Source of the DNA: a virus
Direction: 5' to 3' (one strand)
Length of the DNA stretch: 64,000 nt
IMG/VR virus record: IMGVR_UViG_3300031884_000012
Coordinates: 1-64,000 of that record
Shown here: piece after piece, positions 1 to 64,000 of the stretch
Layout: each line of letters opens with the position of its first letter
How positions within the stretch are numbered: position 1 is the first letter of the stretch
Made by a program: the position numbers and the translations under genes
Notes under the pieces: model-generated
Told to the model about the DNA's origin: nothing
What the model saw: only the letters and a program-made list of their open reading frames with translations
The model's database searches: none

Positions 1-183
1 TGCTACAGGTAATGCTAACGTTGGTAATTTGGGCTTTGGTTCGGGTGTTATAACTGGCACTGGTAACATCACTGCTGGTAATATCATAGGTATTATTGCA
101 GCAGGTAGTAATACTATTACTACGACTGGCAATATCACCGGTGGTAACTTGATTGGGCCACATGCTAACGGCAACTCAAACGT
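1..183 (+). repeat. 183-bp perfect direct repeat, copy 1
   Basis: Bases 1-183 match 1324-1506 base for base; the match ends at 184/1507. It lies inside the fibre gene and may extend left of the window. Confidence 0.9.
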
Positions 184-1957
184 AAATATCCCAGCAGCTA
201 ACGGCAACGTCAACATATCTGCTGTCGGTAATGCTAATATCTTAGTAGTAACCGGTACTGGTGTAAATGTTTCAGGCACATTGAATGCTACTGGCAACGC
301 TAACGTAGGTAATATCGGCGCAGCAACTGGCGTATTTACTACAGTAAAGGGTGAGGGTGGCAATCTCAGTAATATTCAGGGTGCTAATGTCAGTGGAACA
401 GTTTCAAGTGCTACAACCGCAGGTACGGTCACTACAGCAGCACAGCCAAATATCACAAGTGTTGGTACTCTTACATCATTGAGTGTAACTGGCAACACTA
501 CAGTTGGTAACTTGATCGGTACGGTTGCTAATGGTAACTCAAACATTAGTATCCCTGCTGCAAATGGTAACATCAACTTAACTGCTGCTGGTGTAGCAAA
601 CGTTCTTGTTGTAACAGGCACAGGTGTCAATGTCAGCGGTACACTAAACACAACTGGCAATGCTAACGTTGGTAACTTAGGTTTCGGTTCAGGTCAGATC
701 ACGGGTTCAGGTAACATCACTGGTGGTAACTTGGTATTGACTGGTAACTTAACAGTTGGCGGCACTGTAACCTATATCAACTCACAGACTCTTGCTGTTG
801 TAGATCCAATCATTAATCTACAAACAGGTTCAAATGGTGCTCCGTTAGTAAGTAATACTGGCTATGATGTCGGTCTACAACTCAATTATTACACAAGTGC
901 TCCGGTAGCTGCGTTTATGGGTTGGAAATCAGCTAATGCTGAATTTGTTTTTGCAAGTAACGTTACTCAAACTGCTAATGTTGAAACTATTACTACACTA
1001 GGTAACGTTCGTGTTGGCAACATCATTGGTAATGGTCAGGCATTGACCGGTCTTGCAGGTGCTAATGTTACTGGACAAGTAGCTAATGCACTAGTAGCAG
1101 GAACTGTATATACTAACGCACAGCCAAACATTACGTCTGTAGGTACACTAACGTCACTTGCTGTTACAGGCAATATTACAGGTGGAAACTTAATAGGACC
1201 TCATGCAAATGGCAATAGCAATGTCAATATTCCTGCTGCAAATGGCAATGTTAACATAACTGCTGCCGGGAATGTGACATTTGTAGTTACTGGAACTGGT
1301 GTTAACGTATCCGGTACATTAAATGCTACAGGTAATGCTAACGTTGGTAATTTGGGCTTTGGTTCGGGTGTTATAACTGGCACTGGTAACATCACTGCTG
1401 GTAATATCATAGGTATTATTGCAGCAGGTAGTAATACTATTACTACGACTGGCAATATCACCGGTGGTAACTTGATTGGGCCACATGCTAACGGCAACTC
1501 AAACGTCAATATTCCTGCTGCAAATGGCAATGTTAATATCTCATCGGCGGGTAACGCCAATATCTTAATTGTCACTGGCACTGGTGCAAATATCACAGGT
1601 ACTTTAGGTGTCTCGGCCAACATAACAGCGACATCATATTATATTCATCCAGTTGCGACTGGTATCGCGGCGGCCGGCTCCGCTCAAGGAAATGCTACAG
1701 TTCTAACTAAAGAAATTAATGTGGTAAGTACAGTATCTTCCGGCGCAAATGGCGTGCAACTTCCTCTTAACCTTGCAGGTGGTATAATTTTCATTACTAA
1801 CACTTCAGCGAACGCATTAAATGTTTACCCATCATCATCTGGTGCAATAAACACATTGGCAGCCAACGTAGCATTTGTTCAGTCTGCAGGTTCAACAATA
1901 CAGTACATTGCACCAACTACCACTCAGTGGTATACAGTAGGCGCCACATACGCTTAA
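2..1957 (+). CDS. Repeat-rich tail fibre/structural protein (5' end outside window)
   Basis: The reading frame is already open at base 2, so the gene is cut by the window edge; the TTG at 29 is only an internal leucine of a repeat. The visible 651 residues are almost wholly Gly/Asn/Thr/Val, built from degenerate repeats around GNLIGPHANGNSNVNIP and VNVSGTLNATGNANVGN. That pattern suggests a beta-solenoid fibre shaft. The last ~110 residues are non-repetitive and may form a tip or attachment domain. No enzymatic motif is visible. The following genes (small basic protein, endolysin, two more structural proteins) support a virion role. The exact protein in the virion is unknown. Confidence 0.75.
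   Translation, partial: ATGNANVGNLGFGSGVITGTGNITAGNIIGIIAAGSNTITTTGNITGGNLIGPHANGNSNVNIPAANGNVNISAVGNANILVVTGTGVNVSGTLNATGNANVGNIGAATGVFTTVKGEGGNLSNIQGANVSGTVSSATTAGTVTTAAQPNITSVGTLTSLSVTGNTTVGNLIGTVANGNSNISIPAANGNINLTAAGVANVLVVTGTGVNVSGTLNTTGNANVGNLGFGSGQITGSGNITGGNLVLTGNLTVGGTVTYINSQTLAVVDPIINLQTGSNGAPLVSNTGYDVGLQLNYYTSAPVAAFMGWKSANAEFVFASNVTQTANVETITTLGNVRVGNIIGNGQALTGLAGANVTGQVANALVAGTVYTNAQPNITSVGTLTSLAVTGNITGGNLIGPHANGNSNVNIPAANGNVNITAAGNVTFVVTGTGVNVSGTLNATGNANVGNLGFGSGVITGTGNITAGNIIGIIAAGSNTITTTGNITGGNLIGPHANGNSNVNIPAANGNVNISSAGNANILIVTGTGANITGTLGVSANITATSYYIHPVATGIAAAGSAQGNATVLTKEINVVSTVSSGANGVQLPLNLAGGIIFITNTSANALNVYPSSSGAINTLAANVAFVQSAGSTIQYIAPTTTQWYTVGATYA
1324..1506 (+). repeat. 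183-bp perfect direct repeat, copy 2
   Basis: Second copy of the repeat at 1-183, 1323 bases downstream and in the same reading frame. Other repeats in the gene have diverged at synonymous sites, so this pair is probably a recent duplication or gene conversion. A short-read assembly collapse is also possible here. Confidence 0.9.
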
Positions 1958-1973
1958 TTGAAGGGAAATTAAA

Positions 1974-2156
1974 ATGGCTAAAGCAAAAGGTTCAACTTCA
2001 GGTTCAACTTCAGGTTCAAGTAAAGGTACTAAGGTCATATTTAGTACACAAAAAGGTAAAAGCTCTATCGGCAAAAATCCTAGCTCAATCAAATTCAGCA
2101 CTATGAATAAGAAGAAGCGTGCAAGCTATAAAGCATATCGTGGACAAGGTAGCTAA
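1974..2156 (+). CDS. Small basic Ser/Gly-rich protein, function unknown
   Basis: This 60-residue protein starts at an ATG 16 bases after the fibre gene, with a purine-rich GAAGGGAAA upstream. The N-terminus is a Ser/Gly/Thr linker containing a GSTS repeat. The C-terminal half is Lys/Arg-rich (NKKKRASYKAYRGQGS). The stop is two bases before the endolysin start, so it is probably co-transcribed with both neighbours. I do not recognise the family; the charge would fit a minor virion or nucleic-acid-binding protein, but that is inference. Confidence 0.6.
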   Translation: MAKAKGSTSGSTSGSSKGTKVIFSTQKGKSSIGKNPSSIKFSTMNKKKRASYKAYRGQGS

Positions 2157-2158
2157 GC

Positions 2159-2782
2159 ATGAGCGAAGTTACACTAGAGTTATTACAGAAAATTTGTCCA
2201 AATACAAAATCTACTGTTTTGGCTAAATTTTTTGACCCTCTAAATACGGTAGGTCATCATTTTGGATTGTTTGATAATCCAAAAAGAATGGCGGCCTTTT
2301 TGGCACAAGTAGCACATGAATCTGGTGGGTTCAACTCCATCAAAGAAGGATTGAGCTACTCAGCAATTTCTCTGAATGAAGTCTTTAAAAAGTATTTCCC
2401 TACGGTAGATTCCGCTAAACCATATGAACGTAATGCACAAAAGATTGCAAGCAAAGTATATGCCAATCGTATGGGTAATGGAAACGAAGCATCCGGTGAT
2501 GGATATAAATTCTGCGGACGGGGCCTAATTCAGTTAACCGGAAGACAGAATTATACTAAGTTTGCAGCATCAATTGGTAAAACACTTGACGAAACGGTCG
2601 CATACTTAGAAACACCAGAAGGTGCAACAGCAAGTGCGGGTTGGTTTTGGGACGTTAACAAGCTAAGTATATATGCAGACACAGAAGATTTTGTGGGCTT
2701 AACTAGACGAATAAATGGTGGAACCATCGGATTAGAAGATAGAAAACATAACTATGAACTTGCTATTGCTGCATTGAGCTAA
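2159..2782 (+). CDS. GH19 chitinase-like endolysin
   Basis: A 207-residue glycoside hydrolase family 19 protein. Phage members cut peptidoglycan glycan strands. The family core is visible: a helix ending AQVAHESGGF with the presumed catalytic Glu near residue 54, a second acidic residue near 63, and the conserved substrate-cleft block CGRGLIQLTGRQNY near 122. A domain of ~200 residues with no signal peptide or binding domain is typical of a holin-dependent lysin; a 3-TM holin candidate lies at 11955. A second GH19 domain is fused inside the protein at 28935. Confidence 0.9.
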   Translation: MSEVTLELLQKICPNTKSTVLAKFFDPLNTVGHHFGLFDNPKRMAAFLAQVAHESGGFNSIKEGLSYSAISLNEVFKKYFPTVDSAKPYERNAQKIASKVYANRMGNGNEASGDGYKFCGRGLIQLTGRQNYTKFAASIGKTLDETVAYLETPEGATASAGWFWDVNKLSIYADTEDFVGLTRRINGGTIGLEDRKHNYELAIAALS

Positions 2783-2790
2783 GGATTAAA

Positions 2791-5334
2791 ATGGCACAGC
2801 CGATTTGGAATACTCCTGCAGGAGCATTAGGAACATATTCTGCAAACAGCGCATTGGTTTATCAACTGTCAGCATCGGCGGTTTTACCTGCGATTTCGGT
2901 AACTTACACTATAATCAGCGGAAATCTTCCGCCGGGTCTGAACATGGATTTTGCTGGTCTAATTACTGGAATCCCGTCGATAGTAAACGGTAATGCTACC
3001 TCTACGTTCGTGGTACGTGCAACAGACAATCTTCAAAACATCAGAGACAGAACTTTTAATTTGGTAATTTCCGGAAATGTAGCTCCTAAATTCACTACTT
3101 CCTCAGGTGTTATTGCAACTATATTAGACAGTACCTGGTTCTCATATCAAATAGAATATAGTAATCAAATAAGCACAAATCCAGTAGACATTCGAGTGGT
3201 TCAAGGTGGATTGCCCCCGGGAATAGAGATTAATCCATATGGACTAATACAGGGATACGCGGCTCCCCCGATAATAAGTGTGAACTTAGTAGCAGTTACC
3301 ACAACTGCTACTTCTACACATGCTAATGCTATTGTATGTTTTAGTACCACTGGATTTACAGTAGGCAGACCAGTCGTATTTACTGGTACAGTTTTTGGTG
3401 GCGTTGATCCCTCTACAACATACTACATTCAATCTATCGTTAACAGTAATTCATTCACAATTTCTACTACTGCAGGCGGCCCGGTATTTCTATTGGACGA
3501 CGCTTCGGGATTCATGACAGTGACTTTACCATCGATAACAGTTGGTGAACCAACTACACAAACATATTCGTTTACCTTGAAGTTAGATAGCCCAAATGGT
3601 AGTAGTGTTCAAAATTATTCAATCACAGTAAGTAATCAAAATGCGGCGTCTTCGTTTGGGCCGGCCAAACCACCTAATACCAGAATACCTACAATTTTTA
3701 ATACTAGACCAGAAACATACAATTTGGCTAGTAATGAGCAAGAATTTGGATATTATGTACTGCCCCCGAATTCGGAAGGTCAAACATATGCACCTACTCA
3801 GCTAGCGTATATAGGTCAAGTATCTAACGATAACTATTTTTCTTTTAAGATTTTGGGACATGATTTTGATGGTAATCCTCTAACGTATATATTTGCTGAC
3901 TTGCCGATATGGTTATCAGGTGATACTGTTACTGGTTGGCTTACTGGAATACCTATTATAGGTAATAATTCCATAAGCGAGTACAATTTTAGTGTGTCTG
4001 TTTCTAAAACAAATAATCCTGCAATTCAAACGCCGTCGTTTAACTTTTCTCTAACGGTTTCAAACGGCATATTAGGAAATGTCGTATGGATAACACCTTC
4101 TAATCTGGGTGAAATCTATAATGGTACTATTAGCACGAGTAAAGTAAAAGCTTTGTCTGATGTTCCGTTGAATTATAGATTGGCACCTGGTTCAAATGCA
4201 TTACCACCTAATTTGTCCTTGTTCGACAACGGTGAAATTTCTGGAGTAGTTGCATTTCAACCGACTGATGTACTTCTAGATGTTGGAACAACTACAGATT
4301 TTACTTTTACTGTAGAAGCCTATTCATCATCCTTTCCTATGATATCTTCGACTCAGACATTTACTCTGTCTGTTTATCAAGAGTATTCTCAACCCACAGA
4401 TACTATCTACATAAAATGTGTACCTAGTGTATCGGATAGACAGTTATTAGCTAGTTTGCTTAACAATGATTCATTAATACCAAATAGCTATCTGTACAGA
4501 CCAAATGATCCTTATTTCGGTAAGGCATCCAGTATTGTATATGAACATGCATATGGTATTTTCGCAAGCAACTTTGATGAATATGTAGCAGCAATCACAA
4601 AAAATCACTATTGGAGAAACATAACCTTAGGTGAAATAAAAACTGCGGTCGCAAAAGATGATAACGGAAATATCATTTATGAAGTAGTATATAGCGAAGT
4701 TATAGATAACTTGATAAATCCTCAAGGTATTAGCGTTTCAGAAGAACTGTATTGGCCTAGACCTATTCCATTGAATTTGGGACCATGGTATGATAGCGTC
4801 ACGGACATTTTTACGAGCTACGAACAGGCTCCTGACGGTCAAGAGTTTTATACTAGTCTAACTCCCGGAGTTGCTCAAGTCGTATATCCTAACTCTCTAC
4901 CAAATATGAGAAACAGAGTCGGGCAAGAACTAGGACAGACATTTAACTCTAAGATACTTCCCGCTTGGATGACTAGTCAACAATCAGATGGATCCACATT
5001 AGGATATACTCCTGCTTGGGTAATAGCATATTGTAGCCCAGGTACAGTAAATTTAAATGGTACCAACGTTAGCTATGCACAGTACATTCAATATCAAATT
5101 CAAAACAACTGGGTGAACGAGTTGGGATATGTAAACACACTTAATACTATTAACTTCAAGATAGACAGAATCACAGTAGATAAGAGTGTTACTTACGATT
5201 ATGAAAACAATCTAAGTCCTCCCGCATGGACTGGTCTTCCAAGTGCTACTCCTACACCTAATCCACTGGATTCTAAAGACTTTAGTGTGTTGTTCCCGCA
5301 ACAAACAATTTTACCGAACAAGACTCAATACTAA
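2791..5334 (+). CDS. Structural protein with putative Ig-like (He_PIG) repeats
   Basis: An 847-residue protein with several copies of the PPGL...G.I.G.P signature of putative Ig (He_PIG-type) domains, for example residues ~50-70 (PPGLNMDFAGLITGIPS), ~145-155 and ~470. These domains are common in phage fibres and adhesins. Residues ~190-230 contain a YYI..I.S.N.FT.S..GG module also present twice in the next gene. The C-terminal ~280 residues, from about ATDTIYIKCVPSVSD, are different and may be the assembly domain. It follows the endolysin by 8 bases (SD AAGGA). Confidence 0.75.
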   Translation: MAQPIWNTPAGALGTYSANSALVYQLSASAVLPAISVTYTIISGNLPPGLNMDFAGLITGIPSIVNGNATSTFVVRATDNLQNIRDRTFNLVISGNVAPKFTTSSGVIATILDSTWFSYQIEYSNQISTNPVDIRVVQGGLPPGIEINPYGLIQGYAAPPIISVNLVAVTTTATSTHANAIVCFSTTGFTVGRPVVFTGTVFGGVDPSTTYYIQSIVNSNSFTISTTAGGPVFLLDDASGFMTVTLPSITVGEPTTQTYSFTLKLDSPNGSSVQNYSITVSNQNAASSFGPAKPPNTRIPTIFNTRPETYNLASNEQEFGYYVLPPNSEGQTYAPTQLAYIGQVSNDNYFSFKILGHDFDGNPLTYIFADLPIWLSGDTVTGWLTGIPIIGNNSISEYNFSVSVSKTNNPAIQTPSFNFSLTVSNGILGNVVWITPSNLGEIYNGTISTSKVKALSDVPLNYRLAPGSNALPPNLSLFDNGEISGVVAFQPTDVLLDVGTTTDFTFTVEAYSSSFPMISSTQTFTLSVYQEYSQPTDTIYIKCVPSVSDRQLLASLLNNDSLIPNSYLYRPNDPYFGKASSIVYEHAYGIFASNFDEYVAAITKNHYWRNITLGEIKTAVAKDDNGNIIYEVVYSEVIDNLINPQGISVSEELYWPRPIPLNLGPWYDSVTDIFTSYEQAPDGQEFYTSLTPGVAQVVYPNSLPNMRNRVGQELGQTFNSKILPAWMTSQQSDGSTLGYTPAWVIAYCSPGTVNLNGTNVSYAQYIQYQIQNNWVNELGYVNTLNTINFKIDRITVDKSVTYDYENNLSPPAWTGLPSATPTPNPLDSKDFSVLFPQQTILPNKTQY

Positions 5335-5338
5335 ATAC
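5331..5338 (+). promoter_or_regulatory. T4-like late promoter box (CTAAATAC)
   Basis: The octamer overlaps the stop of the 847-residue gene and lies 18 bases before the next ATG. It matches a box that recurs before many genes here and resembles T4 late TATAAATA. Confidence 0.55.
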
Positions 5339-5356
5339 ATTACGGAATAGAGAAAT

Positions 5357-6646
5357 ATGAGCCAAATAAACACAAACGGAATCAACACTAATTATCCTGT
5401 ACCTGGACAAAACAATAGTTCACAGGGTTTCAGAGATAATTTTAGTCAAATAACGACACAGCTAGATACCGGTGCGTCTGAAATTACAGATTTGCAGTCT
5501 AAGGTTTTGTTAAAAGCTGCATTGAACAACTCCACGTTGAACAATGACATGGCCAATACTTTAATCAGCAATGCCTCTACTAGAGGATTTAGAGCTACCA
5601 CTTATAATCTAGGCAATGCGTTGTCAGGAACTGTTCTTGTGGATGTAAACAGAGCAGATGTGCAAATTGGCGCTATAACAGGAAATGTAACACTTCAATT
5701 TGGTGGTTGGTCTCCGACTAACACCGAAAGCAATGTCGTATTGAGACTGACTGTCGCAAATGCTAATGCAACTATTTCGCTTCCTAGTAGCTGTGTTTCT
5801 TCGAATAATGATTATGGTGTTACGTTATTAGAAAATTATGCAAACATAGCCAATGTTGCAACATTAACAGCACCCGCAAATACTTCTCTATTAGAATACA
5901 CCTTTTCGACAATAGATTGTGGAAATACAGTTATAGTTTCTCCAATCAATCGATCATACAAGTCAACCCAAATTGTTACTCGTGACCCTCCACCAACTGG
6001 TCTGCCAGGAGACACAGCCGGCGACGTTGCAATGGGGTCATCTATTGGACAATTGACAATCACGTCATCAGCCGGAACAAGCGAATTATTTACTACTAGC
6101 GGAAATACTTCTCAACTATATCCAACTTTACCAATTGTGTTCACCGGTACTAGCTTTGAGGCAAACATTACTGCTGGTACAACCTATTATGTAAGAAACG
6201 TATATTCTAGCAATACGTTTACCGTATCAAGTACATTAGGTGGAGCCAATGTAAATTTAGCAGGATGCTCTTCACCTACATTGTCAATGTACGCTAATCC
6301 GGCTACATATCTTTATCTGGCTACTGGAAATTTTAACTCGACCCCGCAGGCCAAACAAGTACAGAATACGTATGCAACTGGTAACCTAATTAATCTAGAT
6401 GGTACTGCAAACTTAGTAGTTAATGCTCCAATCGTATTTACGGGTAACGTGTTCGGTGGTATTGTAGCTAATACAGTTTACTACATTACATCAATTAGTT
6501 CTCCTAATATTTCAGTAAGCCAAACCCGTGTCAACGGTGTCGCCGGTGCAAATATTGCTCTTACTGATGCTAACGGCACTGCTGTAGCAACATGTTATAC
6601 TGGTGGAAATGATATTTGGAAACGCATTTCGCTCACGCCGTGGTAA
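5357..6646 (+). CDS. Virion structural protein, fibre/baseplate-type
   Basis: A 429-residue protein. The N-terminal ~60 residues (GFRDNFSQITTQLDTGASEI) look helical and could be an attachment segment. The rest is beta-rich, with two copies of a VFTG..F.....TYY module near residues 257-295 and 356-395, shared with the preceding protein. No enzyme motif is visible. Its position after the fibre genes and behind its own late-type promoter box suggests a late structural protein. The exact role is unknown. Confidence 0.65.
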   Translation: MSQINTNGINTNYPVPGQNNSSQGFRDNFSQITTQLDTGASEITDLQSKVLLKAALNNSTLNNDMANTLISNASTRGFRATTYNLGNALSGTVLVDVNRADVQIGAITGNVTLQFGGWSPTNTESNVVLRLTVANANATISLPSSCVSSNNDYGVTLLENYANIANVATLTAPANTSLLEYTFSTIDCGNTVIVSPINRSYKSTQIVTRDPPPTGLPGDTAGDVAMGSSIGQLTITSSAGTSELFTTSGNTSQLYPTLPIVFTGTSFEANITAGTTYYVRNVYSSNTFTVSSTLGGANVNLAGCSSPTLSMYANPATYLYLATGNFNSTPQAKQVQNTYATGNLINLDGTANLVVNAPIVFTGNVFGGIVANTVYYITSISSPNISVSQTRVNGVAGANIALTDANGTAVATCYTGGNDIWKRISLTPW

Positions 6647-6650
6647 TCTG

Positions 6651-6899
6651 ATGTCTGAACATCCATTCATTGATCGAATTGTACTTGAAAGTAAATCTCT
6701 AGAAGAACTTCAAGAAACAGTATCTAGCCTAACAAACAAGCTAACGTTCGCATATAGAACCATGAACGGTCCGCTGATTCAGCAATTGCAGATGGCACTG
6801 GAATCATACAAAGGCCAGCAACGAAAAAAGATGGATGAGATTTTTGAAAAACAAAAGATCAACACCAAAATCAATATTCAATCTGATACCCAAAAGTAA
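6651..6899 (+). CDS. Small helical protein, function unknown
   Basis: I place the start at the ATG at 6651, four bases after the preceding stop, rather than at an upstream start inside the structural gene. The 82-residue product is mostly amphipathic helix (residues ~12-70, rich in Leu, Glu, Gln and Lys) and ends in a polar tail. It has no signal peptide and no known motif. It could be a small chaperone or assembly factor for the upstream virion proteins; that is only positional inference. Confidence 0.6.
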   Translation: MSEHPFIDRIVLESKSLEELQETVSSLTNKLTFAYRTMNGPLIQQLQMALESYKGQQRKKMDEIFEKQKINTKINIQSDTQK

Positions 6900-6928
6900 T
6901 TGACATTTAAGACATAATGTCGTATATA
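6900..6928 (+). promoter_or_regulatory. Sigma70-like promoter (TTGACA-N17-TATATA)
   Basis: The -35 is at 6900-6905 and the -10 at 6923-6928. The spacer holds a perfect 11-base palindrome, GACATAATGTC (6911-6921), a possible operator. The predicted start falls at about 6935, the ATG of the next gene, so the transcript may be leaderless. Confidence 0.6.
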
Positions 6929-6934
6929 TGAAAT

Positions 6935-7444
6935 ATGATTACCGACAAATATGGTCAACAAATCTATTCTGAGCAGGACATCTGCGATTTATACATGACC
7001 AATCCAGATATGGTATTCAATAATGCTTTGGTTTCATCTGATATAAACTTTGATCCTAAGTTAAACCTAGATCAAGTTCCTAAACTCATTCATCATATAG
7101 TAGATGAGTCTAATACAGTAGAAAAATTTGATGAAATATGCCAGCAAAATTGGCATTTGCCTGAGGCATATAAAAACTTTGACATCGCAAAGTTCGTGTT
7201 AGACCAATGCAAAAATGAAGCAGAACTTCAACGAGCAGGAGAAGAATTGATTCTCTATCAAGAACGCGGCATGTTTATATTATTGCAGTATCTAAAATAT
7301 CTAGTAGATACAATGCGCAGAAATAAAATAGTGTGGGGTGTGGGGAGAGGTTCAAGCGTAAGTAGTTTCGTTCTGTATCTTCTAGGAGTCCATCGGATTA
7401 ATTCTTTACATTACGATTTGTCCATAGACGAATTCTTAAAATAA
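6935..7444 (+). CDS. DnaE-like (DNA polymerase III alpha) palm fragment protein
   Basis: A 169-residue protein. Its C-terminal ~45 residues (WGVGRGSSVSSFVLYLLGVH, then a segment like YDLSIDEFLK) strongly resemble the GRGSGAGSLVAYxLxITxxDPLxxDLLFERFLN segment of bacterial DnaE/PolC-type polymerases. The catalytic aspartates and most of a polymerase are absent, so it cannot be a complete enzyme. The N-terminal part (Asp/Asn-rich, helical) is not recognised. It stands alone behind a sigma70-like promoter. It may be a domesticated DnaE fragment that binds nucleotide or interferes with host replication; the function is unknown. Confidence 0.6.
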   Translation: MITDKYGQQIYSEQDICDLYMTNPDMVFNNALVSSDINFDPKLNLDQVPKLIHHIVDESNTVEKFDEICQQNWHLPEAYKNFDIAKFVLDQCKNEAELQRAGEELILYQERGMFILLQYLKYLVDTMRRNKIVWGVGRGSSVSSFVLYLLGVHRINSLHYDLSIDEFLK

Positions 7445-7461
7445 AGTCGTGTATATACGAG

Positions 7462-7470
7462 CATAAATAC
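7462..7470 (+). promoter_or_regulatory. T4-like late promoter box (CATAAATAC)
   Basis: The box lies 17 bases before the ATG at 7487, followed by an AAAAAAGGAG ribosome binding site. The spacing fits a late transcription start. Confidence 0.65.
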
Positions 7471-7486
7471 AAAAAAGGAGACTAAA

Positions 7487-7936
7487 ATGGCAACACATAG
7501 ATCAGCAATGGGAAGATCAGTAGATATGTCCCAGATTGTGGCTAGAAATGAGCGTGTGCGTGCAGTCGGTAATATGAAGGTTAATGCGCGTGGTGATAGC
7601 ATCGATTCTCAAGGTCGAATTATTTCCCCTATGACACAAAAGGCAGGCCAACGTTATCAAAATACTGTAAACAACCGTACAGCAAATGAACTTAATCAAG
7701 GACTTCAACGTAGACCAAATCCACAACCAGTTGATAATGTTCCACCGGCGCCAGTAGCGGCTCCGGTACCTATTCCAGTTGACGAGCTATTAGCAAACGA
7801 ACTTGAATTGGAAGACGACGCAGAGGCAGCAGAAATTGAATCTATTAAAGCAGCCGAAGCAAAGAAAAAAGTAGTAATCAAGCCTGCTAGTGAGGCTCCA
7901 GATTTTTTCAAACCAGAACCTAAGAAAACAAAATAA
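7487..7936 (+). CDS. Conserved-type phage protein, function unknown
   Basis: A 149-residue soluble protein preceded by a strong AAGGAG and a late promoter box. The first ~80 residues are basic (repeated Arg and Asn around GRSVDMSQIVARNERVRAVG). A Pro/Ala/Val-rich linker follows, then an acidic segment and a Lys-rich tail ending PEPKKTK. The layout (basic head, flexible linker, charged tail) suits a virion or assembly protein but no domain is recognised. The stop is 6 bases before the GroES-like gene. Confidence 0.6.
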   Translation: MATHRSAMGRSVDMSQIVARNERVRAVGNMKVNARGDSIDSQGRIISPMTQKAGQRYQNTVNNRTANELNQGLQRRPNPQPVDNVPPAPVAAPVPIPVDELLANELELEDDAEAAEIESIKAAEAKKKVVIKPASEAPDFFKPEPKKTK

Positions 7937-7942
7937 ATACAT

Positions 7943-8308
7943 ATGACAAAAGTTAACGCTACAATAACTAAATTAGAAAAACTCCGACCACTAAGAGATA
8001 CTATTCTAGTATGTGACATGGAGTTTAAAGAACGTCTAAGCCGTGGGGGAATTATTCTCATGGATGATGACATGAAAAGTTCAGGGATTCGACCCCGCTG
8101 GGCAAAAGTATATGCAGTGGGGCCTGAAGTAAAAGATGAAGATATTAAAGTAGGCAGTTATATTATGATAGCGCACGGTCGCTGGTCGCGCGGACAGACT
8201 ATAGAAGACGCGGACGGCGAGAAAATTATCCGTAAAGTTGATTCAAATGATATTTTACTAGTTAGCGATGAGTACGTTAACGATTATACTATGAGTGATA
8301 AAATTTAA
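7943..8308 (+). CDS. GroES-like co-chaperonin (T4 gp31 analogue)
   Basis: A 121-residue Cpn10-fold candidate. Residues ~14-40 read LRPLRDTILVCDMEFKERLS then GGIIL, matching the KPLxDRVxVxxxExxxxxxGGIxL signature of GroES. Residues ~52-75 (WAKVYAVGPEVKDEDIKVGS) match GKVxAVGxGxxxxxxVKxGDxV. The C-terminus (NDILLV) matches the final DILAIV strand. Residues ~30-48 fall where GroES has its GroEL-binding mobile loop. T4 gp31 replaces host GroES to fold the major capsid protein; the same job is likely. A hairpin follows the stop. Confidence 0.8.
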   Translation: MTKVNATITKLEKLRPLRDTILVCDMEFKERLSRGGIILMDDDMKSSGIRPRWAKVYAVGPEVKDEDIKVGSYIMIAHGRWSRGQTIEDADGEKIIRKVDSNDILLVSDEYVNDYTMSDKI

Positions 8309-8316
8309 AAACAAAA

Positions 8317-8358
8317 GGGGAGCGAGAAAAATACGGTGCAATTGGCCCCGTGCTCCCC
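8317..8358 (+). terminator. Stem-loop, probable terminator
   Basis: GGGGAGC at 8317-8323 pairs with GCTCCCC at 8352-8358, followed by GATTTT. The 28-base loop is long and the T-run short, so it may instead be an RNA processing or regulatory hairpin. Confidence 0.5.
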
Positions 8359-8375
8359 GATTTTAAGGCAAATCA

Positions 8376-8576
8376 ATGAAAACTGAAAATAAAAAGAGTG
8401 CCCTTATGCAGGCTGCTCCGTATTTTGTTGCGGCAAGTTTAGCTGTTGCGGCATATACCTGGTATCTTTCTTCTAAAGGTGAAGAAGAACGGGAACCTAT
8501 AGAAGATCCTCCCCTTGACTTTGATCAGGATCCTGCGATACAATCATTGTTGAGAGAAATGAGAGAATATTTATGA
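8376..8576 (+). CDS. Small single-pass membrane protein
   Basis: A 66-residue protein with a basic N-terminus, a hydrophobic segment at ~12-32 (PYFVAASLAVAAYTWYLSS) and an acidic cytoplasmic-type tail. Its last four bases overlap the clamp-loader start (ATGA), so translation is probably coupled. The function is unknown. The coupling suggests co-expression with replication genes; a spanin or holin role is not supported. Confidence 0.6.
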   Translation: MKTENKKSALMQAAPYFVAASLAVAAYTWYLSSKGEEEREPIEDPPLDFDQDPAIQSLLREMREYL

Positions 8577-9499
8577 AAAATGCCCTTTGGGTTGAGAGAT
8601 ACCGCCCGACATCAATCACTGACTATGTATTCGTAGATCAGCGACAAAAGGATCAGGTAGAAGCTTGGATTAAGGAAGGGACTATTCCACATCTACTTTT
8701 GTCAGGTGATCCGGGTACAGGTAAGACTACCCTAGCTAAGGTTCTGATCAGTGAACTTGGTGTACAACCATATGACGTGATGGAAATCAACGCTTCTCGT
8801 CAAAACGGCATCGATATCGTAAAAGACAAGATTAACGGTTTTGCGCAGACTATGCCTTTTGGTAAGTTTAAAGTCATTCTACTTGACGAAGCAGACTATA
8901 CGACTCCTAACTTTCAGGCTGCATTGCGTAGCGATATGGAAACTTATGCAGACACCGTTAGATTCATTCTGACTTGTAACTATGAATCTAAGATTATCCC
9001 TGCTCTAAGAGAAAGCCGCTGTTATAAATTTCATATCGCCAAACCTGATCACGTAGAGTTTACCGCAAGAGCAGCAACAGTATTGGTATCCGAAGGTATA
9101 GATTTTGATCTAGACACTCTAGACACATATGTTCGTGCATCCTATCCTGATTTGCGTAAGTGCTTGAATCAATTACAGAATAACTCTAAAACAGGAAAAC
9201 TTGTTCCTCCTAATACTGAGGGAAATAGCGAGGACGAAATATTGCTCGCTGCTACCGAACTTTTTAAAGATGGCAAGATTCTTGAGGGGCGCCAACAACT
9301 AATGCAGTACATCAGCCTCTACCCGACTAGGATTGAAGACACCTATCGATGGATGTATATGAACTTAGATTTGTGGGGAAAGACACAAGAACGTAAGGAT
9401 GCCAGTATCGTCATCATTCGTAACGGACTCGCTAATCTTCCGCTTGTTGGTATTCCCGAAATTTCATTGGCAGCTACAATTATAGAGTTAACATCATGA
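8573..9499 (+). CDS. 44: Clamp loader large subunit (gp44-like AAA+ ATPase)
   Basis: A 308-residue AAA+ protein of the RFC/gp44 type, which opens the sliding clamp and loads it on primer-template DNA. The opening ALWVERYRP matches the RFC-box start. Walker A is GDPGTGKT at residues 45-52, Walker B is ILLDEADY near 104-111, sensor 1 is LTCN near 137, and the SRC motif (arginine finger) is near 150. The length matches T4 gp44 (about 319). The sliding clamp is at 44532. Its 3' end overlaps the next gene by four bases. Confidence 0.9.
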   Translation: MKNALWVERYRPTSITDYVFVDQRQKDQVEAWIKEGTIPHLLLSGDPGTGKTTLAKVLISELGVQPYDVMEINASRQNGIDIVKDKINGFAQTMPFGKFKVILLDEADYTTPNFQAALRSDMETYADTVRFILTCNYESKIIPALRESRCYKFHIAKPDHVEFTARAATVLVSEGIDFDLDTLDTYVRASYPDLRKCLNQLQNNSKTGKLVPPNTEGNSEDEILLAATELFKDGKILEGRQQLMQYISLYPTRIEDTYRWMYMNLDLWGKTQERKDASIVIIRNGLANLPLVGIPEISLAATIIELTS

Positions 9500-9771
9500 G
9501 ATATCTTCTCCTCACCTTTTCCCGTAAGGCCAATGGTCAAATTGACGAAATGGTAACCACTAGTAAGCGAGTTAGAACTTCTGACCTAACCAACTCCAAT
9601 GTCATTCTAGACTTTGCTGAAAAGAAAGTTGACAAGTGCGTAATTGAGGGGAAGAAGCACGACACTACATTCGAGCAAATGCGCAATTACTATCAAAAGA
9701 TATATCCTCAGTTGATTGACCAGTTAGAGCGAGAAGCTCCTATTACTGCCAAAGAAAAGAAGAAGAAATAG
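9496..9771 (+). CDS. Small protein coupled to gp44, function unknown
   Basis: A 91-residue protein with a four-base overlap with gp44. In T4 the small clamp-loader subunit gp62 occupies this position, but this product is half the length and shows no gp62 feature I can identify. It begins with a beta-type segment (MRYLLLTFSRKANGQIDE), continues with helix and ends KEKKKK. It may be a regulatory or clamp-loader accessory protein by position only. A bidirectional terminator follows. Confidence 0.55.
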   Translation: MRYLLLTFSRKANGQIDEMVTTSKRVRTSDLTNSNVILDFAEKKVDKCVIEGKKHDTTFEQMRNYYQKIYPQLIDQLEREAPITAKEKKKK

Positions 9772-9772
9772 T

Positions 9773-9793
9773 AAACGGGGCACTGCCCCGTTT
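9773..9793. terminator. Bidirectional rho-independent terminator
   Basis: AAACGGGGC (9773-9781) pairs with GCCCCGTTT (9785-9793) around a 3-base loop. It sits between two convergent genes and has T/A runs suitable for both directions. Confidence 0.75.
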
Positions 9794-9797
9794 ACCT

Positions 9798-10577
9798 TTA
9801 CGAATACATTGTTAAGACATGTTCAATAATTGAATGTCTTCTAATGTCCTTTTTATCAAACTCACAAGCTACCATGCCAGGCACGCTATATTTTTGAAGT
9901 CTGTGAGTAAGATCCAATAGCCCGTTTTCAGGGGTTTTGCGATCTGTTTGTTCTACGTCACCGGTGATGACAATTTTACTGCCTTCACCGATTCTAGTCA
10001 TCAACATTTTCATTTGGCTAGGTGTGGCATTTTGCGCTTCGTCAAGAATGATCCAACTGTGCTTAAAATTACGACCACGACAGAATGCTAATGGTGCAAT
10101 TTCGATGACTTGTTCTTTGACCATATATTCGAGTTCCGTAGCTGTATAGAATTCTCTCAGCACGTCAAATAATGGTCTAACCCACGGTTCCATTTTTTCG
10201 TTTAAGTCGCCAGGCAAAAAGCCGTGCTTCTCATCGTCAACTGCAACTGCAGGTCTTGTTAGTAGAATTTTATCACACTCTCCTTGTTTCATAGCTTTGA
10301 TAGCTGCTAGCATAGCAAGATAAGTTTTACCTGTTCCTGCAGGGCCACTCACCACGACGATATCTGTTTCAGGGTCGGTCAATGCGATGATGTATTTTTC
10401 CTGATTTATACTCTGAGGTATTAGTTCGACTGGTTTTTTGTTAGCTCTTTTAGGTTGGGCTTGAGCAAAATCTATAGTTTTAGATTCCTTCATATAGTAT
10501 GTTCTATTCTCATCTTGATATCTTCTATTAGCATATCTTGTGTCTTTGCGAAGCTCGCTTGTTTTTCTTTTACTCAC
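9798..10577 (-). CDS. phoH: PhoH-like P-loop ATPase
   Basis: The start is the GTG at 10577, preceded by a strong CAGGAGACTTTA site; an upstream ATG in frame lacks this and would add 30 residues. The 259-residue product has a basic N-terminus. Its PhoH core has Walker A SGPAGTGKT near residue 78, a conserved LTRPAV and GFLPGDL block, Walker B IILDEAQN, and the final GD.EQ.D motif. PhoH family members are ATPases linked to RNA metabolism and are very common in marine T4-like phages. It is the only minus-strand gene in this part of the window. Confidence 0.9.
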   Translation of the reverse strand: MSKRKTSELRKDTRYANRRYQDENRTYYMKESKTIDFAQAQPKRANKKPVELIPQSINQEKYIIALTDPETDIVVVSGPAGTGKTYLAMLAAIKAMKQGECDKILLTRPAVAVDDEKHGFLPGDLNEKMEPWVRPLFDVLREFYTATELEYMVKEQVIEIAPLAFCRGRNFKHSWIILDEAQNATPSQMKMLMTRIGEGSKIVITGDVEQTDRKTPENGLLDLTHRLQKYSVPGMVACEFDKKDIRRHSIIEHVLTMYS

Positions 10578-10631
10578 TAAAGTCTCCTGAGTTTGAAACA
10601 AAGTATTGAAAGCTGTATTCTGCCTTCGAAT

Positions 10632-10640
10632 GTATTTAAG
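10632..10640 (-). promoter_or_regulatory. Possible late promoter box for phoH (CTTAAATAC)
   Basis: Read on the minus strand the box lies 55 bases before the GTG start. One position differs from the usual box. Confidence 0.35.
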
Positions 10641-10738
10641 GTCTGTAATTAAGTAAACTATGAGCATCTAGGAAATAGTTTCCTATGATAAATATAATGT
10701 TCGTTTCAAAAACGTTTCCTTCATTAATACGCTGTAAA

Positions 10739-10747
10739 GATAAATAC
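10739..10747 (+). promoter_or_regulatory. Late promoter-like box (GATAAATAC) close to the start codon
   Basis: A perfect copy of the recurrent box, but only four bases from the ATG at 10752. Transcription from it would begin at or inside the gene. A second box-like GATAAATAT lies at 10687-10695. Confidence 0.4.
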
Positions 10748-10751
10748 TTAC

Positions 10752-11363
10752 ATGAGCAAATCATTACCAGCAGATACTTTTTTTAATGACATCGATTTTG
10801 TCAGTATTGTAGATACGATCAAAGGTATCTACATGAGTGACGGCTCGATGTCTACTTTGATAGACTTTGAGAGAGTTTTAGACGAAGCTGATCTTTATGC
10901 CTTCAAAAATTGGATTTTAGGCGAGTTGGTTCAAGGTCCAGAAATAGGCAGATACACTTGTAAATGTATTTTCATGTGGCCATATAAGTTAATGCCTGAT
11001 CCACGTGGGGCTCTGCGCCTCACTACTATTGGGTGTAAAGTAACCTTTGGAAAGGGTGAGTTGAAAGTTCCCGTAGAAGTAAAAGATTATGAAGATTTTG
11101 TACCAGGAACTCGCTATCCAAAGATGAAGGAACGTAAGGTTTGGTTTGTAGAAATCACTATTCCGTTCGAACTTATGGATGACATTAAGGAAGGTACTAT
11201 TGATCTTGCAGACCAAACTATCGACTTGTCTGAGATTGAAGATGCATATGCTGAGGATTTGGATGACTCCACTAAAGAAGAACCATCAGTTAAAACCACA
11301 GCAGATGAAAATCAATTAGGTAATGCTCCTGGCGCCGCGCTGGGCCCTGCTCCGATGATGTGA
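10752..11363 (+). CDS. Phage protein of unknown function (probable virion/assembly)
   Basis: A 203-residue soluble protein. The first ~150 residues look like a compact alpha/beta domain, with a beta segment around KVPVEVKDYEDFVPGTRYPK. The last ~45 residues are acidic then Ala/Pro/Gly-rich. There is no signal peptide or catalytic motif. The next gene starts 8 bases after the stop, and the three genes to the holin form one unit. By analogy with T4-like gene order it may be a structural or assembly protein, but I cannot name it. Confidence 0.6.
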   Translation: MSKSLPADTFFNDIDFVSIVDTIKGIYMSDGSMSTLIDFERVLDEADLYAFKNWILGELVQGPEIGRYTCKCIFMWPYKLMPDPRGALRLTTIGCKVTFGKGELKVPVEVKDYEDFVPGTRYPKMKERKVWFVEITIPFELMDDIKEGTIDLADQTIDLSEIEDAYAEDLDDSTKEEPSVKTTADENQLGNAPGAALGPAPMM

Positions 11364-11371
11364 GGCGTATA

Positions 11372-11953
11372 ATGAAAATTTTAAATGAAGCCCTCGATTA
11401 CATGGATCTAGAAGACCAGTTATCAGATAAGATAACGGTTGACGAATATTCTGCTAAAATCGGTTCAGATGCAGACATAGTAACTGTCACTTTTATGGCA
11501 TATTCAAAGTTGGCTGCAAAGGATTTAGTAACCTGGTTTGAACGTGGGTATACCTGGGTATTAGATGCCAGTGTAAGCGATGGTGAAATTGAACCTGGTA
11601 AGTGGTTAGTATTTGTTGAAATGGATCGCAGATCAACTACGCCTAAAAGAATCATTTCGCTTCTTTCTGATCTTGAGACCTTAACTGGATTAAAGCTTAA
11701 GGATTGGACCGTTGAGGTTGAGGGAGAAGATTATGATGCTGACGAAGAAATTCTACATCAGGCTATTATATGCAATCCTAATGAATACAAGATTGATCGC
11801 GGCGACGACGGAAACGTTGATGACGAAAAAAACGAAAAAAACGAAAAAGATGACGGATTAAATGAAGTGAGAATTCGTGCAGGTATTGATCCGAAGGCGC
11901 CATACAATAATGATGAATACATTAAAAATATAAAATCAATGGCAGGAATGTAA
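11372..11953 (+). CDS. Phage protein of unknown function
   Basis: I choose the ATG at 11372, which has GAGG five to six bases upstream, over a GTG at 11360 inside the previous gene. The 193-residue product has an alpha/beta N-terminal domain (MKILNEALDYMDLEDQ, then VTVTFMAYSKLAAKDLVTWF) and a long acidic/Lys linker with tandem NEKNEK. The C-terminus (RAGIDPKAPYNNDEYIKNIK) is probably short and structured. It lies between a likely virion gene and the holin. No family is recognised. Confidence 0.55.
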   Translation: MKILNEALDYMDLEDQLSDKITVDEYSAKIGSDADIVTVTFMAYSKLAAKDLVTWFERGYTWVLDASVSDGEIEPGKWLVFVEMDRRSTTPKRIISLLSDLETLTGLKLKDWTVEVEGEDYDADEEILHQAIICNPNEYKIDRGDDGNVDDEKNEKNEKDDGLNEVRIRAGIDPKAPYNNDEYIKNIKSMAGM

Positions 11954-11954
11954 T

Positions 11955-12476
11955 ATGGCAGATTCAGGATTACCCGGCATGACATTGCCAGAACCGAACG
12001 ATAATGAAGAAATGCAAGTCGTCGCAAAGAACGATGAACACTATGATAGCATGGTAAATGATAAGGAGTTTTACGAAGATATGGTACAGAAAAATGAATT
12101 GCAGAATCTAACCAATGCTTCTCTCACGCAAGCAGGAAGCAATGCTGCACAGAACGCAGATGTTCTTGTTAAGAACGATAATGAGGATTGGATCAATAAG
12201 AAGTGGCGCCCAGCAATGGGGTGGATGTATATGGCAGTCTGCATATGCGACTTCATTTTATTCCCAATTCTCTGGTCTATCGTACAGCTTGTCGGTAAGG
12301 GAAGTGTCACGACGCCATGGCAACCATTGACCCTTCAAGGTGCAGGTTTATTTCACATTGCAATGGGCGCTGTTCTTGGTATTGCTGCTTTTGGTCGTAC
12401 ACAAGAAAAACTTCAAGGTGCAACGAACGTAGATACTTCAGTGGGTACACCTCCACCGGGAATTCCTGGAAAGTAA
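11955..12476 (+). CDS. Three-TM holin-like membrane protein
   Basis: A 173-residue protein with a polar N-terminal ~75 residues, then KKWRPAMGWMYMAVCICDFI near residue 75. This WRP-x-x-GW start and two further hydrophobic segments (~105-118 and ~128-150, GLFHIAMGAVLGIAAFGRT) match the 3-TM holin family found in gene transfer agents and marine phages. Holins form the inner-membrane lesions that release endolysin; the GH19 enzyme at 2159 is the likely partner. The C-terminus is short and polar. Confidence 0.75.
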   Translation: MADSGLPGMTLPEPNDNEEMQVVAKNDEHYDSMVNDKEFYEDMVQKNELQNLTNASLTQAGSNAAQNADVLVKNDNEDWINKKWRPAMGWMYMAVCICDFILFPILWSIVQLVGKGSVTTPWQPLTLQGAGLFHIAMGAVLGIAAFGRTQEKLQGATNVDTSVGTPPPGIPGK

Positions 12477-12479
12477 GAA

Positions 12480-12508
12480 TTGACATATAACACCCAGCGT
12501 GATACTAT
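12480..12508 (+). promoter_or_regulatory. Sigma70-like promoter (TTGACA-N17-TACTAT), leaderless arrangement
   Basis: The -35 is at 12480-12485 and the -10 at 12503-12508. The expected transcription start is about 12515, the second ATG of the DnaJ-like gene. Confidence 0.55.
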
Positions 12509-13315
12509 ATGATTATGGATCATTATATGACGCTGGGTGTTTCTAGGACAGCCACCCAAGAAGAAATTAAAAAAGCATATCGTAAATTAGCAATGGAGCA
12601 TCACCCTGATCGGGGAGGTGATCTAGCAAAATTTCAAGAAATCAGTGTGGCTTATGAAATATTAGGTGATGCTGACAAGAGAGCAGCATATGACAGGCCT
12701 CCCCAGCCTTCGCCGCAATTTGGACCGGGTGGATTCTCATTCAGCTTCAATGGATTTGATTTAAACGAGTTTTTTGCACAATCATTTGGCGGACCACAAA
12801 ACTTTGCACAAAATAGACAACCACAGAAACCAGTTTTTAGAACTAGAGTATCAGTGTCATTGCAAGATGCATTTAGTGGTGCCGAGCAGGTACTGCAATT
12901 AGGTACGCCAAACGGCGTAAAGGTCGTGAATGTTAAGGTGCCACCCGGCATCTCGTCTAGAAGTAGCATTCGATATGACAATCTGATTGAAGAAGGTACG
13001 CTAATCATCGAATTCCATGTTCTAGATGATCTACGATTTGACAGAAAAGGTGACGATTTGTATACGAATATACCTATCTCTGTCTTAGATTTGATTGTCG
13101 GTACTAAAATTGAGTTTACTACCATAGGCGGAAATAAAATTGAGGTTGATATTCCAGCTGGAACTCAAACATATCATCAGTTTAGACTGCCTGGCTACGG
13201 AATGCCCACAGCCAACAACGGTTATGGTGACCAAATACTATTGTTAAAGGTAATAGTCCCTGCTAACATCGACAATGATATTATTGAAAGTATCAAGCGT
13301 AGTCGATCTAAATAA
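12509..13315 (+). CDS. DnaJ/CbpA-like co-chaperone (no zinc finger)
   Basis: A 266-268-residue Hsp40. The J domain (residues ~4-65) has helix II, the HPD tripeptide (MEHHPDRGGD near 31-38) and helix III, so it should stimulate an Hsp70 ATPase. A Gly/Phe region follows (GGFSFSFNGFDLNEFF), then the C-terminal beta domains of the CbpA type, without the CxxCxGxG zinc repeats. The ATG at 12515 may be the true start, because it coincides with the predicted transcription start. No phage Hsp70 is in the window, so host DnaK is the probable partner, as in lambda replication. It neighbours ClpA-like and GroES-like genes. Confidence 0.88.
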   Translation: MIMDHYMTLGVSRTATQEEIKKAYRKLAMEHHPDRGGDLAKFQEISVAYEILGDADKRAAYDRPPQPSPQFGPGGFSFSFNGFDLNEFFAQSFGGPQNFAQNRQPQKPVFRTRVSVSLQDAFSGAEQVLQLGTPNGVKVVNVKVPPGISSRSSIRYDNLIEEGTLIIEFHVLDDLRFDRKGDDLYTNIPISVLDLIVGTKIEFTTIGGNKIEVDIPAGTQTYHQFRLPGYGMPTANNGYGDQILLLKVIVPANIDNDIIESIKRSRSK

Positions 13316-13317
13316 CT
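13309..13317 (+). promoter_or_regulatory. Late promoter-like box (CTAAATAAC)
   Basis: The box overlaps the DnaJ-like stop codon and lies 19 bases before the TTG start of the Clp gene. The final bases differ slightly from the usual box. Confidence 0.35.
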
Positions 13318-13335
13318 TTTTAAAAGGATTAAAAG

Positions 13336-15600
13336 TTGCAATCATCCCCTGAAATTGAAAATATTATTGAACATGCAGTCCAAGCTGCAAAGCAAAGACA
13401 ACATGCATATGTTACTGTAGAGCATTTGCTTTGGGCTCTCGTTTCGCACCCTCCTTTTAAGAAATGTCTAAATGGCATCAATGTAGATACGGATTTGATG
13501 CTTGCTGAAATTGAGGCTTATCTCAATGGACTGCACGCAATTGTTTCTAAAGATCCAAATTGCCAACCAAAGCGCACTAACACGCTTGAACGTGTGATGA
13601 ATCGTTCTGTGACACAGGTTCTATTCACCGGCCGCAGACAAGTTGCTACTATTGATTTGTACATGAGCATCGCAACAGAATCTAATTCTCATGCTCACTA
13701 TTTCCTACTTAAGTACGGTGTCTCTAAGTCTGATTTTCTTACTTACTGGCAGAAGCATTATGCGGGTGGCGACTACGCAGCTATCAGTCCAAATCAGGCT
13801 GACGAAATTCTTGATGAGTATACAATCAATCTGACTGATTTGGCTCGTCAAGACAAGTTGGAGCCAGTGATCGGTCGTCATAAGGAAATCGATGACATTA
13901 TCAATGTTCTTGCCAAGAGATTCAAGTCTAACGTACTTATGGTCGGCGATCCGGGTGTAGGTAAGACTGCTATCGCTGAAGGTATCGCAAACGCAATCGT
14001 TGCCGGAACAGTTCCGGACTTCCTACTAGACCACGAACTTTATTCACTTGAAGTTGGTTCGCTTCTTGCTGGTTCTCGTTATCGAGGTGACTTTGAAGAA
14101 AAGGTCAAGCAGGTTCTTGATGCGTTGAACGTCAAAAAGAAGGCGATTCTGTTCATTGACGAAGCGCATACTATGCAAGGTGCGGGCGGATCCACTACTG
14201 GATCAGTTGATTTTGCTAACATGATCAAGCCTGCAATCACTAAGGGTACGCTTAAGGTCATTGCTTCTACCACGTGGGAAGAATTCTACGAATCATTTGA
14301 AAAGGATCGTGCGTTGATGCGTCGATTCTATCGTGTTTCGGTTGATGAACCTTCTCATGACACGACTGTTCGTATTCTTAACGGATTATCTGAACGTCTC
14401 AATGATTTCCACAATGTGAAGATTACACCAGAAGCCATTAAAGCAGCAGTAGAGTCCGCTGATCGATACATCCATGATCGTAAGAATCCTGACAAGTCTA
14501 TCGACCTACTAGATGCGGCGTGTGCTAAGCAACGTGTCCTGCAGAACAAGGACGCTGAAATTACTACGGCACTTATTCACGAACAAGTTGAAAAGTTCAC
14601 CGGCGTTCCGGCAGATAAGTTGAGCGGTGATAACTTCGACCGGATCAATAATCTTGAAATGAACGTCAAGAATAAGCTGTATGGGCAGGATGAGACTGTC
14701 GATAAGGTTCTTGAACGAGTGTATGTCTCGTTTGCGGGGATCGGTAACGATAAGAAGCCGATTGCGAGCTTCTTGTTCTTGGGCCCAACGGGTACGGGTA
14801 AAACGGAATTGGCTAAGTTGCTGTCCAAAAATTTGGATATGCCGCTTCTCAAGTATGACATGTCGGAGTACGCAGAGAAGCACAGCGTAAGCAGCTTGAT
14901 CGGGCCGCCCCCGGGCTACGTAGGCTTTGGCGATTCACAAGTTCAAGGTGGACGCCTAATTTCAGACTTGAGCAAGAACCCGCACTCTATTCTTCTGTTC
15001 GATGAAGTCGAAAAGGCTCACCCTGATATCTTCAACATCTTCCTACAGATTTTGGATGAAGGTCGAATCACCGGATCAAACGGTAAGGAAGTTTCTTGTA
15101 AGAATACTCTTATCATTATGACTTCTAATTTAGGGTCGGCTGACGGTGAACGAAACAATATTGGTTTCGGTTCGCAAGAACGCACTGGTGAAGATGATAA
15201 GGCTCTTAAGCAATTCTTCAAGCCTGAGTTCCGTAATCGTCTTGATATGGTCTGCAAATTCCAAAAGCTAGACATGCTTTCGATAAAGAAGATCGTTGTG
15301 AAATTCTTGGAAGATGTTAAGAAGCCGTTGCTTGACAAGCACAATATCACGCTGAACCTCAGTGAGGAAGTCATTGAGTATTTGGCTGATAAGGGCTATG
15401 ATAGCAAGATGGGTGCAAGACCTCTCGGTCGTAAGATCGATGAATTGATTCGTGTTCCTCTTTCAAAGAAAATTTTGTTTGAGCGTATTGCTAACGCAAA
15501 CATTATGGCTGTGTTGGAGAACAATGAAATCGTGTTTCAAGTAACTTCAAAGCAAACTGCGAGAATTGGCGATGACGGCATCATTCAAGTCGAAGGTTGA
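13336..15600 (+). CDS. clpA: ClpA-type double-AAA+ unfoldase with ClpP-docking loop
   Basis: The start is a TTG with AAAGGA seven bases upstream; no ATG fits the N-terminus. The 754 residues match bacterial ClpA length (about 758). They show a Clp N domain (residues 1-140), D1 Walker A GDPGVGKT (~204) and Walker B LFIDEAHT. D2 has Walker A GPTGTGKT (~483), Walker B LLFDEVEKAH and sensor FKPEFRNRLD. Between them a loop reads NNIGFGSQ near 606-611; IGF/IGL at this place is the ClpP-docking tripeptide. It should unfold substrates and feed host ClpP, since no clpP is in the window. There is no long middle domain, so it is not ClpB. Confidence 0.9.
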   Translation: MQSSPEIENIIEHAVQAAKQRQHAYVTVEHLLWALVSHPPFKKCLNGINVDTDLMLAEIEAYLNGLHAIVSKDPNCQPKRTNTLERVMNRSVTQVLFTGRRQVATIDLYMSIATESNSHAHYFLLKYGVSKSDFLTYWQKHYAGGDYAAISPNQADEILDEYTINLTDLARQDKLEPVIGRHKEIDDIINVLAKRFKSNVLMVGDPGVGKTAIAEGIANAIVAGTVPDFLLDHELYSLEVGSLLAGSRYRGDFEEKVKQVLDALNVKKKAILFIDEAHTMQGAGGSTTGSVDFANMIKPAITKGTLKVIASTTWEEFYESFEKDRALMRRFYRVSVDEPSHDTTVRILNGLSERLNDFHNVKITPEAIKAAVESADRYIHDRKNPDKSIDLLDAACAKQRVLQNKDAEITTALIHEQVEKFTGVPADKLSGDNFDRINNLEMNVKNKLYGQDETVDKVLERVYVSFAGIGNDKKPIASFLFLGPTGTGKTELAKLLSKNLDMPLLKYDMSEYAEKHSVSSLIGPPPGYVGFGDSQVQGGRLISDLSKNPHSILLFDEVEKAHPDIFNIFLQILDEGRITGSNGKEVSCKNTLIIMTSNLGSADGERNNIGFGSQERTGEDDKALKQFFKPEFRNRLDMVCKFQKLDMLSIKKIVVKFLEDVKKPLLDKHNITLNLSEEVIEYLADKGYDSKMGARPLGRKIDELIRVPLSKKILFERIANANIMAVLENNEIVFQVTSKQTARIGDDGIIQVEG

Positions 15601-16240
15601 GGTCGAAGACCGAACCCTTCTATACTACAACAATTTCAAGTATAAGGTTGTGTTAAAAGACAATGCAATTAGCTTTGTATTTAGAGCCAAAACCATTGAA
15701 CAATACGTGCAGTACGTTAAGAACCAAATATTACTAAAGGACCGGTGGTCCCGAAAAATAAGGTTAGAAGATATAGATTTGTCTAAAATGGAAGGCCTCA
15801 TTAAATTTAGAGCAAATCACTACAAAGATCCTAAAATTCAAACCCGGCAGTATGATTCTGCATTTTCTGTCTATACAAATGACGAGAATATCATTAAGGA
15901 GATTTGTAAATTTTGGTCAGATCCTAAAATTCATGAAGCGAATTTGTTACCAGCCGGTATAAAATATTTCAAGAAGGATCCGCCTGCTAAGTTTAGGGTT
16001 TATCTAAAAAACTTTTACGACAGAGACGGCAATATTAAGGAAGACCTAAAAGAATACTTGAAAAGAACACCGGATCTTGTCATTAGTGAGTCTTTGTCAA
16101 TGGTATTAAATTATAATTTTACTTACCTAAGCACTAGCCACTTTATCAACTACAATGATGAAAAGAATCTCATGATGATGTATCTGATGTTTCCGAACAT
16201 CATAGGTAAAAGTTACAAATTAGAAAAGAAAACGGTATAA
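15572..16240 (+). CDS. Phage protein of unknown function
   Basis: I place the start at the ATG at 15572, 29 bases inside the end of the Clp gene in another frame; an earlier TTG is possible. The 222-residue product is basic and rich in Lys, Tyr and Phe. It has alternating strand and helix segments (YYNNFKYKVVLKDNAISFVF at ~15-34) and no recognised motif. The overlap implies coupled expression with the unfoldase, so an adaptor or substrate role is conceivable but unproven. Confidence 0.6.
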   Translation: MTASFKSKVEVEDRTLLYYNNFKYKVVLKDNAISFVFRAKTIEQYVQYVKNQILLKDRWSRKIRLEDIDLSKMEGLIKFRANHYKDPKIQTRQYDSAFSVYTNDENIIKEICKFWSDPKIHEANLLPAGIKYFKKDPPAKFRVYLKNFYDRDGNIKEDLKEYLKRTPDLVISESLSMVLNYNFTYLSTSHFINYNDEKNLMMMYLMFPNIIGKSYKLEKKTV

Positions 16241-16249
16241 GATAAATAC
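16241..16249 (+). promoter_or_regulatory. T4-like late promoter box (GATAAATAC)
   Basis: A perfect box immediately after the preceding stop codon and 23 bases before the ATG at 16272. Confidence 0.65.
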
Positions 16250-16271
16250 TCTAATAAAATGGAGTATTTTT

Positions 16272-16436
16272 ATGGCAAAGGTCGTCGAAGACGTACTTGT
16301 TATCAAGCTTAGTAAGCTTGTGAAGGATGATGCTGCTGACAGCGGAATCCTTACTAATGAAGTGCAATCTGCACTGGAACAAGTAGCCCAAGAACTAGTA
16401 GGCGATGGGATCATAGTGGAGGTTGCGAAAGCTTAA
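16272..16436 (+). CDS. Small acidic protein, function unknown
   Basis: A 54-residue open frame beginning MAKVVEDVLVIKLSKLVKDD and ending IIVEVAKA. It is preceded by AATGGAG (eight bases before the ATG) and a perfect late promoter box, and its stop overlaps the next ATG (TAATG), all signs of a real gene. It is predicted to be one strand, a helix and a final strand. The family is unknown. Confidence 0.65.
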   Translation: MAKVVEDVLVIKLSKLVKDDAADSGILTNEVQSALEQVAQELVGDGIIVEVAKA

Positions 16437-17122
16437 TGTCGCAACTACCTTACACATATTTACTTAAATGGTCAACTACCGGAATGAAGTACTATGGTGT
16501 CAGGTACGCCTCTGGTTGTCATCCGACAGATTTATGGAATCCATACAAGACTTCAAGTAAGCACGTTAAATCATATGTTCAGGAGTATGGAAATCCTGAC
16601 ATAATTTCCGTACGGAAGGTATTTCGTGGTAAAAACGCGGTAGAAAAGGCTCAACGCTGGGAACACACCGTGTTACGTAGAAGGAAAGTAATAACCAATC
16701 CTACGTTTTTAAATCGCACGGATAACAAATCGATATCACCTGAAGATTGTGGTAAATCTGCCAAAATTGCAGCAGCCAAACGAAAAACCCGAAACAAGGA
16801 CAATTGGCCTGCATTGATGGAACTGTCTATTAGGTTTTCAGGCCGAACAAAAGAAACCCATCCACATATTGCAGCGGCGGCAGCCAAACTTGCCGGCCGA
16901 ACAAAACTGACCCACGCATACTTAGCTAAGAAAGCTACCCAAACTGCCAGTCAAACGGCTAAAGTTTGGGAGATAACCTCACCTGTCGGAGAGATAATTA
17001 CCATCGTTAATATGTGCGAATGGTGTCGAAATAATAACGTCAAACGTGGATCAATAAAAAACGGAGTAACTCGAAACGGGTACACGTTTCGAGTTATATC
17101 TAATCCTGGAGTAAACCCGTGA
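16436..17122 (+). CDS. GIY-YIG-like homing endonuclease
   Basis: A 228-residue basic protein. Its N-terminus (PYTYLLKWSTTGMKYYGVRY) has the paired-strand pattern of GIY-YIG nucleases, with YTYLL and YYGVRYA in place of GIY and YIG. A Glu in EKAQRWEHTVLRR near residue 80 fits the catalytic Glu. The central part is Lys/Ala-rich with two GRTK(E/L)TH repeats near 140 and 156, typical of DNA-binding modules in phage mobile endonucleases. It is inserted with overlaps of one base upstream and four downstream. Such genes spread by cutting allelic sites and are selfish elements. Confidence 0.7.
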   Translation: MSQLPYTYLLKWSTTGMKYYGVRYASGCHPTDLWNPYKTSSKHVKSYVQEYGNPDIISVRKVFRGKNAVEKAQRWEHTVLRRRKVITNPTFLNRTDNKSISPEDCGKSAKIAAAKRKTRNKDNWPALMELSIRFSGRTKETHPHIAAAAAKLAGRTKLTHAYLAKKATQTASQTAKVWEITSPVGEIITIVNMCEWCRNNNVKRGSIKNGVTRNGYTFRVISNPGVNP

Positions 17123-17505
17123 GCCAATCTACGACCCTAATCCTATTCCCACAAACAACCTATATAAATCCAGGCAACGGAGCACCCTACACTGTTATCG
17201 GCGATTCAAAACCAGCGGCGGCCTATTATTTAGGAAACAAGGATTTGCAGACCGTTAATATTAGTTTGACACAATGTACGGGTAATATCGTGATTCAAGC
17301 TACGTTGGCACCTGCCCCACTTGACACTGACTGGTTTAATGTGTATGAATTAGAAGCTAACGCAAATGCTGTAGCAAATTCAGCTCCACAGATTGCATCA
17401 AACGCCTCAATGTATACTAATATCGATGGAAATTTCGTATACATGCGCGCACAGATTCAGGACTTTCAAGGTGGCGGTGTCAATTACGTGAAACTCAGTT
17501 ACTAA
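17119..17505 (+). CDS. Small beta-rich protein, probable virion component
   Basis: The start is a GTG overlapping the previous stop (GTGA), with CTGGAG seven bases upstream. The 128 residues are beta-type throughout (AAAYYLGNKDLQTVNISLTQ, then GNIVIQATLAPAPLDTDWFN, ending GGGVNYVKLSY). The pattern looks like a jelly-roll decoration, fibre or head-fibre domain. There is no signal peptide or catalytic motif. A structural role is inferred from composition. Confidence 0.5.
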   Translation: MSQSTTLILFPQTTYINPGNGAPYTVIGDSKPAAAYYLGNKDLQTVNISLTQCTGNIVIQATLAPAPLDTDWFNVYELEANANAVANSAPQIASNASMYTNIDGNFVYMRAQIQDFQGGGVNYVKLSY

Positions 17506-17506
17506 C

Positions 17507-19141
17507 ATGAAGGTGATAGCAGTTTATCCGGGAAGATTTCATCCCTTTCACAAAGGCCACGCCGCAAGTTTTAAGCAGCTGGCTAGTAGATTTGGTTTGG
17601 AAAACACTTACCTTGCTATCTCTGCTAAACAAGATCAACCAAAGAGTCCTTTTTCAGCACAAGATCGTGCAAAGATGGCAATGGCTTTGGGCATTCCATC
17701 AAAAAACATTATTGCAGTGAAGAATCCGTACTCAGGCGATGAGTACATGAAAATGTTTCAAACTAAAGGATATGATCCCGAACATACTGCTTTGGTATTT
17801 GGTGTCAGTAAAAAGGATATGGAGGGTGATCCTTCTATGGGCATTGAACCCGATCCTCGCTTCTCCTTTAAGCCTAAAAAGGATGGTACAGCATCTTACT
17901 TTCAGCCGCTAAAAGGCAAAAACATTAAACCAATGACACAGCACGGATACATTCTTTCTACTGACGTAGCAGAGTTTCCTATCGCTGGCAAAACTATGCG
18001 CGATGCTAGTGCTATTCGTAAGGCATATGCAGGCTCTGATAACAAAACAAAAATGAAAATTCTTACAGATTTATACGGAGACTCAGCAGAGAAAATGAAG
18101 CAGACATTCGACAATAACCTACAAGTCACTGAGAGCATCCGCGCTCTAATCAACAAAATCAAACCTCTTATCAGTGAGGCGTCCCCTCAACAAAAGGCAA
18201 AGTTTGTTAAGCTATTGAGTGAAGCTAAGAAGACACTAAGAAATACTAACCCATGTTGGGATGGGTACAAACCAGTTGGCACCAAAAAGAAGAACGGTAA
18301 GACTGTTCCTAATTGCGTTCCGGTGAAGGAATCGTATAGTGTTCAACGTATCTATGGTCCATCAGACGTAAACATTGTAAAAGATTTAGGAAACGGATAC
18401 TTACTTTCATACGAGATGGACGAAGATGATGATGTTCGTAAGGAAGGTTTTGAAGTAGTTAAGCTTGCTCCAAACGAAACAAAGAAATATATTCCAGTTG
18501 GTACCCTGAAAGTAAGTCCTTATCCTGGCAATCGTAAGCCTGGTCAACTTGAAGCTGAAATAAACCGTATTATCGCGGCTGATGAAGCCAAAAGTCCTCT
18601 GGACGAAGAAGAGGATCCATTTGATATTGATCCAGAACTAAATGCTACTGTATCTTTTGCACAACAGCACTATCGTAATCCAAAAAAGCAAGCTGCATTT
18701 ATCAAGTTTGTTCAGCGCAGCCTCAAGCATTCTAAGGAAGACGATGAGCGTTTAGATAAAGAAGTCGATGAACTAAAAGACAGAGTTGATACTCTGGACC
18801 GAAAGGTTGGAAAAATGAATTCTTCCAAATCGGTAGATTTTCCTGCTCAAAGATTGAAGGAAGGCACTATGAAACCGACTCATGTTACTGGTGAAGAAAA
18901 ATCTGGTTCTGTAGAGGCCTTAGAAAAAGCATTGCTAAGAACCAAAGCGCCCGGCGTTAAACTAGACTATGACAAAATAGATAAAATGATGCAATTAATC
19001 TGTAAAAAATATCATCTAACCGGTGATAAATTACATAACGATTTTGTGAAAAAGCATCGTGTGGTTCCCGATAAATGGATCGTAAAACAAACAGTTAAAG
19101 AGAGTTTTACAAAAAACGCTGATTATCTAGACGAAAAATAA
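17507..19141 (+). CDS. Nucleotidyltransferase (NMNAT/cytidylyltransferase-like) with C-terminal extensions
   Basis: A 544-residue protein. Residues 1-165 are a Rossmann nucleotidyltransferase: YPGRFHPFHKGH at 7-18 holds the HxGH nucleotide-binding motif, and residues 55-65 and 150-165 fit the downstream ISxTxxR-like region (GKTMRDASAIRK). NMN or nicotinate-mononucleotide adenylylation is the most likely reaction but the substrate is not proven. A CWDGYKPVGTKKKNGKTVPN block follows near 250. An acidic coiled region (~385-450) precedes a final ~40-residue module (DKMMQLICKKYHLTGDKLHN) that recurs at the N-terminus of the metallopeptidase at 38309. Confidence 0.75.
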   Translation: MKVIAVYPGRFHPFHKGHAASFKQLASRFGLENTYLAISAKQDQPKSPFSAQDRAKMAMALGIPSKNIIAVKNPYSGDEYMKMFQTKGYDPEHTALVFGVSKKDMEGDPSMGIEPDPRFSFKPKKDGTASYFQPLKGKNIKPMTQHGYILSTDVAEFPIAGKTMRDASAIRKAYAGSDNKTKMKILTDLYGDSAEKMKQTFDNNLQVTESIRALINKIKPLISEASPQQKAKFVKLLSEAKKTLRNTNPCWDGYKPVGTKKKNGKTVPNCVPVKESYSVQRIYGPSDVNIVKDLGNGYLLSYEMDEDDDVRKEGFEVVKLAPNETKKYIPVGTLKVSPYPGNRKPGQLEAEINRIIAADEAKSPLDEEEDPFDIDPELNATVSFAQQHYRNPKKQAAFIKFVQRSLKHSKEDDERLDKEVDELKDRVDTLDRKVGKMNSSKSVDFPAQRLKEGTMKPTHVTGEEKSGSVEALEKALLRTKAPGVKLDYDKIDKMMQLICKKYHLTGDKLHNDFVKKHRVVPDKWIVKQTVKESFTKNADYLDEK

Positions 19142-19161
19142 TTCCACCCCCTGTCTTCGTT

Positions 19162-19170
19162 GTAAATAAC
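19162..19170 (+). promoter_or_regulatory. Late promoter-like box (GTAAATAAC) inside a hairpin
   Basis: The box lies 28 bases before the ATG at 19199. It sits within a possible hairpin, GTTGTAAA (19159-19166) pairing with TTTACAAC (19179-19186), just ahead of the AGAGG ribosome site. Confidence 0.35.
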
Positions 19171-19198
19171 TGTATAGTTTTACAACAAAGAGGACTTA

Positions 19199-20101
19199 AT
19201 GGCACGTAAATCAAAAAATTCAAACGTCACTATCGCTAAGCCGAACGGCGAGCAACAAACTGTACCTGCAGAACAAGTACAAGAGGTTATTGAGCAGGCT
19301 GCTCAGGAACAAAAGCCACAAGAAGGCCAAGTTCAAGTAAACGTAGACTATCTACGTACCACTAAGGTTCACATCGCAATGCCATGCTACGGTGGTATGT
19401 TGACTGAATCTACATTCATGTCATTTATCAAGTGGGCAAATACTGCACGTCAATTGGGTGTCGACTGGACTCTCGAAACCATGACCAATGAGAGTTTAAT
19501 CAGTCGTGCAAGAAATACTCTTACTGCTAAGTTTCTTGCAATGCCGGACGCAACTCACTTGTTCTTCGTTGACGCTGATATTGGTTGGGAACCATGGCAC
19601 TTGCTAGTCCTCTTGAACAGAGATGTTGATGCGATCGGGGGCCTATATCCAATGAAGACTATGCCAGTTAAGTGGGTAGTTAATGGATTTGAAGGCGCAG
19701 AAGAAGGCCCTGATGGCTTGCAAGAAGTATCTAAGGCTGGTACTGGATTTCTTCTTATGAAACGACGCTGTTTTGAAAAGTTAAACTCACATCCGGCTGT
19801 TAAGCAATATAAAAACGATATCGGTCTTGATCCCATGTACGATCAGTATTTGAAGACTTATTTTGATACTGCTGTTCGCCAAAATCGCTATTATAGCGAG
19901 GACTGGACCTGGTGTGAGAACTTTAGAGATTTAGGCGGTAAGATTTGGGTTGACAAGCGAGTATTGCTACGTCACTCGGGAAGCTATGTGTTTTCAATGG
20001 AAAATCAGCAGTATTTGCTTGATCAAATCGGCCCCATGTGGGCTGAAGCGCAGAAGGCAAAAGGCTACAAGATTATTGACGAAAACGGAAACGAGATTTA
20101 A
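19199..20101 (+). CDS. GT-A fold glycosyltransferase
   Basis: A 300-residue protein. After a ~50-residue Gln/Glu-rich leader, residues ~55-280 form a GT-A glycosyltransferase. HIAMPCYGGMLTE is the first strand, NTLTAKFL a conserved helix, and LFFVDADIGW carries the DxD metal/nucleotide-sugar motif near residues 124-126. AGTGFLLMKRRCFEKL and SEDWTWCENFRDLGG follow as acceptor-side motifs. The acceptor could be phage DNA, host glycan or a virion protein. Two other, GT-B-type, glycosyltransferases lie at 49067 and 53409. A terminator follows. Confidence 0.8.
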   Translation: MARKSKNSNVTIAKPNGEQQTVPAEQVQEVIEQAAQEQKPQEGQVQVNVDYLRTTKVHIAMPCYGGMLTESTFMSFIKWANTARQLGVDWTLETMTNESLISRARNTLTAKFLAMPDATHLFFVDADIGWEPWHLLVLLNRDVDAIGGLYPMKTMPVKWVVNGFEGAEEGPDGLQEVSKAGTGFLLMKRRCFEKLNSHPAVKQYKNDIGLDPMYDQYLKTYFDTAVRQNRYYSEDWTWCENFRDLGGKIWVDKRVLLRHSGSYVFSMENQQYLLDQIGPMWAEAQKAKGYKIIDENGNEI

Positions 20102-20115
20102 GTTTCTATAGGACT

Positions 20116-20146
20116 GGGAGGGGAGAGAAATCTTCCCTCCCTTTTT
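20116..20146 (+). terminator. Rho-independent terminator
   Basis: GGGAGGGGAGA (20116-20126) pairs with TCTTCCCTCCC (20131-20141) with one wobble or mismatch, a GAAA loop and five T residues after it. Confidence 0.85.
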
Positions 20147-20226
20147 GGATATTTCGTAATAAATAAAAATGTAGTTCGCGGAGGTGAGATTCCCAACTAC
20201 TCTAACACTGTTATGGAGTATCAGCA

Positions 20227-20921
20227 ATGAATATTTATTCTACAGACAATCTACCAATTGGTTTCTATATCTATGCGTATGTGCGAACTAGTGGAACCCC
20301 TTATTATATAGGCAAAGGACAAGACGGTAGAGCCTGGACAGGTCACCGATACAAAGACGCAAATAGTGGGAAATGGAAGGGGTACACGTCCCTCCCAATT
20401 CTAGAATCATTATTATGGAAACAAATCTTACTGAGGTTGGTGCTTTCGCTTTAGAACGCAGGTATATTAGGTGGTATGGTCGTAAAGATAAAATATCTTG
20501 GGGAATATTACACAATAGAACTGACGGCGACGAGGGCGTGTCGGGAATGGTTCAATCCGCTTCATCTAATAAAAAACGAAGTGATGCTCTTACTGGAAAG
20601 TCGCGCCCAGATGTGTCTGATAGACTAAAGGGGAAACCAAATCTTAAAGTTAGTGCTGCACTCATCGGAGTACCTAAATCAGCGGAGTCTATTTCAAAAA
20701 GAACCAAAACTCGTAAGGGAAAAACCTACCCTAAATTGGGGGACTGGCAGCGCGGCGTGAATAAATCCGCAGAGGCAATCGCCAAACGATCCGCAACTCG
20801 TCTGGGGAAATCTATTAAAAAACACGAAATCGTAACCTGTCCATATTGTGGGAAAACAGGAGGTGCCGGCGGCATAAAGGTATGGCACTTTGACCGATGC
20901 AAATACAAACCGACAACTTGA
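20227..20921 (+). pseudogene. Frameshifted GIY-YIG homing endonuclease with C-terminal zinc finger
   Basis: Two overlapping frames together read as one enzyme. The first frame (20227 to about 20370) gives the GIY-YIG core GFYIYAYVRTSGTPYYIGKG plus the conserved Arg. The second (from about 20373 to 20921) gives [20 protein letters not shown], the catalytic-Glu helix [22 protein letters not shown] and repeated DNA-binding segments. It ends in a CPYCGK...HFDRC zinc finger. One extra G in the run at 20379-20382 (GGGG) would join them. It may be a decayed mobile gene, a -1 frameshift site or a homopolymer sequencing error. Confidence 0.7.
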
Positions 20922-20930
20922 ATCAATCAG

Positions 20931-20939
20931 CATAAATAC
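20931..20939 (+). promoter_or_regulatory. T4-like late promoter box (CATAAATAC)
   Basis: A perfect box 22 bases before the ATG at 20962. It probably drives the accessory block that starts here. Confidence 0.65.
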
Positions 20940-20961
20940 TACACTACTAAGGATTTGATTC

Positions 20962-22050
20962 ATGAAAATTAGCGATATCTATGAAAGTACGACCTCAGGC
21001 GCGATTGCTACTGTCGCACAGCCAATGGCCGGCGCAACACAAAAACGTTCAACTGTAGGCAAAGGAGTCTACGCTAATCAAAAGCCCGGGAATCTTCTTA
21101 CCGGTAAGAAGACCAACAAGAAATTTGCTAATTCCCTTCATGAAGGTAAGATGAAGGAACTCGCGTCAGATTTAGATTACCTTGACAATCTAAACTTTCA
21201 GAAAAAGTACAAGGCTACCAAAGAACAAATTAGAGCAAGATTCAAGATACAAGAAGCACAATTAGAAGAAGACGATTTGATTCTTGTGCCAGGCCAAGGT
21301 CATAGATTGAAGACTGGATTCCATTCATTTGATCCGGATAAAGCAGAACACGAAGGTGAAACTCTAAAGAACAGTCTCAGAACAATATCACGTAATGCAA
21401 AAGAACTATATGACGTATTAGAAAATTGTGATAGTATTCCTGAATGGGTAAGTGAGAAGGTCGGCCAGATTAAGGGCATGATGACCAATGTTAATAATTA
21501 CATGGTTAGCAAGAAACAACAATCAGAAGGTGTTATTGCCGCCGGTGGCGTCGGTGAAAACCAAGAACACTTCGATCATGAGATAAGCATGGCTAAGAGC
21601 GAAATGCGTAGCGCTGCTAAAGCCGCAAAAAGAATCTATCAAATGCTAGATGAGCGTGATGAATTAATGGCATGGCAGCAAAGCTATATCACTTTAGCTA
21701 GTGACTATCTAGGTAGCGTAGCTGATAGCATGGAAGAAGAGTTAAGCGAAGGTAAACAGGGCGGCGAGAAAGAAGTACAAGATTATAAGAAGTGGCGCAA
21801 AGACAATCACGACGATCTAGGCACCACTAGAAAAATCATCAGTAGAGAACCTAGCAAGGGTAGCCCCTGGCAAGATATGGAAGACTTCGGTAAGAAGGTA
21901 ACTGACGAAGGTGCCAAAGTAGATCGCATGGTTAAGCACATTGCTAAGTCAGAACGTGAAGCCGGCAAGCCAGCAAAGAAAGCAACAGATATTGCATGGG
22001 CCACGGTCAACAAGCGTGGCTATCTAGATAACAAAAACAAAAAGGGTTAA
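20962..22050 (+). CDS. Candidate head-packaged protein, function unknown
   Basis: A 362-residue hydrophilic protein. Its first residues, MKISDIYE, end in an IxE tripeptide like the T4 gp21 cleavage site, and the same layout recurs in the following genes, so it may be targeted into the prohead and processed. The remainder is Lys/Glu-rich helix. Two related helical segments at ~130-180 (HEGETLKNSLRTISRNAKEL) and ~205-255 (HEISMAKSEMRSAAKAAKRI) look like an internal duplication. The C-terminus (KATDIAWATVNKRGYL) resembles a short motif seen in other phage proteins. No enzyme is recognised. Confidence 0.6.
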   Translation: MKISDIYESTTSGAIATVAQPMAGATQKRSTVGKGVYANQKPGNLLTGKKTNKKFANSLHEGKMKELASDLDYLDNLNFQKKYKATKEQIRARFKIQEAQLEEDDLILVPGQGHRLKTGFHSFDPDKAEHEGETLKNSLRTISRNAKELYDVLENCDSIPEWVSEKVGQIKGMMTNVNNYMVSKKQQSEGVIAAGGVGENQEHFDHEISMAKSEMRSAAKAAKRIYQMLDERDELMAWQQSYITLASDYLGSVADSMEEELSEGKQGGEKEVQDYKKWRKDNHDDLGTTRKIISREPSKGSPWQDMEDFGKKVTDEGAKVDRMVKHIAKSEREAGKPAKKATDIAWATVNKRGYLDNKNKKG

Positions 22051-22054
22051 CTGC

Positions 22055-24037
22055 TTGTCAAACTCTATTGTAGTGAATACGTTGAATGTCCGCGATGCCT
22101 ATGATTTGAAAAACAATACCACAGAGGCTAATTGGAAAGAAGACAGAGCTTTATTTGCTACAGGTAACACTATTATTCAGGAATCTATTATACACAAGTG
22201 GATGAGTAGAGACAACGAATTCCGTAAACAGGGACTTACCGAAGGGCTAAGCCATTGTAACAATAAAACGTCGATCACAAAACTTTCATTTGTAGACACT
22301 GAATCCTTAGGCGATATGTCCACAAGAGTAGCATTTATGGAATCATATCTACTTAATAATGAGAGTTTACTAGAATCTAATGACACGACTTTATTAACAG
22401 CATTTCGTAATTTACCCAAACAAGCTGCGGCCCCAGAAGTAGGAACCTCGTATCTGATTATTGGGTTGTATCTTATTAATGACACATTAGGTGTGACGCA
22501 TCAGCCATGTATTGCCAAATTGTTAGAAATCAACGACGATTCATATGTATTGTATATACCTGCTGAAAACAGAACAGTAAAATTGCCTGAAAAAACACTG
22601 TCAGATGTCGCGCCTATGGTCACCTTACTGTTTAATAGTATTGTTCAATACGATAAATTAAGAACCTTTGTAGTTTTAAAATTCGGCATTAACTTACCAG
22701 AATACAACGACATACCCATTAAGGAGAATAAAATGAGTAATAATATGAAAGGTCTACGTGAAAGTAGTATCATGAAAGGCATCGTAGATGAAGATGGAGC
22801 ATCTTTTGTCATCTACATTAATGGCAAACCAGCAACTAAATATGTAAATTCCAAAAAAGCTGAAGCCGCAGTTAGTATGATGAAGTCAAAGTTCCCTGAT
22901 AAGAAATTTGAGATAAAGCATCAACCTGAAGGTCATGCATCCGATGCAGTTGATACACTTTATATCAATGATAAACCTAGTATAAAATATAGAGATCCAG
23001 ATCAAACATTAGCAGCCATGGAACTTTTAAGAAAAAAGCACCCTAGCAGCAAATATGATCTTAAGCCTGAGGTCAGAGAAGCTCAAGCGGATGCTCACCT
23101 ACTCAAGCGTATAACTGTAAAAAAGCACGGCGGAAATGACGAGAATAGTTGGGCAGTTTTTATCGACGGTAAACCAGCAGTAACTGGACTTAACAAACGA
23201 TCAGTACCGCACTATAAGTCATTGCTTCTAAAGAAGCTAAAAGAAAAGCCGAGCTTAACTGGATCAAGCGAAGTTGAAGAAGCCCGCGGCTCAGGTGTAA
23301 TGTACATAGTTAAGTCTAAAGACGGCGTCGAGAAGGCATTTAAAAATCTACACGCCGCCGAAGATTGGAAAAACTCATACCAACGTAAGGCTCCTAAGGA
23401 CGATGACGGCACATGGGCATGGGCCTGTCATGACGGCACATGGACAATCGGTCCTAAGGACGATGACGGCACATGGACAATCGGTGAAAGCCCAGATTAT
23501 CCTGCAGTTGCTCAGCAACCAGGTGGATGGCGTAAATACCGCACAAAACCAGCTGGTAAATTGTCAGAGGGTGAAGACACGACTGAAGCAGTTGCTAATG
23601 CTATCATACGCCGCATCACTACTCAATATTTGGATGTATTGAGTAAATACGGTCCAGCCGCAGTGATGGCGGCAGTTGATGAACTTGCAAGTCATTATCA
23701 TGACTTAGAAGAAATTGGTTCAAGTGATGTTAGTATTTGGACTAAAGAAGTTATTAAGGATCTAGAGTCTGGATACTATGATGATCTTAAGGAAGATACT
23801 GCATATGCAGGTGGTATGGGTCAAGGTGGAAATGCTGGTCAATCATATCGCAAGTTTAAACCTAAGGTGGCTGGAACATTCAAAGAAGACTCTGATATGC
23901 GATTCGCTGCCGAAAAGACTCCTGCAGTTAATCCATACGGTGGACAAAAAGATAGACAGTTTAGAGGTTCTATTAACGAACAACCAAAAAAGGTCATCAA
24001 AAAGGAAAGCTCTGTAATGAAGGGACTTCGTCGCTAA
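22055..24037 (+). CDS. Fused or internally initiated accessory protein with DGKPA-type repeats
   Basis: The frame starts at a TTG with AAGGG upstream and runs 660 residues. A strong internal site, AAGGAG six bases before an in-frame ATG at 22733, suggests that residues 227-660 are also, or mainly, made as a separate protein starting MSNNMKGLRE, a possible processing leader. The N-terminal 226 residues are unrecognised. The C-terminal part has three ~55-residue repeats around YINGKPATKY, YINDKPSIKY and FIDGKPAVTG, then a tandem DDDGTW segment and a helical tail. The end (IKKESSVMKGLRR) echoes the internal start. Confidence 0.6.
   Translation: MSNSIVVNTLNVRDAYDLKNNTTEANWKEDRALFATGNTIIQESIIHKWMSRDNEFRKQGLTEGLSHCNNKTSITKLSFVDTESLGDMSTRVAFMESYLLNNESLLESNDTTLLTAFRNLPKQAAAPEVGTSYLIIGLYLINDTLGVTHQPCIAKLLEINDDSYVLYIPAENRTVKLPEKTLSDVAPMVTLLFNSIVQYDKLRTFVVLKFGINLPEYNDIPIKENKMSNNMKGLRESSIMKGIVDEDGASFVIYINGKPATKYVNSKKAEAAVSMMKSKFPDKKFEIKHQPEGHASDAVDTLYINDKPSIKYRDPDQTLAAMELLRKKHPSSKYDLKPEVREAQADAHLLKRITVKKHGGNDENSWAVFIDGKPAVTGLNKRSVPHYKSLLLKKLKEKPSLTGSSEVEEARGSGVMYIVKSKDGVEKAFKNLHAAEDWKNSYQRKAPKDDDGTWAWACHDGTWTIGPKDDDGTWTIGESPDYPAVAQQPGGWRKYRTKPAGKLSEGEDTTEAVANAIIRRITTQYLDVLSKYGPAAVMAAVDELASHYHDLEEIGSSDVSIWTKEVIKDLESGYYDDLKEDTAYAGGMGQGGNAGQSYRKFKPKVAGTFKEDSDMRFAAEKTPAVNPYGGQKDRQFRGSINEQPKKVIKKESSVMKGLRR
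22721..22735 (+). promoter_or_regulatory. Strong internal ribosome binding site and ATG
   Basis: AAGGAGAATAAA precedes an ATG at 22733 in frame with the surrounding 660-residue gene. Its quality exceeds that of the TTG start at 22055. Confidence 0.6.
23392..23485 (+). repeat. Short tandem repeats in coding sequence
   Basis: A 25-base unit (TCCTAAGGACGATGACGGCA then CATGG) occurs at 23392-23416 and again at 23452-23476. TGACGGCACATGGACAATCG occurs at 23431 and 23464, 33 bases apart. The reading frame is preserved, giving repeated DDDGTW and GTWTIG. Confidence 0.85.
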
Positions 24038-24041
24038 GATT

Positions 24042-25331
24042 ATGCGAGCCATAGAGTTTCTAATTGAATATGATAGAAACAAAACCGCACAGACACTAGG
24101 TACTGGTCTCATTCCTGCATTTGCTAAGGATATGGGCGCCATTAGTGGTAATATGATGGTATACAGGCAATTCGCTAGAGAAGTTCTAGTACCTGGTAAT
24201 AAGGCTACTGAGGCCGACAAAGCCGACATAATTCAACACATATTGCAGGCTATAGAAGAAAAAGATCCAACACCAAATAAAGAATACACTCAGTGGCTTG
24301 CTAGAATGTATGCTAAAGGTGGAGTGAAGTTAGAGGACTTAAACAGAGGAAATCTACTTGGTATCTACAATTTAGGTAAGAAACGCAGGATGATTAAACC
24401 AGAACATGCTGATATTAATCGATTCAAAAACTACAAAGAATTTGAAGATACTATGCTGAGTAATTATGATTTAGATCAGATTGAAGGTGCGGATTCTGCA
24501 AAAGCTAAAGAAAAGGGTCAGGCTAACACAATATTTGACAATGAACAAGTACGCATAATTGTTCCTGAGGACGAAGCCGCTGCATGTTACTATGGAAGAG
24601 GCACCCGCTGGTGTACTGCTGCAACTAAAGGAACGAACTACTTCAAAAATTATAGTAGTCAAGGTAAATTGTATATCTTGATACCAAAACATCCTAAACG
24701 CGACGGTGAAAAATACCAAATACATTTTCAAACCGGTTCATTCATGGATGAAGCCGATTCTCCAGTAAACGTAGAGGAATTAATTACCAAAAGATTTGGA
24801 GATTTGTCCTCATTCTTTAGAGAAAATGAACCAGCAATTAAAAACAGCATATTATTTGCAGATGACGACGTTCTGACTTCGGTTATTACTAAAATTAGTC
24901 AAATAGCTATGGATAAGGCATACGAAGAAATTGCGGAATGGGAACAGAATGACGATTATTATTATCGAGACATGAGAGAACTTTATGGCGATGAGGACGG
25001 AGATATTGATTGGGACGCAGCATATGCAGCAGGTAACGATTATATGTCTTGGAATCCAGATGCTAAAGAATGGGTGGATAATATTGAAAGCATAGTTACA
25101 CCATCACCGCGTCATCTGAAGGCCTGCACGCAAGAGATGACACAAGAAGGTGATTATGTCGGTGTCGGAATAGATGACACACCAAGCATAATATCAGACA
25201 TGTTGTTAAACCATTTTAGAGGTAGCCGACTACATGACACTGGTATTGCTAAATATTTGGTAAAGAACGTTCTTGTACAAAAAAAGAAAGATGGTAGCTG
25301 GGACGTAGATTTGATCGAAAGAAACAAATGA
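24042..25331 (+). CDS. Candidate head-packaged protein with Cys-rich WCTA domain
   Basis: A 429-residue protein. Its leader MRAIEFLIE|YD ends in LIE, matching the (L/I)xE rule of T4 prohead protease. Residues ~85-145 (DPTPNKEYTQWLARMYAKGG and following) and the Cys-rich block at ~178-195 (AACYYGRGTRWCTAATKG) are closely repeated in the protein at 38896. Diverged forms occur at 28935 and 27951. After the Cys block comes a strand region (KLYILIPKHPK, then KYQIHFQTGSFMDEAD). The C-terminal ~170 residues are acidic and unique. I do not recognise the domain; an injected effector is the working guess. Confidence 0.65.
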   Translation: MRAIEFLIEYDRNKTAQTLGTGLIPAFAKDMGAISGNMMVYRQFAREVLVPGNKATEADKADIIQHILQAIEEKDPTPNKEYTQWLARMYAKGGVKLEDLNRGNLLGIYNLGKKRRMIKPEHADINRFKNYKEFEDTMLSNYDLDQIEGADSAKAKEKGQANTIFDNEQVRIIVPEDEAAACYYGRGTRWCTAATKGTNYFKNYSSQGKLYILIPKHPKRDGEKYQIHFQTGSFMDEADSPVNVEELITKRFGDLSSFFRENEPAIKNSILFADDDVLTSVITKISQIAMDKAYEEIAEWEQNDDYYYRDMRELYGDEDGDIDWDAAYAAGNDYMSWNPDAKEWVDNIESIVTPSPRHLKACTQEMTQEGDYVGVGIDDTPSIISDMLLNHFRGSRLHDTGIAKYLVKNVLVQKKKDGSWDVDLIERNK

Positions 25332-26449
25332 GAGCCCGAGAATTCATCTCTGAAAATGAACCGCTCAACGAGTTAACTGGTTATAAGAAAGATCCAGTGT
25401 ATTCTCTGTTGCAGAACAGCAGAAATATGGAAGAATTTTTGGATGCCTTAAAACTGGCAGGATATCAGCAATACGTATTAGGCTCAGGTTGTTTCGGCAC
25501 AGCATTCAAGCGTCCCGGCGAAGACAGTATCATCAAGCTTTGGAAAGATGATCCTGCATATGACACCTATCTTTCTTTTGTGTTACAGAATCAATCTAAC
25601 CCACATGTTCCAAAGATTATTGGCCGCCCAGTAAAGTTATTGCGCAGATTTAATCTAATGCGAATGGAGTTGTTGGATAACAAAAATCTATTCACTTTAG
25701 AGAGAAAAAATATTAGATATCAGATACAAGAATATTTAGAGGTATATCCGCGGCGCCCATACGCAGAAGAAACTACACTTTTTGAAGAATTCCCTCAACT
25801 AAAACCAGTTTTGGATTTTATTAGAAGTGCAGCAGGTGGAACCGTTGTAATAGATGTAGGTATAAGTAACATACTTTGGAGAAAAGGTGACATTCCTGTT
25901 ATCACTGATCCTATTGCTGATGTTGAGAAGCTGAGAGAAACCATCAGTACTGGTCAGGGCGGAGGTTCGGCCGGGATAGGCGGCGGATCGATGGTCGGGG
26001 GTCCAACTACATATGAACAAGAGTATGGTCAATTCAAAACCAAAGGACCTCATCGTATTACTGCTATGACATATGAGGATTTTTCATCAGAAAATAAGAT
26101 TACATTGAAACAGTTGTATAGTAAGGGTCTCCCAGATCACGATGAGATGATTTGGAATTTTGTAGGTGACTCAGACTTTAATGTACCTTTTACAGTTCAA
26201 ACTATTTCACCAGTTAAACTGGAACTACTATTTAAAAGTCAATATGGCGTAGATCATATCGATGAAATTTATGACATGCTAGATTCTGATCAAGAAGATA
26301 TTGTAGATTCATATAGATCAGATCCTAATTTATCAAATAGTATTATTGTCATGAACGACGGAATTGTAGTCGACGGGCATCATCGTGCATTAGCAGCGAT
26401 ATTAAATAGGAAACCAATTAAGTACGTGGATGTGAGTCAAGAAGCATAA
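25328..26449 (+). CDS. Kinase-like protein with packaging leader and ParB-like C-terminus
   Basis: A 373-residue protein overlapping the previous gene by four bases. The leader MRAREFISE|NE fits the (L/I)xE processing rule. Residues ~50-200 resemble a protein kinase. LGSGCFGTAFK (~51-61) is a glycine-rich loop and the Lys in SIIKLW (~69) fits the ATP lysine. VIDVGISNILW (~176-186) has the D-x4-N catalytic loop, and ITDP (~194) stands for DFG. A Gly-rich linker (~205-225) leads to a C-terminal domain with VVDGHHRALAAIL (~347-359), the ParB/sulfiredoxin-like DGxxR signature. Kinase activity is likely but not proven. Confidence 0.7.
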   Translation: MRAREFISENEPLNELTGYKKDPVYSLLQNSRNMEEFLDALKLAGYQQYVLGSGCFGTAFKRPGEDSIIKLWKDDPAYDTYLSFVLQNQSNPHVPKIIGRPVKLLRRFNLMRMELLDNKNLFTLERKNIRYQIQEYLEVYPRRPYAEETTLFEEFPQLKPVLDFIRSAAGGTVVIDVGISNILWRKGDIPVITDPIADVEKLRETISTGQGGGSAGIGGGSMVGGPTTYEQEYGQFKTKGPHRITAMTYEDFSSENKITLKQLYSKGLPDHDEMIWNFVGDSDFNVPFTVQTISPVKLELLFKSQYGVDHIDEIYDMLDSDQEDIVDSYRSDPNLSNSIIVMNDGIVVDGHHRALAAILNRKPIKYVDVSQEA

Positions 26450-26453
26450 ATAG
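26445..26453 (+). promoter_or_regulatory. T4-like late promoter box (CATAAATAG)
   Basis: The box overlaps the end of the kinase-like gene and lies 17 bases before the ATG at 26471. Confidence 0.5.
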
Positions 26454-26470
26454 TCTATAGGATTACAAAC

Positions 26471-26914
26471 ATGTTAGCAGATACTCTTAAGACACTATTG
26501 GCATCCGCGTATGCACTATCGATCAAAGCTCAATTCTTTCACTGGAATGTAGAAACTCCGGATTTTCCCCAATACCATGAATTTTTCGGTAACTACTATG
26601 AAGAAGTGTATGACAATACGATTGATAGACTGGCAGAAATAATTCGTCAAGTTGATGAATACACTCCGGGCAGTCTCATTCGTTTTTCAGAACTTAGTCA
26701 AATCGCAGACCAAACTAAAGTTCCCCGCGCCGAATTAATGATGAAAGAACTTTTTGAAGATAATGCCAAAATGCTTGCGATGTATAAGGCAGCATTTCAC
26801 GTAGCAGAAGATGCAGATGAGCAAGGTATTGCTAACTTTATCGCGGAGAGAATTGACGCCCACGGTAAACATCAATGGATGCTTCGTTCCATACTAAAAA
26901 TTTCAAGGGCATAA
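26471..26914 (+). CDS. dps: Dps-like ferritin-fold protein
   Basis: A 147-residue, four-helix protein of the Dps family, which oxidises and stores iron and protects DNA from peroxide. The diagnostic FFHWNVETPDFPQYHEFF block spans residues 22-39. H24, H36, D52 and E56 fit the ferroxidase ligands between subunits. The Lys-rich DNA-binding tail of E. coli Dps is absent at the N-terminus. It has its own late box and no packaging leader, unlike its neighbours. It may protect phage DNA or the cell late in infection. Confidence 0.85.
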   Translation: MLADTLKTLLASAYALSIKAQFFHWNVETPDFPQYHEFFGNYYEEVYDNTIDRLAEIIRQVDEYTPGSLIRFSELSQIADQTKVPRAELMMKELFEDNAKMLAMYKAAFHVAEDADEQGIANFIAERIDAHGKHQWMLRSILKISRA

Positions 26915-26916
26915 TT

Positions 26917-27945
26917 ATGAGAGTTACAGAATTTCTATCCGAAAATGTATCTAAACCAATGATTGGTTCAGCTAAAAAACCGGCAAACGAGTTGACTGAA
27001 TCTGTAGGACATTTCCTATCAGAGATTCTTTCTGAGGCATCTACTGCAATGTCCGCAGTTAGAAACAGCCCATATGCTGATCAACTCATAAAGACAATTC
27101 ACAGTAGCTTATCATTGCCTCATAATCAAGAATGGGCTCCGGTAGATTCTATTAGTTGGACTGATGTTAAGGATTATGCACCTAATTTTGTTCTTATGGC
27201 AGGTACTAAAGGAACCGCTGCTGTAAAATGGGCAAGTGGACATTATTATTTGGTAACTGCGAATAGTGAAGGTATACAGACTGATAGAATTACTAGTATA
27301 AACGCAGCAGCTAGCCAAATTAAATCTAATATCGGTAAAATAACTGGATTTTGGATTAATCCTAAAACGTATCGTGTTCGTGGACCTGGCGCTTATCACA
27401 GTGCTGCACATGGATCTGAAACTTCAGTAGATCAACTTCGCACAAAACGCAGAGAAGCAAAGGCCCTAACTATTCCTAATATGTATGATATAAACCGCGG
27501 GTCATCGCATAATAGACAGGTACTATTGGCTAAGTTACGTCCTCTGTTAGGAAAATATGTTCAACAAGCATTAGCGGACGTTAAAGGAGCCGTTGGTATT
27601 TCTATTAAGAATGACGCATTCGATAGAGCCAAGAAAAAGTTACAAGTAGCAAAGCGTCTACAAGAATTGTACGACACTCTGGAACAAGCAAAGTCAGTAC
27701 AGGCTTTGCCGCCTGTGCTTAATCAGACGCTAAATTTAGCTATATTGATGGCAGCAGGTTATTATTATCCTGAAGAAACCGGAAACATTAGTCGCGGCGG
27801 TGGTCCCCGCGATCATTATAGATCAGATTCTATTTCTGTTTATTCCGCCGGTCCAAATAAGGTTATTGCTGATATCATCAACGGGGATACTAAAAAGTTA
27901 TCAACTGTGATGGCCTTCCTCAAGCAAGAATTGGTGCACGGATAA
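26917..27945 (+). CDS. Candidate head-packaged protein, function unknown
   Basis: I use the ATG at 26917, two bases after the dps stop, not an upstream start inside dps. It yields the leader MRVTEFLSE|NV, matching the (L/I)xE rule and close to that of the gene at 28935. The 342 residues contain a beta-type segment at ~75-130 (KGTAAVKWASGHYYLVTANS), a basic region (~160-180) and long helices (~195-260). No catalytic motif is recognised. It sits between the Dps-like gene and further leader-bearing genes. Confidence 0.6.
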   Translation: MRVTEFLSENVSKPMIGSAKKPANELTESVGHFLSEILSEASTAMSAVRNSPYADQLIKTIHSSLSLPHNQEWAPVDSISWTDVKDYAPNFVLMAGTKGTAAVKWASGHYYLVTANSEGIQTDRITSINAAASQIKSNIGKITGFWINPKTYRVRGPGAYHSAAHGSETSVDQLRTKRREAKALTIPNMYDINRGSSHNRQVLLAKLRPLLGKYVQQALADVKGAVGISIKNDAFDRAKKKLQVAKRLQELYDTLEQAKSVQALPPVLNQTLNLAILMAAGYYYPEETGNISRGGGPRDHYRSDSISVYSAGPNKVIADIINGDTKKLSTVMAFLKQELVHG

Positions 27946-27950
27946 AAATC

Positions 27951-28931
27951 ATGAAAACTAGAGTAAATCTCACTGAGACTATAGCTGCTAAAATAGCAAA
28001 TGATCCAAAAACAGAAAAAATGATCGCATTGGCTCTTCGCCATGATCATACCTTTCCTGCTGCAACAAGGGCGTCGATTGGCCCAAACGCATCTGACCAT
28101 GACATCGCACTACTTTGGGCTAATATGGTAGACAATGCTTTGGCCAATTCTGAATATGGTGATCTATCCAGAGATGGTAAGTTTGATCAGTGGTTGCTTA
28201 GACTATATATGAATCACGTTGCTGATTATGAAGATATATCAGGTGAAGGAGTACCTGCTCTTGGTCAATGGAAGGCACTTAGTATTCGTAATCTCCTTCG
28301 CCCAGAACATCAAGACTTTAATAGATTTCGTTCTTTAGAACAATTATATAATGTAGTTCGTAGCAGAGAATACAGAGACGCATTGGCCAGAATTAAAGAT
28401 GCTGAGCGTATTGCAAAGATGAAGCGAGACAAAAAGGAAATCATTTTGATTAATGACGACCGCTTTTTTGTCATGGTACCATTGAATTACGGTTCTTGCT
28501 ATACATTCAACAATGAAGAGGGTGTTCAGGCATCATTCTGTACTGGTAGCAGTGACGGTGAACGTTGGTTCAACCGATATTCTAAAGACGGTCCGATTGT
28601 GAGTATCATCGATAAGAAAAACATGAATGACCCTAAGGGAAAGTGGCAAATGCATTCTCAGACTAATCAGCTAGTAGATGCAAACCAAAATAACAGAGGC
28701 TATCCGCACCGTAATGATGCTGAATTTGCTGAATTATTTCCGGGATTGATGAAGCAAATTGTTAGTGCTTTAGAAAAACATTCAGAAGACCTCAAACAAG
28801 CCTCTAAGGATATGGGAATTACACACGGTGGGTGGAACATCGCAGAAGAAGTAGGTCGAATAAAACGTGATTTCCCAACAGCATTTGCATCAGAACCCAA
28901 AGAAAATCCTGAACAACCCGAATTGGCTTAA
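27951..28931 (+). CDS. Candidate head-packaged protein with diverged WCTA-type domain
   Basis: A 326-residue protein starting five bases after its neighbour. The leader MKTRVNLTE|TI ends in LxE. Residues ~165-240 align in pattern with the Cys-rich domain of the proteins at 24042, 28935 and 38896. It has FVMVPLNYGSCY, then SFCTGSSDGERWFNRYSKDG in place of WCTA, then a KWQMHSQTNQLVDAN strand. The first Cys and the CT are kept but the tryptophan is lost. The C-terminal ~70 residues are helical. The function is unknown. Confidence 0.6.
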   Translation: MKTRVNLTETIAAKIANDPKTEKMIALALRHDHTFPAATRASIGPNASDHDIALLWANMVDNALANSEYGDLSRDGKFDQWLLRLYMNHVADYEDISGEGVPALGQWKALSIRNLLRPEHQDFNRFRSLEQLYNVVRSREYRDALARIKDAERIAKMKRDKKEIILINDDRFFVMVPLNYGSCYTFNNEEGVQASFCTGSSDGERWFNRYSKDGPIVSIIDKKNMNDPKGKWQMHSQTNQLVDANQNNRGYPHRNDAEFAELFPGLMKQIVSALEKHSEDLKQASKDMGITHGGWNIAEEVGRIKRDFPTAFASEPKENPEQPELA

Positions 28932-28934
28932 TAA

Positions 28935-31205
28935 ATGCGAGTAACAGAATTCATCGCTGAGGGCTACAAAGAAGTAGCGCAGAAATATATTAACTCAGGA
29001 GTACCTGCAGAGGATGTACAAAGAGCCATCGCCGCCTTTAAGGAACTCGTCAACAAAAATCAAGTTAGTGGCACTGAGCGAAATATTGACTGGTGGGGAA
29101 AGAAGTCCTTTAGTGAGTTTACGCAGTTTGTAAATTCTATCGATCCATCAAGAACAAAAAGACAACTAAAGCGCGGAAAGATTCCTGGAAAAAGTATTAC
29201 ATTGGTTGACAATGACAAGTGGCTTGTCATTGTTCCTCTAGATAAAGATGCAAGTTGTTTCTATGGTAAAAATACTGATTGGTGCACAGCCAAACGTGCT
29301 CCAGGTCATTTTGAACAACACTTCTATCAAGATGAATCTATTTTAATATATTGTATCAATAAACAGTCCGGCGCCAAGTGGGCAATCGCGTCACACACGG
29401 TAACCAACCTAATGCCTTCTGACAACACTATGCGAGGATCAGAATACGACGGGGATACTCAATATTTTGATGCAGAGGATGACGAAATTTCTCACAGTTC
29501 ATTTGCAGCAGAAACTAAGTTATCTTCAGAAAAATTACTCAACCTAGCTTTACAAAAAAAGGATAAAATTGAATTAGCTAGAGTACCGCACTCTAGCGCA
29601 GTAACTCGCGTAAAGGATTGGTTATACGGCCCGAGAAGCTACGTGGATCGTGATTTATCTATAGAAAAGGATCTACTTTTTATCAATAATACCAAATATA
29701 CATATGATTATATCTCAGAACTAGTTAGTAATAATGTAGATGTATCTAAAATACCGGATCGATTATTAGTAGATGCAGCAGTATATAGTCCTTCTGTATT
29801 GAGATGCATGAACCCTCAACCAAATGAAAAGGTATTAAGAGATATTGTAATTGAAGTTCCGGACGCAATTCAGGTCATCAAGAATCCTTCACTGGAAGTA
29901 CAAAAAATAGCAGTCACCGAATATCCTGCTGCTATTCTACTTATTAAAAATCCAAATCCTAATACAGTTAAGCTAGCAATTACCCTTGATCCTAAATTAG
30001 AGAAGGCACTAGTCAAAGATAATTCTACAAGTGAATTAGACGAAGACTGGAAATCAGCCGCTAAAGGTATGGGCGTAGCTGCAGGATTAGCTTTGGGTAT
30101 GCACGGTATGCCCAACAAGACAGTAGAACCAGTTACGCCACACATGCCGGTATCACATCAGGTGCAATTACCTAAGGTTGATCCTGCTGTAGTAAAGCAA
30201 ACGCTGTCCGGGTTAACTAACCCATATGGTGTAGCACTTAGACGAGCAGCACAGGCAGCTGGCATCACCGGAACCGAACTTGCGCAGTTTCTGGCACAAT
30301 GCGCACATGAGACACAAAATTTTTCGTCACTAAAAGAGTTTGGCGGAAAATTAGATTTTAAGAAATATGATCCTAAATATAATCCAGAAAAAGCAAAGCT
30401 ATTGGGTAACACACATCCAGGAGATGGTGCACGATATCACGGGCGAGGATTCATTCAATTAACAGGTAGAGAAAATTACCGTAAGGTAGGAAAAGCCTTA
30501 GGTTTACCATTAGAGCAGCAACCTGAACTTGTTGAACGACCAAACGTTGCAGCCAGGGTTGCTGTTTGGTTTTGGCAAAACAGAGTTGCACCTAAGGTTA
30601 CTAATTTCAACAATACTCAGGCTGCGACTAAACCAATTAACGCAGGGCTGCATGGTCTTGAAGATAGAGTAAACAAATTTAATGCTATTATGCAAGTAAT
30701 AGCTAATAATCATAGATCAACACCTTCGCCAGTAAACGAGTATAAAGTTGATAACGACATAAATGGTGAAGGTCTTGGTGCTACTGGATACAATGCGAAT
30801 GTAGCGTACAGAGGAATGCGTGTTCTTATGCGTCCTAGCACATTCTTATCTTTGGCACTACCTTTAGATAAACCAGTATCAGTAGAGCATATAAAACAAC
30901 ATATGCAGGCCGGCGGAGCATTAGGTTCACCATTTTTAATTTTTGATTTTCCCGTTGAATGGGAAGACGGTGATTTCAGCGAGTCAGCTAGAATAGTAGG
31001 ACACGAAGGTCGTAACCGTATATTGGCTATTCAAGATTTAGAAGGTGACGATCCGGTAGAGGTTCATATGTTTGGATTAGGTGAACTTCGTGCTAGACAT
31101 TTAACTCCTGAAATCGTGAAGCATCTTCAAACAGGGATGCTTAATCAAAATAAAAGCAAGTTAATTACTCCTATTAAGGGTGATGTTCTTTTTAAAAGAA
31201 TATAA
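28935..31205 (+). CDS. Multidomain candidate packaged enzyme: WCTA domain, repeats, GH19 domain, ParB-like end
   Basis: A 756-residue protein with leader MRVTEFIAE|GY. The domains in order are: a WCTA domain at ~60-170 (ASCFYGKNTDWCTAKRAPGH), and helical IKNP-type repeats at ~310-350 (VIKNPSLEVQKIAV). A GH19 peptidoglycan hydrolase follows at ~410-600 (CAHETQNFSSLKEF with the presumed catalytic Glu, then GRGFIQLTGRENY). The C-terminal ~145-residue domain has GHEGRNRILAIQDL, a ParB-like signature. If packaged, the GH19 part could open the cell wall during DNA entry. It is much longer than the free lysin at 2159. Confidence 0.75.
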   Translation: MRVTEFIAEGYKEVAQKYINSGVPAEDVQRAIAAFKELVNKNQVSGTERNIDWWGKKSFSEFTQFVNSIDPSRTKRQLKRGKIPGKSITLVDNDKWLVIVPLDKDASCFYGKNTDWCTAKRAPGHFEQHFYQDESILIYCINKQSGAKWAIASHTVTNLMPSDNTMRGSEYDGDTQYFDAEDDEISHSSFAAETKLSSEKLLNLALQKKDKIELARVPHSSAVTRVKDWLYGPRSYVDRDLSIEKDLLFINNTKYTYDYISELVSNNVDVSKIPDRLLVDAAVYSPSVLRCMNPQPNEKVLRDIVIEVPDAIQVIKNPSLEVQKIAVTEYPAAILLIKNPNPNTVKLAITLDPKLEKALVKDNSTSELDEDWKSAAKGMGVAAGLALGMHGMPNKTVEPVTPHMPVSHQVQLPKVDPAVVKQTLSGLTNPYGVALRRAAQAAGITGTELAQFLAQCAHETQNFSSLKEFGGKLDFKKYDPKYNPEKAKLLGNTHPGDGARYHGRGFIQLTGRENYRKVGKALGLPLEQQPELVERPNVAARVAVWFWQNRVAPKVTNFNNTQAATKPINAGLHGLEDRVNKFNAIMQVIANNHRSTPSPVNEYKVDNDINGEGLGATGYNANVAYRGMRVLMRPSTFLSLALPLDKPVSVEHIKQHMQAGGALGSPFLIFDFPVEWEDGDFSESARIVGHEGRNRILAIQDLEGDDPVEVHMFGLGELRARHLTPEIVKHLQTGMLNQNKSKLITPIKGDVLFKRI

Positions 31206-31214
31206 TAATTTCGG

Positions 31215-31243
31215 TTGACACTCTGAATGATGGACAGTAGTAT
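31215..31243 (+). promoter_or_regulatory. Sigma70-like promoter (TTGACA-N17-TAGTAT)
   Basis: The -35 is at 31215-31220 and the -10 at 31238-31243. The predicted start near 31250 leaves a ~24-base leader with AGAGG before the ATG at 31274. Confidence 0.65.
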
Positions 31244-31273
31244 GTCTTCATTCAAACAGAGGACTACACCACT

Positions 31274-31552
31274 ATGAACATCTACGACGATTTCCAAAAT
31301 GAAGTTGACTCGGTCTCGGATCCTGATCAAGATCAGGTCCCCCACATCGTCATGCAGTTCAAGAAGGTTCTTGATCTGAAGGGCAACTATCCGATTGTTT
31401 TTAAGGATGGCACTAAGGCGGTTGTTCCCACTCATATCATCACTCAATTCATGAGCAAGTTCTCTCGCCTTAAGCCCATGGATCGCGAGCGTCTGCAAGA
31501 CATCGCTATTCGCAGCAAGGACGATTTCGCTAAGGTCCTGCAGTCGCTGTAA
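31274..31552 (+). CDS. Small early-type protein, function unknown
   Basis: A 92-residue acidic protein that stands alone between a sigma70-like promoter and a rho-independent terminator that overlaps its stop codon. It contains a strand pair around YPIVFKDGTKAVVPTHIITQ (~39-58) and a helical C-terminus. The codons are more GC-rich than in the neighbouring late genes. The isolated unit suggests an early gene with host-directed or regulatory function. No family is recognised. Confidence 0.6.
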   Translation: MNIYDDFQNEVDSVSDPDQDQVPHIVMQFKKVLDLKGNYPIVFKDGTKAVVPTHIITQFMSKFSRLKPMDRERLQDIAIRSKDDFAKVLQSL

Positions 31553-31571
31553 TATATACAGCGATTTTTTT
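31544..31571 (+). terminator. Rho-independent terminator
   Basis: TCGCTGTA (31544-31551) pairs with TACAGCGA (31557-31564) around a 5-base loop, followed by seven T residues. The stop codon of the preceding gene lies in the stem. Confidence 0.88.
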
Positions 31572-31582
31572 ACCCATTTTGA

Positions 31583-31590
31583 CTAAATAC
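31583..31590 (+). promoter_or_regulatory. T4-like late promoter box (CTAAATAC)
   Basis: Lies 54 bases before the ATG at 31645 and just after the terminator. It could drive the two small membrane genes and perhaps the csg operon. Confidence 0.55.
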
Positions 31591-31644
31591 TAATGTGTCA
31601 TAGTACAGTTGTGCTATGGCATGTTCGTGTTTAAAGAGATAGAG

Positions 31645-31926
31645 ATGGGAAATTTCCTAAAACTTATTGCTGATGTTGGTTTTCCTATTGCGGCCGCAAT
31701 GGGTGCAGGATACTTCGTATTCCTAACACTGAAATTCATACTTGCCGGCGTCACCGGTAGTATCAAAGGTATGGCTGGCATCATCACGGCGCTTGACAAT
31801 CGTGTAAAAACCATGAATCATGATGTTATTCGTATTGACACTATGGTTTCTAACGCTTTAGGGCTAGAACCAGATATAGATAGAATAGCCCGCGCCGATG
31901 GTAAAACAGATGCACGGAGAGATTAA
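31645..31926 (+). CDS. Small membrane protein, paralogue A
   Basis: I choose the ATG at 31645, preceded by AAGAGATAGAG, over a TTG at 31609. The 93-residue protein has an N-terminal membrane segment (VGFPIAAAMGAGYFVFLTLK at ~11-30), then a helical, charged tail (LDNRVKTMNHDVIRIDTMVS). It is clearly related in layout to the next gene. An inner-membrane protein with a cytoplasmic or periplasmic coiled tail is likely. The function is unknown; holin-like assistance in lysis is one possibility. Confidence 0.6.
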   Translation: MGNFLKLIADVGFPIAAAMGAGYFVFLTLKFILAGVTGSIKGMAGIITALDNRVKTMNHDVIRIDTMVSNALGLEPDIDRIARADGKTDARRD

Positions 31927-32234
31927 TGGGATCTGACTTAGCTGATCTAGTAAACAAGTACGGTTTTCCGATCATAGCAGCGGTCGGTATGGGATATCTC
32001 ATATTCTATGTATGGGAGTGGGCTACTAAAGAAGTTAAACCAGTGCTGGGCGAAGCTAATACAACTTTGATCGCACTTATAGACCGTATTAGAATGCTAG
32101 ATAATGATCTAATTAGACTAAACCAAAAAGTCAAAACAGTGTTGCATTTACGCGGCAAGACAATCGAGTATGGAAGAGTAGAAGCAGAAAAAGCAATTAA
32201 CCAGTTAAGCAGGTCTGATCACAGGACCGACTAA
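31926..32234 (+). CDS. Small membrane protein, paralogue B
   Basis: A 102-residue protein overlapping the previous stop by one base. It has a membrane segment YGFPIIAAVGMGYLIFYVWE (~12-31), then a helical tail (LIDRIRMLDNDLIRLNQKVK) very like that of its neighbour, suggesting tandem duplication. It precedes the curli-type operon by 50 bases, so it may or may not be part of that transcript. The function is unknown. Confidence 0.6.
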   Translation: MGSDLADLVNKYGFPIIAAVGMGYLIFYVWEWATKEVKPVLGEANTTLIALIDRIRMLDNDLIRLNQKVKTVLHLRGKTIEYGRVEAEKAINQLSRSDHRTD

Positions 32235-32284
32235 GATAAGAAAGCTGCTGATAGTGATAGTTAGTATATTTGGAGATATGTATT

Positions 32285-32734
32285 ATGAAGAAGATCATAC
32301 TACTTTCTCTGTTTGCATCGTGCTTGAGTAGTTCGGCATTTGCTTCGGAGTTAGTTCAACAATTTAAAGATCCTATATTTAATGGGGTCAGCTATGGCAC
32401 GTTTGCTACTTCTACATATCAACAAGAAGAATCAGCTAAACAAACTATAGCTACCGCAAAACAAAATTCTATAATAGCTCAACAAAATGCTGCTGCCAGT
32501 ACTCCAACCGCAAAATTTATAGCTTTGTTCACAAGCCAAGTATATTCTCAATTGGCTACACAGCTATCAAATAATCTATTCTCTGGAACTAGTTCTTCTA
32601 ATTCCGGAATGTTTAATTTGTCTGGTGATACAATATCATATGTTAAATCTGGAACCAGTGTAACACTTACAGTTGTAGATACAAATGGAAATCAAACTAT
32701 AGTTACTGTTCCAATAGCAACGTTTGCATTCTGA
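32285..32734 (+). CDS. csgF: CsgF-like curli assembly protein
   Basis: The start is the ATG at 32285 with GGAG nine bases upstream, giving a clean signal peptide (MKKIILLSLFASCLSSSAFA, cleavage near residue 20). The mature protein begins ELVQQFKDPIFNGV, matching the QFRNPNFGGN entry of CsgF, the part that inserts into the CsgG channel. It ends with paired strands (SVTLTVVDTNGNQTIVTVPI) as in CsgF. CsgF caps the CsgG pore and couples secretion to nucleation. The middle is Gln/Ala-rich. It overlaps csgG by one base. The length (149) is near the E. coli protein (138). Confidence 0.85.
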   Translation: MKKIILLSLFASCLSSSAFASELVQQFKDPIFNGVSYGTFATSTYQQEESAKQTIATAKQNSIIAQQNAAASTPTAKFIALFTSQVYSQLATQLSNNLFSGTSSSNSGMFNLSGDTISYVKSGTSVTLTVVDTNGNQTIVTVPIATFAF

Positions 32735-33555
32735 TGAAGAGAATAATTATAGTTCCATTTCTTTGTGTATTTCTATCTGGCTGTTTAGGTGGATCTATTC
32801 CGGCATTAAACCAGTCTTTTCTTCAAAAAGATTCACCAAAGATAACTCATACAGCTCAACCGCATATATTTGATAATATTCCAGAATTAGATGGTACACC
32901 TATTCCAATTGCGGTATATTCATTTATTGATAAAACTGGTCAAAGAAAACCTTCTCAAACTGTAAGTTCATTTTCTACCGCAGTAACTCAGGGAGCAGAT
33001 GCTTACGTTGTAAAAGCACTTTATGAAGCTGGAAATGGGAAATGGTTTAAGCCAGTTGAAAGAGTAGGATTAGATGATTTAGTAAAAGAGCGCCAACTTA
33101 TTCGTCAAATGAGAGAGCAAGAACAAGGCGATAAGGCTCAAGCTCTTCCTCCACTTTTAGTTGCAGGAGTATTGCTAGAAGGCGCAATTATAGATTATAA
33201 TTCTTCTATAAAAACTGGAGGAAATGGTGCTAGATATCTTGGTATTGGACCAAACACGCAGTATATCCAAGATCAAGTAACAATTAATATGAGATTGGTG
33301 TCTGTACAGACTGGAGAAGTACTTACTTCAGTATCTGTAGAAAAGAATCTATTGTCTACTTCTGAAGGCATTAGCGCATTTACTTTCTTTAATCAGGGAA
33401 CTAATGCTTTTGAAATAGATTCACAACAAACTAAGAATGAGCCGGAAAATTATGCTATTCGATCTGCCATAGAAACAGGTGTTGTTGAATTAATAAAGAG
33501 TGGTGAAAAAATAGGGCTATGGCATTATAAAACCACACAGGAGAAACACAAATGA
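32734..33555 (+). CDS. csgG: CsgG outer-membrane curli secretion channel
   Basis: A 273-residue lipoprotein. The signal peptide ends in lipobox LSGC (Cys 17). The mature sequence follows E. coli CsgG closely: IAVYSFIDKTGQRKPSQ, FSTAVTQGADAYVVKALYEA, WFKPVERVGLDDLVKERQLI, a GARYLGIGPNTQYIQDQVTI block, and SAIETGVVELI near the end. CsgG forms a nonameric 36-stranded barrel that exports curli subunits. The transmembrane-hairpin and constriction-loop regions appear complete, so it should be functional. The stop overlaps the next start by four bases, indicating one operon. Confidence 0.93.
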   Translation: MKRIIIVPFLCVFLSGCLGGSIPALNQSFLQKDSPKITHTAQPHIFDNIPELDGTPIPIAVYSFIDKTGQRKPSQTVSSFSTAVTQGADAYVVKALYEAGNGKWFKPVERVGLDDLVKERQLIRQMREQEQGDKAQALPPLLVAGVLLEGAIIDYNSSIKTGGNGARYLGIGPNTQYIQDQVTINMRLVSVQTGEVLTSVSVEKNLLSTSEGISAFTFFNQGTNAFEIDSQQTKNEPENYAIRSAIETGVVELIKSGEKIGLWHYKTTQEKHK

Positions 33556-34358
33556 AACTATTAAAAACACTAGCAATAATGGCGATGCTATTTACTACAC
33601 CAGCATTAGCTCAAACTGCATCGCCAACTGGTCCCGCAACTCCAGCAACTGCGGCATTACCTGGTGCGCCATCAGCACCATCTATTATAGCAACTTCACC
33701 AAATCAAAATAATGCTGATAGTATGTCAACGACAAATGATGTTTATATTAATCAATCTGGTGATAATGTTAATATTAATATTAAACAAACTGGCCAGACA
33801 AATATCTTTGGTACTTTTACAGATCCTGTATATTTGAGAGGAGCTAACCAATCTATTATTGGTATTCAAACTGGTAATAATAATGAAGCCCTAATCTCAG
33901 TTGTATCTGGTACTGCTGGAACAGATAATGCTTCATTATCTCTTCAACAAATTGGAAATAGCAACTATGCTCTAATTCGTTGTGGAAGTAGTTTAGGCGA
34001 CGCGAGTTGTACCGGTCTAAACTTTAATGCTAGATTTACAGGTGATAGTAATTCTCTAAATTATCATGGTGCAGGTGCTAATATTACAACTACCCTTGAT
34101 ATTACTGGTGGAAATAACTCATTAACAATGTCTGCAATTTCACCAAATGCTTCTCAAACAATCTTAGTATCTGGTGATTACAATACTTTAAATACTACAC
34201 AAACAGACCTTGGTGGCACATATGGGCACAGTCTATATGTAAATCTAACAGGAACTGGAAATGCTATTACTACACAACAATATGGAGCTACTGAAACTGT
34301 TATTAATGTGACAAGTGTTGGAAATAATGGTAACATTAACATTAAGACTGGCCACTAG
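33552..34358 (+). CDS. Curlin-like secreted repeat protein
   Basis: A 268-residue protein with a signal peptide (MKLLKTLAIMAMLFTTPALA). A Pro/Ala/Thr-rich segment to ~60 resembles the unstructured N22 region only loosely. From ~70 the chain is made of about eight imperfect 20-28-residue repeats with the curlin pattern I/V-x-Q-x-G-x-x-N (NQSGDNVNINIKQTGQTN, LQQIGNSNYALI, then QYGATETVINVTSVGNNGNI). It is the obvious substrate of the adjacent CsgG/CsgF channel and probably forms a beta-solenoid or amyloid fibre. Key Gln/Asn positions are kept in the first repeats and eroded later. Confidence 0.78.
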   Translation: MKLLKTLAIMAMLFTTPALAQTASPTGPATPATAALPGAPSAPSIIATSPNQNNADSMSTTNDVYINQSGDNVNINIKQTGQTNIFGTFTDPVYLRGANQSIIGIQTGNNNEALISVVSGTAGTDNASLSLQQIGNSNYALIRCGSSLGDASCTGLNFNARFTGDSNSLNYHGAGANITTTLDITGGNNSLTMSAISPNASQTILVSGDYNTLNTTQTDLGGTYGHSLYVNLTGTGNAITTQQYGATETVINVTSVGNNGNINIKTGH

Positions 34359-35466
34359 TTTTTTTCTTCTGTTAGCTACTCCAGCTTTTGCTAGTATTGG
34401 TGCAATAACAGATTTTAAAGGCGGCGGACAAATAAAACGTTCATCTTCTACTATACCGGCAAATAAAAGTTCAGGTATAGAGAAGATGGACACCATCATA
34501 ACTAATAGTCAGGGTAAGTTTGGAATTACATTTAATGATCAGACTAAAGTTAACATTACTGAAAATAGTAAATTAGTCATTGATGATTTTGTATATGATG
34601 ATAATGAGAAATCTAAAGGAAAACTTGGACTTAAAGTAGCTTTAGGAACAGTACGATATACCTCCGGAGCAATTGCTCACAACAATCCAAATTCAGTAGA
34701 TATTAGAACTCCAACTGCCACCATAGCTGTTCGTGGAACAGATTTCCTTATGTCTGTAGATGAAGTAGGAAGAACTACAGTAATTTTAGTTCCAGAATGC
34801 TTTATGAATAATGGTGAGATTAGAATGGATAAAGAATGTGAAACTGGAGCTATTGAAGTAGCTACTGCTGCTGGAGTAGTTAAAATGGATAAACCATTCC
34901 AGGCTACAGTCGTAGAAACATCTTCTGGTCCCCCAAGCACTCCATCAGTAATTAGTATGGAAGGAAGATCGGCAGATAATAATATTCAACTTTCAACTCC
35001 TTCTCTTGAAGGAGGAGCTAATCTATTAACACAAGCTAGAAAAGATATTAAGAATAAAGTAAATCCAGCTGGGGCGGCCGCAGACAATAACCAAGATCCT
35101 AATACTGGAACGGATGATTTAAATCAAGTGTTTGCTGCTCTTCAAAGAACTCCAACTCCGTCAGAATTATTACAAGTATATGAAGAATATAATTCTGATG
35201 CTCCATTAAAACAGACTTTATATACAGATATTTCTCCACTTTTGAAAAAACAAATTCAAATTGGTTGGGCATATTCTTTATTATCTCAAGCTAAACTAGA
35301 AGTTGTTACTGTGGTTTTACCAAAAGCAACTGGTGTAGATATTACAACAATACAAGACGGATCTTATGATTATTATAACTTCTCTGAGCAGAAATGGCCA
35401 ACATCAGGAACCGGTAGACCAAATGGTCATATAACTATAATTCAAACTAATATAGCAAATAAATAA
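34327..35466 (+). CDS. Secreted FecR-domain protein
   Basis: I choose the ATG at 34327, giving the signal peptide MVTLTLRLATSFFLLLATPA; it overlaps the curlin-like gene by 32 bases in another frame. The 379-residue product has a FecR domain at ~25-190, with GKFGITFNDQTKVNITENSK, the VALGTVRYTSGAI strand and VDIRTPTATIAVRGTDF as hallmark. FecR domains act in the periplasm as sensors or scaffolds. In bacteria this type of FecR protein is often encoded beside a CHASE2 cyclase, as here. The C-terminal half is Asn/Gln/Pro-rich then helical. It may sense or anchor the secreted fibre. Confidence 0.8.
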   Translation: MVTLTLRLATSFFLLLATPAFASIGAITDFKGGGQIKRSSSTIPANKSSGIEKMDTIITNSQGKFGITFNDQTKVNITENSKLVIDDFVYDDNEKSKGKLGLKVALGTVRYTSGAIAHNNPNSVDIRTPTATIAVRGTDFLMSVDEVGRTTVILVPECFMNNGEIRMDKECETGAIEVATAAGVVKMDKPFQATVVETSSGPPSTPSVISMEGRSADNNIQLSTPSLEGGANLLTQARKDIKNKVNPAGAAADNNQDPNTGTDDLNQVFAALQRTPTPSELLQVYEEYNSDAPLKQTLYTDISPLLKKQIQIGWAYSLLSQAKLEVVTVVLPKATGVDITTIQDGSYDYYNFSEQKWPTSGTGRPNGHITIIQTNIANK

Positions 35467-35485
35467 TTAAAACGGGGATTATACT

Positions 35486-37522
35486 ATGAAAAAGATTCTT
35501 CTATCGCCTTGGCTTGCGATTATTACTTTTGCTCTATTACTTACTATTAAAATATCCAATCCATTTTTGGTAGATGCAATCAAATTAAAATACTATGATT
35601 ATCTTATGCGTGGTCCAGCAAAACAGTCTGAACAGATTGTAATTGCAAATATATCAGATAAGACTATAGAGAAATATGGACAATATCCTTTTCCAAGAGA
35701 AACTTATTCTAAAATAATCAACGATTTGTATTTACATCGTGTTGGTGTAATTGGAAATACAATAATCTTTTCTGAACCAGATAGATTTAATACAGACAAA
35801 AATCTTACTGCTACTTTAAAACAGCATCCAATAATTTTATCTCAGACACTATCGACGCAATCTAAGCCAAATCAAAATATTCGTAAAACTGGTGTGGCTA
35901 TAATTGGAGATGGTAAAACTACACAGTTTTTGCCAAATTATCCTTCAGTTCTTAATAATATTTCAGAATTTCAAGATGCTGCTGTTGGTATTGGTGTAAC
36001 TTCTACTTTACCGGAATCTGATGGTGTTGTTCGCCGTGTACCTTTATTATCAATGTCTCAAGGTGAATACTATCCATCTTTTTCTATGGAAATGTTAAGA
36101 GCAATTTCCGGTGATCCATCTTATCAAGCTAAGATTAACGAGACTGGTGTGGAAGCTTTAAGAATTCCATCATTCAATACTATTAAAACAGATGAGTACT
36201 CTAGAGTATTTGTGAACTGGAACTATAAGTTTACTCAATTTGATATTGGAGACAAAACTCCAGATTTGCTTAATAAAATTGTAATTCTTGGTGTAACTGC
36301 TTCAGGTGTGGCCAATCCAGTAGCTACTCCAGTTGGTGCACAATTTCCACAAGCAGTTCAAGCTAGTCTTCTTCAAACTCTAATTAATGGAGATACAGTT
36401 TCTATTCCAAACTGGGCTGGAATATTGGATTATGCACTTTTAGTAGTATTGGCTCTCGGAATCATTTTGTTATCTAAAGTAAGATTCTCTGTAGTTTGGA
36501 TTATAGCTCTTATTGGTGTTTATCTTTACTTCCCCGTTTATATGTTTAATCATAATCATATTCTAATAGATGTAACATTTAATGCACTTATTGCAATGAT
36601 ACTTTATTTGCACATTTATACAATCAAGTTTATCTCAGAATTCTTACAGAAGCAACAAATCAAAAAGCAATTTGGAACTTATCTATCTCCAGCTATGGTT
36701 GAAAAATTACAAAAGAATCCAGAACTATTACAACTTGGAGGTGATTCTAGAGAACTTTCTATTATGTTTACAGATGTTCGTGGATTTACTACTATTTCTG
36801 AACATTACGGCAAAGATGTTCAAGGTCTTACAAAGATCATGAATCGCTATATGACTGCGATGACAAAAGCAATTCTAGAGAACAACGGCACCCTCGATAA
36901 GTACATAGGTGATGCTCAGATGGCATTTTGGAATGCACCTCTTAGTAATCAACAACACGCTAAGGATGCTGTCAAGACGGCGTTTGAGATGATGAAGGCA
37001 TTAGAGAGATTTAACGATGAGATTACACTGGAAGGAGTCCCGGCTTTTGGAATGGGCCTCGGTATTAATACTGATACTGTGGTTGTTGGTAATATGGGTA
37101 GCACTCAGCGGTTTGACTATACTTGTCTTGGGGACGGCGTCAATCTTGCATCTCGCCTCGAAGGTCAATCTAAACCGTACGGGGTCAAAATCATCATCGG
37201 ACCAAAAACTGCCGAATACGTGAGAGATGAATATCAGGTAGTAGAACTTGATCTTATTGCAGTCAAAGGAAAAACTGAACCGGCTCGCATCTATACTGTC
37301 CTATCTTCATATGATGCATCGGGAGAAAAACAACACTTGAGATTCTTGGATAGCTATCGTAAGGGTGAATGGGACTCTGCTAGAACATATGCTTCTAATA
37401 TGAAGAAGTTCTGGAGCGGAGAGCTAAACAAGTACTACACGGAAATGATTGACCGTATAGAGGAATATGCTAAGAATCCACCAGTTAACTGGGATGGAGT
37501 GTATAGGGCAACTTCAAAGTAA
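35486..37522 (+). CDS. CHASE2-domain class III adenylate cyclase
   Basis: A 678-residue membrane enzyme. TM1 lies at ~8-25, a periplasmic CHASE2 sensor at ~30-305 (FPRETYSKIINDLYLHRVGV), and three TM helices at ~310-390. A cytoplasmic class III cyclase spans ~420-605. The metal aspartates are in FTDVRGFT (~429) and YIGDAQMAFW (~475). The Lys of LDKYIGD and Thr of DYTCLGDGVNLASRLE predict ATP rather than GTP as substrate, making cAMP. All catalytic residues seem present. Base composition shifts from AT-rich to richer in GC at about 36840, inside the catalytic domain. Confidence 0.9.
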   Translation: MKKILLSPWLAIITFALLLTIKISNPFLVDAIKLKYYDYLMRGPAKQSEQIVIANISDKTIEKYGQYPFPRETYSKIINDLYLHRVGVIGNTIIFSEPDRFNTDKNLTATLKQHPIILSQTLSTQSKPNQNIRKTGVAIIGDGKTTQFLPNYPSVLNNISEFQDAAVGIGVTSTLPESDGVVRRVPLLSMSQGEYYPSFSMEMLRAISGDPSYQAKINETGVEALRIPSFNTIKTDEYSRVFVNWNYKFTQFDIGDKTPDLLNKIVILGVTASGVANPVATPVGAQFPQAVQASLLQTLINGDTVSIPNWAGILDYALLVVLALGIILLSKVRFSVVWIIALIGVYLYFPVYMFNHNHILIDVTFNALIAMILYLHIYTIKFISEFLQKQQIKKQFGTYLSPAMVEKLQKNPELLQLGGDSRELSIMFTDVRGFTTISEHYGKDVQGLTKIMNRYMTAMTKAILENNGTLDKYIGDAQMAFWNAPLSNQQHAKDAVKTAFEMMKALERFNDEITLEGVPAFGMGLGINTDTVVVGNMGSTQRFDYTCLGDGVNLASRLEGQSKPYGVKIIIGPKTAEYVRDEYQVVELDLIAVKGKTEPARIYTVLSSYDASGEKQHLRFLDSYRKGEWDSARTYASNMKKFWSGELNKYYTEMIDRIEEYAKNPPVNWDGVYRATSK

Positions 37523-37560
37523 CTTACAATATGTTATATGTTTATAGTAGTGTTATACAT

Positions 37561-37569
37561 ACTAAATAT
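37561..37569 (+). promoter_or_regulatory. Late promoter-like box (ACTAAATAT)
   Basis: Lies 106 bases before the OMP gene. The untranslated stretch also holds two GGTACCAATA copies (37599-37608 and 37623-37632) and a small hairpin CTGGC/GCCAG (37635-37651) before the ribosome site. Confidence 0.35.
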
Positions 37570-37674
37570 ATATCTCAAGCTCCTTAATAGGTTCTTGTGG
37601 GTACCAATATAAGACTTACACAGGTACCAATACACTGGCCTTAAAAGCCAGATTAACAAAAGGAAATACAATCT

Positions 37675-38235
37675 ATGAATAAGTTATTCTTGATCGCAGC
37701 ACTTGCGGCGGCTGTTGCTACTCCGGCTCTTGCTGAATCTATCACCGGTGAAGTTCGTACTATTGATCCGCAACCTGCTAAGATAGCAAACTCAACTGAA
37801 TATCGTCTAACCTATAGTGAAACTGTTGCCAATATTGCTAATGTCGGCGCCGAGTTCACCGGGTCTCAACCGTATCATAACGGTACTCTAAACAGCAAGA
37901 TCGTGCTGCAAGGCGGCCCTGCACTTCCCACAGTTGCAGGATTTACTCCTGCTGCTTATGGTGAGTATGGCCGTTCACTGAACACTAATAAGGACTTTAA
38001 CTTCTGGGGATACGGTGCTTCTGTTTCGCATGAAGTATACGGCCCGGTATCAGTAAACGTTGGTTATCGTCATCGTCAAGGACCTAACACTCCTACCTTT
38101 ACAGAAGATCGTCTTAACGGCGGTGTCGCTTTTGCTATCACCGAAGATAATATTGTAGGTGTAAATTACTATCGCACTCGTAGCAATAGTGTCACCTCTG
38201 ACATCTTGGGTGTTAACTATACTCGCAACTTTTAA
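37675..38235 (+). CDS. Outer-membrane beta-barrel protein
   Basis: A 186-residue protein with a signal peptide (MNKLFLIAALAAAVATPALA) and strong AAAGGA site. The mature part is alternating amphipathic strands (EYRLTYSETVANIANVGAEF, FNFWGYGASVSHEVYGPVSV, NIVGVNYYRTRSN) and ends GVNYTRNF. A terminal aromatic preceded by strand pattern is the BAM insertion signal. Eight strands are likely (OmpA/OmpW size). It follows the curli/cyclase operon but has its own leader. It could alter receptor exposure (superinfection exclusion) or envelope permeability; both are inference. Confidence 0.75.
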   Translation: MNKLFLIAALAAAVATPALAESITGEVRTIDPQPAKIANSTEYRLTYSETVANIANVGAEFTGSQPYHNGTLNSKIVLQGGPALPTVAGFTPAAYGEYGRSLNTNKDFNFWGYGASVSHEVYGPVSVNVGYRHRQGPNTPTFTEDRLNGGVAFAITEDNIVGVNYYRTRSNSVTSDILGVNYTRNF

Positions 38236-38256
38236 TAAAACTTGAACTGATTAAAG

Positions 38257-38284
38257 TAACGGCGGGGAGCAATCTCCGCCGTTA
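38257..38284 (+). terminator. Stem-loop, probable terminator
   Basis: TAACGGCGG (38257-38265) pairs with CCGCCGTTA (38276-38284), extended by three inner pairs around a GCAA loop. Only TTCAT follows, so the T-run is weak. Confidence 0.65.
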
Positions 38285-38295
38285 TTCATATGTAA

Positions 38296-38304
38296 GATAA
38301 ATAT
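38296..38304 (+). promoter_or_regulatory. Late promoter-like box (GATAAATAT) next to a start codon
   Basis: The box ends four bases before the ATG at 38309, the same very short spacing as at 10739. Confidence 0.4.
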
Positions 38305-38308
38305 ATTC

Positions 38309-38884
38309 ATGATCGGAAATGAAATCATTCTAGAGTCTGCTGCTAGTGAGTTAGCCAAAAAGCTACCATCTTTAGAAAAGCACGACTATAACACTATTGA
38401 CCAACTAATGCGAAAGATTGCTGCTAAGCATCACATTACTGGTAAGGCCCTGCACGACCTTTTTGTGAAGCGATATAGCTCTACACCTGACAGTTGGATC
38501 AAAAATAAGTTAGATGAAACCGATGAAGAATTAAATATTCCCGAAGAAGTACAAAAGTTTGCAGAATGGGCTTCACGTAGAGTTCATCTAAAGAATCCCA
38601 TTAAAGTAGACCTCAGCTACGACACCGAAGAAGCTCAGCATAATCATCATACTGGCAGGCACACTGAAGGTGATCCCACGATCTGGGTTTATGCTAAGAA
38701 CAGAAACCTAGTAGATATTCTTAGAACGGTATTCCATGAAATCGTACACTGTCGTCAAAGTGAACTAGGTATGATTAAGCCTGGTGACAGCTATCCTGGT
38801 AGCCCAATCGAAGCGATGGCCGACCTCTTAGCTGGCAAATACATTAAAATTTATGGTGAACGTCATCATTATATATTCCAATAA
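38309..38884 (+). CDS. Zinc metallopeptidase-like protein with shared N-terminal module
   Basis: A 191-residue protein. Residues ~25-70 (DQLMRKIAAKHHITGKALHD, then PDSWI) repeat the C-terminal module of the nucleotidyltransferase at 17507. The C-terminal part holds VFHEIVHCRQ, an HExxH zinc site at ~145-149. PIEAMADLLAGKY near 166-178 has a Glu placed for a third ligand (gluzincin-like). The start MIGNEIILE|SA could be another (L/I)xE leader, less clear than in its neighbours. It probably cleaves a protein or peptide bond; the substrate is unknown. Confidence 0.7.
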   Translation: MIGNEIILESAASELAKKLPSLEKHDYNTIDQLMRKIAAKHHITGKALHDLFVKRYSSTPDSWIKNKLDETDEELNIPEEVQKFAEWASRRVHLKNPIKVDLSYDTEEAQHNHHTGRHTEGDPTIWVYAKNRNLVDILRTVFHEIVHCRQSELGMIKPGDSYPGSPIEAMADLLAGKYIKIYGERHHYIFQ

Positions 38885-38895
38885 TTGGTGTATAC

Positions 38896-39909
38896 ATGCG
38901 AGCAAATGAATTTCTTATTGAATATGACAGAACAAAGACCGCCGCTACTTTGGGTGATAAGCTCATTCATGTTGCGTACGAAGATAACACCTATAGGACC
39001 TATAGGTCCGGAATAACACCATCTGATATTTTAGAAAAGATAGAGACTAAGGATCCAACTCCAAATAAAGAATATACTCAGTGGTTGGCTCGTATGTATG
39101 CCAAAGGCGGAGTACCGTTCGAAGACCTAAACAGAATGGATGTTTTAAGTTCATATAATATAGGCAAGAAGAGAAGACAAATTCAACCAGAAGACGCTGA
39201 CATCAACAAATTTAAAACATATAAAGAATTTGAAGATACCATGATGTCAAAGTATTCACAATTGAATACTGATCCGAAGGAGGTCAACAAAGGAAAATCT
39301 ACTCTTTATTTTGAAGATGATAATGTAAGAATAATCATACCAGAAGATGAGGCAGCAGCATGTTATTATGGTAGAGGCACGCGGTGGTGTACAGCAGCCA
39401 CAAAGGGTGAAAATTATTTCAATCATTATAATACAAAAGGCAAGATATATATAATTCTATTCAAGAAATTTCCGAACAAGTGGCAGTTTCATTTTGAAAC
39501 TGCCCAGTTTATGGATGAGGCTGATAATGAACTCGGTATAGAACAAGTAAGATCAGTCTCGCATTATTTTTCTAAAAAGATATGGAATGATGCGTTTATC
39601 AATCGTCCAGCTGAGATGTTAAAATACATAAAAAACCCAACTGAGAAACAAAAAATAGCAGCAGTTACGGATTCGGCATTGCTAGCTCTAGAATATATAA
39701 AAAATCCAAGTAATGCAGTTAAATTAGCAGCAATAACATCCGATCCTGAGATAATTCAATACATAGAAAACCCAACTGAACAAATGCAACTAGTTGCAGT
39801 TGAGTCTGATGGATACCTTATTCGTTATATAAAAAATCCAAGTAATGCGGTTATGATGGCCGCGGTTAAAACTAATCCGATGTCTATGAAACGCTACATA
39901 TATAGATAA
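38896..39909 (+). CDS. Candidate head-packaged WCTA-domain protein, frameshifted after residue 337
   Basis: Leader MRANEFLIE|YD. Residues ~50-210 are a close paralogue of the protein at 24042, with DPTPNKEYTQWLARMYAKGG, then AACYYGRGTRWCTAATKG at ~153-170 and a KWQFHFETAQFMDEAD strand. From ~230 there are helical repeats of ~22-24 residues around YIKNPSNAVKLAAI and IENPTEQMQLVAV, of the DUF4116/HEAT-like type. The frame ends at 39909 in MKRYIYR, but the repeats continue in another frame to 40282. The reading frame was therefore longer, or is recoded. Confidence 0.7.
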   Translation: MRANEFLIEYDRTKTAATLGDKLIHVAYEDNTYRTYRSGITPSDILEKIETKDPTPNKEYTQWLARMYAKGGVPFEDLNRMDVLSSYNIGKKRRQIQPEDADINKFKTYKEFEDTMMSKYSQLNTDPKEVNKGKSTLYFEDDNVRIIIPEDEAAACYYGRGTRWCTAATKGENYFNHYNTKGKIYIILFKKFPNKWQFHFETAQFMDEADNELGIEQVRSVSHYFSKKIWNDAFINRPAEMLKYIKNPTEKQKIAAVTDSALLALEYIKNPSNAVKLAAITSDPEIIQYIENPTEQMQLVAVESDGYLIRYIKNPSNAVMMAAVKTNPMSMKRYIYR

Positions 39910-40282
39910 TCCACCAGAAGAGGTTCAACTGGCTGCGGTCCGAAGAGACATACGTGCATTTATATATATAAAAAATCCTACCGAAAAAGTACAATTTGAA
40001 ACAGTTTCTAAAAATGGATTCCTTATAAGGGATATCACAAATCCTTCAGCCCAAATACAACTTGCGGCGGTAACTGATGCGGCGTCCGCAATACGATTTA
40101 TACAAAACCCAACCGAACAAGCACAAATTATTAACTCTGAAACGTACCATATTCAGAATATAAAAAACCCCACCGAAAAAGTACAATTGGCTGCTGTTCG
40201 AAGAGACATGCGTGCATTTGACCTTATAAAAAACCCAACAGACAAAGTTAAAGCTTTGGTTGCTAAACTAAAAGCAAAGTAA
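39905..40282 (+). pseudogene. Out-of-frame continuation of the repeat protein
   Basis: The frame starting GAT AAT CCA at 39905 reads DNPPEEVQLAAVRRDIRAF, then several more IKNPTEKVQ-type repeats, and ends at TAA 40280-40282 (LVAKLKAK). It has no start codon of its own. A +1 shift near 39895-39905 (TACATATATAG) would fuse it to the upstream gene, giving ~461 residues. It is either a mutation, a sequence error in an AT repeat or a programmed +1 shift. Confidence 0.75.
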
Positions 40283-40307
40283 TATACAGTACATCCTCCC
40301 AAAACAA

Positions 40308-40336
40308 TTGAACTATACTTGTAAGTACTATATACT
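40308..40336 (+). promoter_or_regulatory. Sigma70-like promoter (TTGAAC-N17-TATACT)
   Basis: The -35 is at 40308-40313 and the -10 at 40331-40336, with GAAGGAG before the ATG at 40361. It likely serves the DsbA-like gene and the polymerase. Confidence 0.55.
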
Positions 40337-40360
40337 TCACAAGACATAGAAGGAGTATAC

Positions 40361-40618
40361 ATGTCTAGAGTATTCAACACTGACGCAAAGATTAAGTTGA
40401 CCCAACTGGTTAACGAGGGCTTAGGTGTCCTACAAGAAATTGAAACTCTTAATGAAGGTCTAAACGACACCATTAAGGCAATCGCAGAAGAACTAGAAAT
40501 AAAGCCAGCCATTCTTAAGAAGGCTATCAAGGTTGCACAGAAGCAGCGCCTCGCACAAACTAACGAGGAAAATGAGGAACTCAATACCATTTTGGAGACT
40601 GTTGGTCGAGCTAATTAA
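40361..40618 (+). CDS. dsbA: DsbA-like late-promoter DNA-binding protein (T4 type)
   Basis: An 85-residue helical protein. The central IKAIAEELEIKPAILKKAIK looks like a helix-turn-helix and the tail (ENEELNTILETVGRAN) is acidic. Size, composition and position next to gp43 match the phage T4 DsbA family, which binds double-stranded DNA upstream of late promoters. This is not the thiol oxidoreductase of the same name. A late-promoter role would fit the many TAAATAC boxes here. Identification is by resemblance, not a decisive motif. It overlaps gp43 by one base. Confidence 0.6.
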   Translation: MSRVFNTDAKIKLTQLVNEGLGVLQEIETLNEGLNDTIKAIAEELEIKPAILKKAIKVAQKQRLAQTNEENEELNTILETVGRAN

Positions 40619-42297
40619 TGGCATATGTCGATGCAGTATTAGATTCCAACGCAGATCGAATCCACGTTGTAGAACGTACTCCTGAAGGTAAACGTGCATA
40701 CAAAGAGTTCCCTACGAACTACGTAATGTACTATGCTGATCCTAAAGGAAAGTATCGTTCTATTTACGGTGATCCGCTGTCTCGGTTCTCTACTCGTAAA
40801 CGTAGCGAATTCGAGAAGGAACGCAGAATACATAGTAACAAAAAACTATTTGAGAGCGACGTTAACGTAGTATTTAGGTGTTTGGCTGATAACTACCTTA
40901 ATGCTGAACCACCAAAGCTTCATACTTGCTTTTTCGACATTGAAGTGGACTTTGATCCTGAGCGAGGATTTAGTCCTACTAGTGATCCGTTCAATCCAGT
41001 AACTGCAATCTCAATGTATCTAGATTGGCTTGATCAACTGATTACGTTGGTCATGCCACCTAAGCACATGACAGATGAAACTGCGCAAGAGTTAACTAAA
41101 GATTTTCCAAACTGCTTTCTGTTTCGTTCTGAAATAGAGATGTTTGAAACCTTCTTTGAGTTGATCGAAGATGCTGACATTCTAACTGGCTGGAACTCAG
41201 AGGGATACGACATTCCGTATACGGTTAATCGCGTTACTAGAATCATGTCTAAAAACGATACTCGTAAGTTTTGTCTGCTGGGGAAACTCCCTAAGACTCG
41301 TACCTATGAACGTTTCGGCAAGGAAGAAGAAACATACGATCTAGTTGGTAGAATTCATATGGACTACCTTCAACTGTATAAGAAGTACAACTACGAGTCT
41401 CGTCATAGTTATTCTCTTGATGCTATCGGTGAGATGGAAGTAGGTGAACGTAAAACTCAGTACGAAGGCAGTTTGGATCAGTTATACAATCAGGACTTTA
41501 AAACGTTCGTGGAGTATAACAGACAAGACACGATGCTTATGGTTAAAATTCACAATAAGCTAAAGTTCCTTGATCTTGCTAACGCACTAGCACACGAGAA
41601 TAGCGTACTTCTTCCGACAGTTATGGGTTCGGTGCAGATGATCGAAATGGCTATCTTCAATGAAGCTCACGCACGTGGAATGATCGTACCTAACAAGAAG
41701 CCCAAAGAAGATACTGGGTTTCCGGCAGCTGGTGCGTTTGTTGCTATTCCTAAACAAGGAATGCACGAATATCCTGGTGCAGTTGACATCAACTCTCTGT
41801 ATCCGTCTGACATTCGAGCGCTGAACATGTCTCCGGAAACCATCATAGGTCAAGTTCGTCAAACACTGACTGACCAATACATGCACGAAAAGAGCATGAG
41901 ATTGGCTTCTGAAAAGAAGAACAAGAAGAAGAAAAAGTTCGGAGATGACAGCGAGGAAGAAGGCGTCATTGGTGCAATTCTGTGGGAAGGATTGTTTGGC
42001 TCAATTGAGTATACAGCAATCATGAATCAAGAACGCGGAACTACCCTTTGGATAGACTATGAAGATGGTAGAAGTGTACAAATGTCTGCTGCTGAAATTT
42101 GGAAGATGATCTTCGACAGTAACAGACCATGGATCCTTTCAGCAAATGGTACCATCTTTACTTACGAAAAAGAAGGAGTGATTCCAGGACTACTTTCTCG
42201 GTGGTATACTGAACGTAAAAAACTTCAGAAAAAACAATACGCAGTTAGAGAAATACTCTATGGTAAATCTTTACCTGATGATTTTTTTACCGATTGA
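40618..42297 (+). CDS. 43: DNA polymerase gp43, N-terminal fragment (exonuclease and motif A)
   Basis: A family B polymerase fragment of 559 residues. The 3'-5' exonuclease motifs are present: Exo I CFFDIEVDFD (~105-114), Exo II LTGWNSEGYDIPY (~192) and Exo III YNRQDTMLM (~300). Polymerase motif A, DINSLYPSDIRALNMSPET, is at ~389. The fragment ends within the fingers at SLPDDFFTD, where the antisense endonuclease has entered. The palm motif C, motif B and thumb are on the separate gene at 43212. The two polypeptides must assemble to give an active enzyme. T4-like phages of Aeromonas are known to have gp43 split in a similar way. Confidence 0.93.
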   Translation: MAYVDAVLDSNADRIHVVERTPEGKRAYKEFPTNYVMYYADPKGKYRSIYGDPLSRFSTRKRSEFEKERRIHSNKKLFESDVNVVFRCLADNYLNAEPPKLHTCFFDIEVDFDPERGFSPTSDPFNPVTAISMYLDWLDQLITLVMPPKHMTDETAQELTKDFPNCFLFRSEIEMFETFFELIEDADILTGWNSEGYDIPYTVNRVTRIMSKNDTRKFCLLGKLPKTRTYERFGKEEETYDLVGRIHMDYLQLYKKYNYESRHSYSLDAIGEMEVGERKTQYEGSLDQLYNQDFKTFVEYNRQDTMLMVKIHNKLKFLDLANALAHENSVLLPTVMGSVQMIEMAIFNEAHARGMIVPNKKPKEDTGFPAAGAFVAIPKQGMHEYPGAVDINSLYPSDIRALNMSPETIIGQVRQTLTDQYMHEKSMRLASEKKNKKKKKFGDDSEEEGVIGAILWEGLFGSIEYTAIMNQERGTTLWIDYEDGRSVQMSAAEIWKMIFDSNRPWILSANGTIFTYEKEGVIPGLLSRWYTERKKLQKKQYAVREILYGKSLPDDFFTD

Positions 42298-43157
42298 ATC
42301 CTACTTTCCATTATGCCATTAGTATGCGAAATGATTGCATCCTTGCTGCCGAAGATAAAGGAGAAATCAAGGTTAGTGTCTGATAAGCGCAATATTGTAT
42401 GTCCGCTTGCCAATGCCACGTTATTTTTTATTAAATCTCGATTTATTTGTCTTTTAGATGTGTGCCAATATTCACCATCAACTTCTACTAGTAAATTTAG
42501 ATTTGGTAATAAGAAATCAAATAACCAACTACCCTTTTCAGTATGTATAGGATGCTGATGAATGTACAATATATCATTATTCTTGCAAAATTCAATAAAC
42601 GACAATTCAATAGAAGTATGTTTTTTAGGAGTATCGTTCTTAGACATGAATTCTACTCGTTTTTTACTCCTATTGCGTCGTTGGTTATCTGATAGATCAA
42701 GCTTTTTACCCTTATTTCCGGAGCCGCCTAACCCAATGGTATTTCCTATCATTTTAGTAGACTGTTTGGCTCTTCTCTCCGCAGTCCACGGTTTCTGTTT
42801 CCATCCATTGGCTATTCTCTCTTCCATATTAATCTTGCTGACAACCTTCATGTATTCTTTATGTTCAGGTGTGTGGGTTCCCCAAGATACTCCGGTTCGT
42901 GCGGTTGATAATTTTTGTTTATGTTCCTCTGTTTTTCGTTTACCAGTTAATGCGTTTCTTACTTTTTCTACACTAACTGGATCATGCATTGGGTTGTTAT
43001 CTCTCGCGTGTTTTCCGTATGCATGCCTTAGCTCATCAGAAAATAAAACAGATCCTGGAAATTGCGCTAAGTATTCAGCCGTAGTTATATTGTGAGTTTT
43101 TAAATGACTACTAGTCACTCGTTTCATTTCTTTGTTACAAATAGCACAATCCACCAT
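42258..43157 (-). CDS. Vsr-like (EDxHD-type) homing endonuclease inserted in gp43
   Basis: A 299-residue protein encoded against gp43, with AAAGGAGAG before the ATG and a late promoter box upstream. The N-terminus has a zinc-finger-type CAICNKEM...HLKTH unit and MUCR-like residues. A NUMOD3-like DNA-binding centre (NNPMHDPVSVEKVRNALTGK) follows. The C-terminal nuclease is of the Vsr-like EDxHD class: IEFCKNNDILYIHQHPIHTE, FDFLLPNLNLLVEVDGEYWH, then GHTILRLSD. Its 3' end overlaps the truncated gp43 by 40 bases. It is probably a selfish homing element whose target was the intact polymerase gene. Confidence 0.8.
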   Translation of the reverse strand: MVDCAICNKEMKRVTSSHLKTHNITTAEYLAQFPGSVLFSDELRHAYGKHARDNNPMHDPVSVEKVRNALTGKRKTEEHKQKLSTARTGVSWGTHTPEHKEYMKVVSKINMEERIANGWKQKPWTAERRAKQSTKMIGNTIGLGGSGNKGKKLDLSDNQRRNRSKKRVEFMSKNDTPKKHTSIELSFIEFCKNNDILYIHQHPIHTEKGSWLFDFLLPNLNLLVEVDGEYWHTSKRQINRDLIKNNVALASGHTILRLSDTNLDFSFIFGSKDAIISHTNGIMESRIQSVKKSSGKDLP

Positions 43158-43187
43158 ATACGACTCTCCTTTAAAAAAGCACCATAT

Positions 43188-43196
43188 GTATTTATC
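43188..43196 (-). promoter_or_regulatory. T4-like late promoter box for the endonuclease (GATAAATAC)
   Basis: Read on the minus strand it is a perfect box 31 bases before the endonuclease ATG at 43157. Confidence 0.65.
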
Positions 43197-43211
43197 TTAT
43201 AGAGCAAAAAT

Positions 43212-44456
43212 ATGAATCTAACGAAAATTATATTGGAATACGATACTAATAAAGTGAATGATTTTATTCAAAACAAAGACAAAATTGGTCTTGTTGAATA
43301 CATAACTGGTTTCGGATTAGAAATACGAGACCGCTCCATTCATCCAATGGAAGCATATAAATCAGTTTGGGGGTTAGCAATGGAGTATTGGGACAAACGA
43401 CAGTTAGTAAAAAAAATTCTCTTGAACTCTACATATGGATCCATTTTGAACGAATATTGCAGGTTTTATGATAAGCGGATCGGACAGTCAGTTACTTTGT
43501 CTGGTCGTCAAATTGTTAGGCACATGATGAGCCAGATCAATGAAATCATTGCAGGTGAATACACTCACGAAGGTGAGGCGATCATCTACGGTGATACTGA
43601 CTCCTGCTACTTCACTGCATATTCTATATTAAAAGATAGAATCGAACAAGGTGAAATAGAATGGAACAAGGAAGTTTGCATCGAACTGTACGACAACATC
43701 GCAGAGCAAACTAACGCTAGCTTTCCTGCTTTCATGGAGAAAGCGTTCCATTGTCCCCGCAAGAACGGTGAGGTCATCAAAGCTGGTAGAGAATTGATCG
43801 GTGATCGTTCTATCTTTATTACAAAGAAGCGTTACGCAATCAACATCTTCGACAAAGAAGGTAAACGCAAGGATAAGGAAGGTAAATTAGGTGAAATCAA
43901 AGCTATGGGTCTAGACCTAAAGCGTGCAGATACACCTAAGTACGTTCAGGAATTTCTTATGGAAATTCTTTGTATGGTAATTCAAGAGGGTAAGGGCCGA
44001 GACGAAGTGATCGAAAAGATCAAAGAGTTTAAAAGAAAGCTTTCAGAACAAGACAGTTGGACTAAGGGTTCACCTAAATCAGTTAATAATTTGACAAATC
44101 ATACCATTAAGTATGAGAGAACCGGTAAGTGCAGTGTTGGTCATGCTAAGGCCGCCATTCACTACAATCAACTGCGTAAGATGAATAGCGACCAGTACAG
44201 CCAAAAAATTGTCGACGGCATGAAGGTTGTGGTGTGTACACTAAAATCAAATCCCTTAGGTATTACTTCAATCGCATATCCCACCGATGAATTACGACTT
44301 CCAAAATGGTTCCTAGAACTACCATTCGATGATCTTGATATGGAACGTAAACTAGTGGATGAAAAGATAGACAACCTGTTAGGTGTGTTAGATTGGAAAA
44401 TCAGATATGACACCAATACTAATAGTACATTTAGTTCGTTGTTTACTTTCGGCTAA
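43212..44456 (+). CDS. 43: DNA polymerase gp43, C-terminal fragment (motifs B and C)
   Basis: 414 residues. From ~58 (MEYWDKRQLVKKILLNSTYG) the sequence is family B polymerase: motif B KKILLNSTYGS (~68-78), motif C IYGDTDSCYF (~126-135) and KKRYAI (~205), then the thumb. The first ~55 residues are not polymerase. They begin MNLTKIILEYDTNK, strikingly like the leaders MRAIEFLIEYDRNK and MRANEFLIEYDRTK of the packaged-protein candidates. Homing insertion thus seems to have left this half with a borrowed start region. Together with the fragment at 40618 it makes a complete polymerase. Confidence 0.92.
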   Translation: MNLTKIILEYDTNKVNDFIQNKDKIGLVEYITGFGLEIRDRSIHPMEAYKSVWGLAMEYWDKRQLVKKILLNSTYGSILNEYCRFYDKRIGQSVTLSGRQIVRHMMSQINEIIAGEYTHEGEAIIYGDTDSCYFTAYSILKDRIEQGEIEWNKEVCIELYDNIAEQTNASFPAFMEKAFHCPRKNGEVIKAGRELIGDRSIFITKKRYAINIFDKEGKRKDKEGKLGEIKAMGLDLKRADTPKYVQEFLMEILCMVIQEGKGRDEVIEKIKEFKRKLSEQDSWTKGSPKSVNNLTNHTIKYERTGKCSVGHAKAAIHYNQLRKMNSDQYSQKIVDGMKVVVCTLKSNPLGITSIAYPTDELRLPKWFLELPFDDLDMERKLVDEKIDNLLGVLDWKIRYDTNTNSTFSSLFTFG

Positions 44457-44464
44457 CAGTATAG

Positions 44465-44493
44465 TTGACTTTCGTAAAGAATTCCACTATTAT
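44465..44493 (+). promoter_or_regulatory. Sigma70-like promoter (TTGACT-N17-TATTAT)
   Basis: The -35 is at 44465-44470 and the -10 at 44488-44493. It precedes a late-type box at 44508, so the sliding clamp may be transcribed both early and late. Confidence 0.65.
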
Positions 44494-44507
44494 AAACAAA
44501 ATAAAGA

Positions 44508-44516
44508 CCTAAATAC
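44508..44516 (+). promoter_or_regulatory. T4-like late promoter box (CCTAAATAC)
   Basis: Lies 15 bases before the sliding-clamp ATG at 44532, with AAAGGAAA between. Confidence 0.6.
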
Positions 44517-44531
44517 ATTAAAGGAAAACAC

Positions 44532-45263
44532 ATGAAAGATTACTTAGTTGATCTGATCCAACACACGCAAGGACTCGGTGTAGTCGAGCTTATAAAGGTT
44601 GTGGGTACAGACACAGAAACAAAAATTGCAGGATTGGCGACTGACAGATCGCTTATTCTGTTTGGTGATTTCAAGAATCCGATCCCAGAATTCAAAGGCA
44701 CGTTTGGTATGCCTAACTTGTCTAAGCTAAAGACTATTTTAGGATTCGAGGATTATGATGACACTTCAACTATAAACCTTGTACGCGAAACATACGATGG
44801 ACAAGATCATCCTGCATCAATTCACTTTGAAACTAGTAATGGTGACTTTGTTAATGACTACCGACTGATGGCTAAGTCTGTCATAGAAGCTACTGTTGCT
44901 CCAGTTAAGTTCAACGGAGCAACTTGGGATATCACGTTTGAGCCTACAAACGCCGGCATTCAACGTCTTAAGAAGCAAGCACAGGCTAACAGTGAAGAAG
45001 TAAACTTCTCAACGAAGGTCGAAAACAACGAACTCAAGTTTTTCTTTGGTGACAAGTCGTCTCACTCTGGTAACTTTGTGTTCCAAACTAACATTACCGG
45101 AAAGCTAACAAAAGTTTGGAATTTGCCGGTAAAGGTGTTCTTGTCCGTATTAGACTTAGACGGTGACAAGACCATCAGAATGTCTGATCAGGGCGTTGCA
45201 GAGATTGTCGTTGATAGTGGTCTGGCAGTATATCGCTATATGATTCCTTGTCAGGGAAAGTAA
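44532..45263 (+). CDS. 45: Sliding clamp (gp45-like)
   Basis: A 243-residue processivity factor (T4 gp45 is 228). The signature region FKGTFGMPNLSKLKTILGFE (~56-75) matches the gp45 FKGxFGMPNLxKL motif. The rest shows the two-domain, strand-rich clamp pattern and ends VYRYMIPCQGK. It trimerises around DNA, tethers gp43 and, in T4, also activates late transcription from TATAAATA boxes, which suits the boxes in this window. The loader gp44 is at 8573. It is followed without a gap by the next gene. Confidence 0.9.
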   Translation: MKDYLVDLIQHTQGLGVVELIKVVGTDTETKIAGLATDRSLILFGDFKNPIPEFKGTFGMPNLSKLKTILGFEDYDDTSTINLVRETYDGQDHPASIHFETSNGDFVNDYRLMAKSVIEATVAPVKFNGATWDITFEPTNAGIQRLKKQAQANSEEVNFSTKVENNELKFFFGDKSSHSGNFVFQTNITGKLTKVWNLPVKVFLSVLDLDGDKTIRMSDQGVAEIVVDSGLAVYRYMIPCQGK

Positions 45264-45632
45264 ATGATTAAGAGCATCTACGGAGGACAGGGAATTATTG
45301 TTAATGGAGGGATGCCTTCGGTACCCTACATCAACATGAGCAACCAGAGTGCTGGCATGGTAAGATTTAACGGCACCATCCAATCATTGGAAGTAGATGA
45401 CGGTTCTACTTGGTATGGTATTAATAATACTGCGAGCATGGAACTTTCTCCGGAAGTTGTATCGATCTTAGCTTGGGCAAGAAATAAACAGCAGGAAGAA
45501 AAAGACCTGCTTAATCTTTCTGAAACGAATGCTACTATCCGTGATCTGGTTGATCAAATTAAAGAAAAACAAAAACAAATTGAAGTCGTTAAGATATTGA
45601 TTAAAGAAGAAGCTAAACTTGGAACAAATTAA
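45264..45632 (+). CDS. Phage protein of unknown function (virion-like)
   Basis: A 122-residue protein starting directly after the clamp stop. The N-terminal half is strand-rich and Gly/Asn-rich (GGQGIIVNGGMPSVPYINMS), then a WYGI strand. The C-terminal half is a coiled coil (NATIRDLVDQIKEKQKQIEV at ~88-107). A small trimeric structural protein is plausible. It overlaps the transglycosylase gene by 14 bases. Confidence 0.55.
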   Translation: MIKSIYGGQGIIVNGGMPSVPYINMSNQSAGMVRFNGTIQSLEVDDGSTWYGINNTASMELSPEVVSILAWARNKQQEEKDLLNLSETNATIRDLVDQIKEKQKQIEVVKILIKEEAKLGTN

Positions 45633-47169
45633 CTTATCAAACGCACACCAGTCAGACTGGGCTTTGTTCCTGCCGGCAGTATCGTCATTTTTTATTGCTG
45701 GTTTAGGTAAACAACGTGAGGGTGAAAACTATTTTGATTCGGCTAGAATACCTGTTGGATTAAACGGTAATGTTGAAAAGCTAAATTTTCTGAACGAAAA
45801 AGAAGGACTGTACACTTACAAGTGGGGCCTGTATTCAGCTGGTCACGCTAATCTAGACATTACGAAGAATGATCACAATGAGAGCATCATTCGTAAGCGT
45901 GATCGTAAAAATACATTCATGTTAGGTGATTCTGGTGGATTCCAAATTCTAAAGTGTCAATGGCCCGCTGACTGGAAAGATCCTAACTGCCCGAAGGCCA
46001 TGAAGAAACGCACTGAGGTTTTGAAGTGGATGGACGAGTACATGGACTACGGTATGTGTCTCGACATTCCTTCACAGTCGCTTACTACATATCATATCAA
46101 AGACCCCAAAACGGGTAAGTCCGTGCACGGCATTCGAACCATTGAGGACGCTATTGCTGCTACTCATATTAACAATGAGTATTTCATTGCTAATCGTGAT
46201 GGCCGTTGTAAGTTTCTAAACGTTCTACAAGGACGTAATCATAAACAGTCTGATGATTGGTATGAAGAAATGAAGAAGTATTGCGATCCTAATATTTACC
46301 CAGACAATCATTTCAACGGATGGGCGTTTGGTGGTCAAACAAAGATCGACGTGCATCTGATGCTAAAGCGTATGGTTAACATCATTCATGATGGTCTGCT
46401 TGAGCCAGGCAAACATGATCTTATTCACTGTTTGGGTACTTCTATTCTAGAATACGCTATTTTGTTCACCGATATTCAAAGAGCAATACGCAAGTATCAC
46501 AATCCAAATTTGCAAATCACGTTTGATTGTGCGTCTCCATTCTACGCGGCCGCAAAGGGGCTTGCGTATAACAACAATACGTTTAGACATAACACGAAGT
46601 GGACGTATTCGATGGAAAAAACTGCTGAAAACAAAAATTATGCGACTGATACTCGCAAGTTCAAAGATGCGGTTTTGGAAGACGGCATCCATAAAGTGTT
46701 TAGTGATAGCCCTGTAACTGATATAATGATGGTTAAGGATCTCTGTTACAGAGGACCAGGCTTTCTGGGGCAACACGGCAAAGAAACGAAGACCAGCTGG
46801 GACACTCTTAGTTATACATTGATGCAAGCACATAACGTATATCGGCACATTTATGCGGTACAAGAAGCCAATCGTAAATCAGACTCGGGTATTAATCCTA
46901 AAATGGTTTTGGACAAGTTTGATGGTACCACATTCGGTGATCTTATTGATAAGATTTTTTCTCTAAAGGATCGTGAGAAAAGCCTTGCAATGATTGATCA
47001 ATATAATCTATTCTGGCAGCAGATGAAGGCCGGACAAGGGTTTTCCGGAAAAAGGGCTACAAATGCTCTTTCAAAGTTTGAGGAGTGTTTTACTATAGAA
47101 GAACCTGATCCTGAAATCGAAGAAGTTGTTGAAGATAGCGATGACGCTATGTTAGAAGTTTTAGAATAG
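45619..47169 (+). CDS. dpdA: TGT/DpdA-like 7-deazaguanine transglycosylase
   Basis: 516 residues from a TTG start inside the previous gene. The tRNA-guanine transglycosylase superfamily core is visible: FMLGDSGGFQIL near 100-110 (the DSGGFQ preQ0/guanine pocket), a GWAFGG strand (~236), HCLGTS (~275, equivalent to YLMGVG) and TFDCASPFYAA (~301) with the presumed nucleophile Asp. In phages, such proteins (DpdA) exchange guanine in DNA for a 7-deazaguanine. FolE, QueD-like and QueE precursor genes lie within 8 kb, strongly favouring DNA modification over tRNA queuosine. The C-terminal ~25 residues are acidic. Confidence 0.82.
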   Translation: MEQINLSNAHQSDWALFLPAVSSFFIAGLGKQREGENYFDSARIPVGLNGNVEKLNFLNEKEGLYTYKWGLYSAGHANLDITKNDHNESIIRKRDRKNTFMLGDSGGFQILKCQWPADWKDPNCPKAMKKRTEVLKWMDEYMDYGMCLDIPSQSLTTYHIKDPKTGKSVHGIRTIEDAIAATHINNEYFIANRDGRCKFLNVLQGRNHKQSDDWYEEMKKYCDPNIYPDNHFNGWAFGGQTKIDVHLMLKRMVNIIHDGLLEPGKHDLIHCLGTSILEYAILFTDIQRAIRKYHNPNLQITFDCASPFYAAAKGLAYNNNTFRHNTKWTYSMEKTAENKNYATDTRKFKDAVLEDGIHKVFSDSPVTDIMMVKDLCYRGPGFLGQHGKETKTSWDTLSYTLMQAHNVYRHIYAVQEANRKSDSGINPKMVLDKFDGTTFGDLIDKIFSLKDREKSLAMIDQYNLFWQQMKAGQGFSGKRATNALSKFEECFTIEEPDPEIEEVVEDSDDAMLEVLE

Positions 47170-47182
47170 TTATCCAAATAGG

Positions 47183-47211
47183 TTGAAATTATATACACAA
47201 ACGTTAAAATA
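47183..47211 (+). promoter_or_regulatory. Sigma70-like promoter (TTGAAA-N16/17-TAAAAT)
   Basis: The -35 is at 47183-47188 and the -10 (TAAAAT) at 47205-47210, followed by GTGGAG and the ATG at 47236. Confidence 0.45.
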
Positions 47212-47235
47212 AATCTTAAGCAGTGGAGTATAAAA

Positions 47236-47430
47236 ATGAACTTGACCAGCAAAATTAATCTTCTGCAAGTCGAACTGGATTTGCTAACTGAACAAATTGC
47301 CAATGAAACAAAAGAGCCGGTGCGAAAAATTCTGGCTATGCAACGTATACATACCTTTGAAGAACTTCGGGCAGCTAAGCGCTTGCAAGAACGTCAAATG
47401 TCTGATATTATTGAATATAATGATTACTGA
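47236..47430 (+). CDS. Small coiled-coil protein, function unknown
   Basis: A 64-residue protein, helical throughout (LTSKINLLQVELDLLTEQIA), with GTGGAG before the ATG and its own promoter. Its stop overlaps the first possible start of the next gene. No family is recognised. Confidence 0.6.
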   Translation: MNLTSKINLLQVELDLLTEQIANETKEPVRKILAMQRIHTFEELRAAKRLQERQMSDIIEYNDY

Positions 47431-47437
47431 AGAAATA

Positions 47438-47884
47438 ATGAATACTAATAATTTACCCGAACAAGCTATTCAGGCTCTAGCCGATCAACGAAATAGAATC
47501 TCCGCAAGGGCAAAGCGTAAAGTGTGGGTGACCTTTCAACGCGAAGGCATTCATAGGTATCCTGCTGCTGAAGACGATCCCAACCTTAAGACTGGCGATG
47601 AATATGACGTTAGTTTTCTGGCACATCCTCACCGACATATCTTTCATTTTAAGGTGGCGATTGCGGTAGAGCATTCTAACCGAGCAATTGAATTTATACA
47701 ATTCAAGCGTTGGTTGGAAAGTTTATACGGTAACGGCGTTTTGCAATTAGATTATAAATCTTGCGAAATGATAGCAGAAGATTTATATGAAGTTATTGCG
47801 TCTAAATATCCTAACAGATATATTCAAATATCAGTGAGTGAAGACGGAGAAAATGGAGCAGAACTAACTTTTACCACAGCATAA
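47438..47884 (+). CDS. Conserved-type phage protein (possible T-fold), 3' end altered by endonuclease invasion
   Basis: I use the ATG at 47438 (an in-frame ATG at 47420 is also possible). The 148-residue product has KVWVTFQREGIHRYPAAEDD, a HPHRHIFHFKVAI strand, IEFIQFKRWLESLY and a final NRYIQISVSEDGENGA. The His-rich strand and final acidic strand recall pterin-type T-fold (QueD-like) proteins, but this is a guess. The last 61 bases overlap an antisense HNH endonuclease. A second version of the C-terminal segment lies beyond it at 48655, so the present end may be a replacement. Confidence 0.65.
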   Translation: MNTNNLPEQAIQALADQRNRISARAKRKVWVTFQREGIHRYPAAEDDPNLKTGDEYDVSFLAHPHRHIFHFKVAIAVEHSNRAIEFIQFKRWLESLYGNGVLQLDYKSCEMIAEDLYEVIASKYPNRYIQISVSEDGENGAELTFTTA

Positions 47885-48591
47885 AGTTCTTCTTTAGTGA
47901 TGGAACATTTTGTCCGTTTTGATCTATTATCGCTTTTTAATAACAGTTCTAGATTGGCAGCATGGCCTATAATTTCAGGTGGAATACTTTGTTTGAATCC
48001 CTCTGTAATGCTAAATCGGTGATCTAGTTCGTATTCATTTCCTCTTTTTAGATTGTTCGGATTAATAATATGTTCTGCATACTTCCAGCTAGTATTAGTG
48101 AAATTAGTGACTTGCTCTCTATATAATTCCCATTCTGTCTTGAGTTCTTTCGGTATAGAAATTCCACGTTCTATTTTTGTCAGTGTAGCTTTTTGATATG
48201 ACTCAGGTGATCTGTTTGATGCCCGCGATGATTGCATCTGTTTAGTATGAGAGGTATGTTTTTTATTGAACATCGGATTGCGTTCACCGGTATGTCCACC
48301 TCGTTGCTGCAAAGCATCAGAAATTTTCTTACCCTTTTCTTCTACCCAGTTAGGATCAGTATGCAGTTGCTGAAGTTTCTTATTCCCAACCTCACTCATC
48401 TTCTTCATGTGGACTCTCCTTTCCTCAGGAGTAATGTTTTTTTTCCTAGAAGATTCTGCCTTTGCGATGAAGCCCGGACATTGAGTAATTTTTTCTACAC
48501 AACGGAAAACCTTAGAATTTACACTTATCCATTTTGCTTGATTCCCGCAGTATACGCAAGTATAATTATGTTGCTCTTGAAGTTTAGGCAT
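47824..48591 (-). CDS. HNH/NUMOD3 homing endonuclease
   Basis: 255 residues, antisense to its neighbours, with a late promoter box upstream. The N-terminus is a zinc finger (YTCVYCGNQAKWI, then a second Cys pair CVEKITQCPG). The centre has a NUMOD3 motif (GERNPMFNKKHTSHTKQMQS). The C-terminus has an HNH-like site: EYELDHRFSITEGF, then HAANLELLLKSDNRSKRTKC. It lies between a gene and a relic of that gene's 3' end, as expected for a homing element that captured its insertion site. The architecture parallels the gp43 insertion. Confidence 0.8.
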   Translation of the reverse strand: MPKLQEQHNYTCVYCGNQAKWISVNSKVFRCVEKITQCPGFIAKAESSRKKNITPEERRVHMKKMSEVGNKKLQQLHTDPNWVEEKGKKISDALQQRGGHTGERNPMFNKKHTSHTKQMQSSRASNRSPESYQKATLTKIERGISIPKELKTEWELYREQVTNFTNTSWKYAEHIINPNNLKRGNEYELDHRFSITEGFKQSIPPEIIGHAANLELLLKSDNRSKRTKCSITKEELYAVVKVSSAPFSPSSLTDI

Positions 48592-48614
48592 AGTTCAATC
48601 TTTCTTTCATCATT

Positions 48615-48623
48615 GTATTTATG
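48615..48623 (-). promoter_or_regulatory. T4-like late promoter box for the endonuclease (CATAAATAC)
   Basis: On the minus strand it is a perfect box 24 bases before the ATG at 48591. Confidence 0.6.
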
Positions 48624-48654
48624 CCTAAACCTTTAAAGGAGACCAGTATGAGAT

Positions 48655-48762
48655 AAAATTTTTAACCCAAATCGTGATATTGAAATTACCGTTTCAGAAG
48701 ACGGTGAAAACGGTGCCACGATTTTCTATAATACTACTCAATCTCAACAACTCACCATCTAA
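48655..48762 (+). pseudogene. Relic of the 3' end of the 47438 gene
   Basis: The frame reads IFNPNRDIEITVSEDGENGA and continues to a TAA at 48760-48762, parallel to YPNRYIQISVSEDGENGAEL at the end of the 47438 gene. It has no usable start: the nearby strong site AAAGGAG precedes ATG AGA TAA (48648-48656) in another frame. I read it as the original C-terminal end displaced by the endonuclease. Confidence 0.7.
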
Positions 48763-48772
48763 GGAACTAAAA

Positions 48773-49006
48773 ATGGCAAAGCTCGACAATAAGTCTATCG
48801 TCAATCAAATCTTTGAAGATTTGGAGAACTACCGTATTTTCTGTAGAGACTACGGTTATCGATATGATGAGCGAGATTTATATAACAACAAGAGCTATAT
48901 CTATCGGCAGTACCAAAAGACAGTTGCAAGCAAACCTGCAAAGAATCAATGGGAAATCGATGCAGAGAAGTTTAAGGAACGTGAACTTCTTAATACCCGT
49001 CGATAA
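48773..49006 (+). CDS. Small charged protein, function unknown
   Basis: 77 residues from an ATG preceded by TAAGGA. Highly charged and Tyr-rich (EDLENYRIFCRDYGYRYDER), predicted helical. A terminator follows directly, so it ends a transcript. No family is recognised. Confidence 0.6.
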   Translation: MAKLDNKSIVNQIFEDLENYRIFCRDYGYRYDERDLYNNKSYIYRQYQKTVASKPAKNQWEIDAEKFKERELLNTRR

Positions 49007-49020
49007 AGTATCGACATACA

Positions 49021-49052
49021 GTAACGGGTGGTTAACCACCCGTTACCTTTTT
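49021..49052 (+). terminator. Rho-independent terminator
   Basis: GTAACGGGTGG (49021-49031) pairs perfectly with CCACCCGTTAC (49036-49046) around TTAA, followed by CTTTTT. Confidence 0.9.
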
Positions 49053-49066
49053 ATTAGGACAATATT

Positions 49067-50242
49067 ATGCGTAAACTATACTATATGGGATTGGAGCCTT
49101 ATAAGGCTCGGTACACTCTCCAATTGACATACTGGAATACTAGAGTCTTTGATCGTAGGGGCATCGACTACATAGTGGTGCCGGGCGAAACGCTCGATAG
49201 CAGCAAGGCTATCGTAACTGGTCAAGTGCTAGACGCACATGGTCGTTCTTATTTCGGTATGAGCCAGATGATGAATTTGGTAAAGCTGATGAAGGAAGGT
49301 AAGATCACACAAGAAGATGTTATCTACTTTGAAGATATGTTTCAGCCGGGAATTGAGTCTCTTCCGTATATCATGGATCAGATTCCATATGACATGAGAC
49401 CCAAAGTATATGTTCGCTGTCTAGCACAAACGATTGACCCTGATGATTTTGTTCACGTATGGGGAATGGAACGCTGGATGGGGCATTACGAGAAGATGGT
49501 TAACGAATTTGTCGACGGTGTTCTTGCAACCAATGAAGAAATGGTTGCGCACATGGCCATTGCTGGTTGGACTGCTCCCATCTATAATATTTCCGGTCTT
49601 GCTTTTGGTAAGGATGAGGTGCAAAGTCGAGTTGAACGTATCAAGCCGTTCAATGACCGTCGTATGCGAGTTGTTTTCTCTGCACGCTGGGATCAGGAGA
49701 AGCAACCTGACTTCTATCTCGATTTGATCGATGAATGGCACAAGCAACATCCGAGCAAAAATGTAGAATTCGTTATTTGTAGCGGCAGCAAGCTGAAAAG
49801 CAACAATGACAGCTACATGCAACGCACTCGCAAGATGATCGAAGATCGAAAATTAACGCTATATGAAGATTTGGAAAAGAATCAATACTATGAGATTGTT
49901 AACGATAGCCGAGTAGTCTTCAACTGTGCATTACAAGATTGGGTATCCAACACTGTAAGCGAGGCTGATGCATTGGGTTGCAATGTGCTGTATCCCGCAT
50001 ATCGTTCGTTTCCTGAAACTTTTGCTAATGATCCTGAGCGTTTGTACATTCCGTGGTCTATTCAAGATGCGATCAACAAGCTAGATCCTTTGCTGCGTCG
50101 TCCACACGCAAATATGGGCAAGATCAGTGATTGGACCGATAAAACTGTGGATCGTATTTGCGATATCCTTGAAGGAAACGGGGAGAAGTGGAATCGTGAT
50201 CGTACGGATTATAGAAAATATACAAGAGAATCAAAGTACTAA
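49067..50242 (+). CDS. GT-B-type glycosyltransferase-like protein
   Basis: 391 residues. The C-terminal half looks like a GT-B donor domain: VVFSARWDQEKQPDFYLDLI (~202-221), FVICSG (~238), then NCALQDWVSNTVSEADALGC (~285-304), where the Glu-x-Asp-Ala-Leu-Gly block matches the nucleotide-sugar E-x7-E region. The N-terminal half (YIVVPGETLDSSKAIVTGQV) would be the acceptor domain. It lies between the transglycosylase and FolE. Glycosylation of the modified base is an attractive but unproven role; a general cell-surface role is the alternative. Confidence 0.72.
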   Translation: MRKLYYMGLEPYKARYTLQLTYWNTRVFDRRGIDYIVVPGETLDSSKAIVTGQVLDAHGRSYFGMSQMMNLVKLMKEGKITQEDVIYFEDMFQPGIESLPYIMDQIPYDMRPKVYVRCLAQTIDPDDFVHVWGMERWMGHYEKMVNEFVDGVLATNEEMVAHMAIAGWTAPIYNISGLAFGKDEVQSRVERIKPFNDRRMRVVFSARWDQEKQPDFYLDLIDEWHKQHPSKNVEFVICSGSKLKSNNDSYMQRTRKMIEDRKLTLYEDLEKNQYYEIVNDSRVVFNCALQDWVSNTVSEADALGCNVLYPAYRSFPETFANDPERLYIPWSIQDAINKLDPLLRRPHANMGKISDWTDKTVDRICDILEGNGEKWNRDRTDYRKYTRESKY

Positions 50243-50246
50243 ATAC
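50239..50246 (+). promoter_or_regulatory. T4-like late promoter box (CTAAATAC)
   Basis: Overlaps the preceding stop codon and lies 58 bases before the folE ATG. Confidence 0.45.
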
Positions 50247-50304
50247 ATGTGTCACACAACGGTGACGCACTCAAAATTGACATCCGCGTAAGGAAGGATT
50301 TACT

Positions 50305-50985
50305 ATGTCATACAACAAAACCAAAACGGACCCCGATCTGGGTCGTAGCGTCCATGAACATCTTGTTAAAGTCGGAGTAGAAACTCCGTTTAAAGATAAC
50401 GGATTAGACCGTAAAGACAAGATTGAAATCATCGAACGAGATTTCGAACATATTATGAAAACGTTAGGACTTGATCTAACAGACGACAGCTTGGCTGAAA
50501 CGCCAAAGCGGGTTGCTAAAATGTACTGCAACGAAATATTTTGGGGTTTGGATTATGATGCATTCCCGAAGTGTACGACTGTAGAGAATAAGATGAAATA
50601 TAACGAAATGGTAGTAGAACGAAACGTGAACGTTCAATCTAACTGTGAGCATCATTTTGTGGTCATCGATGGAGTTGCGACGGTCGCATATGTACCTAAG
50701 GATAAGGTTCTTGGGTTGTCTAAGATCAATCGCATTGTCGAATACTTCAGTAAGCGTCCTCAAATTCAAGAGAGACTGACTGAACAGGTATTTCATACTC
50801 TGCAATTTATTCTAGATACTGAGGATGTTGCAGTTATGATTGATGCACAGCACTATTGCGTGAAATCGCGTGGTGTTGAGGATACCGGATCTTCAACGGT
50901 AACTGTTCGTTTAGGTGGTGGATTCAAGACTGACCCTGCTGCTAGAAATGAATTCCTAAGCATTGCAAGAATGGGAAAATGCTAA
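50305..50985 (+). CDS. folE: GTP cyclohydrolase I
   Basis: 226 residues, typical FolE length, with a strong AAGGAAGGA site. It converts GTP to dihydroneopterin triphosphate, the first step of both folate and 7-deazaguanine synthesis. The motifs are complete: ETPKRVAKMY (~66), zinc site SNCEHHF (~112-118), LGLSKINRIVEYFSKRPQIQ, ERLT and HYCVKSRGVEDTGSSTVT (~186) with the second zinc Cys. Together with QueD-like and QueE genes within 2.5 kb it most likely feeds preQ0-type base synthesis. Confidence 0.95.
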   Translation: MSYNKTKTDPDLGRSVHEHLVKVGVETPFKDNGLDRKDKIEIIERDFEHIMKTLGLDLTDDSLAETPKRVAKMYCNEIFWGLDYDAFPKCTTVENKMKYNEMVVERNVNVQSNCEHHFVVIDGVATVAYVPKDKVLGLSKINRIVEYFSKRPQIQERLTEQVFHTLQFILDTEDVAVMIDAQHYCVKSRGVEDTGSSTVTVRLGGGFKTDPAARNEFLSIARMGKC

Positions 50986-51191
50986 ATCTAGATTTACATG
51001 GTGTACGACATCAAGACGTTGATGTTATGGTGGAAAACTTCATTCTGTTAAATCAGAAGGAGTTTCCGCTTACCATACTGTGTGGTAACAGTGTAAAAAT
51101 GATTAAGCTAGCAGAAGCAGTCATAGAAAGAATTGGCTGTGAAGCAAAAATGTATCGTTACGGTATCATAACCGTTGAACGATTTACGTAA
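50979..51191 (+). CDS. Small Smr-like (LDLHG) protein
   Basis: 70 residues overlapping folE by seven bases. LNLDLHGVRHQDVDVMVENF matches the LDxHG start of Smr domains, and FPLTILCGNSVKM matches their TGxG-like turn in weaker form. Smr domains cut DNA or RNA, or bind it. It is a minimal version, shorter than the usual ~80-residue domain. The role in a deazaguanine operon is unknown. Confidence 0.65.
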   Translation: MLNLDLHGVRHQDVDVMVENFILLNQKEFPLTILCGNSVKMIKLAEAVIERIGCEAKMYRYGIITVERFT

Positions 51192-51197
51192 GAAAGA

Positions 51198-51707
51198 ATG
51201 AAAATGACATTACAACCAGTATCATATGCATATACTAGTACAAAGGAATACCACGATGCGTTTCCTTGTGCTTATCGGCAATGGAGAGCAGATTCTCATT
51301 GCAATTTGATTCACGGATATAGCTTTTCTATGAAGTTCTATTTTGGAACTAACGAGCTAGACGTTCGTAATTGGGCCGCCGATTATGGCGGTCTTAAGGA
51401 GCTAAAGAAGGTACTTGAAGACCAATTTGACCATACCACATTAGTTAGTTCTGATGACCCGGAACTTGACTGGTATAAAGAAGCAGAAAAGCGTGGTCTT
51501 ATGAAGTTAACTATACTCCCGAAATTGGGATGCGAAAGCTTAGCCGACATGCTTTATAAGTATGTCAATGGAGTTTATATTCCTGAAATGTGGGGGCCTT
51601 CCGAGGCGGCCCGGCTGTGGTGCTATCGCGTCGAAGTGCGCGAGACTCAAAGCAATATGGCATTCAGAGAAGGGCACCGTGAATGGAATGAGGACCTTTT
51701 TGCGTGA
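51198..51707 (+). CDS. queD: QueD-like 6-pyruvoyl/6-carboxy-tetrahydropterin synthase homologue
   Basis: 169 residues of the T-fold PTPS/QueD family, the second step to 7-deazaguanine. FPCAYRQWRADSHCNLIHGY (~24-43) corresponds to AHRL...CxxxHGH. The catalytic Cys and one zinc His are kept, but two other usual zinc histidines are Tyr (AYRQ, HGY). ADYGGLKELKKVLEDQFDHT holds the catalytic His and VEVRETQSN the Glu. The changed zinc site makes activity uncertain, though it may be a phage-specific subgroup. Its stop overlaps a small GTG-start gene. Confidence 0.82.
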   Translation: MKMTLQPVSYAYTSTKEYHDAFPCAYRQWRADSHCNLIHGYSFSMKFYFGTNELDVRNWAADYGGLKELKKVLEDQFDHTTLVSSDDPELDWYKEAEKRGLMKLTILPKLGCESLADMLYKYVNGVYIPEMWGPSEAARLWCYRVEVRETQSNMAFREGHREWNEDLFA

Positions 51708-51868
51708 ATAAACTTTGGGGATTATGGGCTAAGGCTTTAGGAGAAAAGGCTTCTCCTTGTGATATAGAGTCTGATCGGATCGCTTGGATTCGAACAGTCT
51801 TAATAACCCAGTCTGTGATTACCAACATTTTTATTATCGAAAACGCAATTAGACACTGGCATGGATAA
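51704..51868 (+). CDS. Small membrane-type phage protein
   Basis: A 54-residue frame from a GTG that overlaps the queD stop (GTGA), beginning MNKLWGLWAKALGEKASPCD and ending IENAIRHWHG. The second half is hydrophobic (IRTVLITQSVITNIFIIENA), likely one membrane helix. The next gene starts inside its end. Proteins of this layout occur in other T4-like marine phages, to my recollection. The function is unknown. Confidence 0.6.
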   Translation: MNKLWGLWAKALGEKASPCDIESDRIAWIRTVLITQSVITNIFIIENAIRHWHG

Positions 51869-52319
51869 ATCTAACAGAATGCGAGCCGACTTGATGGTGC
51901 AGCAGCAAATAAAAGGACCATGGCAACACATGGTCGGAGTAATCATGTTGAACCAAACATCCAGGCAGCAAGTAAAGAAAGTATTACCTGAGTTTTTAAC
52001 GAGTTGGGATACACCTGAGAAGTTGCTGTTAGCTATCGAAGACGATATCAAACGTGTAGTCTCTCCTTTAGGCATGACTAATGTTCGGGTAAAAAGATTG
52101 CTTGGAATGACCCGAGATTATTTGAATTGGGATCATGATGATGCTACAATGCTCTATGGTATTGGTAAATACGGCAGCGACAGTTATGAAATATTTTTCA
52201 AAAATAACTATGCGGTTCAACCAACGGACAAAGAACTAATACGATACTTGTCGAGTAATCAGCATAAGTCCGAAAATGATAACTTGAAAGAAGAAAATGA
52301 CAAAAATAAAGATCAGTGA
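51861..52319 (+). CDS. HhH-GPD DNA glycosylase (MBD4/EndoIII-like)
   Basis: 152 residues of the helix-hairpin-helix glycosylase superfamily. VGVIMLNQTSRQQVKKVLPE (~30-49) is the family's first helix pair. The hairpin with catalytic Asp reads LYGIGKYGSDSYEIFFKN (~97-114), closely resembling the GIGKYGNDSYRIF of MBD4. The Fe-S cluster cysteines of EndoIII are absent. It should excise a damaged or mismatched base. In a base-modification operon it might instead police unmodified or host DNA. The 3' end overlaps queE by 23 bases. Confidence 0.8.
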   Translation: MDKSNRMRADLMVQQQIKGPWQHMVGVIMLNQTSRQQVKKVLPEFLTSWDTPEKLLLAIEDDIKRVVSPLGMTNVRVKRLLGMTRDYLNWDHDDATMLYGIGKYGSDSYEIFFKNNYAVQPTDKELIRYLSSNQHKSENDNLKEENDKNKDQ

Positions 52320-53178
52320 GTTATTCTACTCAATTCAAGGCGAGGGAAGATATCAAGGCGTCCCGTCGGTATTTTTACGCACGTTTGGCTGTAACTTCAA
52401 ATGTGCTGGTTTCGGAATGCCCAAAGGTGAGTTAAGTGACGAGGTTGATGCTATCGCCTTCGCTCATAAGAATACTCCTTATGAAAATTATGAATCTCTA
52501 CCATTAGTCAGCACCGGGTGTGACAGTTATGCTAGCTGGGATCCTCGCTTCAAGGACTTGTCTCCATTCAAGACGGTCAATGAAATAGTTGATGACATTA
52601 TGGTAATACTACCGTTCAATGAATGGAGGCGAGAGCATCTTGTTATTACTGGCGGAGAACCATTGCTTACGTGGCAACGATCATATCCGTCTTTGTTGAG
52701 TCATCCCAAAATGAAGGGTCTGCGAGAAATCACCTTTGAGACAAATGGCACCCAGCCGCTTACTCATGAACTTAGACACTATCTAGAGGATTGGGTGTAT
52801 GAAGGTGGAAAGTTAGGATTTGGTTCAGATGACAAGGATCGTGAGATTACGTTTTCTGTCAGTGCCAAACTAAGCTGCTCGGGCGAAGCACGCGAGAAGG
52901 CGATTCAGCCCGATATCGTATGCAGCTATGAGGAAGTTGGACACACGTATCTAAAGTTTGTTGTAGCTACAGAAAATGACATTGATGAGGCCTTAGAAAC
53001 GACTCAAGTGTACCGTGATGCTGGATTTACGGGTGATGTTTATCTGATGCCAGTTGGTGGCGTAGAAAGTGTGTATCAACTGAATAACAAGAACGTGGCA
53101 CTAGCAGCAATGAAGCATGGGCTTCGTTATAGTGATAGATTGCAGGTCACGCTCTGGAAGAACCAATGGGGAACGTAA
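52297..53178 (+). CDS. queE: 7-carboxy-7-deazaguanine synthase (QueE), radical SAM
   Basis: 293 residues. FYSIQGEGRYQGVPSVFLRT (~11-30) is the QueE signature, followed by FGCNFKC, the start of the Fe-S motif. In canonical QueE the third Cys comes two residues later. Here about 39 residues intervene before STGCDSYASW (Cys ~75), giving C31-x3-C35-x39-C75. LVITGGEPLLTW (~113) and ETNGTQPL (~148) are the SAM-binding motifs. It converts carboxy-tetrahydropterin to carboxy-deazaguanine. The next enzyme, QueC, is not evident in the window and may come from the host. Confidence 0.9.
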   Translation: MTKIKISELFYSIQGEGRYQGVPSVFLRTFGCNFKCAGFGMPKGELSDEVDAIAFAHKNTPYENYESLPLVSTGCDSYASWDPRFKDLSPFKTVNEIVDDIMVILPFNEWRREHLVITGGEPLLTWQRSYPSLLSHPKMKGLREITFETNGTQPLTHELRHYLEDWVYEGGKLGFGSDDKDREITFSVSAKLSCSGEAREKAIQPDIVCSYEEVGHTYLKFVVATENDIDEALETTQVYRDAGFTGDVYLMPVGGVESVYQLNNKNVALAAMKHGLRYSDRLQVTLWKNQWGT

Positions 53179-53412
53179 ATGTGGCATATGGTCAACACAG
53201 AGGCTAACCTAATTTGGATAAGGGGTGCAGATGAAATTCGATTAATGTTCTGTTTCTTTCCACACAAGTGCAGTCAAAGCGGAGATTGGATTTGGTTTAA
53301 AACTGCATATAGAATATCGCAGAGACTAACATATAATGAATTAGGAACTACCTATAGGATAGATCGTTGGTACACGATTCAAGATTATCATCTATTGTTG
53401 GTTGCTAGATGA
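53179..53412 (+). CDS. Small protein, function unknown
   Basis: 77 residues starting directly after queE and overlapping the next gene by four bases, so part of the operon. Trp/Tyr-rich and strand-like (EANLIWIRGADEIRLMFCFF, then GDWIWFKTAYRISQRLTYNE). No motif is recognised. Confidence 0.55.
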   Translation: MWHMVNTEANLIWIRGADEIRLMFCFFPHKCSQSGDWIWFKTAYRISQRLTYNELGTTYRIDRWYTIQDYHLLLVAR

Positions 53413-54746
53413 ACTTATATACTCACAGAATTGGCTTTTTGGTTAGTTCACAGACCCTAATTCCGCATGGTGGAATTGGACAATTCGCAAAGAGTTTCTG
53501 TGAAATGATGAGTAGTCATGGCATAAAAGTTGATATCATTACAGATAAAGTTCCACAGGGTCTTGCAGAAGATTTTGTTAAAGAGCTTAAGGTTAATGTA
53601 ATTTATCCTAAGGTTCCGCTTCAATACACTGATCACAGTGCAATTTTTATGTATGAAGATAGCTATTGTTATGAACGCATGGCTAACTTTAGAGATGCAA
53701 TCGTTAAAGCATTAACAACTAACATCTATGACGCATTTGTATGCAACACCTATGAAACTATACAAGTTGCCGCCGCATTAGGATTATCTGATTGTATTCA
53801 AAATATCGCTTACACTCACCTAGAATCACAGATTTTTAAAGATACTAAAAATCCTTTTTTGGACAGTGTCAATGAAATGATGCGTGAGCAGTTACAGTTG
53901 AATAGCCTTACTATTGGAACACAAAGTAGGTTTAATCAATCGACATTCTCTAACGCAGAGTATCTACCTATTCCTATATCAGAAAAAGGATTGCTCGAAA
54001 AATACAGCGGACCTCGCGAGGGTATTTTATTTGTAGGTAGATGGGAAGACGGAAAACAGCCCGAACTTTTTATAGAATTGATAAATCAGGTTAAACTGCC
54101 GGCCCGTATCATGACCAGTGCCACCGGCGCTAAGAAGTTTGAAGATCGTCTGAAAACTATCAATGCCAAATACGAAATTAAGGTAGGGATCATAGGACAA
54201 GAAAAAGTAGATTTCATTTCAGGGTCTAGGATAGCATTTAATCCTAGCACCGTAGAAAGCTATGGCATGGCTTTTTATGAACAGCACATACAATTACCTA
54301 CATTTGTGCTTGAAAATCAGCGATGGACTAATAACTTTAACAAGAAATTCTTTTTTGAAACCAATAAGAAAACGATGGCTAATGACATCATAGTTGCTTA
54401 TGAAAAGTACCCTACTGCAAATGATTGGTATCAAGTAGGATCACTATCCAATGCTATAGCTATGGAATCAACGGTATTTCACAGCTGGAGTAACTGTATC
54501 AATAACTTTGTTGAAAAGAAGTCAAACAATAGCACTGCTAAGATATGCAATGAAACCACTGTAAAGTATGCTGATTTTATAAAAGATTTAGGTAGAAAGA
54601 TAATCTGCATCGATGACATAAAGTCTGTTCTAACCAATAAGCATAAGTTCAGAGTTATCTATACGGATAACGATACATACTTAACAAAAGACCCGATGTT
54701 CGAACCTAAGAAAGAACTATCGGGCCTAGATTTATTTGAATTTTAG
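53409..54746 (+). CDS. GT4-like glycosyltransferase
   Basis: 445 residues, GT-B fold. The N-terminal domain has the Gly-rich acceptor loop PHGGIGQFAKSFCEMM (~20-35) and YTHLESQIF. The donor domain has ILFVGRWEDGKQPELFIELI (~208-227) and FNPSTVESYGMAFYEQ (~277-292), the E-x7-E sugar-nucleotide motif. Sequence style is close to the protein at 49067. It ends the deazaguanine operon. A role in glycosylating the modified DNA base is possible; LPS or protein targets are alternatives. It converges with the next gene with a four-base overlap. Confidence 0.8.
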   Translation: MNLYTHRIGFLVSSQTLIPHGGIGQFAKSFCEMMSSHGIKVDIITDKVPQGLAEDFVKELKVNVIYPKVPLQYTDHSAIFMYEDSYCYERMANFRDAIVKALTTNIYDAFVCNTYETIQVAAALGLSDCIQNIAYTHLESQIFKDTKNPFLDSVNEMMREQLQLNSLTIGTQSRFNQSTFSNAEYLPIPISEKGLLEKYSGPREGILFVGRWEDGKQPELFIELINQVKLPARIMTSATGAKKFEDRLKTINAKYEIKVGIIGQEKVDFISGSRIAFNPSTVESYGMAFYEQHIQLPTFVLENQRWTNNFNKKFFFETNKKTMANDIIVAYEKYPTANDWYQVGSLSNAIAMESTVFHSWSNCINNFVEKKSNNSTAKICNETTVKYADFIKDLGRKIICIDDIKSVLTNKHKFRVIYTDNDTYLTKDPMFEPKKELSGLDLFEF

Positions 54747-55945
54747 TGCATTAGCAGGAAGCTGTTTAGAACGTCACTTCTGTTTGCAGAGTCGTCACCG
54801 TCTCCCGGCATGACGATCACGTTGTACTTGTTTTTTTCGGAACTAACTGGGGTTGACATCATTTCATCGTATGTTAGTATTGACTTTGGATCTACACTGT
54901 ATTTTGCAGCAAGGCGTTCTTTGAATGCCTTGAGATCCTGTTTTGTTTTGAACTGCATACGACCTTTGGCGTCCTTCAGTAGTTTTGCTCCGTCTTTAGC
55001 AATAAGATCAGTGAATAATTCACGAGGAACAACTCTACTGTTTTTAGTAACAGCAAAATCGATTTCTTTTTCTTGAGAAGGTTTTGCACCCATTGAATAG
55101 TTAATCTTGAAGTTATCAGGCTTTTCTGATTTAGCAACCGATGCTAATTTTGTGTAAGCATAGAAGTCTACTTTAGGATACTTTTTAGCTAGTGAATATG
55201 CCATTGCAAGATATTGTGGAGAGAAGAAGTCACCTGCGTCGTGCCAACGAATTACTAGTTTGGTCTTCTTGTCTTTCTTGTTAAACTTTTTGTCTGCTGC
55301 TTCAATTTCACTACCCATCATGTCCATAAATCCTGATGGATCATTATAGAGGAAGTTTAAAAGCTGTGACTGGTCCATCGATACATTCTTCCATTGTATG
55401 TAGCCGCCCTTCATAGCGTAACAATATGTTTGACATGCACCCGCACCCGGACAAGTGTCGATGATTACGAATTCTCCGTTGTCTTCATCGACCGCTAAGC
55501 CTTTAAGCGCAGGCAGACCTACATTGTAGAAGACGCTTGCAGTACCATCACTGTGTTGCATCTTTTCGTTCTGCTTGAGTACTTTGGCTGGCCTCTTAGT
55601 GATATCTGAACGTAGTTTCTTTAGATCGTATTTTTCGCCGCCTTCACCAACAATAGGAATGTTACTACCATGAATATATGGCTTTTTATACTTATCTGCT
55701 TTGCCTTTAGTTTTGCTTGTGATTGTATCGAGGTACTTTGTCATTTCCTCTTTGCCAAAAGGTCTCGCGGTCGCATCTAGTTTTGCTTCGTCAACCTCTT
55801 CCTCTTTCTCATCTGGAGTGAGGATTCCTGACATGTTTAGAAACTGTCCCAACGTCATGACATTCAAGTTATCCGAAAACGGAGGTGTTCCCTTGACTTC
55901 TCCGGTGTTTTCATTTATTATGTCTATAATTCTACGAATGTCCAT
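54743..55945 (-). CDS. GP88-like Cys-rich phage protein with possible packaging leader
   Basis: I start at the ATG at 55945 because the longer reading begins on top of a late promoter box. The 400-residue product opens MDIRRIIDIINE|NT, an (L/I)xE-type leader. Around ~163-185 it has CPGAGACQTYCYAMKGGY, resembling the CPG...C..CYA motif of the phage GP88 family, probably a metal or Fe-S site. WHDAGDFFSPQYLAMAYSLA (~238) and YAYTKL follow, reminiscent of a TIM-barrel-like core. The function is unknown. It is encoded against the flanking operons. Confidence 0.6.
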   Translation of the reverse strand: MDIRRIIDIINENTGEVKGTPPFSDNLNVMTLGQFLNMSGILTPDEKEEEVDEAKLDATARPFGKEEMTKYLDTITSKTKGKADKYKKPYIHGSNIPIVGEGGEKYDLKKLRSDITKRPAKVLKQNEKMQHSDGTASVFYNVGLPALKGLAVDEDNGEFVIIDTCPGAGACQTYCYAMKGGYIQWKNVSMDQSQLLNFLYNDPSGFMDMMGSEIEAADKKFNKKDKKTKLVIRWHDAGDFFSPQYLAMAYSLAKKYPKVDFYAYTKLASVAKSEKPDNFKINYSMGAKPSQEKEIDFAVTKNSRVVPRELFTDLIAKDGAKLLKDAKGRMQFKTKQDLKAFKERLAAKYSVDPKSILTYDEMMSTPVSSEKNKYNVIVMPGDGDDSANRSDVLNSFLLMH

Positions 55946-55956
55946 ATATAATCCCA

Positions 55957-56586
55957 TTGTTAAGTATAAACTATTTATCATTCATCTGGAGAAGTACGAT
56001 TAACATTTTCTATGTAAACTCTGATCCCAAGCTTGCTGCGCAGTCTATGGTCGATCGGCACGTGGTCAAAATGATCATCGAGACAGCACAATTGCTATCA
56101 ACTGCCCATCGTATGCTCGACGGGGTTCAGGAAGCTCAAAAGACGGCCCGAGGCCGTAACATTAAGCGATATGTTCTATCAGATAGCCGCGAGGATCATC
56201 TGTACAAAAGTACCCACGCAAATCACCCGTCTGCTGTTTGGGCCCGGGAATCATTGGATAATTACAAGTGGCTACATGCACATTTGATCGCATTAGGTGA
56301 TGAGTATACTCATCGTTATGGCAAGCAGCATTCTACTATGAAAAGCGTAGCTCGGATTCTTGAGACTACCCCAACGAACTTGCGCCGAAACGCAATGACT
56401 AAAATGCCGTCTTGCATGGCTGTCGAATTTATTATCAGTGATGATCCTATCGTCAACTATCGAAATTATTACAACAAAGGTAAGAAAGACTTGCATCGCT
56501 GGTCTAATCGAGAGCCTCCTGTTTGGATTGACGGTGCTGTTGTTTCTCAACGGGTTAAGGACAAGACGATATATACTACTATATAA
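55957..56586 (+). CDS. Conserved phage protein; start codon uncertain (possible ATT)
   Basis: The conserved-looking N-terminus reads INIFYVNSDPKLAAQSMVDR. CTGGAG lies seven bases before its ATT (55999), where related phage proteins, as I recall them, start MNIFYVN. The only ATG in frame (55957) is 14 codons upstream, lacks a ribosome site and overlaps the opposite promoter. The rest is helical, with HVVKMIIETAQLLSTAHRML and KMPSCMAVEFIISDDP, faintly recalling pyrimidine-dimer glycosylases. The function is unknown. Confidence 0.6.
   Translation: MLSINYLSFIWRSTINIFYVNSDPKLAAQSMVDRHVVKMIIETAQLLSTAHRMLDGVQEAQKTARGRNIKRYVLSDSREDHLYKSTHANHPSAVWARESLDNYKWLHAHLIALGDEYTHRYGKQHSTMKSVARILETTPTNLRRNAMTKMPSCMAVEFIISDDPIVNYRNYYNKGKKDLHRWSNREPPVWIDGAVVSQRVKDKTIYTTI
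55971..55979 (-). promoter_or_regulatory. T4-like late promoter box (GATAAATAG)
   Basis: On the minus strand the box lies 26 bases before the chosen ATG at 55945. Confidence 0.55.
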
Positions 56587-56595
56587 GGAAAAATT

Positions 56596-57048
56596 ATGTT
56601 TGATGCATTAAAAAAGTGGTGGAATGGCACACCTGTTGAGCAGCCTGCACCTATCCCAGAACTAGTCGAAGTTCCTAAGGTTAGAAAGCCTAGAAAGCCT
56701 AGGGCTCCTAAACCAGCGGTACCCGCATTGACTGCTAAGGAACTGGCTACTGCTGCTGGTCAACCATATATCGCAATTACTAAAGTCGAACTTGATCCCA
56801 AAGACATTAACAATGGATCGTTTGAATTAGACTGGAATGACAAGTTTGTGTTAAATCTTGTCAAACAAGGTTACAAATTTAGACAAAATGACACTGATGC
56901 AGAGATTGTTGACCGCTGGTTTCAAACAGTTTGTCGCAATATTGCACTAGAAGTGTATGAGCAAGAACAAGCAGACCCGGCTAAGCGTGACGATGTTCGT
57001 ATCATAGCTCAGCGAGATTTGGGTAACGGATTTACTGAGGTCAGCTAA
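56596..57048 (+). CDS. Phage protein of unknown function
   Basis: 150 residues with AAGGAAA before the ATG. A Pro/Lys-rich linker (PKVRKPRKPRAPKPAVPALT at ~28-47) joins a short N-terminal helix to a compact C-terminal domain. That domain contains YIAITKVELDPKDINNGSFE and a WF..C..IALEVYEQEQ helix. The stop is directly before the next ATG. No family is assigned. Confidence 0.6.
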   Translation: MFDALKKWWNGTPVEQPAPIPELVEVPKVRKPRKPRAPKPAVPALTAKELATAAGQPYIAITKVELDPKDINNGSFELDWNDKFVLNLVKQGYKFRQNDTDAEIVDRWFQTVCRNIALEVYEQEQADPAKRDDVRIIAQRDLGNGFTEVS

Positions 57049-57561
57049 ATGAATAATTTTAAATTTTTACATGAACTAGTAGACTACTTACACAGCGATT
57101 CTACCGAAAGTGTTCGACAATATGTCACAGAACAGGTCGTAAAAACCACAGACAATAACAAAGGATATTTTTGGGAGGGTGTTTTGGCTAAAGCCATGTC
57201 GGGTCACACGACATGGCTTGGGAAACAGACGGTAGGTAGGGATTATGATGACAACACTGATGCAAAATTTGCAACATTCTACCGTACAGGCGAGTGCAAT
57301 CTCACTTTTCAAGCCTAAGTATCCGGAATAAAAAATAAAATTGGACCTCTGAGAGTGTGTCTATGTGTACCTGGACAGAAATTTCACAAATTGTTTTTCC
57401 TATTCATACCGCATGAAGCTTACCAGCAATATATTAAAAACAGCAACGCCGAACAAGTTGCATTGAAGTTTGGCTTAGGATCGGGTGGAACTCCCACTAG
57501 CCCGCTCATGAAGTACGCTTGTTCATTCCAAGAAGTTTGCAGACCACATATTTTTCATTAA
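57049..57561 (+). pseudogene. Gene interrupted by one in-frame TAA
   Basis: One frame runs from the ATG at 57049 to 57561, broken only by TAA at 57316-57318. Before it: KGYFWEGVLAKAMSGHTTWL and DDNTDAKFATFYRTGE. After it: KNKIGPLRVCLCVPGQKFHK, FIPHEAYQQYIKNS and LMKYACSFQEVC. Both parts look like one ~170-residue alpha/beta protein, and no start codon lies between the stop and RVCLCVPG. A TCA to TAA change would explain it. Nonsense decay, readthrough and sequence error are the options. The family resembles small phage nuclease-like proteins only loosely. Confidence 0.7.
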
Positions 57562-57591
57562 AAACCTAACGACAAAAAGGATTTATTAAGT

Positions 57592-58818
57592 ATGTCAAGT
57601 TCTAAGTTTCCGTCAGTTTTCAAACGGATTGATATTCTAAACAATAGAAAGGGTCAAGATACGATTGATTCGGCCGCTAGACCTACTAACGTATTGGACA
57701 AGAAACCAGGAGACGTTGCTGGGGTATCTGTAGAAAGTTTAGTAAATGATTTTGTTAGTTGTCCGCTCGGTGTAAAAACGAAGGACATTTTAGAAAAGAA
57801 ATCGACTCCGAATCTGGCCATCAAGCCAAAGCCTGAGGAGATTCCGTTGCGCAAATTACTCAGTGCGCAGGCCGTCCAGCGACCGTATAGCCCAAAACAT
57901 ATCAAAAAGATATTAGAAAACTTTGATAGTAAAAAATCTCAGTTCGTCAATGTGCTGAAAATCAAGCGCGGAAATAAGCTTAATTATTACATCACAGACG
58001 GGCAACACACCGCGATCTGTCATGGTATATTAGCCAAATGGGGATACTATCATTCTAGCAAAGGCATTTCATCAGATAAGTGGCTTGATCTAAAAATTGA
58101 ATGTCAGGTTGTGGAATTTGACAACTTTATATTTGCACGGGAACACTTTTTAGGTATTAACGGAGATGACAAAAAGAAACTTGCGTCCTTTGACAAATGG
58201 AAAAATTACGTATTGGCTAAACGTCAGGATAGTCCGAATTCCATAACGCTCGACAAGTATGAAACTGCATATGCATTTCAGAAAATTATGGAATCATATG
58301 ACATCACTCCGGTTCACGAAAGAGATGATGAAAACAAGGATAAACCCGGAGCCTTCACTCGGGTAGATTTGCTTAAGGATCTTACTGTAGAAGAAATGCA
58401 TTGGTGGTGCCAAATTCATAAATGGAACTGGGATGACCGAGCAGTAGATTCGGTTGAGGTTTTACCGATGGTAACCCTACGTAGGAAAATTAAAGGTACT
58501 ACGTCACTGTCTAACAAAACAATAAAAGAATTTTTACATACTTTAGGTAACATCATTTACAATCTTGAAGGTTCTCCCGGAGAATTTCGACTCTTAGCAG
58601 ACGCCACGTACAAACACTGGTATAGTATGAAATATCCTAAGGAGAAGATACCTAACACACCAGCAGACGCTTCATTGGCTCTATGGTTGCAGATATATTA
58701 TCAGGCCGGCGGAACTTTCAAAAACATATCTAAGAATTTTTTGGACGACTATGATGACAACGGATATACGTTGTTTCATGCTTTGTCGCAGGCTAAGCAG
58801 ACTGCTATCTTAAAATGA
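57592..58818 (+). CDS. ParB-like (DGQHR-type) nuclease-domain protein
   Basis: 408 residues. Residues ~85-150 have the ParB/Srx-type pattern: IPLRKLLSAQAVQRPYSPKH, FVNVLKIKRG, then YITDGQHTAICHGI with the DGxH signature. The remaining ~260 residues are helical, with WWCQIHKWNWDDRAVDSVEV. Such proteins in phages are variously linked to DNA binding or nicking; no closer function is visible. Four bases overlap the next gene (ATGA). Confidence 0.65.
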   Translation: MSSSKFPSVFKRIDILNNRKGQDTIDSAARPTNVLDKKPGDVAGVSVESLVNDFVSCPLGVKTKDILEKKSTPNLAIKPKPEEIPLRKLLSAQAVQRPYSPKHIKKILENFDSKKSQFVNVLKIKRGNKLNYYITDGQHTAICHGILAKWGYYHSSKGISSDKWLDLKIECQVVEFDNFIFAREHFLGINGDDKKKLASFDKWKNYVLAKRQDSPNSITLDKYETAYAFQKIMESYDITPVHERDDENKDKPGAFTRVDLLKDLTVEEMHWWCQIHKWNWDDRAVDSVEVLPMVTLRRKIKGTTSLSNKTIKEFLHTLGNIIYNLEGSPGEFRLLADATYKHWYSMKYPKEKIPNTPADASLALWLQIYYQAGGTFKNISKNFLDDYDDNGYTLFHALSQAKQTAILK

Positions 58819-59246
58819 CATTAGTTCTGTATATCGCAGAAATAAAAGGGGTTGACACCTATACCAAACCTGGAATTACAACAGATTTATACAGTCGCAC
58901 CAATGCATATACTAAAATCGGAAATACAGCAGTAATACATTTTTTAGCTATTGCTCAGCCAGGTTTTGAGGGGCAGATCAGAACCTTAGAGGAAGACGGG
59001 AAAACCTACCTAAAACCCCATAGGTCTAGATTTAATGGACTAGATCGTACAGAATATATAAGTGTCAGTAAAACTGGCATCACACCATCTGTGGTAGAAG
59101 AATATTTTCGCAAAAAAATTGAAGGTATTCCATCTGTACATATTGTAAAAAAGGAATATCTTCCTCTTAACATAGAAAGTCCTGACCTTAAGAATTTTAT
59201 TACACTCGCACTTAAGTATCCAGATAAATATCTTGAAAATTTTTAG
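58815..59246 (+). CDS. GIY-YIG-like small nuclease candidate
   Basis: 143 residues. VLYIAEIKGVDTYTKPGITT, followed by DLYSRTNAY, resembles the GIY-(x)-YIG beta hairpin and following Arg of Mug113/T5orf172-type nucleases (YIAE, then KPGIT). The rest is alpha/beta without a clear DNA-binding module. Its segment VSKTGITPSVVEE is encoded by a 35-base sequence that recurs just after the gene, at the break in the neighbouring acetyltransferase. It may be a recent insertion. Confidence 0.55.
   Translation: MTLVLYIAEIKGVDTYTKPGITTDLYSRTNAYTKIGNTAVIHFLAIAQPGFEGQIRTLEEDGKTYLKPHRSRFNGLDRTEYISVSKTGITPSVVEEYFRKKIEGIPSVHIVKKEYLPLNIESPDLKNFITLALKYPDKYLENF
59067..59101 (+). repeat. 35-bp direct repeat, copy 1
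   Basis: Identical to 59254-59288. It lies inside the 58815 gene. Confidence 0.9.
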
Positions 59247-59253
59247 TAGTTGG

Positions 59254-59288
59254 AGTAAAACTGGCATCACACCATCTGTGGTAGAAGA
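59254..59288 (+). repeat. 35-bp direct repeat, copy 2
   Basis: Identical to 59067-59101. It lies just after the 58815 gene, exactly where the acetyltransferase coding sense ends. Confidence 0.9.
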
Positions 59289-59618
59289 TATCGCAGTTTG
59301 TTTTGCTGCTAATAAAAGCTGCTGAGATAAACCTAAACTTCTATAATTAGGATGAACCCAAAGACCGCGGCTCCTAAACTCTAGTGGACTAGATAAATGT
59401 CCGCTGTTAACGGCAATTAAATCTCCCCCATCGTAAATTCCCCAAAAATAAACTGGATTACTGAATATACCCATGTCGTATGGTTCAGCTTTTGGCTTAG
59501 GCCAAGTCATAGCACTATGTGTTTCAATTTCTGACATTCTGTCGGGCCATAGTTCATTTTTCCAAATAGGAAGAATCTGAGTGAAAGTTATAACCTGAAC
59601 ATCTAGCATATGAGTATC

Positions 59619-60569
59619 CTACGTGCCTACAGTTAATTTCTGGTTTGAGTAGAGTTCGTCTTTGTACAAATACACTACCATATCATTATATTTAACTTGT
59701 TCTGATAATTTATATCGAAATAGTATATCAAATGCTCTTTTACTAGGCATATTACCATATCGAATGCGTTCTATAGGTGTTAACGTATTATGTTCGTCAT
59801 AATAGTCTTTGATTAACTCAAATCCGGTAAATTTGGTTTTCTGTGGAATAACGGGTATACCTGCTTTATGAAGTATTGATATTTTATTATTATACTTATG
59901 AAGCATTTCTATATGCCACTCTAAGCCTTTAGTTTGGTCCTCTAGAGGATCATACATAAACTGAGCCATAGCGGCAGCTAACTCTGCGTCGTGTAGAAGG
60001 AAGAACGGAATTACATTAGTGTTTACGTCAGCGTATCTCTTAAGACCCAAAACAGTATAGGTATAGCATCCTTCTTGAATAAAGTTTCCGCTGAATATAT
60101 TTGTACCAGATACCATTTCGGCTATTTTCATATGAGAGCATATATGAGGACTTGTGCAACGATATTTGGCAGCATAATCGTAAAGATGGTTCTCTAGAAA
60201 GTCAAAGATATTAAGCTGTTTGTAAGTTATAGGTATGTTGAATTTATTTGCAAATTCTTTTAACTGTTCAAGATCATGTTCGTTGTAAACCTTTCCAGTA
60301 TTGTCTACATATTCTATAGAGATACAATTAAAAGGAACACCAGAATGCATCCAACACCAAAGCATAGTCTGACTGTCGGAACCACCGCTTACCATAAGAT
60401 TATATGGTGCAGGGTACTGGTTAGAAATATCGCGTATGACTCTCTTAGCGATTTCAGTTATTTTATTGTACGTTGGGGTAAGATTAGATAGGTCTATGTG
60501 TAACTGCTTTTCTTCATGAAAAACATCAGAGAATTCGCTTCCCCAACCCATCCTAGTCCATTGGTGCAC
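59619..60569 (-). CDS. PP-loop ATPase (N-type), function unknown
   Basis: 316 residues. YNLMVSGGSDSQTMLWCWMH (~55-74) is the SGGxDS PP-loop that binds ATP and adenylates a substrate, as in asparagine synthetase, tRNA-thiolation enzymes and QueC. The four-Cys zinc site of QueC is absent, and residues around RCTSPHICSHMKIAEM and GNFIQEGCYTYTVL do not match it. An amide- or carboxyl-activating enzyme is likely, perhaps for a cell-wall, virion or base modification. It is in an operon with the small zinc protein and the acetyltransferase. Confidence 0.75.
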   Translation of the reverse strand: MHQWTRMGWGSEFSDVFHEEKQLHIDLSNLTPTYNKITEIAKRVIRDISNQYPAPYNLMVSGGSDSQTMLWCWMHSGVPFNCISIEYVDNTGKVYNEHDLEQLKEFANKFNIPITYKQLNIFDFLENHLYDYAAKYRCTSPHICSHMKIAEMVSGTNIFSGNFIQEGCYTYTVLGLKRYADVNTNVIPFFLLHDAELAAAMAQFMYDPLEDQTKGLEWHIEMLHKYNNKISILHKAGIPVIPQKTKFTGFELIKDYYDEHNTLTPIERIRYGNMPSKRAFDILFRYKLSEQVKYNDMVVYLYKDELYSNQKLTVGT

Positions 60570-60575
60570 TGAATC

Positions 60576-60800
60576 CTACCATTTATTAATCGGACAGGAA
60601 GCTGATTTTAATTTAGTTTTTGCTAACATAAAGCAGCCGCATAACTTACATTGGTGAGTAAGATGAGTAAGCTCCGGGCACCCTTTACATATGTCTAGTC
60701 GCTGCTCGGCTTCGATTGATGTTACAACTTCGATGGCCGAACTTACTTGGTCTGCTACCTCAGTCAATCGTTGCTTAAGTTTATCAGCAAACGAAGTCAT
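60576..60800 (-). CDS. Small zinc-ribbon-like protein
   Basis: 74 residues. Helical first half, then four or more Cys in CKGCPELTHLTHQCKLCGCF and a final SCP, a likely zinc ribbon. It sits two bases after the protease gene and seven bases before the PP-loop gene on the minus strand, so it is co-transcribed. The function is unknown; a partner of the PP-loop enzyme is conceivable. Confidence 0.6.
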   Translation of the reverse strand: MTSFADKLKQRLTEVADQVSSAIEVVTSIEAEQRLDICKGCPELTHLTHQCKLCGCFMLAKTKLKSASCPINKW

Positions 60801-60802
60801 TG

Positions 60803-62686
60803 TTACTTACCGAAAATTCTGAACTTTACGTTAGAAGGTAACCGATTATAATCGACCTTGAAGTAACCGGATTCTGTATTGACCACAGCCTTTTCGTGAA
60901 CTGTACCGATCAGCTCTTGTGCCATTACACCAGAAAGCCTACGATGCTTATCCCAAATATAGTTGTATGAATAGATATTCAGTCCATCTATAGTGTCCTC
61001 TAAGAGGATATTGTCCTTAACTCTCTCGTCACTACCATATTGACAATAGCAACCAAATTTCCCGCTGCCCAGACACGCAAAAGGTCCTTCAAGATAACAG
61101 TCGTCAACGCCGCAATATCCGTTAGTCAAACAGGTATTGGCTAGTAATACTGCATTTACTACAGGATCTGTCGTAGGAACTAGTGTAGAGATATTGCCTA
61201 ACGTTACCCCATCTCTGAATACAAACAACATAACACTAATATTTTGAGTTGCACCAGAGGCTGAGTACGTTGTTAAGCTCAAAGAAGGAAGTTGTTCATA
61301 TGGATCGGTTATTGTCGGAGAGGTAATAGTCATTAGTCCGGTTTCATCGATTGTGACGTAACTAGGTAAATCTGGTCCAGTGATTCTAGTGATAGGTGCA
61401 TTGACTAGTACATCTGAATAGTACGGCTTACCTGATTCTGAAATTATTCTGATTGTAGGAGACACTATAGCAACTGATTGTAGGTATGATGCGATTAAAT
61501 TCTCAGAAAGAGCATATTTAGGGTCAGAAAGATTCAGCACATCTTTCTTACCTAAACACATCATTCTGTACATCGTATTATCGTCCATAGTAATATTTGA
61601 AGTTGACAATACCCCTGCAAAGTAATCTTTTCTGGCACTATGATTTGTGTAAACACTAGGTGTATTTCCGTTACTATCTACATATACACTTAAATTATGA
61701 GCAATAGCTCCTGAAGCAATTGCAGAAGAAGCTGAAGTACCTGCAATAAATGCATATGTACCTTTTAATCCAGCAGCCCAAATCTTCTCTCCAGGTGCCC
61801 AGCCGTCTAGCGCGCCAGAGTTTGTAGTAGAACCCGTTACCGAAATAGCGCTGCCTGTGTAATCAGAAAAATCACTAGGGGTTAGTGAGTGACCAAATGA
61901 ACCAATAGTCAATACATCAGGAATAGCAGCAGGGGTAACGTCACCGATTGTAGTTCCACTATTACCAGCAGCAGCTACCACAAAAATACCTAAATCGATT
62001 AGCTCTTGAATTTTAGAGTCTACATATATGTTTCTGGCAATAGACCAACTTAAGTTAAGAACTGATGGAGGAAGACCATTGCTATTATAATCTACTGCAA
62101 TCGCATCTAGTGCTGATAATAGATCACTTTGTTTAGTGGCAGTGTTAATATCGAATACCTTAACTACCTTAATTTCAGCTCTAGTCAGCCCACAAGTATC
62201 ACCTGCAACTAAACTAGCCAAAGCAGTGCCGTGTCCCTTTGTATCAGTAAAGTCAGTAGTAAAACTATGTAACAAAGTAACTTTAGCGTTCGTAAAATCA
62301 GGATGAGTAGCTTCGATTCCGCTGTCCATAATATATACGACGCTACCAAAACCACGACGTTCCTGTGTGTAAGTTGGCTTGGAAAGATCAACGTCATTAA
62401 GAGAAACTACCTTCCACCAATCCTTATCGTCATGTACCTGTATATCTAATTCTTCGCTCTTTGGTTGAGTCACTGTGATATCAAAATCTAGAAGTTTGAT
62501 ATCATTGCCATCATCAGAATTTACTTTTAGTACTGAGGAATCGACCTTAGGTTCTACCTCTGAGGAAACAAGATGTACATTCTTGAAAGTCGTGTATGCC
62601 TTTACTGAGGTCATGTTATTAGCGGCTAAATATGCGTTGATATCAGCATCAGATAACGTGGTAGCAAAGTCGATTAGATAATTCAT
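60803..62686 (-). CDS. Subtilisin-like protease fused to an S74 intramolecular chaperone
   Basis: 627 residues. The S8 triad is complete: VYIMDSGIEATHPDF (Asp ~121), DTKGHGTALASLVAG (His ~152) and IAGTSASSAIASG (Ser ~318), with the oxyanion Asn in VAAAGNSGTT. Residues ~380-520 are strand-rich with Ig-like LPSYVTIDETGLMTITSPTI. A Cys-rich insert (~525-548) is followed by SDERVKDNILLEDTIDGLNI and SGVMAQEL, the signature of peptidase S74 chaperones that trimerise and self-cleave at the end of phage fibres. A virion-borne protease that trims host surface proteins is likely. No signal peptide is present. Confidence 0.85.
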   Translation of the reverse strand: MNYLIDFATTLSDADINAYLAANNMTSVKAYTTFKNVHLVSSEVEPKVDSSVLKVNSDDGNDIKLLDFDITVTQPKSEELDIQVHDDKDWWKVVSLNDVDLSKPTYTQERRGFGSVVYIMDSGIEATHPDFTNAKVTLLHSFTTDFTDTKGHGTALASLVAGDTCGLTRAEIKVVKVFDINTATKQSDLLSALDAIAVDYNSNGLPPSVLNLSWSIARNIYVDSKIQELIDLGIFVVAAAGNSGTTIGDVTPAAIPDVLTIGSFGHSLTPSDFSDYTGSAISVTGSTTNSGALDGWAPGEKIWAAGLKGTYAFIAGTSASSAIASGAIAHNLSVYVDSNGNTPSVYTNHSARKDYFAGVLSTSNITMDDNTMYRMMCLGKKDVLNLSDPKYALSENLIASYLQSVAIVSPTIRIISESGKPYYSDVLVNAPITRITGPDLPSYVTIDETGLMTITSPTITDPYEQLPSLSLTTYSASGATQNISVMLFVFRDGVTLGNISTLVPTTDPVVNAVLLANTCLTNGYCGVDDCYLEGPFACLGSGKFGCYCQYGSDERVKDNILLEDTIDGLNIYSYNYIWDKHRRLSGVMAQELIGTVHEKAVVNTESGYFKVDYNRLPSNVKFRIFGK

Positions 62687-62715
62687 AATGGGTTCCTATA
62701 ATCGGGAGTATATGT

Positions 62716-62725
62716 CTTATTTATC
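62716..62725 (-). promoter_or_regulatory. T4-like late promoter box (GATAAATAAG)
   Basis: On the minus strand it lies 30 bases before the protease ATG at 62686 and should drive the four-gene leftward operon. Confidence 0.5.
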
Positions 62726-62753
62726 ATCGGAGATCATCTTATCAAATTAAACA

Positions 62754-62782
62754 TTGACATTATCTTATAATCATTGTATTAT
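62754..62782 (+). promoter_or_regulatory. Sigma70-like promoter (TTGACA-N17-TATTAT)
   Basis: The -35 is at 62754-62759 and the -10 at 62777-62782. The best consensus match in the window, with GAGG before the ATG at 62805. Confidence 0.75.
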
Positions 62783-62804
62783 AGTGAAAATAATGAGGAT
62801 ATAG

Positions 62805-63803
62805 ATGATAAAGTATGCATTAGTAGATACTGCTAACACATTCTTTCGCGCTCGGCACGTCGCGTCTCGCAATAGCGACACGTGGGAAAAGATCGGGATG
62901 GCGATGCACCTAACGCTGTCGTCTGTCAATCAGGCTGTTCGCATGTTTGACATTGACCACGTTGTGTTTTGTCTTGAAGGACGTTCTTGGCGCAAGAAGT
63001 TCTATGCTCCTTATAAGGCCAATCGAGTAGCTACTAATGCTACTGAGGCCGAAGTCGAAGAAAACAAGATGTTTTGGGAGACGTATGAAACGTTTACTAA
63101 CTATCTTCGTGAAAAGACCAACACTAGTGTCCTTCGCTGCGAGAATGCAGAAGCCGATGACCTTATCGCTCGCTTCATTCATCTGCATCCTGAGGATCAG
63201 CACTACATCCTGTCGTCTGACACTGACTTTGTGCAGTTGATTAGCGAGAATGTGAGTCAGTACAACGGTGTTGCTGGTCAACTGATCAAGCTTGACGGTT
63301 ACTATGATGATCGTGGCCGTCCTGTTAAGGACAAGAAGTCCGGCACACAAAAGCTTTTGGAAGACCCCGAATATCTGCTGTTCAAGAAGATCATTCGTGG
63401 TGACGCCACTGATAACGTGTTTAGTGCTTATCCTGGCGTGCGAGAAAAGGGAAGTAAAAATACAGTAGGCATTAAGGAAGCATTTGACGACCGCACGAAG
63501 CAGGGCTTCAAGTGGAATAATCTGATGCTTCAACGGTGGACTGACCATAACGGTGTCGAACACCGTGTTAAGGATGATTATGAGCGTAATCGTACTCTCA
63601 TCGATCTAACTGCTCAACCGCAAGAAATTAAAGAGGCGGTCGATGCTGTTATTCGCGGAGATGTTCGTACTAACATTACTCCTCAGGTCGGCGTTCATCT
63701 GATGAAGTTCTGTGGTAAGTACGAACTTAATAAGATTTCTGAACAAGCCGAAACTTTCTCTAAATGGCTGAACAAGCCTTATTCTGGAGCATTACATGAG
63801 TGA
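62805..63803 (+). CDS. rnh: RNase H / FEN-type 5'-3' exonuclease (T4 Rnh-like)
   Basis: 332 residues of the PIN/FEN-like nuclease family, which removes RNA primers from lagging-strand fragments. Acidic metal-binding residues are seen in YALVDTANTFFRAR (D8), VVFCLEGRSWRKKFYAPYKA, ENAEADDLIARF (~105-116) and ILSSDTDFVQLI (~128-139). The helix-two-turn-helix region IRGDATDNVFSAYPGVREKG is at ~198-217. The length matches T4 RNase H (305). It has a strong sigma70-like promoter and overlaps the next gene. Confidence 0.88.
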   Translation: MIKYALVDTANTFFRARHVASRNSDTWEKIGMAMHLTLSSVNQAVRMFDIDHVVFCLEGRSWRKKFYAPYKANRVATNATEAEVEENKMFWETYETFTNYLREKTNTSVLRCENAEADDLIARFIHLHPEDQHYILSSDTDFVQLISENVSQYNGVAGQLIKLDGYYDDRGRPVKDKKSGTQKLLEDPEYLLFKKIIRGDATDNVFSAYPGVREKGSKNTVGIKEAFDDRTKQGFKWNNLMLQRWTDHNGVEHRVKDDYERNRTLIDLTAQPQEIKEAVDAVIRGDVRTNITPQVGVHLMKFCGKYELNKISEQAETFSKWLNKPYSGALHE

Positions 63804-64000
63804 CAACCAAACCAAGCACACTGAATATCTCTGCAAGGACTGTAAGCATAGTTCTGTGTCATTTGCAGACATGGTTTTTTATTTCGGAAATCCTCCATCA
63901 TATGATTACAAGTGCCTCAAAAATTATAAGGAATCGGTTGAGAAAGAGGATGTAGTGACTGGCCCCCAAAAAAGTAAGGCTGAATATGAATCCTGTCGAA
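63796..64000 (+). CDS. Small CxxC protein, 3' end outside window
   Basis: The open frame from the ATG at 63796 (overlapping the nuclease stop by eight bases) reads MSDNQTKHTEYLCKDCKHSS and continues to the window edge. A CxxC pair at ~13-16, with further Cys later (YKCL, SCR), suggests a zinc-binding protein. The function is unknown. Confidence 0.55.
   Translation, partial: MSDNQTKHTEYLCKDCKHSSVSFADMVFYFGNPPSYDYKCLKNYKESVEKEDVVTGPQKSKAEYESCR

Follow-up and report, generated by a model that had tools for sequence, protein, structure and literature searches.

A curli-type secretion module with a linked pair of small membrane genes in a jumbo-size phage

Curli-type modules in phages and bacteria

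A csgGF cluster was first reported in PMC7029224, and in 2022 a type VIII secretion (T8SS) module with the order CsgF–CsgG–CsgA/B–FecR–(second CsgA/B)–adenylate cyclase was described in pelagiphage podo- and myoviruses, HTVC008M among them (PMC9599517). The methylophage Melnitz (MZ577097), whose curli region is discussed in PMC9004378, combines this order with a second curlin; the text of that paper says that curlins are missing, whereas two proteins with curlin repeats are annotated in the phage's GenBank entry. Among bacteria, alphaproteobacterial curli operons (Sphingomonadales, Rhizobiales) have adjacent csgF and csgG genes with curlins after them, and in the Caulobacter holdfast anchor HfaABD the CsgG-like pore HfaB exports a curlin-like attachment surface protein (PMC6707917).

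We analysed a stretch of viral DNA 64,000 bases long, hereafter the window, in which a sequence-only reading had proposed a near-complete curli operon of five genes. The module is of a kind already known in phages, here carried by a jumbo-size phage. Its genes follow the order of the pelagiphage T8SS module, CsgF, CsgG, curlin, FecR and cyclase, and HTVC008M also has an upstream pair of membrane genes of ~93 aa (gp011 and gp012). The window differs from the pelagiphage module in its jumbo-size carrier, in its polymerase lineage, in having one curlin instead of two, and in its csg–fecR–cyclase proteins, which are 27–45% identical to their counterparts; the Melnitz cyclase and CsgG are 39% and 45% identical, respectively. 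Although similar in the placement of csgF, csgG and curlins, the alphaproteobacterial operons have no FecR or cyclase in the stretches examined, encode very large curlins and have CsgG proteins in a separate clade. The window CsgG also matches the NCBIfam model for HfaB (1.9e-9) far worse than that for CsgG (2e-50).

The set of genes had been read as unusual, a view that gives way to the published pelagiphage modules (PMC9599517), to the annotations in HTVC008M and Melnitz, and to at least 599 IMG/VR stretches that encode relatives of the cyclase. Across 50,697 phage records, a cyclase match over most of the protein is found only in those of HTVC008M and Melnitz. The question addressed here is what makes lytic phages retain a surface-secretion unit of seven genes, and the results narrow the answers. 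To the known module they add the membrane pair, modular second curlins, cassette exchange, a nested Caulobacteraceae operon and the jumbo-size carrier.

Gene layout and carrier phage

The module lies on the plus strand and begins at position 31645, with two small membrane genes of the family phrog_18771: tm1 (31645–31926), encoding a 93-aa protein with one hydrophobic helix, and its paralogue tm2 (31926–32234), encoding 102 aa with a weaker hydrophobic stretch. The earlier reading had missed this pair and placed the start of the unit too late, at csgF. The five genes that it did name are confirmed in position, in their abutting or overlapping arrangement and in family by gene calls and Pfam: csgF (32285–32734; PF10614, 3e-13, over nearly the full length of the model), csgG, encoding an outer-membrane lipoprotein pore (32734–33555; PF03783, 6.6e-52), a gene for a secreted, curlin-like protein of repeats in which the Q-x-G and G-x-x-N positions are invariant (33552–34358), fecR, encoding a secreted FecR-domain protein (34327–35466; PF04773, 2e-11), and a gene for a CHASE2 plus class III adenylate cyclase (35486–37522; CHASE2 2.7e-37, Guanylate_cyc 8.5e-20). 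The Pfam matches of CsgF, CsgG, FecR, CHASE2 and Guanylate_cyc all exceed the curated cut-offs. From csgF to the cyclase gene, successive genes overlap by 1, 4 and 32 bases, and a gap of 19 bases then separates fecR from the cyclase gene. The signal peptides, the CsgG lipobox (LSGC) and the catalytic residues of the cyclase are present in the sequences as had been claimed. A profile of the phage CsgG family matches solved CsgG (3x2r/6l7a) at 1.5e-70; CsgF has a conserved N-terminal F-x-x-P-x-F stretch and no match among PDB sequences.

CsgE is normally the gate and chaperone of curli secretion. Its model (PF10627) finds no match in 12 records, and the same model detects the E. coli control. 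CsgE is reportedly missing in alphaproteobacterial and phage modules too (PMC9599517), so its absence is not decisive for type VIII membership. The description 'near-complete' calls for caution on two counts: CsgE was not found, and the phage has one curlin rather than two.

Between the module and the upstream gene sits an intrinsic-terminator-like hairpin of 10 pairs with a T run (31542–31566, plus strand); such hairpins were called by consensus scan only, and the scan found 9 in the region where 4.0 were expected. A scan for the T4 late-promoter motif TATAAATA, made to date expression, found 0 in the window against 6.8 expected, which looks as if the motif is avoided or replaced. An Rfam search gave no match.

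A 258,859-base IMG/VR contig is colinear with the window over all 64 kb at 99.9–100% identity, and one of 181,278 bases has 100% identity to it over window positions 24734–41552, a span that includes both operon ends. Both contigs contain a T4-type portal gene. The assembly artefact at the operon ends that the sequence-only reading had wanted checked is thereby excluded. That the module genes are of cellular origin could be taken as a sign of bacterial contamination or of a chimeric contig, but the identical colinear DNA and portal genes in the two long contigs, the phage replication genes around the operon and the dozens of phage contigs that bear the same module make this explanation vanishingly improbable, and we reject it.

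The window encodes clamp-loader genes and a split family-B polymerase, the latter closest to those of jumbo phages, namely Sinorhizobium phage Phosso (469 kb) and the Pseudomonas PA5oct/Paride type (about 287 kb). Judged by its sequence, the carrier is a phage of jumbo size, in contrast to the carriers already in the literature: HTVC008M and Melnitz are listed as Kyanoviridae of 141–147 kb. The longer matching contigs and the jumbo-type polymerase indicate that the window's own record (69,845 bases) covers only part of a larger genome; tm1 is also present on other contigs, up to 349 kb in length. The T4-type DNA polymerase is divided between two plus-strand genes (40618–42297 and 43212–44456), which cover profile positions 15–484 and 505–851 of 856, with a 299-aa ORF on the opposite strand between them (42258–43157). 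In the 258,859-base contig (G001), the T4-type portal (133637–136276) is a single open frame of 1,034 aa whose family halves lie ~1.26 kb apart, a layout suggestive of an intein or some similar insertion in frame.

The membrane pair and movement of the module

Within 49 distinct loci holding both csgF and the cyclase gene, drawn from the best 80 matches per scan and in their counts biased to the window's relatives, csgG, curlin and fecR are present in all 49 and the tm1/tm2 pair in 47. Every one of the 37 IMG/VR tm1 loci with full 9-kb flanks has curli-module genes within 9 kb, and the tm1 loci in which such genes are missing (10 of 80) are all on cut contigs. Many loci have the pair in convergent orientation to the operon, so inversion has left the linkage intact. 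Among the phage records, tm1 is found in only six of the 50,697, all of them curli-bearing, and in none of 385 alphaproteobacterial genomes in a profile search; neither tm1 nor tm2 occurs in the bacterial curli loci examined. In annotated phages, tm1 is 53–58% identical to that of the window, compared with 45% for CsgG and 27% for the curlin. Better conserved than CsgG and tied to curli-bearing phages, the pair is a concrete, uncharacterised component of the module. One or two 'histidine kinases' are described as preceding the pelagiphage module (PMC9599517); we infer that these genes are tm1 and tm2, although the window pair does not resemble kinases and has no kinase match.

The small size and holin-like layout of the pair, together with weak matches to holin and YvrJ families (E about 0.01–0.09) and a GH19 endolysin gene just upstream (28935–31205), give some substance to a role in lysis. 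Here CsgG and the pair would permeabilise the envelope and time lysis, like a pinholin or two-membrane pore, an idea put forward for CsgG in PMC9004378. CsgG is, however, an outer-membrane pore accompanied by a secreted curlin in 49 of 49 loci, FecR and the cyclase have no lysis role, and the endolysin gene is not adjacent in every locus. The pair itself is conserved far beyond what a holin would lead one to expect, and curli-less phages lack it. We regard a lysis function as unlikely and, given the weak family matches and the restriction of tm1 to curli-bearing phages among the records searched, find no support for the pair as a general holin. The upstream gene at 28935–31205 encodes a 756-aa protein with the GH19 endolysin domain in its middle, and its long flanking regions are common to other phage proteins of unknown function.

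Another contig, L007, shares with the window a block of ~4.5 kb (about 32332–36832) that is mostly 99–100% identical and reaches from within csgF to within the cyclase gene. The flanks of the block are unalignable or about 70% alike, and the tm1/tm2 genes of L007 differ from those of the window. By this alignment, the block has recently been exchanged between otherwise different phages; with different tm1/tm2 genes beside a near-identical block, there is no strict pairing of tm1/tm2 with a single csg–fecR set.

In both CsgG and cyclase trees, phage sequences lie apart from ordinary bacterial ones. Only two bacterial operons with nearly the phage layout were found, in the Caulobacteraceae assemblies L097 and L099. 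These have the window's order, csgF–csgG–curlin–curlin–fecR–cyclase, with a cyclase 55% identical to that of the window, but two curlins, no membrane pair, a GC content of 52–53% and bacterial flanks, which consist of metabolic, regulatory or glycosyltransferase genes and are different in each assembly. They fall inside the phage clade in the CsgG tree (support 100/97) and in the cyclase tree. Tests forcing all phage sequences together gave p values of 0.0235 (CsgG) and 0.051 (cyclase) for a group that was named after the tree had been seen, so phage-to-bacterium transfer of the module is suggested rather than shown. Values of dN/dS are rough, as synonymous sites are nearly saturated. The spread to jumbo phages, together with the bacterial operon that sits within the phage clade, suggests that adhesin systems may travel from phages to bacteria. 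A tentative reading, to which we give well under an even chance, is that the membrane pair is a phage-specific inner-membrane part, for example a gate or coupler replacing CsgE, and that the module is a mobile adhesin cassette which recombines between phages and was handed to a bacterial chromosome.

Phage-type modules with the membrane pair are also present on contigs assigned to bacterial MAGs of Rhodobacteraceae, Flavobacteriaceae and Sphingobacteriales (L093, L094, L096, L100, L101 and L152); these contigs are probably misbinned phage DNA. A 1,499-base record named Salmonella phage (OR851715.1) encodes a CsgG 39% identical to that of the window; this unannotated record of 1.5 kb is probably bacterial DNA.

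Secreted protein, envelope sensor and proposed function

Searched alone, the curlin-like protein has no curlin Pfam match and reaches E 3e-4 against NCBIfam CsgA, under the cut-off of that model. Its relatives are more informative: of 20 aligned homologues, 15 match Curlin_rpt (PF07012), and a search with the family profile picks up two solved curli subunits, 8c50 (7e-5) and 8enq (0.0022). Placement in the Csg families by HMM, on which the earlier reading had staked its claim, holds directly for CsgF and CsgG; the curlin-like protein is likewise a member of its family by profile, a call that is weak for the window protein by itself and secured by its relatives. An AlphaFold2 model of the protein (pLDDT 76.6) is strand-rich from residue 60 on and has no significant match among PDB folds, the best having an E value of 0.29 and curli 8c50 one of 2.3.

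No gene for a second curlin or CsgB fits the 19-base gap between fecR and the cyclase gene in the window phage, and no further Curlin_rpt was found in its own 69.8-kb record or in the 259-kb contig by a model that also misses the known window curlin. In 25 of the 49 loci, an extra gene, a second curlin, lies between fecR and the cyclase gene. Sampled second curlins contain PA14 (HTVC008M gp018, L009), GLEYA-like or F5/8 type C domains, which in several of them precede the curlin repeats. Domains of these types are typical of carbohydrate-binding surface proteins. Along with the near-invariant curlin, the sugar-binding-type domains in the second curlins of relatives favour a surface adhesin over a bare pore, as far as domain content can indicate. 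The missing CsgE gate would suit a pore that stands open in the outer membrane and lets nutrients or cofactors in, with the other genes incidental, as considered in PMC7029224 and PMC9599517; this proposal leaves the conserved CsgF, the curlin and the adhesin-type second curlins unexplained, and we hold it to be very unlikely.

The catalytic residues of the cyclase correspond to those of the solved adenylate cyclase CyaB: the metal-binding pair D430 and D476, K472/T546 for adenine, and N553/R557 for the transition state. The D, K, D and R positions are kept in 112 of 112 distinct phage relatives and the Asn in 101, and the window protein is very probably an active adenylate cyclase. FecR has no PDB match, and its C-terminal third is not conserved with marine phage relatives. 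The earlier proposal that cAMP is made in response to an envelope signal is a reading of the domains, which would be in line with the CHASE2 cyclases clustered with FecR-domain proteins known in bacteria (PMC9239204). A search of ten carrier phage records, that of the window phage included, turned up no cNMP-binding receptor, so a phage-encoded cAMP receptor is rejected and any cAMP effector would be the host's. Nor was a cAMP phosphodiesterase taken to belong to the module, since a phosphoesterase-like gene lies before csgF in L097 and none does in L099. Matches of the cyclase to Pycsar cyclase models stem from the catalytic domain common to both, no Pycsar effector was found among the scanned module genes and the neighbours are curli genes; we reject a reading as a defence system.

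The strict conservation of the catalytic residues, in what is a known bacterial signalling unit of FecR and CHASE2 proteins, could mean that signalling is the main function, with cAMP altering host metabolism or surface genes and the curli part only supplying the envelope signal. Some modules in the pelagiphage survey have no FecR or cyclase (PMC9599517), however, so the curli part can stand alone; this and the missing phage-encoded receptor make such host rewiring unlikely.

We favour, with somewhat better than even confidence, a type VIII (curli-type) secretion module of the known kind that exports the curlin-like protein as an adhesive coat or fibre and includes an envelope-sensing FecR–cyclase pair. 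Building on what is established, namely the identities and conserved order of the genes, the intact catalytic residues, the linked membrane pair and the exchange of the cassette, we infer a course of infection in which CsgG and CsgF would assemble into a pore through the outer membrane of the host, and the curlin-like protein would be exported through it and stay on the surface. Periplasmic FecR and the inner-membrane CHASE2 cyclase would act as an envelope sensor, making cAMP for the host's receptors, and tm1 and tm2, an addition of the phage's own, would work in the inner membrane. The benefit could be a changed host surface, for example through aggregation or the blocking of rival phages. 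That infected cells would export a surface protein encoded by the phage is plausible. Points against this model are the CsgE gene not found, the Melnitz infection, in which no clumping was observed (PMC9004378), and the window curlin, weak on its own, unmatched in fold in the PDB and unaccompanied by an adhesin-type second curlin.

Immediately downstream lies a gene for an outer-membrane beta-barrel of 10 strands (37675–38235, plus strand), which the sequence-only reading had also overlooked. Its AlphaFold2 model (pLDDT 81) matches outer-membrane proteins in a Foldseek search of the PDB (E 6.9e-6), and a homologue matches PF13505. Relatives of this gene, strongly divergent in sequence, adjoin the module in a minority of loci and on either side, and its membership of the module is uncertain. 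Further upstream in the window, positions 13336–15600 encode a 754-aa ATP-dependent protease (phrog_4871, E 3e-237).
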